This document shows positions 1-64,000 of a DNA stretch of 64,000 nt, piece after piece. This DNA comes from Agarophyton chilense (taxonomy: Eukaryota > Rhodophyta > Florideophyceae > Gracilariales > Gracilariaceae). How positions within the stretch are numbered: position 1 is the stretch's first letter; each line of letters begins with the position of its first letter. Under the pieces are notes generated by a model, which worked only from the letters and a program-made list of their open reading frames with translations, was not told the DNA's origin and did not search any database. The stretch spans positions 248,001 through 312,000 of the forward strand of contig JARGXX010000113.1 of assembly GCA_030374765.1 (NCBI GenBank), in the 5' to 3' direction. Position numbers and translations under genes: made by a program.

Positions 1-476
1 GTTTTGTTCACCCTGAACTGGTACTCGGCTTCCTCTTCACAACGGACTTTCGGCATGTCCGCTTGCACGATGGTGCGACAGTGCGTTGCCGAACGCCGAT
101 CCACAGGACAATGCAACCAACAATTATTCCACGAGACGTTGCGCGCGTTCTTATTGCACCTCCGGAAATCGGGGATCTTAGCGAACCTTCGGGCGTCGGG
201 ATACACACGACAGAACCTCTGATATTCTCCCACAGAGGACGGCAGAATGACATGGCGCACTGCCCGCGGATTCTATCCGATGGTATGGTCATAGCGGTCG
301 CCAGGGCGTTCATAAGCCCCTTTGTAGAACGAGGAGCTCCCTGCTTGGTTGGTCGAAGCCATGGCGCCGCCGCCCACTGGTTGGTTCGCCGGGAAATGGA
401 TAGGGAAACCGCCAGAAGCGACAAAGTCCGGAGGGAGAGCAGCGTATCCGACGGGCTTATACGGCGAGGGCGACAT
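1..476 (-). pseudogene. antisense accessory ORF of gypsy copy A, broken
   Basis: A reading frame opposite to pol starts at the ATG at 474-476 (MSPSPYKPVGY) and matches the frame at 12788 in copy B, with conservative differences for about 75 residues. An in-frame TAG follows HTIG. Beyond it the frame stays open to the window edge and contains a cysteine/histidine-rich stretch that could bind zinc. Copy B diverges after this point, so the two copies have different 3' halves. I do not recognise the protein. Confidence 0.45.
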
Positions 477-990
477 CGCGCGCGACCAATAGAGAAATAC
501 CACGATAGGAGGGAAAGAAGATGAAATTGAATCGGGTACGATGACCGACGTGACCCCGAATGGACGAAGCGCCCACAGTGGTTCACGGCGGACGACGCGC
601 GTAGGGTCGGCAAAGGAATAGCAAAGTATAGGAAAAAGGCGGTGAACACCTCCCCCCGGTGCGCGTACAGTACCTTAGGTGAGTTAATTGTCAACCTGGT
701 GCCAAGGGTCAGCTCATACGCACTGGTACCCCCGAGGATGTTGGCGATGCGACGCTGCGTCGCGCCTAATGATAACGAGAGAAACTAACCCCCGGATTAG
801 TCATAAGACACCGAAATGTCGGACACGGCACCGCTCGTGTCCAGGCCATTAGGACGCTGATGATCACGACGTTCTGACCCCGAAGGCAAGATTGGCAATT
901 CACCTATATAACTAATTACTGCCAGACCCCCAGGAGGGTTTAAGGCCATTTTGACTTCGCCGTGACAGTCGAATCCTAAGGAAGGAGATA

Positions 991-1436
991 TGTGAAGGAG
1001 CAACGATTAAGGTTGATTACTGTAAGCCGCCAGAGCCTGAGGGACCTTACAGACGCCACGTGGACTGACCGACCTGAGCTGGACACATTTAGATAATTGT
1101 TTTGTTTTATTTAGTGTGATAGAATAGCTGTACAGTGCCAGGGAAATCCCAGCGCCTCGCCATTGATATTTACCTGGCTTGAGTGACGCTTCTCCCTTAG
1201 AATCAGGTAGGCACCGTTCGGATACTAAATTACCACCTTTGGTACATTAGTTTCACCGATTTGTCTTCAAGCCATCGTTTACGTAGCTCAGACTTGTAGA
1301 ACTACGCAATAAACGCCAGCCCATTGCACCAAGTACTCTGGGAGAGTCGCCGTCAAGGATGAGAACCTTAGGACCCACTCTACCACGCTATCCCAGGTTA
1401 AGACCAATACGCTGACCTAACAGTCATTCCGTTACA
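991..1436 (+). repeat. LTR of gypsy copy A
   Basis: In reverse complement this 446-bp block starts TGTAACG and ends TTCACA, as do the LTRs at 11831-12275 and 20172-20616, and it aligns with both from end to end with scattered substitutions. By comparison with copy B it is the LTR downstream of pol. Confidence 0.85.
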
Positions 1437-1626
1437 GTCATTACCAATCACGCATCGTAAGTCTTTACCACTCACGTCTCCTACGTTATTAGTTGACAAC
1501 CTCAAGTCCACGACTTCTTCTACATTTTTCGCCCTGTTCTGTATCCCAATCGTGTCTTTTACACGCAGGAAAGCAGTAGTATACTTCGGGATCTCTCAGG
1601 GAGTCTGAAACAGGTCAGCGCGGCGA

Positions 1627-2519
1627 ATGGAAGGGCTGTTAGTCGTTCTGTTTAGAGTTGAAGACCTGAGAGGATTCACCTTTAGTTTCGGCGCAACTCA
1701 TGCGCTTCTCCTGAACATCTCTCCCATTACCTTGCCACCCAGAACATCGGACATAGAACCACCTTGTTTGCTAGTACACAGCTTCGGTTCTAACGATTCC
1801 AAATCTATTGCTCTCCTCCTTTTTCCGCTACGATCCTCCTCCTTCCAGTTCAGATAGTGAGCCGTCATTGAGCTCAGAACAGCCTCACAGTGCTCCTTAA
1901 TGACATCAGCTGTTAATTAAAAGAATGCTTGGTTTTGTCGTAGGTCGGCATTAACATATAGTTTCAGGTTTTCTGTTCCGAAGCTGAATTTAATGCTTGG
2001 AGAACACCCAGTCGAGGCTTTTCTCTTCGCACACCAAAGCCTCTTATTGAAGATACGATCGTTCTGCTTCATCTTTCTTCTCACTATTCGAAAGCGGTGC
2101 AAGACATAGAGGAACCCATGAATAGATTCTGTCGAGGATACGAAAACAATCATATCGTCTACCTCGCGTGAGCACCTCATCCCAGGATCACCGGGAGCCT
2201 TCTCTCCTACTCGTAATCACACGGAAAGAGCCTTATCTACTACTAGCACCCCCACGAAAGGAGCCATCTCGTGGTCTCGGTTATGGTTTTCGTCCAAAGA
2301 CCTCCGGACGTTGAGTACCACGGCCTGATCAATAACATGATCAACTACCGAAGGAACGATCTGGGAACTACCGAGAAAATGTACTTCACGAGCGGATACT
2401 CTTTTCATCACTTTTTCAATGACGTGATCCAGGACTGAATGCGCAACCTCATCGCTATCGAGCAACTTCACTCTTCGAGTTGACCTTCTTGGAGGCGGAG
2501 AAGATACGCATGAATTCAA
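1627..2519 (-). pseudogene. FAR1/FLYWCH-like zinc-finger ORF of MULE-L (decayed)
   Basis: Frames on the minus strand match E1 at 34832-35509. Shared strings include SVVDHVIDQAVVLNVR and VLHRFRIVRRKMKQN. In the less decayed MULE3 copy the same region shows paired cysteines, a tryptophan and a histidine spaced like FAR1/FLYWCH DNA-binding fingers. Here it is split over several frames with stops. The zinc-finger role is inferred from that pattern; the protein would be an accessory DNA-binding factor of the MULE. Confidence 0.5.
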
Positions 2520-2729
2520 GACCTCAACCTTGCTACAAACCAGTTCCTCAACGTCTCTCTGACATTTCTGTAGTATCCGTCCTGACGGAGATAGAAGACA
2601 ACTGCGACAGCTTTCGGTCTGCCGATAAGGGTGCTTGCGAAGAAGGGAAAAGTAAGCGATATAGCTACAACAATAGCGAGCTGGAAGATGGGGGTTGTAA
2701 CGCCCGACTCGCTAATGAGAGTAGTTAAT

Positions 2730-3175
2730 AGACTAGGGTCGTTGTTAAATGTACAACTACGTCGTAGCTCGTCCGGATCTTCGGTTTAATAATCCCGAGC
2801 AAGAAACAAGAGAGTTGTGAACCCATTGTGGTCTCCTTTACTTTGGAGTTGGAGCTTACCTCTGTACCATATGTACTGTGCACAGAGGTGACGGCCACAA
2901 ATTAATATCTATATATGAACCTTGGTTAGCCAAGTAGGCCCTTTACAGTATAAGGTAATCGGCTCTGATGGGCCTCGGTCTACGACGGGTGGACTTGCTT
3001 CCCCGTGGCTGTCAACTACACGCGCTGTTGCAAGCCAACTCGTACGTGAAACAAACAACCTCTGCGGGGCGTCGCTCATAACTCAACCCATGCCGTCACA
3101 GCCTTATATGAGTATCATCGTAGTTGGACGAAAGAAAATGATGCATCGGCTATCCAAAGGTGTAGAATAATACGA
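2730..3175. repeat. single arm of a foldback repeat inside MULE-L
   Basis: This stretch matches one arm of the inverted-repeat segment at 33518-34580 in E1, including the pieces around TCCTTTACTTTGGA and GTACTGTGCACAGAGGTGA. The other arm is absent. Because both MULEs carry it at the corresponding place, it was present before the two copies separated and MULE-L probably lost half. Confidence 0.6.
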
Positions 3176-3447
3176 TTGAGACGACCATTTTCTTTTAATT
3201 CCCTCCATAATTTTCACAATAAAATCATTCAGCTGCTCATCATATAGCTTGAATCGGTCATTATCCATGTCGGACGACTTCCCCTCCCACCTTCACTTCG
3301 CTACGTTGACTACATCATCGTGTGCCAGGAGAGTACGTGCAGAATTGTCGCCAGATCTGTCTGGTACTGTTTGTGAGGGATATCCAGTCACTTTCATTTT
3401 CTTCATCAGAAAATCACCACGTTCCATAACAGGACTGTAAATCTTCT

Positions 3448-3776
3448 TCAAACGGCACTTCCCCTGCTCCAAAACGTAATAGATGTGAGGGCGATGATGC
3501 CAGCGATACTGTTGAAGCTACTCTTAGATACTTGTTTCCTTTCGTAGAATTTGTGAGACATAAGAAAATGAACTATTCGACTCCTGGTTACCATCCACCT
3601 GTAATTGTCCGATAACGTAGCACTAAAACTTTTGGAAAAACTACGACCAAGAGCACATCCTTGATCCACAGCAATTCAGCCGCCGAAGGTATGACATAAC
3701 ACCCGCAGCTGTGTTCATCTCTCTGCAGAGAGTATTTCTTCACGTCAAGCATGTAATTCTTCTTTGAAAGAACCAC
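3448..3776 (-). pseudogene. Ulp1-like (C48) cysteine peptidase fragment of MULE-L
   Basis: The minus strand encodes MLDVKKYSLQRDEHSCGCYV and onward, the C-terminal part of an Ulp1-type fold: a glutamine, then SCG with the nucleophile cysteine, then a helix rich in Ala. The frame shifts shortly after. SUMO/NEDD8-type peptidases of this family use a His-Asp-Gln-Cys set; only Gln and Cys are visible in this piece. The join between KKNY and MLDV is uninterrupted here but holds the 10.6-kb insertion in E1. The fragment is not functional. Confidence 0.6.
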
Positions 3777-4689
3777 AGAACGCTCTCTATTCAGAATAGT
3801 ATATTCAAACGCTCGATTTAAGAATTATCAATACTTGAAAATTTCCAGCGTAAACTATCACTCAAAAAAGCGGGCTTCTCTTTTCTGTTCTATCTGCTTC
3901 CCGTCGAAACCTATCCTACAAAAACACCTCAATGCTGATTTTAAAGATTTTAATGGAAGAGAAAGAAATAGTTTGAACAGTCAGAGCCCGTCGCATTCAT
4001 TGAAAGTGACTCAAAAACCAGCTTAAGCATTTATTCTACGATTTGATCCTAATTCATGCATTTTGCGTCTATTTTGTTCGCATACTGTGTTAAATAGGTT
4101 TCAATGTCCCACAGATAAATCAGATCTCTTACATTGGCTTCTTGTCTATTGCGGCCGAAGTAAGAAGATCGCTGCATACATAAGCAGTCTTTTTTGAACT
4201 ATGAACAAAAACCACTCGGTTTACTTGACGGTCTTGCGCATAAACCTTTTTATAGTGGTCTGGATCAACTCCTGAAAATTACAGCTCGCACGTTTCTACC
4301 TGTAGTTCGAGGTGAATTTGAAGATTTCTTTGGAGCTCAGTGCACATCTTCGACAAAAGTCGGTCTTTATCTCTTCTAAATAGCTCTCAAAAACCGCATT
4401 CTACATCGAAAACAAAGTGAGCGTTAAAGCTATTAACATTTCAATATAATCGTTTTTTTCTATATTTGACCTTCATTTTACTTAATTTGAGAGCAAGAAA
4501 CAGGTAGAAGGGTGTGCCCAGAATCGATATGAGAGGTGTTGAAAAGGATGAAGGATTCGTAACTATCGATGTGATTCGGATTGTGAGATTTGGACGGGGA
4601 ATAAAATGTTGAAGTGCATCAGTTTATTCTCCGCAAAAAGTAGCGCCAAAAGTTTTGAAATGAATCTGGAAAATTGACGCCGGGTTATG

Positions 4690-4973
4690 GGCGTCACCTA
4701 CATCTTGAGGACTTGGCGCGAGGTGATTTGGGGAAAGGGGGGCTCGAGTTGCGGCCGGCTAGCGCATTGGACGTGGAGGAGAGAGGACGATGTGGACGAT
4801 GTGATTCGCCTGATGCGCATATGCGCAGAGAGCTCCATGCGAGCTCAGAGAGCGCACTCCGAGTTGGGGGCCACGGCGCATTGTACAGTATCTGAAATGC
4901 GGCCAGCATTTTAATTGGTCTACATCTAATCTATTTCATACATACCAGACGTCGTGTTTTCTGGCCTTCTGCC
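4690..4973 (-). repeat. terminal inverted repeat of MULE-L
   Basis: The stretch is the reverse complement of 7709-7995, the 5' TIR of E1, at roughly nine matches in ten. It contains GC-rich blocks around GAGTTGGGGGCCACGGCG and an AT-richer outer end. Confidence 0.8.
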
Positions 4974-4983
4974 GATGGGCCAT
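4974..4983. repeat. 10-bp direct repeat GATGGGCCAT, copy 1
   Basis: It lies directly outside the end of the MULE-L TIR and is repeated exactly at 7699-7708 outside the E1 TIR. MULEs make 8-11 bp target duplications. Confidence 0.6.
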
Positions 4984-5459
4984 ACCGGATGGCTTGAATC
5001 ATGCACACGTTTATGGTCATAATTGAACCTGTCCACTCACCAGCCGCGCCCCGCTAGCTAGATGGGCCTGTCTGTCACGAATATGCGTTCTACACTGCGT
5101 AATTCATTACGGGGGCATCCACGGCGGTTGCCGTGCCAGATCTCCAAGTTGAGAGAGCGTTTTGGCTCACCAACGCCGTGTCCAAGCAACGCCTGAACCG
5201 TTGTGCGACAGCAGGCGCCTACTTGGATTTGCTCGAATTAAAGGCGCCGTCAATGGTAACGCTCCCGCTTTGTGTGAGTGAGAACAGCGCGCGCTGTTGA
5301 CTCGCGACTGGCGCAAGGTGAAGCTTTTCTCAGTCTCGAACCAGTGTATCGGCATGTGTCCCGCATCCATTGCGCATGTGACGGTGAGGGCTGAATTCGG
5401 AGCAAGCATGGCCCTGATCGCGCCGACTGCTAGTCGTAACGCAGCGGGCATCGACGCTG

Positions 5460-5465
5460 TATAAA
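5460..5465 (+). promoter_or_regulatory. TATA box of the left G gene
   Basis: TATAAA lies about 160 bp before the ATG at 5624 and is conserved at the same distance in the inverted copy (49394-49399). It is the best candidate core promoter and would put the transcript start near 5490. Confidence 0.55.
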
Positions 5466-5623
5466 GAGTTGCGGGCTGGCGCAGCACAGCCACTCCCACT
5501 TGCATCGCCATCAACTCAAGCAGCCCGCTTATTGTGTGTGTCCTCAGCCTTCCTTGCGCAGTGTCTTCCGGAATCCAGCAATTCGGTTGCGCATATCATA
5601 TCACTCACTCATTCGTTGAAGCA

Positions 5624-6625
5624 ATGGTGAAGAGTCATCATTCTATGAACATGTCGGTGTCAACCGTGTGGAGGACGGCGGTGTGCGTTGTTGCGCTTGC
5701 AGCATGCAGTGGTGTGGTGGGCGCACAGGCCGGCGAGGCGCAGGGGTGCCAGATAACGGATACATCGTGCCCGTGTCTAGAGGTGGAATCGGCAAAGCTG
5801 TGCATGCAACACGAAGGAAACGACAAGTGTGTGTTGGGCACATGCAAGCCGTCGTACCGGTGCGACTGCCTGGGCTACGAAAGGTGCAAGCGAGCCAGCT
5901 GCGCATTGTACACAACCAACACAGACGCCATCCCGAGCGAGAGCGAACTGTTCGGCTGTCACCTTACGCCGGACGCCGGGACATGCACCAAGTTCGAGCA
6001 GGTGATGGACACAACGGACGCCGCGCTGAACGCGTACACGGAAGTGGACTTGGCCAACGACGCGGCCATGCTGGTGAGCATGGAGGCGTACAGAATGGTG
6101 GCGGAAATCGAAGCAGATGTGATTGCGGTGAACGACGTGCTGAAGACGGCCGAGGCACTGAGGCCGCACATGAGCTTGGAGGAAAGCGTTGCCATCGAAA
6201 AAGAAGCGGAAACAGTGGTGGAGCTCGGGGTGGAATCCGGGCGTCTGGCCGGGATTGCGAGCCAGAACGCGGCGGAGGTGTACAAGGCCAGTCGGGAGGT
6301 GCTGATTTTGAAGAACGAGGCGGTGGCGGCAGAAGGCGAAGCGAAGAAGGGCGAGCAGACGCTCCGAGAGAAGGAAAAGAAGGCGCAGGAGAAGGGGGGG
6401 GAATGCGTGGAGTGTGGGGCGCTGAGGGCGGAGTGGGAAAGGTTGGAGAAGACGCGACGCGACGCTGCCAAGAAGGCCGGGGAGTCGGCAAAGAAAAGTC
6501 GCGAGAAGCGCCGGAAGGCGGTGGAGCACGGTCGCGTGGTGCAGGGCAACCGCGGCAAGTCGCAGCAGGCCAAGGCGCGGCTGCTTGCTGTGGTGGAGGG
6601 CGTGAGGAAGCGGGCGTCAAAGTAG
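5624..6625 (+). CDS. secreted cysteine-rich / coiled-coil protein, G copy 1
   Basis: This intact 333-residue single-exon frame starts at the ATG at 5624; the same frame is open back to 5534 but with no earlier ATG. Residues 1-34 form a signal peptide with a hydrophobic core (VCVVALAAC) and a likely cut after VVGA. Residues 42-121 hold twelve cysteines, a compact disulphide-type domain. From about 180 to the end the chain is Glu/Lys/Ala-rich, predicted helical and coiled coil, with a lone CVEC at 261-264 and a strongly basic tail. The copy at 48234-49235 differs at about five residues and is also intact, which suggests selection or recent duplication. I do not recognise the family; secretion to the wall or surface is inferred. 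AATAAA at 6729-6734 may be its polyadenylation signal. Confidence 0.85.
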   Translation: MVKSHHSMNMSVSTVWRTAVCVVALAACSGVVGAQAGEAQGCQITDTSCPCLEVESAKLCMQHEGNDKCVLGTCKPSYRCDCLGYERCKRASCALYTTNTDAIPSESELFGCHLTPDAGTCTKFEQVMDTTDAALNAYTEVDLANDAAMLVSMEAYRMVAEIEADVIAVNDVLKTAEALRPHMSLEESVAIEKEAETVVELGVESGRLAGIASQNAAEVYKASREVLILKNEAVAAEGEAKKGEQTLREKEKKAQEKGGECVECGALRAEWERLEKTRRDAAKKAGESAKKSREKRRKAVEHGRVVQGNRGKSQQAKARLLAVVEGVRKRASK

Positions 6626-7380
6626 AAGTGGGCAAGGCCTCGTGTGAGGCGGAGGAACGGAGCAATCTAAAAGTTGTGCTATAAAGTATGGAGTTTGATG
6701 GTAAAGCACGAGCGGGACGTGTAGGGCGAATAAACGAATCGCGATGGTGTATGGATTCAAAGAGCTCATTGTTCACAAAGGGCCAGTGGCATTGTGCTCC
6801 TAGTGTAGTTGTGTGTGAGTTGTGTGTGAATTGTGCGCGATGTTGCTATTGTAGACAAAAGTGCCGTGTGTAAGAGGCAGTGCAAACGCATCGCAATGCT
6901 TAACCACTAATCTATGCTGGTCTCCTTTGCATTGAGCATTCAGATCGCACCAATGTCAAGCATTGGGCAGCATCTTTAGTTCGGGGACTGGAAGGTAGTC
7001 TAGTGTTGAAAAGTTGAATCGATATAGGTAGTTTTCTTGGTCACAAGATACAGTTTGCCCGGCAGCTCCGGAGTGCTCATCTCGGCCGTTTGTCGTATGT
7101 AGTTATGTTTTGACCAATGTTCAACTGTGATGCGGTCATGAGCAGCGAAACGCCAAAGTCCAAAAGTCCAAATGAAAACAAATCGCGGCGACATGAAGCT
7201 TCGGAATCGGAAACAAGTTTGTACCGCCTTCGAAACGCTTTTTCTTAATGTTTACAAACATACTGGCTCATTCGAAACTAGATTGCTAGGTTGCAGTGGA
7301 ACATACGTCAGTTTTTACGCATACTCACCATATTCAAGTGTGTCCTCTTTTGAGCTCGCCCACCTTTCTAAAAGCGCGCA
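6626..7380. other. non-coding flank of the left G gene
   Basis: The 3' side of the G gene is almost identical to 47480-48233 in reverse. No convincing gene was seen, only short chance frames. Confidence 0.5.
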
Positions 7381-7708
7381 TCTACGGCATTGAAAGCAAG
7401 CATTCGTCGCGTGTACAAAAACGGTGAGCGCGGATTCTCATGTCAACAACTATCCGCGTCGCAAACACCGCTAAGCGCTTCCAATGGTTTCTCTCCATCG
7501 GCCTCGCGTAGAAGCCGCCCTGGAATTCGGGGAACTTTTGTTCGAATGTCGTGGAGCAGACACAAAGACAGTTGGCGGCCGCTATGTAAAGTTGGAGTCC
7601 TCATCGCGGAACATAATCGGTGGAGATTTGGTTATGGAGGTGATACGCGCGGAACAGCATGTCACCATTGTGCTGCACCTCTGGGTGCTGGGTTGTGGGA
7701 TGGGCCAT
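7381..7708 (+). pseudogene. conserved reading frame at the G/MULE boundary, unidentified
   Basis: One plus frame, running from about 7435 through MVSLHRPRVEAALEFGELL, is matched in the inverted copy (47115-47435, minus) with mostly conservative differences: V/I, D/E, K/Q. Nucleotide identity here is clearly lower than in the rest of G. It has no good start and runs into the MULE TIR, so it is probably a piece of an older host gene. I cannot name it. Confidence 0.3.
7699..7708. repeat. 10-bp direct repeat GATGGGCCAT, copy 2
   Basis: Exact repeat of 4974-4983, abutting the first base of the E1 TIR. Confidence 0.6.
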
Positions 7709-7995
7709 GGCAAAAAGCCAAAATACACGACGTCTGGTATGTATGAAATAGATTAGATGTAGACCAATTAAAATGCTGGCCGCATTTCAGATACTGTACA
7801 ATGCGCCGTGGCCCCCAACTCGGAGTGCGCTCTCTGAGCTCGCATGGAGCTCTCTGCGCATATGCGCATCAGGCGAATCACATCGTCCACATCGTCCTCT
7901 CTCCCTCCTAGTCCAATCTAGCCGGCCGCAGCTCTAGCACCCTTTCCCAAAATCACCTCGCACCAAGTCTCAAGATGTAGGTGACGCCCATAATC
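7709..7995 (+). repeat. 5' TIR of E1
   Basis: The reverse complement matches the split 3' TIR (39218-39404 plus 47058-47152) and the MULE-L TIR. The outer 100 bp are AT-rich; the inner part has blocks such as CCCCCAACTCGGAGTGCG and CCGGCGTCAATTTTCC. Confidence 0.8.
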
Positions 7996-8203
7996 CGGCG
8001 TCAATTTTCCAGATTCATTTCCAAACTTTTGGCGCTACTTTTTGGCGAGAATAAACTGATGCACTTCAACATTTTATTCCCCGTCCAAATCTCACAATCC
8101 GAATCACATCGATAATTACGAATCTTTCATTCCCTTCAACACATCTCATATCGATTCTGAGCACTCGTTGCTATTTCTCTCATGCTTTCAAATTAAATAA
8201 AAC

Positions 8204-8392
8204 ATTTCCGGCAGATAATTCAGGTGAACAAAAGACCATGTCAGCTAGGACTATTCATTATAGAGTAAAAACCAGTATTACTCTCTCTATACTTAAGGAG
8301 AATAACACGTAAGCGTAAGGAAGTAGAATTGTATTCTCAAGTAGTCACGTAAACAAGAAAAAGATACGTATTAAAATAAAAAGACAAATACA
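8204..8392 (-). repeat. 3' LTR of the copia element (left)
   Basis: It aligns with 21350-21570: shared strings are CAGGTGAA at the start and AAGATACGTATT near the end. It carries many substitutions and short indels, so the insertion is old. The right boundary is uncertain by about 15 bp. Confidence 0.7.
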
Positions 8393-8396
8393 TACG

Positions 8397-11300
8397 TTAT
8401 AGAGATCTTTTTTCGACTGCTACGGGATCAACACGGAGAGATGTTCGATGTGATTTGAAGAGGTCTCCAAGCGACTTTTTAAATATGTCGGCGCGGCTTT
8501 GTTTAGAAGAATCGTAATGAATTAAAATGACACCTTTACTGACAGCATTCAAGACATGGTGATCTCTAAGTTCAATATGCTTTACTTTTCTCATTCCAAA
8601 GTCGGATTGTGTCCATGAGATCGCGCCAAGTTTGTTGTGATACGAAGTACAAGGAAAGTATATATTCAGTTTTATTTCATTAAAAACGTTCTTTGGTCAA
8701 GAAAGTTGCTTCATGTATTCAGATGTGTCGTCGAATTCGGCTTCAATATTTGAAAGAGCGGTTTATTTCTAAAGTTTTGAGCTCCAGATTACAGGAATAC
8801 TTCTAATTGTGATAAAAAATCTCTTTCTTGAGCGACGCTTTTCTAAACCACGGCCGTGATCGTCATCTGACCAGGAAAACACAGAAATAGATGCACTCCT
8901 AGTAATTCACATCCGTAGTTCTTAGTACCAATCAAATATCGGACGACTGTTTTCATGCACTGCCAGTGTTCCGGTAGAATTTTTGATGCATACTTTCCTG
9001 ACATGGAGACAGCAGTTACCAAATCATGACTTGTGCGTGTACTATGAAATAAAAGCGAACCAAGGACTCTTTTGTAGGGTGCATTCATCATGGAAGCACA
9101 TTCCTGGGCACTGGGTACATCTACATCCAAAGTATCATTCAGGCAGTGGGTTTGCGGCAACTGAGTGGTGGGAGAAAGGGTTTAGGTCAAATTGCCCAGG
9201 TAGATGACCTCCTTAATGAGTGTTTTTTGGTGCAAGATGATTCTATCGATTTCTTCTGTGATACACACGCCAAGATAAAGGTACTTTTCGCCATGATCCG
9301 AGATGTCATATTGTGCGGCAAGCTTACTTTTCACCCAGGCCGTCAAATGAGAGGGTCCGAAAATAATGAAATCATTCACATACGCCATAACAATTACTGT
9401 GGTAGTACCATTACCCATCATGAATACGCACGACGCAGACTGCAGTACGTGGAAACCAATGGAACAGAGGAATGCAGATAGGTTCTGAAACCAAAGTCTT
9501 GGGGCTTCTTTTTTCCCATACGAAGATTTGACAAGCTTCACAAGACGTCCATCGGCCTCCGTAACGTCCGGAATTCGGGGAAGCTGGATCCAGACTATAT
9601 TTTCAGCGAGCATGGAGGCATGCAAAAACGCTCCTATGACACCGACTTGTTGACAATCACAATTCATGGCAGTTGCTAAAACCATCATTACACGGAAGAT
9701 TTCAAAATTTAGCACCGGAGCGTAAAGGCTGTTTTTATGGAGATGGTCTGAAAGTTTCCTCAGGCCACAATTCGGGCTTCGAAATGCAATGGTTTTCCAT
9801 TGTGGTCATGTTCCAGACGGATGTAAGTTTTAAAAGGATTAGGTGGTCGTGATCAGGGGTAGCATCTTCATATGTACCGAGATTACATATAATGTCAAAT
9901 TCAGTGCGGATCGCTTCCATCCAGTGAATGGCTTCGGGTGATGCGAGCGCTTTACGTAACGTCGGCTCTTCTGATGTATCGATTTCCTCAGGGAGAGCAC
10001 GAACTGTATTTGCAACTTCGGATTCAAAATCAGAGGTATATCCCCCCAGATCTGGATCATATGTTGAGGGCTTCTCTAGATAGTGCGTGAGACCATTACT
10101 GCTAGCAATGCTAGATAATTCATTTTCATCTTCATCCTGTAAGGGTGAGGTTGGAACACCAGCAGCTGTAGGAGAAGAGTCATCATCATTGTCCCCAGAC
10201 TCTTGTCCCCCTAAAGATGAATTCGTATCATTATGAGTCAAAACTACGTTCGGAGAGGAGCCAGTCTCATGAATTTGGGACAAACCTGGAATTTCGTCTT
10301 CGATGAATCGCACGTGTTTCATGATAGATATGCCGTTTTTGTGAAGATTTTGTACACACCACCTCGAACTTGGCCAAGATTGATTCGTTGGACAAGACGA
10401 GGTTGCATCTTTCTGCGATCACTGGGATTGTCCTCAACTAATGCGCGACAGTCAAAAGGGCGAAGACGCTTAACAGCGTGTGGAAGCTCTCCGAGTAATT
10501 GAACGAAAGCCATGCGTCCTGTACTGCGATGTATATTAACATTATTACGGAAAGTGACATGATCAAGGGCATGGTGCCAAAAGCAAAACGGCAGATGTAC
10601 CTGGTCAAGAAATGCACGTATCGAACCCATTGGAATACTAATGCTGCGTTCTGCCAGGCCATTACAAGATGGCGTGTAGGCAGACGTCGTGATAATTTCG
10701 ATACCGTTACGCAGTTTACATACTCAAGAAGGATACCCGAGGCGTTCGAGTTTCGTACAATGGGAGAAGCAAACAAATAGCGCGTATAATCGTCTACAAT
10801 AACCATGAAGTAGACAAGAACATTCTATGATTCTGTTCCAGTGAATGCTATGTCTATGTGAAGATGACCGGCTCTTGTGGCCGAAGTGAGAGACCCTCGA
10901 AAAGTGCGACGGTACTTCCCACTCACACAAGATAGGCAGTTCGGAGTTTGTTGAGTTGATCCAGACAAAATATGCTTCTGAAGTAGTGCTTTAACTTCAG
11001 ATTTTGATGCACTGTGTTCAAAGCGATTAAGTCATGTCGAAACACTCTTCGGAGTCAAATCAATTTCAAATGGTTCATTTTCCCTTTCAGAGTCAGAAAC
11101 CCCAATAGAATCAGATTTGCACTCTAAGTTTGTATCAGAGATGAGCTCATGAGTGCGTTCCATCATGGCTTTTGTGTGACTAGACCTACTTTGATTCATT
11201 GGCCGAAATGTGAAGGTACACTCTCCAGGTATGTAGTACAGCCCATCTGAGTTCTTTAGAGGACTGCAAATGATTCTCAGATTGTCGTAGAGGTTCATGA

Positions 11301-11825
11301 TGTAGGCAACCTCGGATAGGATTAAAACGGCAAGGTTTGTCGCAGTTATGGCCGGAATGGATCGTAGACTCATAGCGATGGCTGGAGAGACTAGGTTGTT
11401 GCTGAGAGTAACCGTTGTTTCTTTTCCTCCATGGGACCATTTAACAGGCATCAAACATTTCTCGGTCGCCATAATTTCGGAGTCATCGCCAAGTGCAATT
11501 GATTAATTGCAATTATAACTTCGAGATAGATGTTCAGAAGACGAGGTGAGGTGAGCGGTAGATCCTGAATCCAACATTAAGAGACTACCGCTTGCAATAA
11601 TGGCTGCCATTGCTCGAGGTCTGGTGACAGCGGCGCAATTGATATTCTTATTATTTTTCGAATTGACCTCATTTTCGTTTTTTCTTTTTGTATTCTCAGA
11701 TTCCTCGGAGTGATTTGCCTTTGATGGGTTATGAAAAAACGTTTCAATTTGTTCCTAGGGTTCATTGGGTTGAGGTAACAACGATTGGTTGCATGCTTCT
11801 CTTTGTTGCATATAGCACACCTTGG
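8397..11825 (-). pseudogene. copia pol: integrase, reverse transcriptase, RNase H
   Basis: On the minus strand the reverse transcriptase segment (9182-9715) has the Ty1/copia strings VIGAFLHA and AYVNDFIIFG, where the catalytic YVDD is YVND. The RNase H segment (8843-9160 and 8397-8594) has YKRVLGSLLFHSTRTSHDL and KVKHIELRDHHV. Integrase remnants lie at 10319-10930 and a protease/gag-linker region at 11032-11472. An acidic spacer typical of the integrase/RT linker is at 9735-10322. Frameshifts and stops divide all of these, so the polyprotein is dead. Confidence 0.8.
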
Positions 11826-11830
11826 CCTGG

Positions 11831-12275
11831 GGTAACGAAATGACTGGTGGGTCAGCGTACGGGTCTCGACCGGTGGTAGCGTGTTAGAGCGGGTCCTAAG
11901 GTTCGTATCCTTGACGGCGGCACTCCCAGAGTACTTGGTGCAATGGGCTGGCGTTTAATGCGTAGTCCTACAGGTTGGAGGTACGGAAACGATGGCTTGA
12001 AGACCAATGGGTGGAATTAATATACCAAAGGGGGTAGTTTAGTATCCTAACGTTGCCTACCTTACTCTAAGGTAGAAGCGTCACTCGAGCCAAGTAAATA
12101 ACAGTGGTGAGGTGCTGGGATCTCCCTGTCACTGTAATACAAATCTATTACACTAATAAAAATAAAGAATTATCCAAACGAGTCCAACTGAGGTCGGCCA
12201 GTCCACGTGGCGTCTGTAAGATCCCTCAGGCACCAGCGGCTTACAGAGCTCAACAATTATCGTTGCTCCTTCACA
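11831..12275 (-). repeat. 3' LTR of gypsy copy B
   Basis: This 445-bp block aligns end to end with 20172-20616. The first base has changed (GGTAACG in place of TGTAACG); the far end is TTCACA. Confidence 0.9.
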
Positions 12276-12787
12276 TATCTCCCTCCTTAGGATTCGACCG
12301 TCACGGCGAAGTCCAAATTGTCTCACACCTTCCTGGGGGTCTGGCTTTAATGACCCTATGGGTCAACCTCCAATCTTGACTTCGGGTTCGGAATGTCGTG
12401 ATCCTCAGCGTCTTAACCGCCTTAACACGAGCGGTGTCGTGCCCGACATGTCGGCGTCTTATGACCAATCCGGGGGTTAGTTGCTCTCGGTACCAGTGGA
12501 CGCGACGGGGTGTCGCATCGCCACCGTCCTTGGCTGTACCAGTGCGTAAAAGCTGACCCTTGGCGCCAGGTTGTCAATTAGTACACCTAAAGTACTGTAC
12601 GCGCACCGAAGAGGGTTTCCTTTCCGCTTTTCCTATCCTTCGTTATTCCTTTGGCAACCGTACGCGCGTCGTCCGCCGTGAACCACGGTGCGCGCTTCGT
12701 CCATTCGGGGTCACGTCAATCATCCTGCCCGATTCGGTTTCATCTTCTCTCCTTCCCGTCGCGGTACTCCTCCATTGGTCGCGCGCG

Positions 12788-13424
12788 ATGCCGCCCTCGC
12801 CTTATAAGCCCGTCGGATACGCTACTCTTCATCCAGAATTTGTCGCTTCCGTCGGGTTTCCTTTCCTTTTACGGGCGGACCAGACGGTGGGCAGCGCCCC
12901 CATGGCTTCAAGCAACCGAGCGGAGAGCTCCTCGGGATACCCAGTGGATTATGAGCGCCCCGGGGACAGTTATGACCATACCATCGGGCGAAACCCGCGG
13001 TCAGTGCGTAATGCCTTTCTGCCGTAGCGTTGGTATTACTGTCTCGAAGGACATTGCGACAGTCCTGAGGGAAGCTTGCTCCTGGGCGCGTCGCTCGGCG
13101 CGCTACGCCGCGGTGGTCCAACAGGGTCAAGATCTGAAGATCACTATGGACAATCTCCTGCAGCAGAATGCACAAATGATGTCCCGGAGGGTTACTGCCG
13201 ACTGGGATTCCCGGCAAGGCCTAAATTTGAGCGACCGGGAGGCTTCCGAGGGTGAGAATAGGTCCTCAGGTGAATCTCCGCCGAAGAAGCGTTCTCTGCT
13301 GGGTGGTGCCGGTCCTATTGGTACAGTAGACTCTTCGGGTGACCCTAGTCCCGGTTTCGCTTCTGCAGGTTCCAATGAAGGTTCCAATGAGGACGACGGG
13401 GCTACTCCTGCGCCGCTTCAGTGA
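12788..13424 (+). pseudogene. antisense accessory ORF of gypsy copy B
   Basis: On the strand opposite to pol, between the chromodomain and the 3' LTR, a frame from the ATG at 12788 (MPPSPYKPVGY) is conserved in copy A. A second frame (to 13424) continues with a helical, Gln-rich stretch (QGLKITMDNLL-like at about 13126-13190) and an acidic Ser/Gly-rich end, so one frameshift seems to separate two halves of a single protein of about 210 residues. I do not recognise it. Extra ORFs downstream of pol, some antisense, are known in certain plant LTR elements. Confidence 0.45.
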
Positions 13425-13779
13425 GTCTTGTTGGTGTTCGGACCGCTTTCGCGAACCTTGAGGTCATGGCGAGGAATCTTCGGCCTCTGCTAGTTAGTCA
13501 AATAAAGTAAGGCTTGTTCTTTCCCAAAGCTTCTCCTGTATTCCTCAAACGTGCGTACCCCGGGACGGCTTCCAAACCCTGAAAACTTTTCAGGCCTTCC
13601 TCAGGTGTCGCCAAGGACTGACTTTGTTCCCTGGCGCGAGAGCTACGGCGAACCGTCGTGTCGGGAGGCGTTTTGGGATCATTCGGGCTGATGGTTGCCT
13701 CCTCCTCAAGGCTGCGCTCCGTGCTGCCGAATTTTCGCCAAGAGCCGGCGAAAACATTAGCCGGAATGGTCCGAGGCTA

Positions 13780-14139
13780 TTGCCAAGTGTCTTCCTCAGG
13801 GTTTTAGCCGAACCAACGGACGCGATAGCGCATAGTTCCATCTTCTCCACGACCGGCAGAGATGATGCGCTCAATCACGTATTCCAGTTGGTGTTCATTC
13901 TGTGGAAGGACAGTGTGGTCCAGAGAGTCGAATCCATCGGAGTCAGTTGGAAGAGATGGGTCATCGTCTTTTGCATTGACCATCGGGTCCATGGGGCTGG
14001 TCGGGTCTGCGGAAACTGCCTTAGGGGGTGTGGGGACTTGAGCGTCGACCTGAGATCGTATTGATTCCTTTGGGCCAGGAACCTGGGACTTCAATGATGC
14101 GAGACAGCTGGGGGCTCTTATCACCCAGTCTATATACAC
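13780..14139 (-). pseudogene. gypsy copy B: chromodomain end of pol
   Basis: The minus strand gives YVIERIISAGRGEDGTMRY, then RVRWFG, an in-frame stop, and NPEEDTWQ. This is the chromodomain pattern of an aromatic residue, Y.VRW.G and (P)EE.TW, which marks chromoviruses and guides insertion into chromatin. The stop falls inside the domain. Confidence 0.75.
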
Positions 14140-14277
14140 AGTTTCCTGTAGGCCTTCAACTAGTAACGTAATGGTGTGTTGATTGGCCTTAAGGACTTTT
14201 TATGTTCCCGTAGAGCGGGGTAGGAGCTTCCGCGTAGTGTCCTCGAGTTTCTCAGTGTCCTTCGGTGGCCGGTCCAG

Positions 14278-15545
14278 TTAAACAAGGTTTCCTTTCCCAA
14301 AGGTCGGTGTGTTACAAACGGCTTTGTCTAAATTGACCTTGTAGCGCCGTTGGGCTTTGGTTATTACAGCTCTGGGCGATTGGATAATGCGGTCGATGCG
14401 TCGGCACGAGTAGCGCTTCACCTGTGTCGGAGTCATCCCTTCGGTTATGTCCCGGGGTATGATAGACTGTTCAAGGTCAACAGCTATCAGCGGCGGCGAT
14501 CTCGTTAGCGTTAAATCGAAAGGTGTTGTCCTCATGTAAGCGTGCACTTGCTTGTTGTAGGCATAAACCAGTGCCTCAACGTAGTAGTCCTAGTTCAATT
14601 GGTGGTCCGCTACGTAGTGTGCCAATCAGTCCAGAAGGTTGCCGTTCAAGCGTTCGGCTGGGCCATTGGTTTGCAGGTGGTACGCCGTGGTGGTCACATG
14701 TTTGATACCTAAGGTAGCACAAACGTGTGAAAAGAATTTGGATACGAACTGACTGCCGTTATCCGTGTGAAGATAGAGTTGAATGCCATATGGACATACC
14801 CAGTGGGACAAGAAGGCTGTGGTTATGTCCGTGGCTGTTGTCTTCCCTACGGGTAGGGCTCGGGTAAGTTTGGTAAACCTATCGGTTATTTCCGAGACAA
14901 ACCGTTTCCCATGGGACGACCTACGCAACACCCGTTTATATCCATGGCGACAACTTCTATCGGGCCTGCGGCCGGGAAGAGTTACAATTAGGTCTGATGG
15001 ATGGCGCGATACCCTCGGATTTGTGCGCACGAAGTACAGTTCCGTGCTGTTTTACATAGGTCCTGCCCCATTAGAAGCCAGTTAAAGAACTTCCTTAGGG
15101 TCTGGTACATTCTTTGGCCTCCAGGGTGACCAGCCAAACGATGTAAATGGGCGAGGTGTCGAAATTGCGCCCTTAGTGAACTTGGTATTACCCGTTGGAG
15201 TGCGCCATCCAGTTGTGAGCGGCGACACAGTAATCCAAATCGATCATAGTCGAATAGGCATCCAGGGGGTCCTAACAATTGGGCTGTTTCATTGCAGTGC
15301 TCGTCTTCGACCTGCGCCTGTAGGAGCTCTTCGAAAATTGTAGGGAGGAGCTCTTTTTCCTCCTGGGCGATTGCGTTATGCTGAGGTGGTGTCGAGTTGG
15401 GCGGTACTTCCTCCCAGTCCAATAGGTAGACTTTGTTCTCCTTTATCTCATGATCATCCCCTTTGACCTTTCCCATAAGGTCATCCGTTTCCGTATAACC
15501 CTGAGGTCCATCATCTGCGAAGGAGGTAGGGATGAGGTCGTTCAA
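14278..15545 (-). pseudogene. gypsy copy B: integrase
   Basis: The N-terminal zinc motif (HLAHLHRLAGHPG ... CTSCAQ) is at about 15040-15170. The catalytic core follows at 14626-15030, with the second Asp in HTDNGSQF and the Glu in GPAERLNGNLLD. The two frames are separated by a stop, and a further piece (14278-14547) covers the C-terminal part. This is a DDE strand-transfer enzyme, inactive as written. Confidence 0.8.
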
Positions 15546-15629
15546 TGGCGTATCATCAGTTCCGTCGGTAATGATTCGCGAGAGGGCATCCGCTTCCTGG
15601 TGCTTGATGCCTGGCCTATAGGTTATCTC

Positions 15630-17183
15630 TTAGTCATATTCCGACAGCCTGAGGCGCCATCGAGCGAGGCGGCTCGATGCATCTGTCATACTGAGGAACC
15701 TGAGGAGTGAATAGTGGTCTGTACTAATCGTAAACCCAGTTCCCTTGAGGTATGGGCGGAGTGTCAATACAGACCATACGATGGCTAGACACTCCTTTTC
15801 GGTAGTACTGTAGTTTGGCTCCGCGCTGGTGAGCGTTTGGCTCCTGTATCCAATAGGTCGATAGTCCTTCGGTGACCCCTGTTCCTGTAGCAGTGCACAT
15901 CGCACTTGGACATCAGAGGCGTCTGTGTCCAGGACAAAAAGCCTATTTGGTTTTGGTAAAGCCAGTTTAGGTGAGTTCAGCAATTTGTCCTTTAGGGTCT
16001 GAAATGCATCGTATTGGTCGTCGGTAAGGGCCTCAAACCCCGAAGGTGCTCCCTTTTTCAGCGTCGCACTGAGAGGGGCCGAGATTTTAACAAACCCTTG
16101 GACGAAACGATGGCAAACATTGCAAAAGCCCACGAAGGATCGAAATTTCGAGTGGTTCCTGGGGAGTTTAGCCTTACGGATCGCATTCGTGGTCCTTTTC
16201 GCTACCTTTAGCTTTCCTAGAAAGACAACGTGACCGAGATAGTCCACCGAGGCGTGGAAGAAGGCGCATCTGCGAAGTTTCAGTGTTACTCCAGCGTCCT
16301 GTAGGATTGTTAGTACCGTTTTCATATGGCGAAGGTGTTCCTTAACGGTCCATGAGAAGATGATCACGTCAACTAAAAAAACCAAGGCGAACATCCATTT
16401 GACTCTGGATAGCATGATGGCCCTTACCCGTAAGAAGGGTTCTGGTACATTCTCTAAACCAAAGGGCATACGACTAAATCTGAACAGACCTTCATGGGTG
16501 GTGAAGGTTGTCAGCGCTCTCGCATCTTCGGCCAAAAGAATTTGCCAATTTCCGGAGTTAGCGTCCAGTGTGGTAAATACGGCAGCTTCCCCAAAGAAAT
16601 CTAGACAGTCATCCAAACGGGGTATCAGGTATGAGTCCCTCTTGCTTACTGCGTTCGGTTTTCTGTAGTCGACAAAGAACCTGACGGCGCCATCCTTCTT
16701 CGCCGCGAGGACAAGGAGACTTGCCCATTTGGATTGGTTAGGAGGCGCCGGCTCTATGACGTGAGCTTTGCGCGTTTTGTCCATCTTGTCGGCAACAATT
16801 GTCCTACCATTCAGGCCTGTATGGTAAGGGTGCTGGAACTGTAGTCTAGCATGATCCTGAAAGTCAATACAGTGTGTAGTGGCTTTGAATTTTCCCAATC
16901 TACCTGACCACAGGGCCTGGTATTTCGTAAGGAGATCAAGTACCTGTGGCCTATAAGATTCTAATTCCGCGCCGATAGCGACTGTCCTCTCCCAAGAGTC
17001 GACGTCCTCGCCGGGAGTTGTCGTGGAAAGGTTATCCAACTGGGCCTCCATGATGCCCACGGGTGTGGGTAGAGTGATGCCAAGTAATGCACCTTTAGGT
17101 AACTTTACGGGCTTATCTCTGAATTTGCTGATTATGACCAAGAAGGGCCTGTTGTGGCGGATGTCTATTACTCCATTGGCCAT
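15630..17183 (-). pseudogene. gypsy copy B: reverse transcriptase and RNase H
   Basis: This 517-codon open stretch shows reverse transcriptase blocks (RFFVDYRKPNAVSKRDSY, FSRMPFGLENVPEPF) and the active-site block FLVDVIIFS, where the usual first Asp of LDD is Val. RNase H follows with LFVLDTDASDVQVRCALL and ECLAIVWSV. The active-site change makes the enzyme probably inactive although the frame is long. Confidence 0.85.
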
Positions 17184-17495
17184 TAAGGTGGGGTGCTTCA
17201 GAACCGTTTTCGGGTGGATCTATATCGCAACAAGACCTGCGGACCGGAAATGAACCGATACTGTGATTTGCGTCATCGAGGGTATCATTATAACTTTCGT
17301 CAAGCGAACCTGTTCGGACTTTGTGTTTTTGGAGATAATCGCTCGTTGGCGGTTAGCATCTGGCCCTGGGGTGGAGCCAGCTATGGAGATGGAAGGTGTG
17401 CGATAGAATGCGACTTTCTCAAGGCCTGGATAAATAGCCTTAATGTATCGATCGATAAAAGAGGTCCCTAGGATTGCCTCAGCGCCCAAGTTAGG

Positions 17496-17789
17496 TCATA
17501 CAAGGAACCATGTGCGGACTCCGAAATGTCCTATTTCTGGGTAAAGTGGTACCATTCCTTTAATGTTCATTGGTCTAAGTGATGCATCGGTATCCCTGGG
17601 GGTCTCCCTTGCCTGAACGAAATCTTTCCAACCAAGTGGGAATAGCTTAGGATGGACCAAGTTGGGACCAGCGCCTGTGTCCAATACGGCTGTGGTCACT
17701 CGAGAGTAATTGGAACGAAGTCCCACGGTTACTCGAACTTTATAATTCTCTTTCCTGAAGATACAGACAGGGTCGTCACTGTGTTTCAA
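17496..17789 (-). pseudogene. gypsy copy B: aspartic protease
   Basis: The minus strand has VTTAVLDTGAGPNLVHPKLF, the DTGA active site of a retroviral-type aspartic protease that would cut the gag-pol polyprotein. A stop and frame change separate it from the reverse transcriptase. Confidence 0.7.
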
Positions 17790-18175
17790 TTGTGGTTCAA
17801 TCTGAGTGGTTCATTCTAGGTGGTTTTGGGAGATGAGGAGCTCCTTGGCCCAAGACCATTCAATTGGTTGAGGCAGACGCTTAAAGAGGGAGGATTTGCC
17901 TCGCGTCGACCTTCTAAGAGAATTCCGATGGGGTTTCCGTTTCTTCATGAGGATAAGATTCCTCTTCGGGGTCGTCCGTAGGATCTACAATGGCGTGGAC
18001 CTGTGGGGCTTTGATCGGAGAATCCGGAGGCGGGGCATAGCGTGAGCTTCCGAAGGTCCCTGAGGTTCGTTGTTGACCCCTGTTAAACACTCCTTCGGAT
18101 CGCCGCAGCCAGTAATTCTCTTCCCTTAGGGCTAGGAGGTTTTTACGTGCATCCTCAGGCAGATACCTCGTGAAG

Positions 18176-19887
18176 TCACAAGGTTAAACCATTGAACGGC
18201 AGAGAAAGCAAGCCCTTGGGGAGCGAACAGAAACGTCCTTGCGGGGAAGAAAGGGGGAATACTTGCGTGTGGGTGGTCCAGTAGTCACTGTACTTCCCTG
18301 GGAGGTATATGATGAGGGCCCGGACGGAGGAGCACTTAATTAACCGCAAGGACGTCTCCGGAGTCGGCATAATAGAGTGATGCGTCCATGTCCGATTCCG
18401 TGGATCTAACCAAATGGAATTGGTTTGGTATGCGCAATGGAGTTGCGTGTCCTCTGGATATCTCAACGTTTCGCCTGGAATTCCTGTAGGTTTTGCCATA
18501 AACTTCGGCATAGGTAGTGAGCCTTCGGAAGGAGTATTGTCGGTTCTCCGTGTGGTAATTGCGGACATGTGTTGGAATGGCAGGGAGTAATCCCGTGATG
18601 AAGTGGCGTTTAAGCCGTCCTCCGGAGAGTACGCTTCCACATCGGTAAGTCTTCTTCCATAGGTCGTTTTCGAAAGACGATTCGGTCATGTTGGAGCTCT
18701 GCTTAAAGGTTACTACTTCCTAATGGGCATCCATTATAACGTCATCCGTGGCGTAAGTTTCCAAGAGTAAATGAACAACCTGAGGGTATGACCTGAGGAG
18801 CTCACGGTCTTGAGCCTCCACGACGTCAGTTGTGGCAGATGTCTTCGAAACCACTCGGTCACGCGTCTGTCTTGTAAGGAAGAATTGGAAAAGGTGGAAA
18901 GCGCCGTTCTCATGGATACCAATCTGATCACAGGCCGTACGGAACAAACTGAGAAACCTAAGGACAGCAATGGGATCGGAACCCGAGAACTTGTCCGTAA
19001 TGGTTACTTGCATTCGTTCAGCCCACTTGGCGACTCTTCGAGCCACCGAACCAGAATATTTCGGGGACCTTTCGGCAAGCCGGTAGTTCATGCAGTCTAG
19101 AACCTTAAGGAAAAGTTCGTTTGTGGTTGTCCGTGGTTAGAGGCCTCGAACGGTAGCCTCATTGACTTCCGAGTCGGTCGTTTCGGTCAAGGCCGATTCG
19201 GAATCACTCGTGTCCGAATGGTCTTTTCTTTTACTCCTTCTATTCTTCTTTCTCCGGCGATTACTTCTTTTCTTTCCAGCGGAATAGGAACCTAAAGGAT
19301 CGATCTCTCTGTCAGATCCGATGGAGCCCTGAGATCGCCGTACCTCATATTGTCCTTTGGGTAAAGCAATTTGTCTCTCTTCTAGACGCGGAGCCTCTCT
19401 TCTACTCCTACATTGTCCTTCCATTGGATTTTTTTGATGGTGTTCCCGGCGAGGGGTGGGTAACACAGCCACTCTTAGGGGTTTGGTAGGTGTTTACCAT
19501 ATGGAAAACGGATGGTGGATTTTTGAAGTGGTCCCAGGGACCGCTTCGCCTGACTGGCTGGTGACTGCTCCTTGAACGGCCTGAACGAGAGAGTCTATGA
19601 ATAGCTCAGACTCCATGACCTTGGGGACGATTCTCGTAACGAGGTAATCTGTACGGTCAGCGATTTCTGTAGCGAGTCGCATGTCCACAACGGAATCCAC
19701 ATGGGCTGAAAAGAGCTCACGGAGACGGAGCCAGAGAAGGTCAGCAAGCCCGGCGGAAATGTTCTCTCTAATTCCTTCGGTCTTACGGGGTTTCCCTTGT
19801 GGTGTTCCTGGTTTAGATGTGGCCCTGGTGAGGCGTGCTCGTAAACGCGCTGCTACCGTGGGTTCTTGGCGAATCCTTTCAGGGTAG
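18176..19887 (-). pseudogene. gypsy copy B: gag
   Basis: The region upstream of protease falls into four frames. The best conserved (18720-19091) contains FSGSDPIAVLRFLSLFRTAC and continues like the Ty3/gypsy capsid core. Basic and Ser-rich pieces lie at 19137-19472. The order relative to pol and the 5' LTR supports gag; no zinc knuckle was seen. Confidence 0.6.
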
Positions 19888-20171
19888 TTTAGGGGAGTCA
19901 GTACTCCTTGGGGCTTTCTTCTCGTGCTCCGCGGTCGCTAACATTATCAACCTGGGGTTCAGGCTACATCGTTGGCGTTGCAACGGCAACTATTCCTGCC
20001 GTAGGAGTTCTATGATCTGGTCGGTTGGTTGTGTTTCCTGCGTCCCTAGTGGCGGTTGCTTCTGTACTTTTGGTCCGTTGGGGAATTAAACCAAAGGTTA
20101 GAATCCGTATAGTTCTTCGTTCCAGTGGTCCGTTCAATTATTCTAAAGGTTTGTAAGTCGGGAGATCAAAA

Positions 20172-20616
20172 TGTAACGCAATGACTGGTGGGTCAGCCTA
20201 CGGGTCTCGACCGGTGGTAGCGTGGTAGAGCGGGTTCTAAGGTTGGTATCCTTGACGGCGGCACTCCCAGAGTACTTGGTGCAATGGGCTGGCGTTTAAT
20301 GCGTAGTCCTACAGGTTGGAGCTACGGAAACGATGGCTTAAAGACCAATGGGTGGAACTAATATACCAAAGGGGGTAATTTAGTATCCAAACGGTGCCTA
20401 CCCTACTCTAAGGGAGAAGCGTCACTCGAGCCGAGTGAATAACAATGGCAAAGCGATGGGATCTCCCTGGTACTGTAATGCTAATCTATTACACTAATTA
20501 AAAAACATAATTATCTAAATGAGTGCAGCTGAGGTCGGCCAGTGCACGTGGCGTCTGTAAAATCCCTCAGGCCCCGGCGGCTTACGAAGCTCAACCGTTA
20601 TCGTTGCTCCTTCACA
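20172..20616 (-). repeat. 5' LTR of gypsy copy B
   Basis: This 445-bp block starts TGTAACG, ends TTCACA, and is followed by the CCTGG target duplication. Confidence 0.9.
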
Positions 20617-20621
20617 CCTGG

Positions 20622-21234
20622 CTGCGGCAGCACTTTCTGAAAGATGAGTTCCCAATGTCCTAGTTTCATCAAGTAGTCGAGCAGCTACGTTTTCCCAGGA
20701 CACTTCGGTTGTTGAAAGTGTTTGGTTAGCTGCGCAAACAGGATTAGGTTGAGTTGCAGTAATAGATGAAACCAAGAAGGCTACCGCCAGTTCATTTGGT
20801 AGTTTCGTATCCATTGTTGCTTATTGTTCTATTACACCATTTAATTTGTCAATAGGGCGACCCATATTTTGTTGAACATTGGAATACCTCATGTTGATAA
20901 GCTCACACATTTTTGCAATACGAGCTGCAGTAGACGTTGACGCATATCGATCATCAAGACGTTTCAATGATTTGCATTGGTTACCAATGTCGCTCTGAAT
21001 AACCTGCAGAGCTTCATCAGAGAGAGCCGATACGATAAGACCACTGGCTTTCTTCTTGTTGAACTCCCATTCGGCTTTCTTCTCTTCATCACTAGTGAGG
21101 AGATTTCGAACCGGATTTAAAACTTCTCCAATGCCCTTTGCATGCAATTCAGCATCAATTAGAAGTCTCCACAACTTATAGTCGTACTTTTCATCAAATT
21201 GTTGGAAACGCGCTTTCCAGCCATCGGTATCCAT
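20622..21234 (-). pseudogene. copia gag
   Basis: The frame starts at the ATG at 21232-21234 (MDTDGWKARFQQFDEKYDYK). It has the copia gag (UBN2-type) strings for a tryptophan-anchored first helix (YKLWRLLIDAELHAKGI) and SALSDEALQVIQSD. An in-frame TAA at 20821-20823 is followed by more gag in the same frame until the gypsy LTR cuts it off. Confidence 0.75.
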
Positions 21235-21349
21235 GATGCAAGGAAGACGTAGTGTCCAATTTGATGGAACAAATATGAGAATCCAAGATAGGTGAAACTG
21301 AAGTAAAAAAAACGATATAGACAGGCTGACGTATTCTGGGCCTATAACC

Positions 21350-21582
21350 TTTTCGACAGAGAAGTCAGGTGAAAACAAGACGATGTCAGTTAGGACTATT
21401 GATTGTAGACAAAGAACCAGTAGTTCTCTCTTTATACTTAAAGAGAAGAGAAGAACACATAAGCATAAGGAAGTAGAATAGTATGCTCACGTAAACATGT
21501 TCAAATACAAAAGCAAGCTATAGTCATGTAAAAAATAAAAGATACGTATTCAAATACAAATAAAAATCCAAACCTCAGTGCG
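21350..21582 (-). repeat. 5' LTR of the copia element (right)
   Basis: It aligns with 8204-8392 with small indels. The candidate target duplication AAAAC follows. Confidence 0.65.
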
Positions 21583-21587
21583 AAAAC

Positions 21588-22311
21588 GAAGGTGAGATAT
21601 AAAAAAAAAGATTATAGCGACATGTTAATTGATTTATCGCTCACTTTGTTTGCGATGTAGAACACGTTCTTTAAGATCTATGTAAGGAAGATGAAGATAA
21701 ATTTGTATGCATGATGTGCACTGAGTCCTACAGAAATCTTCAAATTCACGGTGGACTACAGGCAGCAACGTTCAAGCTGTAAATTTCAGTAGTCTATCAA
21801 GACGTCTATGAAATCGTAGATGCGGAAGAACGTGAAGTAAACCCTGTGCCTTTTGTCCATAGTTCGAAGAAAACTGCTTATCTGTGCAGCGACATGATTA
21901 ATTTAGCTCTGATAGACATGAAGCCAAAGCCAGGGGTTTTTATTTGTCAGCGCGACACTGGAAAATCTATAACCGGGTATGCGAACAGGATAGACACAGA
22001 ACACATGGATTAGGATGACATCGTAGAAACAATGATGAAGCTTTTTTTTCAGACACTTTCAAGGAATGCGACGGGCTATGACTGTTCAATTCATACCATA
22101 GTCGTCTCTATGATACTCTCAAATCAGCATTGAGGGGTTCTCGTAGGACAGGCGTCGACGAGAAGTAGCTAGAACATAAAACAGAAGCCCACACTATTCT
22201 TCGGTGATGGTTTACGCTGGAAATGTCCAAGTATTGGTGCTTTTTAATAGAGCGTTTGAATAAACTATTATGAATGGCGACCGTTCTGCAGTTCTTTAAA
22301 AAAGGAATTAC
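21588..22311 (+). pseudogene. E1 leader and 5' part of its peptidase gene
   Basis: The stretch is the reverse complement of about 3757-4440 in MULE-L. It covers the sequence just inside the TIR and the start of the Ulp1-like gene and is full of stops. It ends abruptly in GGAATTAC, where the 10.6-kb element begins; the gene resumes at 32932. Confidence 0.6.
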
Positions 22312-22337
22312 GTCTGTGTTTTCGGAAAGCTAGTATT
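22312..22337 (+). repeat. left TIR of the 10.6-kb element
   Basis: The 26 bp begin GTCTGTGTTTTCGG and end CTAGTATT. They are inverted at 32906-32931 with one difference (T to C in the inner run). Confidence 0.85.
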
Positions 22338-23667
22338 GGGTGCTAGATTTCTATTTTGGGTGTGCTAGAATGTCTATGGTAAGCATTCAAAAATTCGCAG
22401 AAATTTGATGCCAGAATATCTAGCGCAAAAATACTAGCCCAAGTGAATTTTGGGGAGAATCTAGGAAACTAGCAAACATCCGTACTAACACCGGCACACC
22501 AGAAAGAATGGAACAAAACTTGGGAGATATCTTTCGATACTCATTTATCCTAGACCATGAATTCTACCGACAATGAACGGAATACTGAATGCTATCTAGC
22601 GCATTATCATTCATTTCGTGCAGGTATCGTAGCTAGTATGAACCATTAAAATGCTTTGCAAATTCAATTTAATGTTCTCTAATGACCCTATGGCCAGTGC
22701 ATAATACGGCGATCCTGCAACTGAGACCCGAAACGGGTCCCCGTTGCACGTGAAATGACATCTTCCGAATTCACGTGCGCTTTGCATCACGTTCTCTGAT
22801 CGTTACGCTTCACTTCGCGTCGCGCGAAGCGCAACGCAAAGAACCCTCCATTCTCCGAGAACCGTCCAAGCGGTACACGAGTTCACCCTTCATCAATCAC
22901 AAATTCCTATATTACTAGATAGACATCACAAACTCACACAAGTTAGAGCCCAATTCCTCGCTTCATGCAAGCAAATTCCATATAAACAAACTTACCTCTC
23001 CCAAATATGTGCTCCTTGTCTTGCTCCCACTTTGTGCATTCGCATCAATAAATAGACCAAAGTCAGATCTCCGTCACAAATAAAACCCAAACCACATCAG
23101 CACCACACTCACCTCTATAGTGACCACTTATCCTACCTCTTGTCCAATCTTGCCTCCCTGTTCTCTTGCAGCAGCAAACAACGGCAAGTCAGATATCCTT
23201 CCGTAACGCATACAAGATATGAATGAAGCTCGCACTTACCTTTGATGCCACCATTTCCCGATCAACCACTGTCGTAACAAGAAAGAAATATAAGTCAGAC
23301 TTCCGCCAAAAATCGAAACCACATTACTTAAATGACGCACTCACCTCCTAAGAACCTTGCTCGGCCCAGTCCTTCCAGAATGTCCCCCTCTTCACCTAAT
23401 CGCTCCTTTCTGTCGCTTCGCAGCAGCAAAAAATAACATGTCTGATTGGTGATTCTTCGACAAGCCTGCGAGGACTTTCGAATGCTGGAGGAACTATGGC
23501 TCTTGGAATCATGCACTTTGCCCGTTTTCGAGGAGGCCCTGTTTCCCCCGCAGTTGTTTCTGCTCTTCTCTGATATAAACCGGATTCCTCATCCCCTGTG
23601 GAAACTAAAGTCTCTGTTTCCTGGGATTTCAATTTGCGCATTGGATACATTCTAGAGCGATCGTTCT
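22338..23667. other. left subterminal region of the 10.6-kb element
   Basis: The first 350 bp hold at least seven CTAG-core motifs (CTAGAT, CTAGAA, CTAGCG, CTAGCC and others). Farther in, from about 22900, is a CT-rich plus strand with repeated AAGTCAGA-like strings about every 70-130 bp (near 23062, 23187 and 23292), perhaps intron-like material of a captured gene. No coding region can be supported. Confidence 0.4.
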
Positions 23668-24170
23668 TCACAGTGTTACTAGAGATATTCGAGATATTGG
23701 ACACTTTTTGGTGTGAACCCTCTCCCAGATACGGGAGAGTGTCTTTTCTCGGACGGCGACGGTAGGTACTGGACACATGTCATCTCCATGACCTTCGCTG
23801 AAGCATCGAGGGCACACCTGCCTGTCGCAATCCGGGCAGGTCATGTTCGCGGTATTGACGCATAGTTTACGCACATTGCACCGCAACAGTTTCCAACATC
23901 CCACCTTTGGACACCATGCTGCGGTAGGGTTGCTTCCATGCTGAATCTTGGAGCAAAAGAAAAGACACCTTTTGAATTAGAGCTCTCCCACGATATTTCT
24001 CACTTCGGCGTCGGGGATGAGCTCATGGCACAGAAAACAGGAGAGATGATTGAAATCACCGTCCTTGATTTCGACGCGAAGCCACGAGCGGAGACAGTGA
24101 TGAAAGGCGGTGACGCGGCATTGCGGGCATGGGCGTAAAGGGGACGAATCTGGATGAAAACAGATTTTGC
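23668..24170 (-). pseudogene. RBR-type E3 ubiquitin ligase fragment (RING1-IBR)
   Basis: On the minus strand a frame ending near 23985 gives CKICFHPDSSPLRPCPQC and HHCLRSWLRVEIKDGD, then SCFLCHELI, like the first RING of RBR ligases. After a stop and frame change, the IBR-like part reads AAWCPKVGCWKLLRCN, MTCPDCDRQVCPRCFSEGH and DDMCP. It is followed by a Trp-containing linker and THTKKCP-like cysteine spacing at the start of the second RING. RBR ligases pass ubiquitin through a RING2 cysteine, which is missing here. The piece is broken and lacks both gene ends. The assignment rests on cysteine spacing. Confidence 0.55.
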
Positions 24171-24865
24171 ATCTTGCGTCGTCATATTAAGCTGGTGAGG
24201 GCATACCAGCGTCGGTGAGAAAGTCAGGGTCTTGGGGGCGGAAGCGCGCCAAGCTGAAGTGTTGAGTGACGGACTGAAAAGGCACGGGCAGGAAGTCGGG
24301 ATACTCGGCATCGTCGGCGCTCTGGGAGGAAGGGACGGCATCGGTTTGCACAAGAACGTCAGTAAAGCCAAAGTGGGCGTACAGGCGATGCAGTGCCATG
24401 CTAAGCGACGGAGGATGGAGGAGGAAGAAGGAGTGAGGGGGCGAGGGGGGCAGATGGGGCAGATGAGGTGCGGTGCCGGATGACAGATCGATGTTTTGGG
24501 ATCCGGGGCCTGTTGGAGGTGGTGGCACGTTGAGAGGTGACGACGATAGGCTGAGAATCTGGTCCGAAGAGCTGCGTCAGTCGTCGGCCTCGGAAATGGA
24601 AAAAGATGGATGGCCATCACTTGGTTGAGACTGACTCAGATGAAAGAGTAAAATGGTACACAAAAAAAGATGAACTCAGCCCTCATGATCCTGGGTGAAG
24701 TAGATACTCGTACCAAACCTTGATCAAGACGTAGGCACAGTTATTGTATCATTTGCAGTAGGGCGCTAAAGAGAGTTTTTCCAGCTCTCAATGCGGAGGG
24801 TATTCTGGTGATCGCTCTGCCCTCCATCTATTTTCGGCGGCAGATTCCTACGATGGAACGAAGGT

Positions 24866-26285
24866 TCAGGAGGCGTGGCTGTCAATGCATGAAATCACGA
24901 CCCGAGAATATGACTTAAAACTGCTGAGACTTTTTTTTGCATCACATGGCAGTGGAGCGTGATGACTGGTGGGGGTACTTGAACTTCGAATGAATGCTGA
25001 TCCTGAAGTTCCAGTAAGGACCATTGGATGTGCACTAAGTTCATGTTGGCCAAAATTTCTGATTCCATCGCCCAATAAATTATCTTGAAACCGAGGGTTA
25101 GATCGACTTTGGCAATAGGCTACTTTTCGATATGAGTTCGTGGTCCATCGAAAGGTATTCCCTCCCAAAATGTGGGAATGACCAGTCGGAAGACCGTAAC
25201 AATTGATTGAGTTATTTGCTGCGGAACATAACCTGTCTTCTCCCAGCTTGTTGCTCTTTTGGGGCGAAGGACCAAAAATCGGGCGGCCTCCGTCAAGGTT
25301 TTCATTTTGCTTTTCTTCAACTCTTAGCATTGGAAAGGGCTTTGTTAGACACTCTATTGAAGTAGGCAAACGACCGGCCTTAAGGATACGGAGAGAAGTT
25401 TTCTTTCGCCTTTCCTCAATGCAAGATTTCTCTTCGGCTGAAATCGTATGATATCCACCGGATGCATAGTTTCTAAATAGATTCAAGAAAGATGACTTAT
25501 GGTGCAGATTGAGATCTTAGATGCGGTAAACCGTATTTCACTTCTATTCACAGAGTCCAGAAAATCATGTTCAGGGACATCCAAGAACAGCATGTCATCA
25601 TCTGAATTGAACTTGTCGGATAGTTCACATTTGTTCCCAGCAGAAAGAATCGTGCGCTCAACGACTTTCCTCGTTCCCTGGGACGTTGTTTCTGGAGAGA
25701 TGTTGGGGTGATGGGCTACGAAAGTTTCAAACTGAATAAGCACTCTTTGCGCTAGTGATGATGCTCGTGACTTTTGAAAGTACGACGCGCCACTGTTTTT
25801 CCCATGCACGACATCCTGTTTGTTTTTGCTCTTTCGTACAGAAGTAAGTATTTCCGACAAGTCTACAGAGATCTTCCCAGACAAATTTGGCAGCGACAAA
25901 GACCAGTGGAATTCCGACGAATTTTTTACATAGGACGATGGTGCAACCTAAACCAAGTTCAGCTCCGCGTTCGTCCCATAAAGTTTGAGCAACCCGTAAT
26001 GGTCTGGTATTCCGTCCTGAATATCCCTCCAAGCGTTCTCAAGACTACATGTCAGGGAGATGCAGTATTGATCTTCAGCGCGAATAACCGTCTTTTCTCG
26101 GTATGGAACGAAATACCGGATGCCCTCTGCCTTCTTGGAGTGGTCCCTAATGGTGGCGTTGATATCATCGATTATTCGAAAGGTGTCAGGGAAAAAATTG
26201 AAGTCCGTTTGGGACGAAAGTATATCATACGATACATGATGCTCATCATTCCATACTTGTGAAGTTTGTACAACCCTTGTTAGGA
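24866..26285 (-). pseudogene. unidentified captured gene fragment
   Basis: Three long minus-strand frames follow each other with few stops (25948-26285, 25483-25899, 24866-25486). Together they read like one protein of more than 400 residues, with a mixed N-terminal part (TDFNFFPDTFRIIDDINATI) and a Ser-rich, low-order rest. The plus strand is less protein-like. A GTAAGTATT near 25842 hints at an old splice site. I do not recognise the family. Confidence 0.35.
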
Positions 26286-26313
26286 TGAGAACGTTGGGAT
26301 TGAGGCGGCACGC

Positions 26314-27030
26314 ATGCATCAAGACCGAAAGATCGCCGGTCGTATTCTGGTGAAGGCAGTGAAGAACGTGCCAAAGTTGAGCAATTTTTGGCTGCAAGCA
26401 GCGGCGCTGGAGGTCGACAAGTCAGCGAAGAAGCGGGTATTGCGAAAAGAGTTGGAGGTGATTCTGAAGGGGGTAGATGTGTGGAAAGCTTCCATCGAAG
26501 TGGAATATCCGGCTGGAGTGCGCATGCTGCTTCTCAAGGCTGTTGAAAGAGTACCCCAGGAGGTAGATATGTGGATTGCATTGGCGCACCTAGATAGTTA
26601 TAAGCGGGCAAGATCGGTTCTGAAGCAAGCACAGAGGGTGGTACCTGGGCACATAGTGGTTTGGATCACAGTTGCACAGCAAGAAGAAATAGAACATGCC
26701 AAGAAAACGGAGGAGATGGTGAGGATCATGAGGGAGGGCGTCAAATGCGTGATCATTTCGCGGGAAAGATGGATCGAAGAAGCAATCGCAATGGAGGCGG
26801 GTGGGTATGACGGCACTGTGCACGCTATTGTGGAAAGTGCCATTGGAATAGGTGCAGGAGAACGGGAACTAGACCAATGTTGGTTCGAAGCGGTCTTCGA
26901 GGTGGTGGTCAGGGGGGTGGTAGTGAGGTGGGCGGTGGTACGAGTGGTTGTAGTGCGAGCGATCATGGGGTTTGCCGCGAGGGGTGTAGTGGAAGCGGTG
27001 ATGGACTGGGCGTTTGTGAAGGCGGGCTAG
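26314..27030 (+). pseudogene. PRPF6: PRPF6/Prp6-like HAT-repeat fragment
   Basis: Residues 1-190 of this open frame track the HAT-repeat region of the U4/U6-U5 tri-snRNP protein PRPF6: KKRVLRKELEVI, then W.A..E.E.P, then VDMWIALAHLDSYKRARSVL, then VVWITVAQQEE, then IGIGAGERELDQCW. In the cell this protein bridges U5 and U4/U6 snRNPs. Only about a quarter of the gene is present, without the N-terminal PRP1 domain, and after about 26890 the frame turns into low-complexity Val/Arg/Gly sequence. The frame stays open although the copy is plainly partial. Another HAT-like scrap may lie at 27500-27640. Confidence 0.75.
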
Positions 27031-27084
27031 TTGGAGTGGGGCTTCGTGAGAGGGTTCGTAGTCAGAGTTAAGGTTGGAGCGGTG

Positions 27085-27330
27085 GTTGAGGGAGAGTTAG
27101 TGCGGGGGTGAGTTGCGGACGGGGTTGCGGCCGTGAGTTTCGGACGGGGTTGCGGCGGTGTTGGAGGGAGAATTAGTGCGGGGGTTAGGTGGGGACTGGG
27201 TTGCGGCCGTGGTGGAAGGAGATTTAGTGCGGGGGTTAGGTGGGGACAGGGTTGCGGCGGTGGTGGAGGGAGAGTTAGTGCGGAGGTGAGTTGCGGACGG
27301 GGTTGCGGACGAGGTAGCGGCCGCAGATGA
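27085..27330 (+). repeat. GC-rich minisatellite, unit about 51 bp
   Basis: About four to five degenerate units share the core TTAGTGCGGGGGT and GGGTTGCGGC. The 51-bp length is a multiple of three. It lies directly after the PRPF6 fragment and may have grown out of it. Confidence 0.7.
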
Positions 27331-28011
27331 TGTTTTGGTTGTGGTTGTACAAATGTTGATTTTGAAGACGGAGTTGGGTGTGGCATTGTATTTAGCAGGA
27401 AGTCGGGGAAGGTATGTCGCACTGAGAAAGGAGGTGGAGAGGAAATGGCAATGTTATGGTTAATTGCGGACGGGGTTGCAGCGGAAGATGATGTTTTGGT
27501 GAAGATGGTACAAACGTGGGTTGTGAAAGCTGAGTTGGCGTTTCCAGTGGATTCAGAAAGAGATCGGGGAAAGGTTGCCCTGAGGAGGGGGCTGGAGAGA
27601 ATGTGGATCACGGTGACGACGGTTGAGGCAAAGTAAAATGAAGTTTGGAAGCAGTCGGTGCGCTAATCCCAACAAGATGGCGAGTTGGAGGGTTGGCTTT
27701 CGGAAAAAAGGTGCGTAACGTGCAGCGTTGGATGCACCTCCGGTGAAAGCGCTGAGGGAGAAGGGAGGAGGGGAATGCGGAAATGGGGATGGCGGGATGC
27801 GGCTGTATGCAGGGGCGCGAGCAGCGCGGTAAATGTTTGGTGCGCGTCGAGCTGGGGCTTAAGGATGACTAGGGTTGAGAGAGAGGGAGGAGGAGGGTCC
27901 AGGGAAGGGAAGGGATTGCGTTCGGGGTAGTTGTGGTGGTGGTTTGAGCATCGCGGTTGCCGGGTTTTTTGGACCTCGACAAAGAGCCGTGCGCGTATGC
28001 AGTGATACCCG

Positions 28012-28197
28012 GCAGGAGGCCAATCGACACGGCGTCGCTGACGTCCGACTTCCGGCAATGTTTGAGCCTACTCTTTCTGTAGGTGGAGAGCAGATCGGCC
28101 TAAACGAGCTGATTTGCAAGGTACGGAGATCTGAACCTAGCTTTCTGATTGGTCAGAAGTCCGACGTCAGCGACGCCGTGTCGATTGGCCTCCTGCC
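28012..28197. repeat. short foldback: 42-bp inverted repeat with 100-bp loop
   Basis: GCAGGAGGCCAATCGACACG and the next 22 bases recur inverted at about 28156-28197 with about two mismatches. It could be a small MITE-like element or a captured hairpin. Confidence 0.7.
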
Positions 28198-28446
28198 CGA
28201 TTTCACCGCCTGTAGCCACCAGTAGCTGCAACACCCACTTTTCTCGCACATTTCTCCTACTCGCCTCGCCATCAACGTTGCTCACTGGAATTGATCTCTT
28301 TGCTACGCAGCAGCTCTTCGCTTCCTCCGCGTAGGCCCCGCGGTGTAGCGGCTCCGCGTGTCTACTGTGTGACCATTGCGTCTGTCCGTCCGTGTGCTCA
28401 CCTCGTTCATTTGCGTTCATGGTGAAGCTTCCTGACGCGGCGCACG

Positions 28447-29230
28447 GTGGCTAGCGTTCCCGACGACACTTTGTTTGACGCCATTTCGTCCGTGATGGCC
28501 TGCTATGAGACCTATCCTCTGTTTCTCCCTTGCGCCCCGACCTTTCGCACGGCCATGACCCATGATCGTGGTCGCATGGTCGTGGCCGCACGGTTTTGGT
28601 TGCCTGGTGCTCTACTTTCCTGCCGTACTCTTCTTGCACTCCCGTCTGCGCTTTCGCAGCATGTTTCCACCAGTCTCGCTCTGATCGCTGCTCTCGTCGC
28701 TCCACAAGCATATCGATAATGCCGCTATGTGAGGCACAGCTCGACAAAGAGTTACAAACTTCACACGGTGGAAAACTATGTCATCCGCGCTCTTACTAAC
28801 TTTCTATCTTTTATATCGTCCAATCTCCCACATGATCAATTCCCGACACTGAATCGTGTGCGAAATCACCACGCGGTGTATCGCTTTGAGTTCGCTTTGG
28901 GTGGCCATGAATTCCACGTCCACTGCAAACACTGCACATGTCCCCTCCGCTCGTTGAATCTCGAGTGCGTCTTTGAGCACATGAAATCTTGCACGCGACG
29001 CTTGCGTCTCTCACCAGGCTCCTCTTGCGGGTCATTCCTCGTGAGCCTGTCGTGTATCATCTTTGGAGCGATACCCACCGTTGCGACCAACTGTAGAATC
29101 TTATGAATCCGGGAGTCATGCACCGAGGAGAGCGAAACCACCATGTTCTGCAAAACTCATGACCATTGGCTCAACCGCCCGTATCGCAATCCTCACTCCC
29201 TCCACCAAACAGGCATGCGCTGCGCTCTCA
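28447..29230 (+). pseudogene. unidentified captured fragment with Cys/His-rich stretch
   Basis: Plus-strand frames 28447-28719 and 28729-29106 are protein-like and could be one gene with a frameshift. The second contains HCKHCTCPLRSLNLECVFEH and a following Cys, a possible zinc-binding arrangement. No family is recognised. It is a fragment in the packed element, next to the GH16 piece and convergent with it. Confidence 0.3.
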
Positions 29231-29241
29231 TATGCCACATG

Positions 29242-30075
29242 TTAGACTCCACCCGTTTTGAGTTTGTAAGAGTTTATCAGCTGCACTACGACGCTCGGCA
29301 TCCCGAACCAGTGAGGCATCGTTTCACAATCGACCTGTACCCACATTTCCTCGTGCCACTGTTCATTAGGAATTTGTCGAACGATATTGCCATTCATAAT
29401 CCATCTAATGTACTCCGGCGTGCATTCTAGGGCAGTGATGAATGTCTCATCACAAACTCGGAACGGCAGTGTTGTGGATTGAGGGTGATGCAATTTTCTT
29501 TCCAGAATTTGACCACCCTTGCGGAACACATGTGTGTTCATGGTGTAATTACGGTCGTAACCGCACTTTCCACTCACCTCGAACACACCGATTTGATTCC
29601 ACGTCTGAGCGTCGTTGCAGGCGAACCAGAAAGCACTTGCAACACAGGATTCTGCCGGCTCCACCTTTGCTTCGAAATATCCATATCTCACCTTTGTCTT
29701 GCTTCGAACAAACGCGGTTGAGAATTTGTGGTAGTCCGGAGGATAACAAGTCGGAGGCGCTTGTAGACGCGAGTGCAGCTGCAGGCGATCGTCTCGAACC
29801 GTCCCATTCTCCCTGTTAATCCATCCAGGAGCTCGACCCTTCCTATTTCTGTTGAATGGCTCCCACTTGTCGAGGTTCAGGGCATTACCTTCGAATTCGT
29901 CACTTACGCTCTCTATCAAAGTCCAGTCTCCTTCCTTTCCAGAAGGCCGTGAAGGAACTCGATCCAATAATCTATCCAGTAAGCCAATTGTCTCGTGCTT
30001 GACGTTGTGCCACTTTTCTTGACGCGATTGTACTTCTTGCGTTACAAAAGTTTTCAATGCCCCCGAGCCTTTCAA
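29242..30075 (-). pseudogene. GH16-family protein with altered active site
   Basis: This 277-residue frame has the GH16 beta-jelly-roll landmarks: DEFEGNALNLDKWEPFN (about 59-75), TAFVRSKTKVRYGYFEAKVE (120-139), SAFWFAC (147-153), and TMNTHVF (178-184). GH16 agarases, porphyranases and carrageenases cut red algal wall galactans with an E-x-D-x-x-E motif. Here that position (161-166) reads Q-I-G-V-F-E, so the nucleophile Glu is Gln and the Asp is Gly; only the acid/base Glu remains. No signal peptide is joined to the frame. It is probably an inactive captured copy, though a non-catalytic binding protein is possible. Confidence 0.75.
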
Positions 30076-30418
30076 CTGTTTTTTTGTATCTGAGTTTCAC
30101 AAAAATCCACTTTCCGGCTGGTGTCAGTATCTTGCTTGCAACTGGCCAGCGCAAACCGCGTCACCATTGAAGACTCAGCACACACCATGACCGGCTGCCA
30201 AATTGCACCGTGAACGAGAATATGAGCGGTCTCGGCCAACTTCGGAGTCGAACGGTTCCACACAACGCTTACATGCGCCCTCGTGCATGGCTCACACTGT
30301 TTGGATATCGGAGGCGCGATGGGGACTTTTCACGTAGTTTGTCGGTCAGTCTCTCAGTTGCCTCTCTCGCGTCCGTTTTCGTCTTCACTGCTTTGGAGCA
30401 CCCGTCCTTGAAGCAATA

Positions 30419-31790
30419 TGTACAACTACGTCGTCACCGCGCACAAGGCGGCGCGCGTCTGACACACAGCCGTGGGCAGCTTCTTGGCCGCGGATCAGCG
30501 CAACCTGCTCGTTGCCAAGGTCAGCTACATTCAATTGTATACCATAACCAAGGAAGGGAAGGCATGTGTCATTGAACTTCCAAATCATGGAGCTATTTCC
30601 CGTATGCACCTCATGCGAATCCCGGGTGAGACACAGGACCAACTTATCGTCATCACGGAAAAGTACAAGTTATATGAGCATTGTCGACCCCAAAGCCAAA
30701 TGTGTCGCGCTTCATCAGTACAAGCGTCTGCTGAAAGTAGTTCCCACCGAACGCGATGCTGACAAAACCGCCTTTAACGTCAGGCTCCTTGAGGAAACCA
30801 TCTTCGACATGGTGTTCCTCCACGGCTTTCAGTATCCCACTGTAGCCGTCTTGTGTGCTCATGGAAAAGAGAGCCGCGAGTTGCGAACGTAAGAAATCCG
30901 TATGAACGACCAAGACGTTGCGGAGGGTTCGTGGAAGAGCGCAACGCTGGAGATTACCGCCTCGAAACTCGTTGCTGTCCCAGATCCCATTGGCGGCGTT
31001 CTCATATTTGGAGAGGACTTTGTGACATACCTTACGGCTCATGGTGGGCAAATATCGCAACCATTCGAGGTTGCAATCATAACTGCCGTGGGCAAAGTGG
31101 GCGAGAAAGGCACTAGATACCTCATCGGTGATGAGAAGGGCTGTCTTAGCATTCCTTTGCTTATCACAGACCAAAAGAATACCATTACTGGTATCAAACT
31201 AGAAGCACTTGGCGAGACAAGTACTGCCTGTTGCATCTCTTATTTGGACAGTGCGTTCGCGTTCATGGGCTCTAATACCGGCGATTCACAGCTTGTTCGT
31301 CTAGGACGTGAGAGAAACGTATAAACTGGAAGTTTTGTAGAAATTGTACGAACTTATCCTCACTTGGGACCTATAATTGACTTTTGTATTGTGAAGGGTA
31401 TTGGATACTTACGACACGACCAGAATCAGGTGATCACATGCTCAAGGAAAGGATTGATCTTTGAGGATAATCCGCAAAGGAATCGGTATTTCTGAACATG
31501 CCTCGGAGGAGTTGCCGGGGATCAAGGACATGTTTTCTTTGAGGCGACATATCGATGAAAGATATGATTCGTACCTTCTTCAGACTTTTACTTCGGCTAC
31601 GAGGATGCTTGAACTAATCAGCGCCGACGAAATGGAACCGGCTAGAGTCTACCAGGGTTTGACGAGGAGACTCCAACCCTCTTTGCTGCGAACATGGAGG
31701 GTGATTTTATGGTTCAGGTTACGATGAAGAGCGTGCAAGTAACAGATTGCGTGACCATAACTGCACAGCCCACTCTCAGCTGGGTTCCAC
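30419..31790 (+). pseudogene. DDB1: DDB1-like fragment, frameshifted
   Basis: The fragment starts at the native ATG with MYNYVVTAHKAARV and follows the first beta-propeller of DDB1 over at least five frame changes. Recognisable blocks are TAFNVRLLEETIFDMVFLHG, AVPDPIGGVLIFGEDFVTYL, RYLIGDEKGCLSIPLLI, YLDSAFAFMGSNTGDSQLVR and LRIIRKGIGISEHASEELPG. DDB1 is the adaptor of CUL4 ubiquitin ligases and part of UV-damage recognition. About the first third of the roughly 1100-residue protein is present. The sequence before the ATG may be the captured promoter and leader. Confidence 0.85.
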
Positions 31791-32905
31791 CGGCGAACAC
31801 GCGTATATCGAAGAGCTTAGAGCGTTTCCCGTGAGTGAGGAGGATGTGGAGAAGGTGGAGGCAACGAAGGAGGTGGGCAAGAGGAAAGGGAGAGTTGGGG
31901 AGGAGACGCCAAATGTGGCGAGGGATACGGAGCTTGAGATAATGAGGGTGAAGGTGAAGGTAAGGGAGAAGAAGGGGAGAGAGAAGTAGGGGAGCTGGGT
32001 GGGTTGAGGACGTTGGCGACTGCTGTTAGTAAGACGGAGAGGGTTCTACCATAGCAGGAGATGTAAAGGTGGAATACTCTGGAACGAAAGGAGGAGCGTG
32101 GTGGGGGTGGAGCTGTGAAGGAGGAAAGGGTTAGTTCTCCGAAAGACTTCTATGCGCTGACGTTCCCGGAAACGGAAACGCAGCCGCCACCGGGCGGGAA
32201 GTACTTCTGAAGGGAAGAAATAGTGGGGTGATTCAAGAGTTAATTAGTGTTTAGTAAAGGGAAGTAAACTAGCGTTTCATTTACATCGAATGAGATGAAA
32301 ACTAGCGCTTTAGTGCCCTTGCGTTCTGCATTCTCCATTGCTAGGATTCGTGTGAATGCACGAAGGTGTGGTATCCGAAAAAACTGAATTAATTGCTTGC
32401 ACATTGCCCATTCCTCATTTTTGCAGATTTTTTTGACGATTTTCTTTGCCCCCTGCGCTTCTTGCACCTCATACTAGCATTGCAAGAACACCCCAGTTGA
32501 AGTAGGAGGCCTGATGGGGAAGAGGAGAAGGAGAAGGAGGGTTTGTGGCGGGGATTGCGGGGAGTGGAGAGGAGGATGAGGGGTGCAAGGGGATGGTGGA
32601 CGACACCAGATCGTATTGCGGATGGTAATTCTGGGAGATGTCATTGTCATACGGGTTTGTTGGAGGGTGTTTGAGAAAGACTATTGTCATTCACATCTAG
32701 CGTTTGGCATCCAAACATAGGCGGTACACTAGCAGGGGCTTTTGCCTTCGTTTCCCATTCATAATGTGCAGGTTTTTGATGTAGAATCGAAATCCAAAAC
32801 TAGCTGGCACTCTAAAAAATTAACAGAAATTACCTCTGCATCCGCGATCCGTCATTTTTCGCAGATTTTTCGCCGGATATCTTCCGGCATACTAGACTAG
32901 CGGCT
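31791..32905. other. right subterminal region of the 10.6-kb element
   Basis: Positions 31820-32210 are purine-rich and encode a Lys/Glu-rich plus frame, then a possible C-terminal tail (KDFYALTFPETETQPPPGG, before a stop near 32208) of another captured gene that I cannot name. From about 32270 the CTAGC/CTAGT motifs return up to the TIR. Confidence 0.4.
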
Positions 32906-32931
32906 AATACTAGCTTTCCGAGAACACAGAC
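32906..32931 (-). repeat. right TIR of the 10.6-kb element
   Basis: Inverted copy of 22312-22337 with one mismatch. Confidence 0.85.
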
Positions 32932-33290
32932 ATAAATGCTAGAAGTGAAGAAATATTCTCGGCAGAGATATGAGCACAGCTGCAGGTGTTATGTCATACC
33001 TGCGGCGGTTGAGTTTGCTGCGGATCGAGGAGGTGCCCCTAATCGTAGTTTTTCCAAAATTTTTAGTACTGCGTTATCGGAAAAGTACAGGTCGATTGCA
33101 ATCCGGAGTCACATAGTACATTTTTTTATTTCCTACAAATTCTACGAAAGGAAACAAGTATCTAAAATTATGCTTCAACAGTATCGCTTGCATCATCGCC
33201 CTTACATCTGTTACGTTCGGGAGCCAGGGAAGTGCCACTTGAAGGAGATTTTACAGTCCTGTTATTGAACGGAGTGATTTGCTGATGACG
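32932..33290 (+). pseudogene. E1 Ulp1-like peptidase, C-terminal part
   Basis: The frame resumes after the inserted element with MLEVKKYSRQRYEHSCRCYV. The catalytic Cys of the SCG motif is kept but the Gly is Arg. The rest matches MULE-L (3448-3776, minus) and MULE3 (56116-56382, minus). Stops and the 10.6-kb insertion make it non-functional. Confidence 0.65.
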
Positions 33291-33517
33291 AAAATGAAAC
33301 TGACTGGATACCCCTCAAAAACAGTACCAGCCAGATATGGCGACAACACTGCACCTACTCCCCTGGCAAACGATGAAGTAGTCAACGTAGCGAAGTGGGG
33401 GTGGGAGGGAAAGCCGTTCGAGATGGATAATGACCGATTCAGGTTATATGATTAGGAGCTGAAGGATTTCATAGTGAAAATGATGGCAGAGATTGAAAGC
33501 AAACTGTCGTGTCAATT

Positions 33518-34580
33518 ATAGTATTCTACACCTTCGGATAGCCGATGCATCCTTTTTTGTCCAAGTACGATGATACTCAAATAAGGCTGTGACGGATTGG
33601 ATTGAGTAATGAGCGGCGTCCCGCAGAGGTTTTATATTTCACCTGCGAGTTGGCCTGCAACGGCGCGTTTATTGGACATTCATGGAGAAGGCAAGTCTAT
33701 CCTTCGTAGACAAAAGCCCACTAGAGCCGATTACCTAACACTGTAGAGGGGCTAATTGGCTGATAAAGGTTTATATCTAGATATTAATTTGTGACCCTCA
33801 CCTCTGTGTACAGTACGTATGGTACAGAGGTGAGCGCCAACTCCAAAGTAAAGGATACAACAACGGGTTCACCACTCTCTTGTTCCTTGTCACGGATTCC
33901 CTAACCCGAGATACGGACGAAATGCAACAAGTAGTTGTCCGTTCAACAACGACCCTTGTCTATCAACTACCCTTATGTAGTATCCGCTCTGCGCAGAGAG
34001 CAGGCACCTGAAATAGTGTTCGGGACTGCCGAATGGGTGCTCGCGGCTAAGGGGAAGGTGTGGTTGAGCACAACTCTAGTGAGCTAGAATGGGGGTGGTA
34101 AGGCCCCACTCGCCAATGAGGGTGGTTGGTACTATTGAACGGTTGTACCTTGTCCAGATCTCCGGTTTAAAATTCCTAAATAAGGAACAATTGAGTTGTG
34201 AACCCGTTTGTTGTCTCCTTTACTTTGGATTCGGCGCTCCCTTCTGTGCCTTAAGTACAGTTCACAGGGGGTGAGCGCCGCACATAATAATGTCTAGATA
34301 TAAACTCGGTTAGCCGATTAACCCCTCTACAGTACGGGATGATGCTTGCCACGTGGCTACTCACTACAGTATATGTGCTGTTGCCAATCCGGTATCTCCC
34401 TACAAAGGGTCGAATCGGATGCGCCGTAGGAGATCGAGGTCCCACGTGTAACATAATACCTCACGGACCATCTGCAGGGTGCCGCTTCATAATTTCATCC
34501 TAGCCGTTGCACTCACTTCTGAGTATCATCATACATAGCCAAAAATTCTTCCATCGGCATTCCCACAGTGCAGAATACGA
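33518..34580. repeat. foldback segment, about 1.06 kb, with long inverted arms
   Basis: The arms read GTATTCTACACC at the left and its imperfect complement at the right. They run inward through GATGATACTCA, CTGTAGAGGGGC and TCCAAAGTAAAGGA blocks, giving roughly 350-400 bp arms at about 75-80% identity around a centre near 34050. Some homology continues outside the arms. MULE-L has a single arm at the matching place. Confidence 0.6.
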
Positions 34581-34831
34581 CACCTCATTAGGAAGTGGGA
34601 CGTTACAACCCCCATCTTCAAGATCGCTAGGGTTGTAGCTCTATTACTCCCCTGTTTCTTCGCCCCAAGCACCCTTATCAGTAGTCCAAATGCTGTCGCA
34701 GTTGTCTGCTCTCTCTGTTAGAGCGGATACTACAACAATTTCAGAGAGACGTTAAGGATCTGGTTTGTAGCAAGGTTGAGGTCTTGAAATAATGCGTATC
34801 TCTTCCGCCACCGAAAAGGTCTACTAACTGA

Positions 34832-35509
34832 ATGAAGTTTCTCTATAATAATGAGGTTGCGCATTCCATCCTGGATCAAGTAACTGATAAATTGATAGAA
34901 AGAGTATCCGTTTGTGAAGTACACTTTCTCAGTAGTTCCCAGATCGTTCACTCGGTAGTTGATGACGTTATTGATCAGGCAGTGGTCCTCAACGTCCGGG
35001 GATCTTTGGACGAAAACCATAGCAGAGACCACAAGATGGCTCCTTCCGTGTTATTGGGAGTAGGAGAGAAGGCTCCTTCCGTGTGATTGCGAGTAGAAGA
35101 GAAGGCTCCTTTCGTGGGATTATGAGTATGAGAGAAGGCTTCCGGTGCTCCTGAGATGAGGTTCTCATGCGATGTAGACGATATGATTGCTTTCATATCC
35201 TCGAAAGCATCTAATCATGGGTTCGTCTTTGTCATGCACCGCTTTCGAATTGTGAGAAGAAAGATGAAGCAGAACTATCTTATCTTCAATAGGAGAATTC
35301 GGTGTGCGAAGGGCAAAGCCCCGACTCGGTGTCCTTCAAGGCTTAAAATCAGCTTCAAAAGAGAAATTCTGATATTGTACGTTAATGCCGACCTACAACA
35401 CAGCCACACATCTTTAGAATTAAATGCTGATGTCATTAAGGAGCGATATGAAGGTGTTCAGAAGCTCAATGACGGCTCACTATCTGAACTGGAGGGAGGC
35501 GGATTGTAG
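34832..35509 (+). pseudogene. FAR1/FLYWCH-like zinc-finger ORF of E1
   Basis: Frames 34832-35086 and 35156-35509 match MULE-L (1917-2519, minus) and MULE3 (54715-55494, minus): HSVVDDVIDQAVVLNVR, then VMHRFRIVRRKMKQN, IRCAKGKAP. The ORF lies between the peptidase and transposase in every copy. A role as a second DNA-binding protein is inferred from the finger-like pattern in MULE3. Confidence 0.5.
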
Positions 35510-36066
35510 CGGAGAAAGACAGAGAGAAATATATTCGGAATCCTTAGAACCGAAACTGTTCACTAACAAACAAGGTGGTTCTTTGTCCGATGTTCGGGGT
35601 TGCAAGGTTATGGGAGAGATACTCAGGAGAAGCACATCAGTTGCGCCGATACTAAAATCAAATCCCTCACGTCTTCAAAGCTCAATAGAAGGACTAACAG
35701 CCCTTCCCTCCGCCGCGCTGACCTGTTTCATACTCCCAAAGACATCCTTAAGTAGACTACTGCTTCCCTGCGTGTAGGAGACACGAATCGGATACAGAAC
35801 AGGGCGAAAAATGTAGAAGACGTCATGGACTTGAGGTCGCCAACTAATGACGGAGGAGACGTGAGTGGTAAAGACTCAAGAGGCGTGATTGGTAATGACG
35901 TTACAGACGTGAGTGTTCTAGGAGCCCTAGTGTCTGAAACTGAAGCCTCTGGGATACTGAGCCCCAGCAGGGAAACCAAGAAGCATTGTGTAGACGATTT
36001 TTCTTACTCTTCTAGCTCAAATCCTCACTGTGTTACAAGGGCAACACCGAAAAAATACTGCGATCA

Positions 36067-38480
36067 GTGGCAGAAGAGGTAATGAAGAACAGGAATAGCA
36101 TGGAAACGATAGAGGAAGACATTTGGCTACAGCTTGATAATAGTATTTCTGACCTGATCGATCGTTTTCTGTTTTCAGATGAAGAAGAAGAGAATCCTCC
36201 AGATAGTTTCGACATACAAGAACCCCTCAACGATGATGACGACACTGAACGTCATGATGAAGTTGACTTCCACGTCAGAGATGGAGAAATATAGAAGAAT
36301 ATTTCGCCCAGTGTTGAAAGTGGAGAGGTTGAAGATAACAAGAACAAAATTGAGGAATGCTTTAAGGTGGCGGCCATTGCTTATTTTCAAAGTCCATCTG
36401 GCGATGAGCCTGGAAATGATGTCATGAAGGAAGTGCAGTATAATGCGGATTTTATGGTGTACTATCTGTATACGAGGACAAAGATAGACGTAACTTACAG
36501 AAAGCGAAGAAGCGAAGCAAATGGAGTCGCTAAAGACCGTCGTTTACTACACCAGGGCATCCTTAAGTGCAAGAAATACAATTCGAAGCGATCTGAGAGA
36601 TGCAATTTCTCTTTTACTATATCAAGACAGTCGGTTCAGATGAAGAAAGAGCAGGTAGATCCTACCGAGCAGACTGCACGGGGGCTAGACACAATCACAA
36701 TCCTGCAGAAAGCTGCGGGGTGAAGTGTCTGACACCCGAGATGCTCACCGGAGCCCTTCACATTCCTAATACTCTTAGAATATTCTGCCAAGACATGGTA
36801 AGATACTAGGAGGATAAGTAAAACAAAAGAATCAATCCTGTCACGGCTCGGATGCAACTCGGATACGCAGGTTCGTTGAGCAATCCAAAGGATCCGGAAT
36901 GCATGAAACCATGTGAAGCCCTTGTAGCCCTAAACAAAGAAGACGCAGGCGACAAGTTCTTCTTCAACTGTGACTTCTTCGGGGGAATGATGTCTGCATG
37001 CTGTTTTTTCAGGGAGTGGTTGAATGAATACGAAGAGTGTGGAATTGTTCCAGACATTTCTATGGATTTAAAAGCAGTAGCGAATCGTTTCGGATATCCC
37101 TTGTTTACAATCAATGGGAGATCAAGCGATGGATTTATTATAGCGTTCTTCAATTGTTTTATTGCCGGAGAAATAGAAGAAGATTTCGATCAGGTACTTT
37201 CTCGTTTCGAATCCATTATTCTGTTCTCTCTGGCAATGATCACTATGGACCGGAGCGTGCCGTGTATTAATGCGACCGAAAAGGTCTTCGATAGATCTTT
37301 TATTGCACTTTAATAGTGGCATCTGAATCAAAACTTGATGAAGAATGTCACTTCGTGGTGTGGGAAAGTTGGAAGGGGCACATGATGCAATGATACGTCG
37401 CGAGACCTCTTTAACCTAAGAAGATCGAGAAGTATATCATGTTTTATTTCTAGAAGACTGGCGTTCGAACAACGGTATTTCTACGCTTTGGAACGTAGCC
37501 CTCCGTTCTGGTTCAAATACCTCTACCACTTGAAACCACAAATGTTAATGGTTGGTTTCAGAGACGCAGCTGTACGGAAGAGGTATCATTTTCAAGGCAC
37601 AGGCAGTACAGAGGCATTTAATTCTGGACTTAGGGCAGACATTCAATCTATGAAGGAGCCTTTCTCTAGGATCCCCTACCGAATTCACCGGCTTAAGAGA
37701 AAAACGATATTTGGAATGCAATCCTCACATCTCAGATCCTTTAGTTCGCTCAGCTCACGTCACCGATCTATCCGGGTTAAATAGATCCCCATCCCCCCTC
37801 CAGTTCTGAACTTCATGAAAAATGAGTACACAAGCTTTGTGCATCTGGAGATTAAGGAGCTCAGTATATTTCCGTCAAAAAAGTACGCAGTGTTAAGCGC
37901 AACAATTGTAGATACCGAGGCTGTGGAATGGCCTGAGCTCGACATAGTTGAGAACTATGTCGGACTTCTCGCGCGATTGGAGCCTATGTGGAGAACAACG
38001 TATGCCACAGCCTCCAAAACAATTTTCAAGTCACGTCACGCCAATTTATCGAAGGCATATTTCACACTGAATACTCCGCTCTACCTCTAACTGTGCTGTT
38101 TGCCTAAAGAGTACACGAAACTAGCACAGAAGCTTAAAAAACCTCGAAGTGCGCTACAATTGTAGGAAGAACATCAAAATGGGGTTTTCATGCCTTCATA
38201 TTGTTTGGTGCGCAATTATGTACTGCGTAGAGGTTTTCCATCAGCAACGGTTCAAAGCTGTACTCTCAAAATAAATTCAACTTAACAAACTATTTGAAGC
38301 ATACTGGAAGCAAACCTTGGAAGACTGGAACATTTGGAAAGTGTCTGACATTCTTTCAACAGCCGATGTAATTGATGCAAATGAGTTTAAACCCAAGCTA
38401 ATAGCCGTAGAGCGCAAAGAGAACGCAAGAAAGAAGTTCAATGAGCTCGTAACAGGCAATTCGAATTTTGAGCTTCGCAA
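36067..38480 (+). pseudogene. MULE transposase of E1
   Basis: An acidic N-terminal part (LIDRFLFSDEEEENPPDSF) is followed by a FAR1-like zinc-binding region (ILKCKKYNSKRSERCNFSF, about 36.4-36.75 kb). The DDE core is at 36852-37320, with the first Asp in ISMDLKAVANRFGYPLFTIN and the second in ITMDRSVPCINA. The C-terminal part has ELDIVENYVGLLARLEPMW and a SWIM finger near 38160 (NCRKNIKMGFSCLHIV), in which the first Cys is Tyr. At least five frameshifts or stops separate these. It would catalyse cut-and-paste transposition by binding the TIRs; it is dead here. Confidence 0.75.
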
Positions 38481-39217
38481 CTACGGCTAATACTCAGGTA
38501 AGAAGGCAGTGTGAGACTAGATGGATCGTTTGCCTTCCAACATGGGCATAATTGCAGTTTACAGAGTGCATAGGTTTTTAGAACCAGTGTAGAATATGTT
38601 TTGTGATGGTTCTATTTCTTCCTTAGCTCTTGCAGCTTAGGAAAAACCTGTACTTCTGACGAATTCTGCAAAAGAACATTACTTCGATTCAAGATCTATC
38701 GATCAAAATTACTTTTTGAAGACAATGTCTCCCATTATGTCCTTCATAAGTCATTTTATAAACGAAAAGAGCCTAAAAAGCGGTTTGCTACGAAAAGGCA
38801 ACAAATCAGTGCGCTGCAACCATCGCTCTTGGCTGGTAATTGCTCTTAATCTGAGACTCTCACTCCAGCTTTTCATTTTGATACAAACGGTGCGTACCCA
38901 AGAGCAATAGACATAACAGAACGCGTACATTATAAGTAAACTTGACAATAAAGAAATGAATTAGTTTGATTTATATGAAAACGTACGAAGTGCAAATAAA
39001 GAGCTTCTGTGGACGCTATAGAATAGCTACGCCTATGTTTCGTCGCTCGAAAAGTCTGGATATACGATTATAGCCATAACAAGCAGGATGGAGGTGAGCT
39101 GAGAATCAAAGATGTTTGCCCAATCATCTGGAAGGGAAAATATTTGTCGCCCTGAGAAATATCTGCTTCAGCCCGCTAGTCATCTGTGCATCTCAGGTTC
39201 AAATGCGTGTTTTTTTT
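38481..39217. other. E1 3' untranslated/subterminal region
   Basis: AT-rich sequence with no convincing frame, between the transposase and the 3' TIR. Confidence 0.5.
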
Positions 39218-39404
39218 CCTCACCTACATCTTGACGATTTGGCACGAGGTGATTTGTGGAAAAGGGGCTAGAGTTGCGGCCGGCTAGCGCATTGAACGAG
39301 GAGGGAGAGAGGACGATGTAGACGATGTGATTTGCCTGATACTCATGTGCACCGAGAGCGCCATGCGAGCTCAGAGAACGCACTCCGGGTTGGGGGCCAC
39401 GGCG
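39218..39404 (-). repeat. 3' TIR of E1, inner part
   Basis: The reverse complement matches 7803-7995, from CACCTACATCTTGA to CCACGGCG. It is cut at 39404 by the insertion of MULE2 and continues at 47058. Confidence 0.8.
39396..39404. repeat. 9-bp target duplication of MULE2, left
   Basis: GCCACGGCG is repeated exactly at 47049-47057 on the other side of MULE2. In MULE-L the uninterrupted sequence reads GGGGGCCACGGCGCATTG. Confidence 0.92.
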
Positions 39405-39750
39405 GGCGAAAGCCAAAAACACACGGCGTGGTAGGCGTGTGGGCGGAGCCAGTGAGAGAGCCGGTCTCAACATCTGGTACCCACTAAAATGGTACCTTTA
39501 GCCTATCTCGCTTCTCCACCTATAGAAATGGTGGCCTCAACATCCATGAGGCCAAATACCAATTAGCCACAGACAAATCAAACAAAAGCGATATCACGTA
39601 AACATTTTCAGCTCCTGAGCACAACTTGACATTGGTTTCCAGCGCCAAATTTAAACCACGGCTATCTTCTTCTTCCAATTGCTTGCTCCACTTCATTGAG
39701 ATTGGGATACCTCTCCTGGTAGTTCCCCGACAATCTCTTACGGCTCTTCC
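39405..39750 (+). repeat. left TIR of MULE2
   Basis: The reverse complement matches about 46700-47048, including GGCGTGTGGGCGGAGCCAGT and TTAGCCACAGACAA. Confidence 0.85.
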
Positions 39751-41207
39751 ATTTGGTTCAAGGCTTTGCAAAGCGTAAGTTGCAGTTCGCTTAAAACGGG
39801 CCTCCGTGCGAAAAACTGATTCGTCGATATGGCGCCCGCGTGTCTCCCCACCGCCGCCGCCGCCGATGTTACCATCGCCGCACCGCAGATCTGCTTGTGC
39901 ATCTTCGCCGTCAATTTTGACGGTACACGATCGGCAAGTCGCCCGCACGCGCCGTCCGCCTGTGCTACGTCGATGCCCAAGCAAACAAATCAGGTGAGAA
40001 GAAGAAGACGACGGCGGCGCCCATCGCAGGAGGAGGAGAAGGTGAATCAGGGCACACCTTCTTCTGCGGGGCTTCACGCCGCGAGAGTTTCCGCCAGTTT
40101 CGGTTCACAAAGCGAACGTACAGAAAAATCTAGCGCATTTATACCCATAGACACCGGTCGTGCGTTACTCGAATGACTTCAGCTGCGCACCGCGGACGGC
40201 GTAAACGTGTTGCATGTGGACGTGGTAGGTGGTGTGTCGTTCGCGTTGTACGAGCGTGTGCCGCCGTCGCCCGACAATGCTTGCCTACTCCCATCGGACG
40301 TCGACGCTACTCGAGTGCCGTCGATGGGCGCGCCACGCAAGCCGCCGTCTATCTCGGTTTGTATTATCACGTGAGGCCTCGTCGCCACGCTATAGCGCGA
40401 ATCGGTAAAGGTCTTTGCTTTGAATATTCGTGCCTGCGCTGAGCATGAGGCCCCGCCGAAGACGCTAAGCCTCTGTCAAACTGGCTTCACGGAAGATTTC
40501 GAGACGCTCTTGATGGCGATTCGTCACACTTCTCTCAATTGCTCCTAACAAACAGCACAAGTTTATCCCGTCAGATTTCGGTTCTGCGCAAACATCGTCT
40601 CTCAGTTATTGGCAAATCACAAACACCGAGACAAAGCTCGATACTGTCTTGGGGCTGCAGCAGCCGCCTGCGTCCCGTTCGACCCGGCCTTCTTTCAGAA
40701 CAAACTTGACAGCGGCTTTCGCAGCGCTCTGTACAGCTCTAGGCTTGTCGCAACCAGGACAGAAATGTTTGAGAAAGCTCTTGAGAATGGCCTTAACCGG
40801 CACCCCGTTGACCCAAAACAAGTGCTCCGCGCCAATCACGTAGGACTCATCGATGAGCTCTTGATTTCGCCAGTGTTTGGTTTCCGCGATCGTTTTGAAT
40901 CCTATTGCCAGGTATGTACGCTATCTTTCGTCATTTGTCGTCATCACACGTGAATTTTAATCCCTCACAACCCGACTGACAATTTTTTTATGCCTCCAAC
41001 TCCATATCCTGCTTGAGCAGATAGACTCCCGCCACGCGCTCAAGCACGTATCCGTCCCCAACTACATCATCAATGCTGCAGATGAATTTTTCTTCGACCA
41101 TCAATGTGGCGCCCTCCTGCTGACAAGCCAAGACAGAGCGTCCGCACCAGTTTTGTTGAATGTTCTCGATCACTATCTTCATCTCCCAGTTGCCGGCTCT
41201 GCTTCAT
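39751..41207 (+). pseudogene. captured alpha/beta-hydrolase (ABHD1/3, YheT, EMB8-like) gene piece
   Basis: Plus-strand frames read DGVNVLHVDVVGGVSFALYE, then VKVFALNIRACAEHEAPP, GFTEDFETLLMAIRH, VYPVRFRFCANIVSQLLANH, VPFDPAFF and, after an intron, IDSRHALKHVSVPNYIINAA. This is the order of the ABHD1/3-YheT family, membrane-linked esterases with a Ser-Asp-His triad. The nucleophile elbow, normally G-F-S-L-G-A-N, is R-F-R-F-C-A-N, and there are two stops and a frame shift. The piece sits inside MULE2, bounded left and right by direct copies of the same inner-TIR sequence, and has no counterpart in the other MULEs. Confidence 0.7.
40912..41020 (+). other. intron of the captured hydrolase gene
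   Basis: CAG|GTATGT at 40911/40912 and TTGAGCAG| ending at 41020 bound 109 bp with a T-run near the 3' end. Removing it joins YCQ to IDSRHALKHV in frame, as the family requires. Its presence shows the gene was copied from DNA and not from mRNA. Confidence 0.7.
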
Positions 41208-41285
41208 TGTGATACCCCTTCTGGTCGCTCCCCAACCGTCTCTCGATGAGCAGCGCTGACCACGCCGTGTGTTCTCGGCTCTTTA
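41208..41285 (+). repeat. internal scrap of MULE2 TIR beside the captured gene
   Basis: CTTCATTGTGATACCCCTTC (41202-41221) and the next 30 bases repeat the inner TIR seen at about 39693-39745. They are joined directly to an outer TIR end (GACCACGCCGTGTGTTCTCG, 41258-41277). The inner and outer TIR pieces have been fused with the middle deleted, as expected from interrupted gap repair. Confidence 0.65.
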
Positions 41286-41546
41286 CGATACTCCCTGAGA
41301 AATAACTCAGCTCGATGCTCTGCTTATTACACGGAACCCCAGTGAAACGACGCGCGCGTACGGTAAGGTCACTTTTGTATCGCCATGCTCGCATCGCCCT
41401 CCTCATGGCTGGAGAAGGGCTCACGACGGGATCTCTGAAGAACAAGAATATGCTTTATGACCTTCCTCACGCCTTAAAGTACTCTGTTGGAGAGCGGGGT
41501 TCAACTAGCGAAGTACTCTCAAAGGTTTTCATGCTTGATCTACATG

Positions 41547-44240
41547 TTAGTGAGAATGGATGCTTTCTACAATGCGCAATACTTTCATTTGTGCGTCTTT
41601 GACGGCCCTCTTTGCTCTTTTGTCCATTATGCTTTTCAGAGGGTCCTGGTATGGATGCGGAATGTATAGAAAAGACTGCGAATTGGTACTTTTCTGTACT
41701 GGAGTAATCTGAGAGGTGTTTAGAGGAAAACAGTCAACTTCAGAATCGGTGTTGCGACATATTCGGGCTTTCATTGCAATAAACTTCTCAGTGAAACTTC
41801 GTTTTCGCTTTGTTGGCTTCACTGATGCACGATTTGGTGGTCTAATAATCGGCATGGACTCAGGAGTGCCTTTGTCGTACCAATTGATTTGTTGATCTCT
41901 TGCATTGCTCTTCTGACCTTCAGTGATATCGACTTCTTCAAGAAAAGCAGGGTTTAGAATTTTTAAATCAACAAGCCGTTGAACAGATTTTGTAAGAAGA
42001 TCTTCGACTCCTTCTAAAGCTAAAGGCCCAAATCCGGATGCCAAACGATGGAGTTTATCGTAAAATGCTTTCCCATTGGCCCATTTGAGATAGGTTCGTA
42101 CTTCCTTTTAATCCGCCTTGTGAATGAAAGCATCAACTTCTATTTTCGGGGTGTGGGGACCTGCCTCAGCGTTTTTAAGCTTCTCTTTCAGCGCCTTCAT
42201 ATCAAAAAATCCTCATTTCTTTCGAACCTCGCATACACTGTCAAAAGAAAGCTTTAGGCTTGACTTCCGGTAGGGATCAAAGAATGTGTCGATCTCAATG
42301 TTGTCATCAAGAACTTCTCTAATATCTAGTACAATGAGCATGTATTCAATGTAGGCAAACGCACATCTCATTATGTGCCTGCACGGGAAACCCATGGACT
42401 CCATATTCCAACAGTCGAGTCCGGCGACCAGCTGGCTCTCTTCCCCATCATCGTCAACTGTTTCTTTCCGTGCCAAAAGCTGTTTCAAAGGCGTACATAG
42501 TCTGGGAAATTCGGGGTTTTCCAGCTGACGAATAAGATGAACACTCCTAATGAGTTCGAAAAAAGCAACAAACCCAATTGTAGCCCCGTCGTTCATTTCT
42601 GGAGGAATTGGCAAGAGGCAATCGCGAAGAGAACGATAAAGTGAGCTTAGTGCCGTCATCCAACGTATTCTAGACTCATTTCGAGCATGTGTTCGTTTTC
42701 GTGTTAACATCTTTAGATGCTTTGGAATGAGGCTGAATGGAACTTTTCTGGCTAGAACATACGCCCGATACCCGGAAGTAGACGCCTCATTACATCCCGT
42801 TCCTTGAAAAAGGAACAACTTCGAGACGGCAATAATGCGGAAACAAGCCACGAGTAGTTGTGGTCAGCTCCTATATATGTATGTAAACCAAACTGGGAGC
42901 TTGTGCGTGAACCCGGTAATGTACTTTGATACCAAATCAGCACGCCCTTCGGTGAAGATAAGGAGCGTTTTGGACCTTCTCAAATTGAACAAATCCTTGG
43001 ACAAATCGTCGCACCAAGTACCTCTTCCGATGAAGCCACACCAAGCAACTACACTTTTCAGTTGGTTCTGGTTAAGGTGCCACTCATCCAGTACAATAAA
43101 GCATTTCTCGAAGACTGTTTGGTCGCGGCGATACAGGCAGCACTCTGGTCCATGCATATTAGTGCAGGGGAGATAGGTATCATTGCCTTAAACCGCGTTA
43201 GAATCTCTACAAAGTCAGCTTCTGTCTTGCCGCTGATGAACCACATAAAGAAGGTTAGGGTTAAACCGTCATCAGCTCTCCCATTGATCGTGAAAAGAGG
43301 AAACCCAAAGCGGTTAGCGACAGATTTACAATCCAAAGAGATACCAGGAACTACGCCGAATGCTTTATAGTCTTCGATCCATTCCTTAATCGCCCAACAG
43401 GCCGCCGTCATTCTACCTTCCGAGTCACAACTAAAAGAGAACTTATTATCGGGGTCTTCTTCATGTAATTGGACCAATGCCTCGAACAACTTTGAGCATT
43501 ACATGTCCTTTGGATTTCTTTTGTAGAGTCCATACCCAATCATCTGCCGGACAGATCTTGGATTAATCACTATATTGTATTTGCCCTCCAGAGTGACATG
43601 TGAAGATAGTTTGTCATACGAAGCGCTTCTTTACGCATCTTGGGGGGTAAATGTCTGATCCCATCTTGGTTAGTAGAATGTGAGTGATTGTGCCTGGCTT
43701 CTCGGAAGTCAGCATCGGACGACCTCCCCTCTGCTTCCTTCTCTGGCGTCAATGTTCTGATTGTCAGAGAGAATCCACAGAGATTCTTCTCGTCATACAT
43801 CCTGCATTTCAATATACATTCCGGGAGAACACGGTTGTCACCTACAACCCCAGAGACCCGCTGAACGTCCTTCTTGCCTACAAAGATAGAAGTCCTACAT
43901 CGTAGATTGTACCCCATGCTTTCTGCAATATACTGCACTTCCCGGACTACATCACGACCTGAAGTATTAACCGGAAGGCTTCTGAAGTAAGAGATGGTAG
44001 CTGCCTTGAAATAGTCGTCCACCTGCATCTCGTCCTCTGCGACATCTCCATTTCCCTCAGAATCGTTGGAATCTTGGTCCTAAGCAGGAGGCTTCTCACT
44101 CCCAGTTTTCTCTCCTATACCGTCTCTTGACAGAACCTCCCTGGTTTCTTCCATGCCCGAGATGTGTAAGAGCTCCAATGGCACATCCTCGTCCTCACCG
44201 AGGTAAAGGAAACGCTGTATGAGGTCTAAGTCACCAGTTC
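41547..44240 (-). pseudogene. MULE transposase of MULE2
   Basis: On the minus strand, from 44240 down: an acidic N-terminal part (VPLELLHISGMEE), a FAR1-like zinc region (43570-44028; ILKCRMYDEKNLCGFSLTI and a HNHSH end), and the DDE core (43058-43489; Asp in ISLDCKSVANRFGFPLFTIN, second Asp in ICMDQSAACIAA). The core continues in a second frame with VFEKCFIVLDEWHLNQNQ (42864-43157). The C-terminal part (42213-42851) has a SWIM finger remnant (GFPCRHIMRCAF), with the first Cys-x-Cys altered, and a Ser/Thr-rich tail is at 41547-42044. There are about four frame breaks. Confidence 0.8.
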
Positions 44241-44517
44241 TCCCAAGCTATAAATGTGTTTGCATCCCCTCCGTGTTGCATTCAATTCTCGATAAAGCCG
44301 AATTAAGGGTACCACGTTCCAAAGAATTGAACTGTAACACAGGGGTCTTCACCGTCCGAGATGTATCCTGTTCGTCCTCTGACCGCGATTTCGTAAATAT
44401 CGCGTTGTCAAGATCAGCGCAGTTGACGTCACTGGCTTCGTACCCCATGCCATGAACAACGTTTGCGACATTATACTCAGAGCCAATACGAACTAACACA
44501 TCTTGTACTGGACGGGG

Positions 44518-45110
44518 TTATAATATCGGAGGCTTTCGCAGAATACCTTTCATAGTCTTCGTTCCACATGAATTTGCGCTTGTAATTGCGGAATGAACCA
44601 TGTCAATCGGCCTAAACGTTCCATGTCTTCCTAAAACACGATCTTTTAAGACATCCACTGCATCTTCATTGTTTTTTGTATTTAAAAGCCCACAGTCTTT
44701 TCGGGGAGGCAATTTTGGTAAAGATAATCCCAATAACACTGTCCCTTTCTGCTTTCCTTGTGTTTCCAAGTCTGAAATCTGTTTGTCATCGTATTCTTCA
44801 GAGCCTCGTATCTCTGGATCAAAGTGATCTCGGGGAACTCCATGGCGTGGTGTGAATGCTTGAGATTGACATCTATGGTCCATTTTGATGTAATACTCTT
44901 TAAGAACCCATGACAAACGAACTGCATCTGTGGTTCCTGTGCTGAACACATCTTAATCTTGCGTTGATGATGCGACCACCCTTTTACGCTCTCTTCACGA
45001 AATATCGGAAGTAGTGAAGCCCATAAATAAATCCTTTTGTGCGCGCTATATTGGTGAGAAGCTCTATAACATCTTGGACCTCTCCAATTAGATGTTAACC
45101 CTTGTATCAC
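44518..45110 (-). pseudogene. zinc-finger-like middle ORF of MULE2
   Basis: Overlapping frames 44518-44949 and 44682-45110 hold the middle ORF, related in position and pattern to 54715-55494 in MULE3. The strings KMCSAQEPQMQFVCHGFLKS and KWTIDVNLKHSHHAMEF give the Cys/Cys/Trp/His order of a FAR1/FLYWCH-type finger. The function is inferred. Confidence 0.45.
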
Positions 45111-45265
45111 GCCTTATCTTTAAGAATAGACAAAGAACTGTCATCTAGATCGCTCTTTACGCGCTGTAGTCCACTAGAGTGATGCTTAGAAAACACATTT
45201 TCCAATATGTCACAAAGAATCGATCGTACGACACCGTAGTTATCTTTCAACGTTATTTTGCATTT

Positions 45266-45748
45266 CTACTTTCGAGGAGGGAAAGAAGAAATGTTTTCAT
45301 TCAAGTAACGAACTTTTGCCCGTACTCGCTCACGAACCCTTCGTCGACTAGGTAGATACAGAGACCGCAATGAAATGCTATCGAAATCGGTTTTATCTCT
45401 GTCATCCTCGGGTTCCACTTTTTGTTCCATCTCAGCGTTTAGGCAAACCCGCTCACAGTCGAGAACCTCGCGTAGTGCTTCTATTTTTTTGATAGATTCC
45501 GGGAAAATCTCTGTGGCGTCTGACACACTTGCAGATCTACGCGTTAATGGATCCATCCTCGCTCTCTCCTTGATCACAGAACTCGTAGTGATGACAGGCT
45601 TAAATCCAGTCAGAACAGTTTTCCGGCTCACAACTCTAAAGTCTGACCTTTTCAAACCCCGGTGGTGCAATGTCTTGAGTCGAGAAAGACAATCATCATG
45701 AAGTTGGAAGTAATCCTCTCGACGTTGAAGGCGATACTCGGACAGCAT
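45266..45748 (-). pseudogene. unidentified linker ORF of MULE2
   Basis: This 160-codon open stretch between peptidase and zinc-finger ORF is rich in Arg, Glu and Asp. It has no recognised domain and ends with an Arg-rich segment (SRRRVRERVRAKVRYLNEN). It may be the N-terminal part of the middle protein or the C-terminal tail of the peptidase protein. Confidence 0.4.
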
Positions 45749-45779
45749 ATTTTCAGATACACTTCTCGTATGAGAGCGC

Positions 45780-46668
45780 TAAGAGGCAAGAAATATTTGA
45801 GACACATAGCTCCTGATAGACATCCAACGATAAAACTCTGAAAGTTGTGAGAAACATCCAGATTTGTAAGTCTTTTTAGGAGCAAATTCTGTGATCTCAG
45901 CAAATTCAGTTGCGATTGAAATCCCATAGCAACCAAAACTGAATCCGTCCGTTTGCTGCTTATATGCTTCAAGATGAAGCTTATAATTCTTCTTCGAAAC
46001 CCTCGCGGAAAACTTTCCGTGTCATACAGTGACCTCGAGAGCCTATTTGAAGAAATATATCACATCCTTTGGACACGACCACCTCAAACAGTCTCCAAAG
46101 TATACCGTAGGGTGTCGTCGGCGAGTTAAATGAAGCTCGATAAATGTCTTCCAGATGAGCACACAACAATGTTTATTGTCTAAATTAAGCGAAAGCGGAA
46201 TGGGTTGAATTGCTTTTGAATCGCCACCAATAATCTGTAAGAACGACTTGCGCAGACTTTTCAGGTATTTCTGGCGATGTGATGGGGCAGTTTGAACACG
46301 CCTTGCATAAGAAAATAAAGATACGCCTGTGTCACAAGAGCAAATGACGACGACTTGAAGCGGTTTCATGTCCATTAAATCGGACTTAATTATATCGGCA
46401 CAAAGCTGTGTCCCTTTGAAAGAGCTTTGGACGAAAGAAATAAAGTTTCTTGGCGCTGTTTAGCTCTGACGATAAAATAGATGTGTTTTTGAACGATATC
46501 AAATCTGTTTAAACGATCAATGAGCGTAATCTTTCTAAATTGTTCCAGATTTATAAAGAAATTTTTATCTTGCGTCGAAAAGTGCCACGATGTTATAAAT
46601 ATGTGATTCAAATACCCAAATGTTCTTTCTTTGTTTGTAAATGATGATAAGCTTGCTTTTCTTAGCAC
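45780..46668 (-). pseudogene. Ulp1-like (C48) peptidase of MULE2
   Basis: The most readable copy of the N-terminal half of the peptidase domain is the frame 46043-46375. It contains LNLDNKHCCVLIWKTFIELH (His of the triad; the usual HW is HC) and TVYFGDCLRWSCPKDVI (the Asp of the triad in a YFGDSL-like motif). The next frame gives QQTDGFSFGCYGISIATEFA, where the nucleophile of S-C-G is Phe. The order His-Asp-Gln-Cys is that of Ulp1/SENP proteases, which process SUMO-like modifiers. Here the Cys is lost and frames are shifted. Confidence 0.65.
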
Positions 46669-46699
46669 TGCTTATTAAAAAACGGTTGAGGAGCGACCA

Positions 46700-47048
46700 C
46701 GAGCGACTTTGAGAGACGGTTGGGAAACGCCCAGAAGGGGTATCTGAATCTAAATGAAGCGGAGGAAGAAACTGGAAGAAAAAGATAGCCCTGGTTTGAA
46801 TTTGGGCGCGGAAACCTATGTCGTCAAATTGTGCTCAGGAGCTGACAAGGTTTACGTGGTATCGCTGTTGTTTGACTTGTCTGTGGCTAATTGGTGGCTG
46901 GCCTCATTGATGTTGAGGCCACCATTGCTATAGGCGGAGAGGTGAGATAGGCTAACGGTACCATTTTGGTGGGTACCAGATGTTGAGGCCAGCCCTCTCA
47001 CTGGCTCCGCCCACACGCCGACCACGCCGTGTGTTTTCGGCTCTTGCC
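46700..47048 (-). repeat. right TIR of MULE2
   Basis: Inverted copy of 39405-39750 with about 88% identity by eye. Confidence 0.85.
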
Positions 47049-47057
47049 GCCACGGCG
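47049..47057. repeat. 9-bp target duplication of MULE2, right
   Basis: GCCACGGCG, identical to 39396-39404. Confidence 0.92.
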
Positions 47058-47152
47058 CATTGTACAGTATCTGAAATGCGACCTGGATTTTAATTGGTCT
47101 ACATCTAATCTATTTCATACATACCAGACGTCGTGTATTTTGGCCTTCTGCC
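47058..47152 (-). repeat. 3' TIR of E1, outer part
   Basis: The reverse complement matches 7709-7803 (CATTGTACAGTATCTGAAAT and onward) and ends GGCCTTCTGCC. It is the continuation of the TIR cut by MULE2. Confidence 0.8.
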
Positions 47153-48233
47153 GATGCATCCCACACCCCAGCACCGAGCGGTACAGCACAATGGTGACGT
47201 GCTGTTCCGCGCTTATCACCTTTACAAGCAAATCTCCACTGATTATGTTCCGCGATATGGACTCCAACTGTACATAGCGGCCGGTACCTGTCTGTGTCTC
47301 TGCTCCACGACATTCGAACAAAAGTTCCCCGAATTCCAGGGCGGCTTCTATGCGAGGCCGATGGAGAGAAACCATTGGAAGCGCTTGGCGGTGTTTGCGA
47401 CGCGGATAGTTGTTGACATGAGAATCTGCGCTCACCGTTTTTGTACACGCGACGAATGCTTGCTTTCAATGCCTTAGATGCGCGCTTTTGGAAAGGTGGG
47501 CGAGCACAAAAGAGGACACACTTGAATATGGTGAGTATGCGTAAAAACTGACGTATGTTCCACTGCAACCTAGCAATCTAGTTTCGAATGAGCCAGTATG
47601 TTTGTAAACATTAAGAAAAAGCGTTTCGAAGGGGGTACAAACTTGTTTCCGATTCCGAAGCTTCATGTCGCCGCGATTTGTTTTCATTTGGACTTTTGGA
47701 CTTTGGCGTTTCGCTGCTCATGACCGCATCACAGTTGAACATTGGTCAAAACATAACTACATACGACAAACGGCCGAGATGAGCACTCCGGAGCTGCCGG
47801 GCAAACTGTATCTTGAGACCAAGAAAACTACCTATATCGATTCAACTTTTCAACACTAGACTACCTTCCAGTCCCCGAACTAAAGATGCTGCCCAATGCT
47901 TGACATTGGTGCGATCTGAATGCTCAATGCAAAGGAGACCAGCATAGATTAGTGGTTAAGCATTGCGATGCGTTTGCACTGCGTCTTACACACGGCACTT
48001 TTGTCTACAATAGCAACATCGCGCACAATTCACACACAACTCACACACAACTACACTAGGAGCACAATGCCACTGGCCCTTTGTGAACAATGAGCTCTTC
48101 GAATCCATACACCATCGCGATTCGTTTATTCGCCCTACACGTCCCGCTCGTGCTTTATCATCAAACTCCATACTTTATAGCACAACTTTTAGATTGCTCC
48201 GTTCCTCCGCCTCACCCGAGGCCTTGCCCACTT

Positions 48234-49235
48234 CTACTTTGACGCCCGCTTCCTCACGCCCTCCACCACAGCAAGCAGCCGCGCCTTGGCCTGCTGCGAC
48301 TTGCCGCGGTTGCCCTGCACCACGCGACCGTGCTCCACCGCCTTCCGGCGCTTCTCGCGACTTTTCTTTGCCGACTCCCCGGCCTTCTTGGCAGCGTCGC
48401 GTCGCGTCTTCTCCAACCTTTCCCACTCCGCCCTCAGCGCCCCACACTCCACGCATTCCCCCCCCTTCTCCTGCGCCTTCTTTTCCTTCTCTCGGAGCGT
48501 CTGCTCGCCCTTCTTCGCTTCGCCTTCTGCCGCCACCGCCTCGTTCTTCAAAATCAGCACCTCCCGACTGGCCTTGTACACCTCCGCCGCGTTCTGGCTC
48601 GCAATCCCGGACAGACGCCCGGATTCCACCCCGAGCTCCACCACTGTTTCCGCTTCTTTTTCGATGGCAACGCTTTCCTCCAAGCTCATGTGCGGCCTCA
48701 GTGCCTCGGCCGTCTTCAGCACGTCGTTCACCGCAATCACATCCGCTGCGATTTCCGCCACCATTCTGTACGCCTCCATGCTCACCAGCATGGCCGCGTC
48801 GTTGGCCAAGTCCACTTCCGTGTACGCGTTCAGCGCGGCGTCCGTTGTGTCCATCACCTGCTCGAACTTGGTGCATGTCCCGGCGTCCGGCGTGAGGTGA
48901 CAGCCGAACAGTTCGCTCTCGCTCGGGATGGCGTCTGTGCTGGTTGTGTACAATGCGCAGCTGGCTCGCTTGCACCTTTCGTAGCCCAGGCAGTCGCACC
49001 GGTACGACGGCTTGCATGTCCCCAACACACACTTGTCGTTTCCTTCGTGCTGCATGCACAGCTTTGCCGATTCCACCTCCAGACACGGGCACGACGTATC
49101 CGTTATCTGGCACCCCTGCGCCTCGCCGGCCTGTGCGCACACCACACCACTGCATGCTGCAAGCGCAACAACGCACACCACCGTCCTCCACACGGTTGAC
49201 ACCGACATGTTCATAGAATGATGACTCTTCACCAT
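48234..49235 (-). CDS. secreted cysteine-rich / coiled-coil protein, G copy 2
   Basis: This intact 333-residue frame reads from the ATG at 49235 and is the inverted twin of 5624-6625. Differences seen include Val for Ala and Cys for Gly in the signal peptide (VVCAQ, which adds a cysteine), Ser for Asn, Ala for Glu and Ser for Ala. All twelve domain cysteines, the coiled-coil body and the basic tail are kept. It lies between the end of E1 and MULE3 and points towards E1, as copy 1 does. The family is not recognised. Confidence 0.85.
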   Translation of the reverse strand: MVKSHHSMNMSVSTVWRTVVCVVALAACSGVVCAQAGEAQGCQITDTSCPCLEVESAKLCMQHEGNDKCVLGTCKPSYRCDCLGYERCKRASCALYTTSTDAIPSESELFGCHLTPDAGTCTKFEQVMDTTDAALNAYTEVDLANDAAMLVSMEAYRMVAEIAADVIAVNDVLKTAEALRPHMSLEESVAIEKEAETVVELGVESGRLSGIASQNAAEVYKASREVLILKNEAVAAEGEAKKGEQTLREKEKKAQEKGGECVECGALRAEWERLEKTRRDAAKKAGESAKKSREKRRKAVEHGRVVQGNRGKSQQAKARLLAVVEGVRKRASK

Positions 49236-49393
49236 TGCTTCAACGAATGAGTGAGTGATATGATATGCGCAACCAAATTGCTGGATTCCGGAAGACACTG
49301 CGCAAGGAAGGCTGAGGACACACACAATAAGCGGGCTGCTTGAGTTGATGGCGATGCAAGTGGGAGTGGCTGTGCTGCGCCAGCCCGCAACCC

Positions 49394-49399
49394 TTTATA
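49394..49399 (-). promoter_or_regulatory. TATA box of the right G gene
   Basis: TATAAA on the minus strand, at the same distance from its ATG as in the left copy. Confidence 0.55.
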
Positions 49400-49820
49400 C
49401 AGCGTCGATGCCCGCTGCGTTACGACTAGCAGTCGGCGCGATCAGGGCCATGCTTGCTCCGAATTCAGCCCTCACCGTCACATGCGCAATGGATGCGGGA
49501 CACATGCCGATACACTGGTCCGAGGCTGAGGAAAGCTTCACCTTGCGCCAGTCGCGAGTCAACAGCGCGCGCTGTTCTCACTCACACAAAGCGGGAGCGT
49601 TACCATTGACGGCGCCTTTAATTCGAGCAAATCCAAGTAGGCGCCTGCTGTCGCACAACGGTTCAGGCGTTGCTTGGACACGACGTTGGTGAGCCAAAAC
49701 GCTCTCTCAACTTGGAGATCTGGCACGGCAACCGCCGTGGAGGCCCCCCAACGAATTACGCAGTGTAGAAAGCATATTCGTGACAGACAGGCCAATCTAG
49801 CTAGCGGGGCGCGGCTGGTG

Positions 49821-50072
49821 AGGGCCAAAGGCGAAAATACACGACGTATCGTATGTAGTGAATAGATTGAATTGAAACCAATAAACGGGCAGGGACCCAA
49901 CTCGGTATGCTCACCACGCGCCGTGGTACCCCACTCAATCACACCGTACGGGCGCATATGAACACAGCATGTCAGGACTCTCCATTTTCATCCCTAATCC
50001 AATCACAATACAGGGACCCAACTCAACACGTAGAGACTCGTCATCGGCCGCCAAGTCTCCACGCATATGCGT
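49821..50072 (+). repeat. left TIR of MULE3
   Basis: The reverse complement matches 57262-57510. Internal motif CAGGGACCCAACTC occurs twice. Confidence 0.8.
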
Positions 50073-51168
50073 TCATGAGCTGTCCAATTTTGGCGCCTGA
50101 TTTGAAAGTCAATGTCCTCACAACCCTGTCCCATCGTTCTTCTCCATGCACCTCCACAGTCCATTCTCTCAAACAGTAGTTTCCAAAACAGCAGAAACGG
50201 CAAAGTAGCTCAAAGTTGGTCATGAATGTGGAAATAATCAGAAGTACGTGCGTAGCATCAATTATCAACTCTACTCTACAGAGTGCCATCGATTGCTATT
50301 GTTTCAAGAGCAACATATTTACTTTTGCGCTGAGCTGACCACTTTTTAATGTCTAACAATTCCTTTTTTTATTCTAAACACGTAAAAAGCTTTGGTATAC
50401 GATGTGTAGAGAGTTTCATTACTTCAAAAGCTACTGACGAAAACGGTGTATCAAACCGCCGTAATATGTGTATAATACAGCGATCCGGACTGCATGTAGC
50501 AGTTGATTGGATCTTTGTTAATGAATATATAACAGAGGTTTTTGACATGCAGATTTTCAGATTCAGTCCAATACAGTGGCCCAAAAGGTGATGCGGTACG
50601 ACGAGGGAAGTGATACCTATGGGCAGTGGAACAGTGTATCAATTAGTGATTACCATAAAGGACATCAGCGACATACAAGTTCACTATTTATTACCTTACA
50701 GAAAAAGCAAATACTACATATACACTTTATCGCTAATTATATCTCTAAATGATCGCTAGTGCTCTAAATTATGCTATTTCAGAAAGTTCTGGGGCAGATG
50801 GAAGGCGCTAACTAGAGTCTTGCGAAGATTGATTACTGAAAGCTTTAGTCGTTTGTACCGTCTTTCTCCCCAAATCCGGGTCCTCGACCCTTTTTTCCTT
50901 CCTACTAAATTGCTCTGTGAAACACTTCTACCGTTTTTCAGGTCTCAAGAAAGCCACATTTGAGGCTCGGATGACCGAGAGGTCTGCTTTCTTTGCTGAA
51001 GATCCGTCGAATACGGTGTGGTTCGACTGCTTAGAATGTATATATTCAAGCTTTCCTACAGCTGAAAAGTCTGGAAGGGATCCGTTCGACAGAGACTTTC
51101 ATGGTTCCCAGAACTCTTTAGACCCTTTGGAGCGCCGTCATGACTATATTTGCGGCAAGTCGATGAAT

Positions 51169-53200
51169 TTAATCATAGAGTACATTTCCATCCCAGTATT
51201 GGCAATAGTTGCGGAGTTCTGCATCAATGTCGCTGGTAACAATGGTATTGAGTCGTACGTGTTCTACTTCATCGACTGATTCAGATTTCATTTTAAATTG
51301 AAGAGCAGAGGAGTCGAAAATCCCAGCTGTTCTACGAACATCTGTAACAAGATTCAGATCCCAATCCCTTGATCCTCGTTTCCAGTGCGTATCGAACAAT
51401 TTTTCTATGAATACATATTCCGAAAGAACTGGTTTGAATCGAAGCTGACGTACAACTTCCTCTCCGTAAATCATCACGCATCTTACAATTTGGCGACATG
51501 GGAACCCCATTGTAACGTTTTTGTTGCAGCTGCACCTCACTTCAAGCGTGCGTACCGCATCTCTGCCTTTGCCGGTTACTTTCATGGCCAAAAGTACCAT
51601 CAGTTGGGTTTGAGGACGTGCACCTAGCGCTGGTGTTGTAGTGGGTAGCAGGTGGGAATTGGCAGAAGGTGTAGAAGTTCGTGATGATTTTTGTACATGT
51701 CCCGAAGTCATTAATGGTTTTAGCCACACCAGGTCGAAACGAGCGACGGCACCCACATAGCTCCCTTCCAGATTAAGCTCCGGCCAGTGTACTGAATCGC
51801 TGTCAACCAAAGATGCCTTCAGGACTGCATATATCTTGGAGGGAACTACACTGAGCGCCTTAAACTTCAAAAGTGCATAGCTTGCATGGTCTCCAATTAG
51901 ATGGTTAAGAACGTTCGGGGAGATGGGTAGCTGGAAATCACGAATGGAACGAAATTTAGAGCTCAGCTGTATGAGAGACCTCAACTCAGAAGCTTTTCTC
52001 TCTAATGCTCTTTTCCTCGTCACGCGACGAAGTTCTTGGGGGATCCTGGAAAACGGTACTTTCTTCGACAGTATGTACGCACGTTAAACGGAATTGGATG
52101 ATTCTGTGTACCCTTTACCCTGAAATAGGTACCTCCTAGGTACTGCCGCGTCGCGGAAGCAGGACACTAACAATTATGGCTTACGGTGATACAGGTATTT
52201 GAACCAAACTGGAGTTGGTTGGTTAAAGTTGTTGAAGTATGTATCCTCGAAGGCGTGTCGTTGTTCAATAAAGCTCGATACACTTCTAGATCTTCTCATA
52301 TTGAAAAGGTCTTTGGACATTTTATAGCACCAAGAAGTCCTTCTGAATATTTTCGCACCAAGCTGTAACATTCTTCATCTGATTCTGGTTCAGATGCCAC
52401 TCATCTAGGGAGATGAAGGATATTTTAAACATCTTTTCAGCTGCATTTATTTATGCAATACTCTGATCCATGATATTCATTGCCGGGGACACAGGAATCG
52501 TGGACTTGAGGCGAGACAGGACAAAGTCCTACTTAGACTCCCCGCCAATGAAGCCCATGAAGAAAGTCAGTGTGAACCATGAAGAAAGTCAGTGTGAACC
52601 CGTCATTAGCCCTCCTGTTCATAGTAAAAAGTGGATACCCAAATCGATGTGCCACCGATTTGCAATCGATAGATATTCCAGGCACGATGTCATGCTCCTC
52701 GTAGTCTAATAACCACTCACGGAAGGCCCAGCACGCGGACATCATACGTCCAAATTTTTCGCAAGCAAAAAAGAACTTGTTACACTCGTCCTCTCTGTTG
52801 ATCGTCACGAGTGTCTGGTTTATGGTTGTGTCTTGCTCTCGTGAAGTCCGCAACATAGAACCTCCCCTCCCCATTGGTTTCTGATGTGACTGTCTTAATT
52901 GTCGTTGAAAAGAAACAGCGTTCGGATGCTCCATTATTTTACTTTTCGCACTTCATGATGCCTTTATGCAAGACTCGAGGGTTACCTGCAATCCCAACAT
53001 TTTCCTCGTTTTTCTTCTTAAGTCCAATATAAAAAGAAGTTCTTGTGTATAGATAGTATCCCATACAGTCTGTAATATGCTGGACTTCCTTCATGACGTC
53101 ATGCCCCTCAGCATTGGCAGGTAAGCTTTGAAAGTAAGCAATTACTGCCGCTTTGAAGCACTCTTAGATGTGCTCCATGTCGTCCTTAATTGCTACAGTT
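51169..53200 (-). pseudogene. MULE transposase of MULE3
   Basis: The frame 52533-52934 has a DDE-core piece: KFFFACEKFGRMMSACWAF, then ISIDCKSVAHRFGYPLFTMN with the first Asp. The frame 51169-52023 is the C-terminal half: WPELNLEGSYVGAVARFDLV, then an intact SWIM finger, EVRCSCNKNVTMGFPCRQIV, with C-x-C and the distal Cys. The segment between (52.0-52.5 kb) and the FAR1-like region (52.95-53.2 kb) survive only in pieces. Stops and frameshifts throughout. Confidence 0.75.
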
Positions 53201-53269
53201 CTCGTTCCTGACACTTCGTTTGCTTCTTCTTCGTTCTGAAGGACAATGCCCTTTAAGGGGGTTTCTTCT

Positions 53270-54115
53270 CAGGACTTAGAGAGTTCGCTCGCTTGAGGAC
53301 TAGCTTGGTCTATGACAAGCTATACCGCTATTGCGTGCTTACGGCCGGTTAGGACCAGAAGTGCACACTGGTGGAACAAGTGGACTGCACGGATTTTGAC
53401 GCTCGAGTGCGAGGCGTGCCACACGTGGCCCGGATTCTACCTAATGGTTAGTATTATTTAGTAATTCTTAGTATTTATTTAGCTACGCTATCGCTATTTA
53501 GTGTCTATTTTTCGGGCGCGCGCCCACTGTCAGGGGCCGCGCGCCACACTACTTAGGAGATTGAGCACTGCTCCCCAGTAAACACCCTCTTGGAAGAGAC
53601 CAAGGAGGGAGTCTTGGCTCTGAACTTTTCGCCTTTGGCGCGTGTTCACCGCATACTGCGTGAGCGCCCGTCGCACGTTAGTTCATCCACCCCTCTGTCG
53701 ACCAGAGTGCTACCACCACCGTGGGTTCATATTTAACCGCCGACACTTGTCTTAGTCTCGCCCCTCTATAGGGATTGGCCCCCGTTTTCCTCTTGTTCTC
53801 CATTTTGGCTCTCGTGAGTGGCCGCCTCACTCACCCCGCTCGTCCACCTCATACGAGTGTTTCCTCGCTCCTTTTCCGACAATCGCCGTGGTACCGCTCC
53901 GCCTAGGATTGGTCACACCCTGGGCTTTACCGTGCTCACCTAAACACTCTAGGTATATCCCGCCGGATTGGCCTCGGTCTTACACCCGACTTCGTCGTGC
54001 CTATCCATAGTGGCTCTGTTTCTGTGCTCCGCTAGGACGCGCCTCCTCCGTCTGAGGCGTGTCTCTCAAGAGAGGAATATCCCGAACATCTTTGTGGTGT
54101 CTCCGCTTCAAGCGT
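53270..54115. mobile_element. 840-bp GC-rich insertion in MULE3, possible solo LTR
   Basis: This block separates the transposase from its N-terminal piece (54120-54314) and has no match in E1 or MULE2. It is richer in GC than its surroundings and has short direct strings, TTTAGTA / TATTTAG, near 53450-53510. I could not find clean TG...CA ends or a target duplication, so solo LTR is only a suggestion. Confidence 0.4.
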
Positions 54116-54119
54116 TGTC

Positions 54120-54314
54120 CTACACGTTCTCTTCGAACCGTTTTTGCACTGCCTGATACTCTTCAACATTCTCGTCAACTCTAGCAGACTCAGGAATCTG
54201 AAACAGATCCAATGGTACCTCTTTCTCTTCGATCAGGGATAGAAACCTATCGATGAGATCAGATTCTCCGTAGTCAGACCCGTCCTCATTGTGTCGACAG
54301 TCCATTTCACTCAT
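54120..54314 (-). pseudogene. N-terminal piece of MULE3 transposase
   Basis: The piece has an acidic start with SDLIDRFLSLIEEKEVPLDLF, matching E1 (36.15 kb, SDLIDRFLFSDEEEEN) and MULE2 (44.2 kb). The insertion at 53270-54115 cuts it from the rest. Confidence 0.6.
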
Positions 54315-54714
54315 TACTTTTTTCTTTCACCCCCTGAAGATGAGTTCAAAATATCTTCGATGGCTGTTTTCTCCATTGACTGGAATGTCAGAGGGCAGGG
54401 GTATGCGGAAGTAGTTACAGACTGCATGGAGGCTTTTGAACATTCCATGCTTTTCAGATTTCCCCCTGACCTCTATACATCTCCTACCGCATTTCTGTCT
54501 CCACCAGGGTCTCTCACGTCTCCTACATCCATGGGTTGAGATGATGTCTTGTCTACGTCGTGAACCACACTGGTGTCTTACTCCATCTTATTCACGTCTC
54601 CTACGTGCCTCCGTCGGTCCGATCTCTCTGAGCTCTCGTTGGTGCTTCCAATACGGGCCCTGCAGGGAATCATGAAAGCCAATGAGTAAATGGGACTTGA
54701 CAAAAAGGAGTATC

Positions 54715-55494
54715 TTAATGATTTGCACTAGTAGATGTACTCGGCCCGATCGCTTCCCCCATTACATTATAGCCTGCACGCCTATTGAGATTGTCTCTTT
54801 TCTTCAAAACACACAATGTGCGATGATCGTCCAAATCTATCACCATCCCTTTTCGACCAGCGGTAACTCCCTTCTCCGAATCTTCCTTCCACTGAAGAAA
54901 ATGGACTCCCATCGAATTCTGAATCGATGCACATCGATCCTCAACCACTCTTTGCGATACTAACGAAGCCTTTTGATTGTGACACAAGTGTACTACAATA
55001 CTCCACTTCTTACTAACATGCTCCAAACTCAAGCCCACATTTGATAGACACCTTATGGGAGGTTTGTGCTTCAAGCACCGTAGTATTCCTGTAACAAGCC
55101 GATTGCTTCGCTTCGTATTCCTTAACACCATTCGAAAGTGGTGCATTGTGTACAAGTATCCTCACATAAGCGCGATCGAGGCCATAAACGATTTCAGATC
55201 CTTCACCTTCGCCTTAAACTTCATTTCCATTTCACTGCTCCCAGTCAATCCCTTATTCAATACCTCAGCTGCTTCTTATTTTGCAAGTGTGAGAGCCTCT
55301 ACTTCTTTTCTATCCAAGTTGCCCTCAAATGCAGTTACATGGGAACTACAGTCTTTGCGCTTACGAATTTGCTCTACAACACTCTCCAAAATGTGATCCA
55401 CAATCTGTTGTGCAGCCTTGAAGCTGTCCGTGAACTGTACTTTGCGTTCAGATCTGGGCAATTGAAGGGGAGGAAGGCATGCGTTCAAGACCAT
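54715..55494 (-). pseudogene. FAR1/FLYWCH-like zinc-finger ORF of MULE3
   Basis: Two minus frames (55276-55494 and 54715-55155). The second contains ILRCLKHKPPIRCLSNVGL, then KKWSIVVHLCHNQKASL: two pairs of Cys, a Trp and a His-Asn, close to the spacing of FAR1/FLYWCH DNA-binding fingers. The first has a helical part (QQIVDHILESVVEQIRKR) corresponding to the E1 and MULE-L middle ORFs. Confidence 0.5.
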
Positions 55495-56115
55495 TAACTT
55501 GCTCCAGAGCTATTTTTTTAGCGATTCGACAGTGTTCCAAGGGGTACTCATGTTCTCGTTGCTCTCTTAGTTTTCCCGCTCCGTCCTCAACGCCTTAGTC
55601 ATCTTTCTTCGTAAAATCCCTATCCATTACGCGTTTCTCATGATCAGATGCCTCAAGGTCTTCATCACCTGCGTCCCAACAGTCTCCATCAATTATATTA
55701 CTCTCACTAACAGTAGTCTTCCTACCGGCATTGCTTCCCTTCAAACAGTTCCTGTCACTCCCTTTCGTCATTCCCGCTGCCCCATTCACAGGACAGTCAT
55801 CCTTAAAAGTCTCGTGTATCTTTACCTGCGTAACATCTACACCATCCCTAACATCAACCCCAACTTTTACCCCAGCAGCTGCGTAGGTAAGATTGCGTGG
55901 TAATTTAGAAGTTCGTGCCTTGAGAGCAGTTTAAATTTGGGTCCTGTTCTTCACTTTCATATCATCGCGTTCAATAATGTTACTTCGTTTTTCTTCAGGC
56001 AGCTCTTTCCTTCCTCACGAATACGAAATATATCGGAACGGTGTTGCAAACGTTAGTTTTGGACCATTGTCTCCGAAACTTCAGTAGTCTTGTAAAACTC
56101 GGTGGCTAGTAGAAT

Positions 56116-56943
56116 TTAAACACCGCGACAACGGATGGCCATCCATCTATACCACTCAGATAACGCTGACCGTAACTGCTTGAAACATGAATTACGGGGA
56201 GCAAACCCGCGATCAGAAGCATATTCGGCAGCAAGTGATATCAAATAGGCTCCGCAGCTGTACTCATCACGTTGAGCGCAGTATTTTTTCACGTCCAACA
56301 TAAAGTTCTTGAAAGACTGAAAGGCTTCAATTCTACCGTTCAAGGTTCTGCATTCATAAACCTTTTTGAATAGACCCATCATGTTTTTTGGACAGTTTCA
56401 TTGAAGACTGTCTCCAAAGTACACGATTGGTTTTTCATTCCGCGTTGAGCCCATGAACCGTTTGACTACTAAAACACCCGAGTGCTAATTGTACAGATTT
56501 AAAGGTACAATGGAAGTGTGTGTCTTGCAGTTGGTTTTAAGTATCTTTGCTGTGAAAGACTTTTAAATTGGTTGCAAAATCGTTTTTTCTACTTCTCTAT
56601 AATCAAGTATCACAGACTTCATTTGATTGGCATGCTCTGTCAAAGAAACGCCTGTATCACAAAGATATATACAAAGGCCGGGCTGGGGTTACATGTCCAT
56701 CAATGCAGCTCTACTCAGATCAATACAGAGAAAAGATCATTTCCCAGAGCTTTGCACATACAAAAAGGGAACTCTTTCATGCTGATCTGCTTTTACTAAT
56801 CTGCAGACATGATTAGGAACGACTGAGAATCGTTTCACAGAACTTTTCAGCTTCAGATTCGCATAAAAGTCGAGGTCTTCGTAAAACGCGTCGTAAATGC
56901 TGGCAATACCTTTTTTATGATCACCAAAAGACGAAATACGCAA
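56116..56943 (-). pseudogene. Ulp1-like (C48) peptidase of MULE3
   Basis: The C-terminal frame (56116-56382) keeps the best catalytic block: LDVKKYCAQRDEYSCGAYLI, with the Gln (AQRD) and nucleophile Cys (SCG). Just upstream lies VYFGDSLQ, with the Asp, then an in-frame stop. The His position (HSGVLV) has lost its Trp partner. With MULE2 it shows the full His-Asp-Gln-Cys order across copies. Upstream frames (to 56943) cover the N-terminal part. Not functional as written. Confidence 0.65.
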
Positions 56944-57261
56944 TATATCTATTGAAGGTACAAAAAAAGAAAAAAGTCAGTTCCGTGCGCAGAAAGTTAA
57001 TGACTAATTGTTTTTGAAGCATACAGTCTGGGGTATTACCCATTTATGATAATTGATGGTGTAGAACAAGCACAACTGGAAAAGAAGGAGACAAAGCGGT
57101 GGACAAAGAGTTAGTATCGAGAAAAAACACGATAATTCTGTGTCCCTTGGTGATCATTATCGTAATTGTTGCAATGCTTTGGCATGATTTTGAGTTGCTT
57201 TTTGCGCCAAAACTATTTGAAAACCAATTGAAATTTGTCTGAGTATTTACTTTGTAGACAT

Positions 57262-57510
57262 CTGACGTATATGCGTGGAGACTTGGCGGCGGATGACTAG
57301 TCTCCAGGTGTTGAGTTGGGTCCCTGTATTGTGGTGGGATTAGGGATGGAAATGGAGAGTCCTGACTTGCTGTGTTCATATCTCGTACGTGTGATGGAGT
57401 TGGGTACCACGGCGCATGGTGAGCATACCGAGTTGGGTCCCTGCCCGTTTATTGGTTTCAATTCAATCTATTCACTACATACGATACGTCGTGTATTTTC
57501 GCCTTCGGCC
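57262..57510 (-). repeat. right TIR of MULE3
   Basis: Inverted copy of 49821-50072. Confidence 0.8.
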
Positions 57511-57781
57511 ATTCCTCGAGGTGAACTCGTTTATTTCAGGGCCGAAGGAGCAAGGCTAGATGAGCAGATGGGTGCAAGAAATGTATGTGCCGATGCTTGC
57601 TTAAGACAACGATGAAGAAAATTCGTTGCCTTGCAATCTTTAGCTGGTTAGGCACACGAGCTAGGGAGGTGCGTATTAGTTGATGGTGTGTAGTTTCTTT
57701 ACATTTGCACCTCAAAGCAAGAAAAGAACCTTCCTTCTTTCCTTCAATGCCTACCTCGCTTAACGTAGAGGTGAACAACGG
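57511..57781. other. spacer between MULE3 and the gene island
   Basis: Nothing coding can be supported. It should contain the 3' UTR and polyadenylation signal of the ubiquitin-conjugating enzyme gene. Confidence 0.5.
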
Positions 57782-60751
57782 CTATTTTACAGGCGTCTTT
57801 AGGGCGCAACCGTCCAGGGCGTCGAAAACGCCCTTCAAGTTCGCGCTGGTCATCGCAGTAGGGGATCTATAATTTCGACCAGGCTCGTAAGCCGCTACTT
57901 GGGAAAGAACTTGTTGGGGCTGGTTGCTCGCATGCGCTGCAGTACTTGAGGCCGCATTCGCCAGCACCATGTGGAGAGATTGCAACATTGGGTCTGGCGT
58001 AACATGTGTGATGCCATGGCCGTTTGTGTTCGTACTGCTTTCTCCTTTCTCTTCTTTTGCACGCATAGCTGCATCTGGAAACCACCGCGCCAGTATGCTC
58101 TTCACATACTTCCGCTTTAACCGGAAGTGTGCGGTGATTCCCTCTGCAAACTCTTGCGGGGGGTATCGAATTTGCGTTTGAATCGCATGAAAAGCCGAAT
58201 GAAATCTAATTCTTGAGTTGTATTGCTCGCTATATAGCTTCCCTTGGCTCGTGCCCATATATCTTTCATATCCAGGCTCGTTAAAGTAAGGATCGGCGAC
58301 GAAAATGAGGCTTTGGATCGAAACCAGAACTTGAAGAATCGTAGACGATTGATTCCACGAAGGACCACTCCATGTACCAAGTAAAGAAAGGCACACCTTC
58401 CCATTTTGATAAAGATTTGGATTGAATCTAACTTTCCCTGCTCCAGTTGTCAAAAGAGTGAACTTTGGTGGGTTAACAGGATAGTCCATTGGAAGATAGA
58501 TGTCGAAAAGGAAGGCACCAGAGTCGTATGGTGTATCTTCAGGACCAAATATACAAGCGCGCAAAATGTCATATCTGTCCTCGTCAACGCGAAGAAGAAT
58601 AGAAGAAGACCAACTCAGGGGTAGACTAGATAACAAAGAGGCTACCTCGGTTGCAATTCTCTTTTGCCGGCCAGGATGGGGTACACTGGTTTGATCCTTT
58701 TGCTTTGCTGTTGACTGGAAAATGCTGGACGTAATGAGGCCCGGTACCACCTTGAATTGGTGTTGACGCATCTCTTGAATGTAAGCCGTTTTATCTTCTT
58801 CGAGGAGATCCTCTCCCACATGCAACTTTGTCTCGTCACCGCCTGCCATGTTTTCCTTGCCTAGTTCACCGCCGTTTTCGTCTGATTCTGCTAGGATTCC
58901 ATCGAGATTCACAGTAGAAACGTCAGCGTTGCTCTTCGGCTTCTCAAGAAGTCTGTGTCGGTTGATCATCCGAATACAGCGCCTGATCTGTTTTATTAAC
59001 ACAGCCGTATGACCCGGAAGCGTTCCGTGCCTAGCACCTGTTGAAAGGAAAGCAGCCTGCTGAGACAGTGATTCAACGAGTTCAGCAATGCTGCGACCCG
59101 TCAGCTCACCGATGGAATGCACAATCAAGGTGCGTAGTTGTGGTGATTCTGTTATTGTATGTACTACGCGCAGGGCGGAAACAAAAACGGGTATGCGTTC
59201 TTCAACATCCATAATGCTTTCGTTAATAAGAATGGATGCCAGTTTGGGAATTAGTTTGCACTCCCTCAGCAGGATTCGCATGAATCCAGGCCAAGTATGT
59301 AATCCTTCATTTCCAAGAAGTAGTACGCATCGCAAACGTCTCAACCAGAATGCTACTTCATTATCAACGCGATTCTTCTTTTGAAGCATGTTGCTGCTTG
59401 CTCCATTCCATTCCGTGCCTGTTCCACCTGCGTAACCAGTGCCCTTCGCAAATCCTTTCTTTTGTCTCTTTCTGGCCTGAACGGAGGAAACGCTTCGATA
59501 TCTCTTTCGAGTTCTTGACGTCTTCTTCGGTGCGCTGTGCTTTAAACTTTTAGGTTTTGAAGCGGAAGATCGTTCTTCTTCTTGAGCCTCTGATAGAGAT
59601 TCTATGTACTTGGTGACCGCGAGCGCTCTTGCATACGCGCAATGAGGATGGATTGGGACACTTGGAGGTTCATTGTCCGATGTTTCGATAGGTGGTGGCT
59701 TAATAGAAACAGCGATATCCCGCATAGGCTCTTCGTATGCTCCACATGCAACACAAAGCCAAGCACCTACCCCTACTGTACATGACTTATGTTCGCTGTC
59801 CCAAACCCATAGCGGGTTTACTGCAGCCGCGAAGTCATCCTCGAGAAGAGAATCAGGATTGGCCAGCGACTCACAGGTGAGCGCTTGCCCGCCTTTAACT
59901 GATCTTGTACGTTCCGAGTCTGAGTAAGGCGGAAATTCAACATTCCGTGCTCCCGTTACGTCATTCTCAACAGCGGCTTGAGTCCAAATGCAGAAAGATT
60001 GATGTGCATCTCGAAATGCTGAGTCAGCAACGTCTGGAGCAAGAGCCTCTAATGCTTCGACATTGGAAAAAGGTGCTCCACAGCGGGGGACAACGCACAC
60101 AGGGAGCTTGTGCACAATGCTGGCGATGGGGTTTTCCTTTCCAGACACGTTCGTTACGGCCCGCAAACGACATAATGCGCAGAGCAGATGCTTGCAGCGC
60201 GTTAAAGGCCGTGACTTGAGCAGAACTGTGTCGCACTTGTCGCACATTAAGCCTTGAGGGCGTGTCGAGGTTCCACTACCAGTAAAGGTACATTCGACAA
60301 CATCAGGAACAGACACCCTTTGCACAGGCGGAGGTCCAACCGGCACCACAGCGGGTTGCAATGCAGGCGGCGCAGTTGTCACGTTTGTATCCAGAGTATC
60401 AACATCAATAGCGATTTGTTGGGCGTTCTTGCTCCGCGGTCTCGAATGCTGTATCTCAAGGTCTTCCAAAAGGTCGACGTCAATGGCGTCTGCATCAAGA
60501 AAGTGATTGGGTTTCTGTATGGGTTGAGTCAATTGCGCTGAAACAATTTCAACTTCGTCGTGGCGCTTTTGCTGCTTTCGTTGATTCACGATTGTGATGT
60601 CGTCATCATCGCTCTTCACCGGTTGCGGTTCATTTTCTAAGTCTACCACTGGAACAACTTTCTGATCTCGCACGTTTTCAAAAACAGACAAGAGCAGCCC
60701 GTCTACAAGCTGGGAGACCGATTCGGGGATGATATTGGGATTTGACATCAT
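57782..60751 (-). CDS. large RING-like/UBC ubiquitin-conjugating enzyme
   Basis: This intact single-exon frame of 989 residues has its ATG at 60749-60751 (MMSNPNIIPE). Residues 1-150 are acidic and unordered. A RING-like zinc site lies at about 170-224 (CDKC, CKHLLCALC, CVVPRC), and a second Cys/His cluster follows at about 290-372. A basic stretch at 410-432 (RKRYRSVSSVQARKRQKKG) looks like a nuclear signal. Residues 460-600 are helical. The UBC domain spans about 695-865, with PPKFTLLTTGAGKVRFNPNL and the catalytic Cys at about 787 in GKVCLSLLGTW. The spacing and LLGTW block resemble the BIRC6/UBE2O/UBE2Z class of large E2s. It would take ubiquitin from E1 and, with its own RING-like part, may act as an E2/E3 hybrid. 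It has no neighbours in MULE DNA and looks like a normal host gene. Confidence 0.88.
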   Translation of the reverse strand: MMSNPNIIPESVSQLVDGLLLSVFENVRDQKVVPVVDLENEPQPVKSDDDDITIVNQRKQQKRHDEVEIVSAQLTQPIQKPNHFLDADAIDVDLLEDLEIQHSRPRSKNAQQIAIDVDTLDTNVTTAPPALQPAVVPVGPPPVQRVSVPDVVECTFTGSGTSTRPQGLMCDKCDTVLLKSRPLTRCKHLLCALCRLRAVTNVSGKENPIASIVHKLPVCVVPRCGAPFSNVEALEALAPDVADSAFRDAHQSFCIWTQAAVENDVTGARNVEFPPYSDSERTRSVKGGQALTCESLANPDSLLEDDFAAAVNPLWVWDSEHKSCTVGVGAWLCVACGAYEEPMRDIAVSIKPPPIETSDNEPPSVPIHPHCAYARALAVTKYIESLSEAQEEERSSASKPKSLKHSAPKKTSRTRKRYRSVSSVQARKRQKKGFAKGTGYAGGTGTEWNGASSNMLQKKNRVDNEVAFWLRRLRCVLLLGNEGLHTWPGFMRILLRECKLIPKLASILINESIMDVEERIPVFVSALRVVHTITESPQLRTLIVHSIGELTGRSIAELVESLSQQAAFLSTGARHGTLPGHTAVLIKQIRRCIRMINRHRLLEKPKSNADVSTVNLDGILAESDENGGELGKENMAGGDETKLHVGEDLLEEDKTAYIQEMRQHQFKVVPGLITSSIFQSTAKQKDQTSVPHPGRQKRIATEVASLLSSLPLSWSSSILLRVDEDRYDILRACIFGPEDTPYDSGAFLFDIYLPMDYPVNPPKFTLLTTGAGKVRFNPNLYQNGKVCLSLLGTWSGPSWNQSSTILQVLVSIQSLIFVADPYFNEPGYERYMGTSQGKLYSEQYNSRIRFHSAFHAIQTQIRYPPQEFAEGITAHFRLKRKYVKSILARWFPDAAMRAKEEKGESSTNTNGHGITHVTPDPMLQSLHMVLANAASSTAAHASNQPQQVLSQVAAYEPGRNYRSPTAMTSANLKGVFDALDGCALKTPVK

Positions 60752-61476
60752 ACGAGTAGCGTACGCCACCGCTGGAGCGTCTTTCGGCAGGAGGAATTCA
60801 ATGGGAAAAGAGGGCCGAGTGGTCTTAGAGGAGTGTCTAGTCTGAAAAGCGATGAAGTTCGTGGTTGGGAAAAAGCAGGCAGTTGAAGTGTTGCTTCGAC
60901 AGCCGGAAAACTTTGCACACTCATAGACTATGCAGCACTCGGAATCTTCGGTTCACTGTTGGAGGTTGCTGGTGGCGGCGCGCTTCTGCGAGAGTCAGAT
61001 GAGTCAGGCGTACCGGGTAGAGGGTTAAGTTTAATACAAAAGTAGCACGGACGAATGGCTCAGCTTGCCTGTAGGTAATCGTCAGGCTTTTTTTTCAAAA
61101 GCCCTCTCGGCCCGCTTATGAAATTAGTGACGAACCTATGCTATCCAAATTCCATCCGGGACTGTTGGCCCAATTGCTTGGCATGCGCGGATTAGCTTGC
61201 TATCGGTTTCACTTTGACGACGAGGTTGCAATCTAACCCTCGAACACGCTGCCGAACACCACGGTGTAGCAAGCATTTGGCATAATATCGGTCTGATGCC
61301 GAGGGCGCAAGTGCTCTACCCCATCCCTCATTTTCGCAATCTCATCTGTGTAACAAACTCGGACAACGAAATTCCTACACGACTTAAGTGAAATATCTTT
61401 AGTAGGTGAGCCGCAAACTTGGTGCATACGAGTCTACTGGGATAATTAAAGGTTGGAGGGTCCTTCTTGTCACAGC
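60752..61476. promoter_or_regulatory. shared upstream region of two divergent genes
   Basis: This 725-bp gap separates the start codons of the minus-strand E2 gene and the plus-strand ZNHIT1 gene. It must hold both promoters. A CTTTTTTTT tract lies near 61090. No clear TATA box and no further gene were seen. Confidence 0.5.
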
Positions 61477-62046
61477 ATGGCGTCGCTCAAGAGCCGCAGT
61501 TCAAATCCCGAGGAGGGTACCACGCGTGGTAAACGAAAGCGAGAAGTCGCAAATCGTGTGAAACATGTAGACTTTTCTGTCATTCAAGAGGTTCGAAATC
61601 GACGGCTGGAAGCGCTTGAAAACGACAACTACGCCGCAGAACAGGAAGCATTTCTATTAGACGGCGAAGATGAGTATGAGCCAGGCATGGAGTCTGAGGA
61701 GGAGATGGCAGGAAGAAAGCGGCCTTCTCGAGGACGGAAACGAAAGCAGCGAAGACGGAAACGTGGACTAAAAGATAATCGAACGGAGGCCAAAGGGGCT
61801 GGGGTAGAGCGTTGGAACAAACCTACTCACGTGGCTATCAAAGAAGAGGACCTATCTGCACGACCAAAGAAGATGGTACCATGGGCGCAAATGATTGTAT
61901 CCTCAAGCTCCCGCCCTCCTCGTCACTTTTGCTCAACATGCGGCTACTCTGCACCTTATACTTGCACAAGATGCTTCACACGATTCTGTTCTGTGAGATG
62001 TAATGAAGTACACCAAGAGACGAGATGCCTGAAGTTCACTGTTTAG
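61477..62046 (+). CDS. ZNHIT1: ZNHIT1/SWC6-like HIT zinc-finger protein
   Basis: This 189-residue single-exon frame starts at the ATG at 61477 (MASLKSRSSN). The N-terminal half is basic and acidic by turns (RKRKQRRRKRG at about 87-97). The C-terminal HIT finger (152-184) has CSTCGYSAPYTC, then CFTRFCSVRCNEVHQETRCL, giving ligands C152, C155, C163, C166, C171, C175, H179 and C184. The ending ETRCLKFTV is typical of ZNHIT1, the subunit called SWC6/SEF in plants and Vps71 in yeast. In the SWR1/SRCAP complex it helps exchange H2A for H2A.Z in nucleosomes. Length is close to the family's usual 150-170 plus a longer basic N-terminus. Confidence 0.9.
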   Translation: MASLKSRSSNPEEGTTRGKRKREVANRVKHVDFSVIQEVRNRRLEALENDNYAAEQEAFLLDGEDEYEPGMESEEEMAGRKRPSRGRKRKQRRRKRGLKDNRTEAKGAGVERWNKPTHVAIKEEDLSARPKKMVPWAQMIVSSSSRPPRHFCSTCGYSAPYTCTRCFTRFCSVRCNEVHQETRCLKFTV

Positions 62047-62783
62047 ATTCAGAAATCAAATCAATCATAGCGTTTAGCTCTTCCCAACAATTTGTTGGAA
62101 ATAGTCTTGGAATCTCGACAACCTTGTCCGTGGGGAGTATTTATCCTATTAGTGAAAATGGTGTTCAATTGGTTTCTGAGCGGATTCATGTGATGAGCTT
62201 GCAATTGGACCTAGGCTGTAACCTACAAGAACATGCGGATGTCGGGTACAGACGGCTACACAGCCAAAGATCCAGTGATGAGACCAGAGACACTTTTTAC
62301 GTCTTCTGCTCGCCTACTTTCGCTATTCGACAGAGTAAGAAGATGATAATATTCAGGAACCAGAAGAGCTATGAACCAAATCACGTGAGATATTAAACAT
62401 CCCGAGTCACGAAGGGAAAGCAAGGCACTGTTTGGATGATTTCGAAATGGATGTCATTGATGAATGAACTAACAATACTCGATGATTTTGAGCTTGACGT
62501 TTGGATCGAATGGGAGCAGGAGCTCTTGTCCACCGGAAGGCTCCAGTGGACCGCCCAGGATGCAAGAAAGCATTCGCTAACAAAACCGACCACGACACTA
62601 AAACGATTATACAGTATACATCTTTCAATTTTAACTCTCTTCAACGTGCCTTGATATTATGAAGGCATAGCCGAGATTCAAAAGCAGGATAGCGTGCGAC
62701 CCCGCCAAAGGTGGACTGCGTGACAGATTTAAAGCTGTTGTGAACCGGTTGATTAATCCGAATCAAGTTCGGCTCCCAAGCCA
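62047..62783. other. intergenic, no supported gene
   Basis: Short frames exist on both strands (for example 62436-62654, plus, with a Trp/Glu-rich run) but none has a start, family pattern or conservation that I can point to. Confidence 0.4.
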
Positions 62784-63272
62784 TCAGCAAGATTTGCAAC
62801 ATGAGAAAGATATTGGATTCCTTCTACGTTGCGTCAAAGAGCAAGGTCCGCAGCAAGTTCCGAAAGGCTGTCCGATAGCGCCAACCCTTGCGCAAATAAG
62901 CTGTCGACCTGGAACTCTCCAAGGAATGAAGAACAAGAACCCTCTGTCTGCTAGCCACTTACTAACTGAAGCTTTATATCGGACGACGAAACCAAAGTCA
63001 TCCTCTTCGACAGAAAGCAACACCAAGCTTTGAGAGGATGGGGGGTCGGAACCATCGCACGAATATGTTTGTTCATCAGATGAGAAGCAAATTGCTTGAT
63101 TGCAGGTTATGATGATTGGTTCTGGTTGTGGATTGGATATTGTATTCAAACCTTGTTCAACAGTAGAAGCTGGTGTTTCCTGTTCACGGACGGAGGTTGG
63201 AACCGAATCGACGATCACCGTTGATAGGTGGAGTATCAAGATTCCGACGAGGATTTTCGAAAGCGTACTCAT
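62784..63272 (-). CDS. small secreted cysteine-rich protein
   Basis: The frame has 162 residues from the ATG at 63272 (MSTLSKILVG). It is open for 21 codons upstream, but the inner Met gives a clean signal peptide with core ILVGILILHLSTVIV and a probable cut near VDS/VPT (about residue 23). After a Thr/Glu/Pro-rich stretch the mature part has ten cysteines (57, 62, 72, 127, 140, 141, 144, 158, 159, 162), ending CCKSC. A TATA box lies 82 bp upstream. I do not recognise it; an extracellular disulphide-bonded protein is inferred. Confidence 0.6.
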   Translation of the reverse strand: MSTLSKILVGILILHLSTVIVDSVPTSVREQETPASTVEQGLNTISNPQPEPIIITCNQAICFSSDEQTYSCDGSDPPSSQSLVLLSVEEDDFGFVVRYKASVSKWLADRGFLFFIPWRVPGRQLICARVGAIGQPFGTCCGPCSLTQRRRNPISFSCCKSC

Positions 63273-63353
63273 GGCGATTGGAAGGAGAGAAGAAAAAGTG
63301 AGCCGGATGATCGAAAACGACGTCCAGTGCGACATGCTGCAACGCTATCGTGC

Positions 63354-63360
63354 TTTTATA
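63354..63360 (-). promoter_or_regulatory. TATA box of the small secreted protein gene
   Basis: TATAAAA on the minus strand, 82 bp before the ATG at 63272. It supports this frame being expressed. Confidence 0.5.
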
Positions 63361-64000
63361 GACTGGCTATCGTCTATGAAGTAGCTCTTGCGTTGGGCAC
63401 GATACAGAGGTGAAATGTTGAAAGGTTTGTGATGCGAAGACAGAACGGATGAATAGCATGCATGCGACATGGTGGATTAAAGTGAAGCAACAGTATATTA
63501 CAGTACAACCCACGCACACAGAACGACGTTTAATCTCGGGTTAAAGATATACGAAGGCAATAATCAGCACTCCCCATTGCGATATTCAGATACAAAATAC
63601 ACGACGATGGAGAAGAAGAGCGTCAATATCACGTCGTAATCATGACCATATCGAATGCCGTCGCTTTGGCCATTGGCTTTGTCCAGCGCAACTCTTGCTA
63701 TCTTTGTCACCACAATGTGTTACGTGATCTCTATGACTACGTAACTAGAAAAAGATACGGATCACGGACACGGTCGGTGCGTCGCCAGGAAGTGATGGTT
63801 GGGGTTGAAAGTGTGAAACGCGGTAAGAGGACACGCTCTAACTGTCAATGGAGTTGTTTAGCCAACTGAACAGGAACATAGCAACATAAACGATTTTCAT
63901 GCGCAATATGAACACAACAAGGACGTCGAAACTATTAGAGTAAATTCTCCATAAAACTGAACCTTGTTGTAGCGGCTAACATAGGTCAAGAAGGTATATC
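63361..64000. other. no supported gene
   Basis: Mixed sequence with a 75-codon plus frame (63642-63869) that lacks recognisable features. Confidence 0.4.

Follow-up and report, generated by a model that had tools for sequence, protein, structure and literature searches.

Results

An element with inverted termini inserted in the window

The analyzed window is a 64,000-nucleotide stretch of the genome of the red alga Agarophyton chilense (contig JARGXX010000113.1, positions 248,001 to 312,000). Within it lies a 10.6-kb block of host gene pieces framed by inverted termini (Table 1; handles such as C10 denote contigs). The sequence-only reading had described termini of 26 bp with one mismatch (22312-22337 against 32906-32931), and these were found as claimed. 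The TA dinucleotides at 22309-22310 and 32933-32934 place the true ends at 22311 and 32932, one base beyond each 26-bp repeat. These two outermost bases are unlike, C on the left and T on the right (read inward). CTAG motifs were concentrated in the subterminal zones, also as described, with 12 in 22001-23000, 11 in 32001-33000, and at most 5 in every other 1-kb bin. At least the first 345 bp of the left terminal module were present in all 12 other elements compared, transposase-bearing ones among them, at 83-92% identity and at 98% in the sister copy C68a.

Table 1. Coordinates of the element and its parts in the window, with donor loci or supporting evidence.
Feature	Position	Strand	Donor locus or basis
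Whole element (probable non-autonomous Plavaka family), 10,622 bp	22311..32932	.	termini, TA duplication, full-length sister copy
Target site duplication, left copy, 2 bp (TA)	22309..22310	.	joined flanks against empty site ~3754
Target site duplication, right copy (TA)	32933..32934	.
Left terminal inverted repeat, TTTT type, CTAG-rich zone inward	22311..22337	+
Left terminal module	22311..23442	+	first ≥345 bp common to 12/12 other elements compared
C10-locus piece	23441..23677	+	C10:717652-717888, 97%; left limit is query start
C117 piece	23690..24442	-	C117:933264-934023, 95%; its ORF, the proposed RBR, has a weak zinc-binding match of IBR/B-box-like type
C88 piece	24465..24897	+	C88:844400-844833, 95%
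C10 locus resumed, ~10 bp past earlier exit	24899..25345	+	C10:717899-718347, 93%
C10 piece, collinear, preceded by 2.5-kb C10 gap	25344..26283	+	C10:720887-721836, 96%
PRPF6 piece	26282..27030	+	residues 343-551 of hPrp6 (3jcr)
GC-rich minisatellite module after PRPF6 piece, copies spaced 51 and 76 bp	27050..28012	.	in 9/12 other elements compared
C10 remnant	28208..28240	+	C10:~724182-724213; may reach further right; position inferred via C6-element alignment
GH16 glycoside hydrolase piece	28600..30346	-	C25:258158-260310, 94-96%; left limit is query start
DDB1 5' part	30338..31780	+	C10:724384-725923, 94-95%; right limit is query end
Right terminal module	32220..32932	-	last ≥240 bp in 11/12 other elements compared, C6 excepted
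Right terminal inverted repeat, TTCT type	32906..32932	-

All three empty sites proposed earlier were supported. The joined flanks aligned over the insertion point to 4050-3459 at 81% DNA identity, and protein-level alignment revealed an unbroken insertion codon in two diverged copies, at 56364-56224 (53%) and 46054-45887 (39%). The label MULE given to the insertion-site element was not upheld, as four ORFs of the flank and site copies had no Pfam match.

Captured host gene pieces

Cargo was 92-97% identical to host loci. Of its pieces, four were collinear parts of one C10 locus and ended in a 1144-aa open frame, the only long one to match the DDB1 cargo. Part of the PRPF6 piece (26282-26890) was 92% identical to C88:2292226-2292834, and 4.0 of the 10.6 kb fell outside the donor map. 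Among the identities suggested by the sequence-only reading, PRPF6 (PDB, 2e-40), DDB1 (4e-24), and GH16 (7e-30) held. The RBR ligase was weak: its IBR match of 22.9 bits was under the cut-off of 24.3, with no PDB match at E 0.1. At least three of the "at least four recognisable host genes" were borne out, together with other host DNA. The gene pieces are probably passengers, and the C25 locus may be a sister copy instead of the GH16 parent.

DDB1 and GH16 are broken in the element. DDB1 carries an out-of-frame 94-bp deletion at 30673, and GH16 lacks 358 bp at 29293, including its C-terminal end and stop. Lost introns, which the sequence-only reading had raised as a point to check, were not found: both intron-like gaps are deletions. 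In the C6 copy the 94 bp are coding and in frame with their neighbors, and in C25 the 358 bp cover coding sequence for the C-terminal end, the stop, and adjoining DNA. Because a single open frame spans the DDB1 match at C10, intron retention cannot separate DNA from cDNA capture. The GH16 piece, with approximately 0.7 kb past the C25 stop, fits DNA capture, although this part could be a long 3' UTR.

Copies of the element across the genome

The genome is 79.8 Mb in size, and phycobilisome genes were located on contig C39 (14 of 15 hits), which marks it as red-algal. Searching the whole genome with a 25-bp TIR pattern (at most 3 mismatches) returned 99 + 99 = 198 matches, compared with 0 in the reversed control. 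A census of typed ends, which drew on several searches and is not a plain subset of these matches, comprised 161 left or right ends, 88 of them left; seven rows with right-type letters were taken as right ends, and a few mixed-letter rows (e.g., C4:1124414, C106:134841) were kept as left ends. From the typed ends, 51 left/right pairs of 3.5-38.3 kb were derived. One left-type and one right-type end made up 51 of 52 adjacent facing pairs (chance 1e-14, assuming that both types are equally likely), and the one that joined two left types was left out of the pair count. Of 46 distinct ends, 43 began with C and 3 with T, and the termini read CGT..ACG. Target duplications of 2 bp flanked 13 of 17 elements tested (chance ~4e-9); a matching duplication was absent in the other four, including C68a, a full-length copy (C68:2151641-2162261) 98.3% identical to the window element.

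Were the block part of the chromosome or a segmental duplication whose terminal repeats arose by chance, the four pieces collinear with one host locus would be accounted for. However, the 198 TIR matches, the empty sites, the duplications, and cargo matching four contigs stand against this explanation; it is already refuted by the empty site and by the copies throughout the genome, and we regard it as hardly credible.

The same ends occur across the genome with different cargo. Pfam scans (ORFs of at least 95 aa, low complexity filtered out) covered 7 of 12 relatives in six scans, restricted to the right part of C41 and C103 and the first 10-kb piece of C68b; C7, C61, C6, and C68a lay outside them. 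SDR, NifU, and RVT_2 domains were detected in C68b, TPR_14 and a MED13-type MID domain in C109, TPR_14 and a HAT repeat in C120 and C80 (scanned jointly), and DCP1 in the right part of C103. No cargo domain was detected by Pfam in C77 or in the right part of C41. The TPR_14 matches of C109 and C120 appear to be PRPF6, judging from their DNA identity to the window piece. Ten ORFs scanned in the C21 relative included TsaD and PaO/Rieske pieces.

A Plavaka transposase in relatives with the same ends

The autonomous relatives that the sequence-only reading had looked toward were represented by transposase-bearing copies with the same left end. A 957-aa ORF of the C21 relative matched the Plavaka transposase PF18759 (E 9.8e-22; 78 bits, cut-off 26.3). 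Same-strand Plavaka matches lay 2.3-3.2 kb inside at least 18 of the 88 typed left ends, and at least 16 of these sat 3,124-3,182 bp inside; both counts are lower bounds, 123 of 235 candidates having been scored. Catalytic residues of the C21 protein, assigned by eye, included D398, C418/C421 as C(2)C, H697/H701 as H(3)H, and E721. The order D, D, C(2)C, H(3)H, E is that reported for the CMCT clade.

The window copy was confirmed to lack a transposase, none being present in the 10 ORFs scanned or among the genome-wide matches listed. Its ends are in common with those of the transposase-bearing copies, and it was presumably moved in trans. The transposase copies showed no clear constraint (dN/dS 0.54, 0.64, and 0.78), and present-day activity is therefore not supported by dN/dS. 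Against the same two diverged copies, five further core ORFs gave values of 0.44-0.95, among which no clear second gene emerged, and the TsaD piece was unconstrained against two diverged copies (1.7-2.3).

Pack-MULEs are marked by 8-11 bp duplications and a Mutator transposase. Movement of the block by Mutator-type ends and transposase would agree with the TIRs, the host gene fragments, and the missing internal transposase, and the part of PMC6446971 used here lists red-algal MULEs with 'various inserts, potentially host derived'. The duplication, however, is 2 bp instead of 8-11 bp, and relatives with these ends hold a linked Plavaka transposase. A MULE carrier was rejected on these marks, and we consider a Pack-MULE highly improbable. 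CACTA/EnSpm proper, with CAC..GTG termini and a 3-bp duplication (PMC12730594), was also rejected, as the family has CGT..ACG termini and a 2-bp duplication.

Junctions and capture history

The C117 and C88 pieces interrupt the C10 block, where the junctions showed a loss of only approximately 10 bp of C10, and GH16 lies inside a C10 gap of at most 170 bp (724213-724384). The six junctions read had little homology: fillers of approximately 12-16 bp and of 22 bp were present, and the other junctions had little overlap. The two fillers recurred only in same-junction sister copies, except that C103 and C41 each hold one 10-base match. Overlapping search matches hinted at a 9-bp microhomology where GH16 meets DDB1; it was dismissed, since the donors show 1-3 bp at most. 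No TIR remnants were found at the patch junctions among the six read. The sole internal TIR-like match, at 32470 with 8 substitutions, equals the shuffled-control rate and lies off any junction.

These junctions bear on the tandem-insertion route described for Pack-CACTA (excerpts of PMC13317346 and PMC8903248), in which two neighboring elements lose their inner ends and enclose the DNA between them. This route explains the contiguous C10 block well. As the sole process, repeated several times and without any patching of unlinked DNA, it is nevertheless unlikely, given the junctions without TIR remnant, the C117 and C88 pieces placed within the block at so small a cost, and GH16 within its narrow gap.

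As a test of a contiguous C10 block, the C6 element was compared; it holds C10:718316-720245 followed by C10:723573-724213, in the same order. The C6 and window copies thus retain different C10 parts, which points to one contiguous block trimmed later. This counts against replication-based template switching (e.g., break-induced replication), by which a single event would have copied C10, moved on to C117 and C88, and returned to C10. Such switching would fit the collinear resumption of C10 just downstream of the ectopic pieces and the short fillers with scant overlap, but the junctions alone fail to distinguish it from stepwise joining; we consider it somewhat unlikely. A C100 locus carries a collinear copy of the C10 pieces at 88-90% identity with no typed family end nearby, and the C10 block was thus possibly duplicated ahead of capture.

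Discussion

We interpret the block as a cut-and-paste transposon, non-autonomous and belonging to a large red-algal Plavaka family, with a mosaic cargo produced by capture, patching, and exchange, and assign this reading a probability of about 0.87. It would represent large Pack-type gene capture by Plavaka elements, both transposition and capture being deduced from sequence comparison. Full members of the family would encode a Plavaka (CACTA/CMC-like DDE) transposase, which may recognize the 26-27-bp TIR and the CTAG-rich subterminal zones in trans and move the whole block. From the collinearity, an ancestor would first have taken in an unbroken stretch of host DNA, at least 8.3 kb long (C10:717.6-725.9 kb), whose end falls within DDB1. 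Internal breaks may later have been healed with unlinked host DNA (C117 with C88, and C25) using little homology and short filler, and deletions and exchange with sister elements would have produced the present mosaic. The PRPF6/minisatellite module, common in the family, was probably gained by exchange between copies.

Plavaka elements are best known from mushrooms. They belong to the CMCT clade together with CACTA/EnSpm, Mirage, Chapaev, and Transib, and the present family resembles them in its 2-bp duplications, TIRs, and non-autonomous derivatives. As in autonomous Plavaka members (PMC8290104), the transposase is of the PF18759 type; the C(2)C and H(3-4)H motifs stand between the second D and the last E, and the duplication falls within the 2 or 3 bp of the group. 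In contrast, the host here is a red alga, pairs span 3.5-38 kb, several of those read carry host gene pieces, and the termini CGTCTG..CAGACG are unlike TGT..ACA of PlavakaA and CATCA..TGATG of PlavakaB.

Pack-CACTA and other Pack-TYPE elements of plants are non-autonomous, carry captured host gene fragments, and are moved in trans (excerpt of PMC8903248). The window element is likewise a TIR element without transposase, with PRPF6, DDB1, and GH16 pieces whose donors were found. It differs in transposase lineage, in host group, in the unlinked patches that sit within a block captured earlier, and in size, being much larger than the maize and rice examples, which average 0.3-0.5 kb in the excerpts used. 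Pack-MULEs reach up to 7 kb according to the consulted part of PMC6431247.

The novelty of such a carrier in a red alga, as supposed by the sequence-only reading, held only in part, since EnSpm families of 16-20 kb that hold 4-5 ORFs have been recorded from Chondrus crispus (Kojima et al. 2013, cited in the excerpt of PMC6431247). Compared by description only, these are similarly large, CMC-type, and multi-ORF; unlike the present family, host gene capture is unmentioned for them in that excerpt. In the brown alga Ectocarpus, very large non-autonomous families without transposase, one of them named Sola1-1_Ec32, are presumed to move in trans and have been likened to Pack-MULEs; most of their accessory genes have no known function, whereas the window cargo was traced to host loci (part of PMC12477816 consulted).

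Red-algal Plavaka elements may grow in a manner unlike the tandem-insertion route, with internal breaks patched by unlinked DNA and modules swapped between copies, giving a growing, shuffled archive of host gene pieces that reaches up to tens of kilobases; we offer this view tentatively, at slightly less than even odds. Cut-and-paste transposition is said to lose efficiency at 6-7 kb (PMC6431247, as excerpted), a limit that the red-algal carriers exceed. With these findings, gene capture would reach the Plavaka branch as well as the red algae. Because donors, intermediate copies, and junctions all lie in one 80-Mb genome, the order of capture can be read copy by copy, and the poorly understood pick-up of unlinked genes by such elements becomes traceable.

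Structure and insertion site of the element

In the 79.8-Mb assembly of 135 contigs, the window (bases 248001-312000 of contig C113) harbors an element of 10,622 bp with inverted ends at window positions 22311-32932. The 26-bp inverted termini with one mismatch and the CTAG-rich subterminal zones noted in the sequence-only reading were borne out; one differing outermost base was added on each side, CTAG was dense at both ends, and TA was present on each side of the element. The three empty sites reported in that reading, with a continuous insertion codon, also held: the joined flanks matched a related copy at window 4050-3459, and protein-level alignment revealed an unbroken codon in two more distant site copies, at approximately 56.3 and 46.0 kb of the window.

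Other features were observed in the window. A 2,592-bp sequence is present twice in inverted orientation (5111-7702 and 47157-49748), the copies being 98% identical and 39 kb apart; it is a young repeat. At 15633-17219 (minus strand), reverse transcriptase and RNase H domains in an open frame of 529 aa mark a retrotransposon flanking the element, and a 1,056-aa frame (stop to stop; 57785-60952, minus strand), whose residues 789-915 match a ubiquitin-conjugating domain, is probably a host gene. Elsewhere in the assembly, contig C39 held 14 of the 15 phycobilisome matches, which identifies the host as a red alga; one pair appeared twice with equal scores in a frame of 892 aa (C39:38445-39056 and 224129-224740), perhaps where the assembly of a circular plastid genome overlaps itself.

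Family members and target duplications

The terminal inverted repeat (TIR) pattern, with up to 3 mismatches, was found at 99 + 99 sites genome-wide and at 0 sites in the reversed control, confirming the further copies that the sequence-only reading had proposed to seek. Left (TTTT) and right (TTCT) ends differed in their subterminal DNA, and 161 ends were typed (88 left, 73 right). Nearly all facing adjacent ends (51 of 52 pairs) combined a left and a right end; these 51 pairs spanned 3.5-38.3 kb (median 13.2 kb), and the longest may contain nested insertions. Both flanks were read for 17 elements, and 13 of these showed a 2-bp duplication (AA in five, TA in three, and CA, TC, GA, TG and AT in one each). 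A matching duplication was absent in the other four, C68a (the 10.6-kb sister of the window copy), C120, C4 and C10; the C120 element has one damaged end. Six pairs were of near-equal length (10,990-11,001 bp), from which we infer copies of one cargo element; the one that was read, C68b, carried SDR, NifU and RVT_2 pieces.

Transposase of the relatives

A transposase-bearing relative, also proposed in the sequence-only reading, was found on C21 (C21:389558-408968, 19.4 kb), with a 957-aa open frame matching Plavaka (PF18759, E 9.8e-22). The frame has a zinc-finger-like motif near its N-terminus, followed by D281, D398, C418-x2-C421, H697-x3-H701 and E721, with the catalytic residues among these assigned by eye; the CMCT clade is described as having this same order (PMC12730594). 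This element and C61:40327-59233, likewise transposase-bearing, were approximately 99% identical over nearly 19 kb and had duplications of CA and AA, respectively, suggesting recent movement.

At least 123 Plavaka matches were present genome-wide (123 scored of 235 candidates). A same-strand match lay 2.3-3.2 kb inside 18 of the 88 typed left ends, 16 of them at 3,124-3,182 bp; at a 19th left end the match, possibly nested, lay at a distance of 15.7 kb. Eleven of the 51 pairs, the 15.7-kb case included, enclosed a match. The dN/dS of the Plavaka frame was 0.54, 0.64 and 0.78 in three comparisons, not clearly below other core frames. Several of the genome-wide matches, located on separate contigs, had open frames of one identical length, 1,137 aa; these are other Plavaka families, which perhaps spread recently.

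Sources of the cargo

Matching loci for the cargo pieces were found in the genome at 92-97% identity, and donor-mapped pieces covered 6.6 of the 10.6 kb of the window copy. The PRPF6, DDB1 and GH16 pieces named in the sequence-only reading stood. The cargo matched several loci, and the C10 pieces were collinear with one locus, in the same order and strand.

Loci matching the cargo pieces, in window order
Piece	Locus	Orientation	Content
1	C10:717652-717888		
2	C117:933264-934023	reversed	
3	C88:844400-844833		
4	C10:717899-718347		
5	C10:720887-721836		
6	close to C88:2292226-2292834	reversed	PRPF6, runs into minisatellite module
7	close to C25:258158-260310		GH16
8	C10:724384-725923		DDB1

The C10 locus matching DDB1 begins an open frame of 1144 aa; no other long frame occurs among the family matches to the DDB1 cargo at the DNA level. 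The window copy and its C6 sister differed by a 2.5-kb stretch. Capture of a single block predicted that the C6 element should hold the missing C10 DNA, expected as C10:718347-720887; it contained C10:718316-720245 followed by C10:723573-724213, which agrees with the prediction in kind and differs from it in the right part. Because the C6 element keeps C10 DNA missing from the window copy, the copies preserve different portions of a single block, 8.3 kb or more in length.

C100 carried a collinear copy of the C10 pieces (88-90%) with no typed family end nearby; in this copy (C100:467073-477848) DDB1 is broken. Copies at C97:482030 and C135:1067874 shared 3.6 kb of left cargo with the window copy (98 and 96%) and were not among the loci matched by the GH16 or DDB1 pieces. 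In the sister copy C109:513639-535868, approximately 20.7 kb splits the GH16 piece, which suggests a nested insertion.

In the window copy, the DDB1 piece had a 94-bp out-of-frame deletion and stop codons, the GH16 piece had lost its C-terminal end, and the PRPF6 piece covered approximately 210 residues. The pieces here look like passengers. Open DDB1 frames were longer in the C6 (417 aa) and C109 (476 aa) copies, both partial.

Junctions and possible routes of capture

Six junctions were covered by reading eleven 71-base pieces of donor DNA. C10 DNA ended at 717888 and restarted at 717899; between these two points lay DNA of C117 and C88, 1.2 kb in all. Filler measured approximately 12-16 bp at C10/C117 and 22 bp at C117/C88, and the four remaining junctions shared 0-3 bp. 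GH16 sat in a C10 gap of at most 170 bp (724213-724384), an upper limit since 724213 is the query end. No TIR remnants were found at these six junctions. Tandem insertion, a known route of capture in Pack-CACTA (PMC13317346), would account for the contiguous C10 block; the C117 + C88 and GH16 patches, however, are hard to explain by this route, and resemble products of end joining or template switching within a block already present.

Nine of the 12 elements compared with the window copy, C68a among them, carried either the whole PRPF6/minisatellite module or the minisatellites alone; C6, C68b and C80 carried neither. The module begins <300 bp from the left terminal module in C109 and C120. 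Exchange between elements seems the best explanation for its position within the window copy's C10 block.

Classification

In a literature search mostly limited to open-access journals, we found no report of Plavaka gene capture in red algae and no Pack-type red-algal elements beyond the MULE inserts of PMC6446971. Other papers describe large EnSpm families in Chondrus (PMC6431247), Plavaka elements with an acquired TET/JBP gene in fungi and, in a single mention, EnSpm-Plavaka in a green alga. A Pack-MULE was rejected on the PF18759 transposase of the relatives and the 2-bp duplication; a typical EnSpm element was also rejected by tests of class criteria. By these tests, and as judged from sequence, the window element belongs to the Plavaka branch and is of Pack type; its own 2-bp duplication and, through its relatives, the PF18759 transposase place it there. 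Its family has the termini of neither PlavakaA nor PlavakaB, so it is likely a lineage apart from both.
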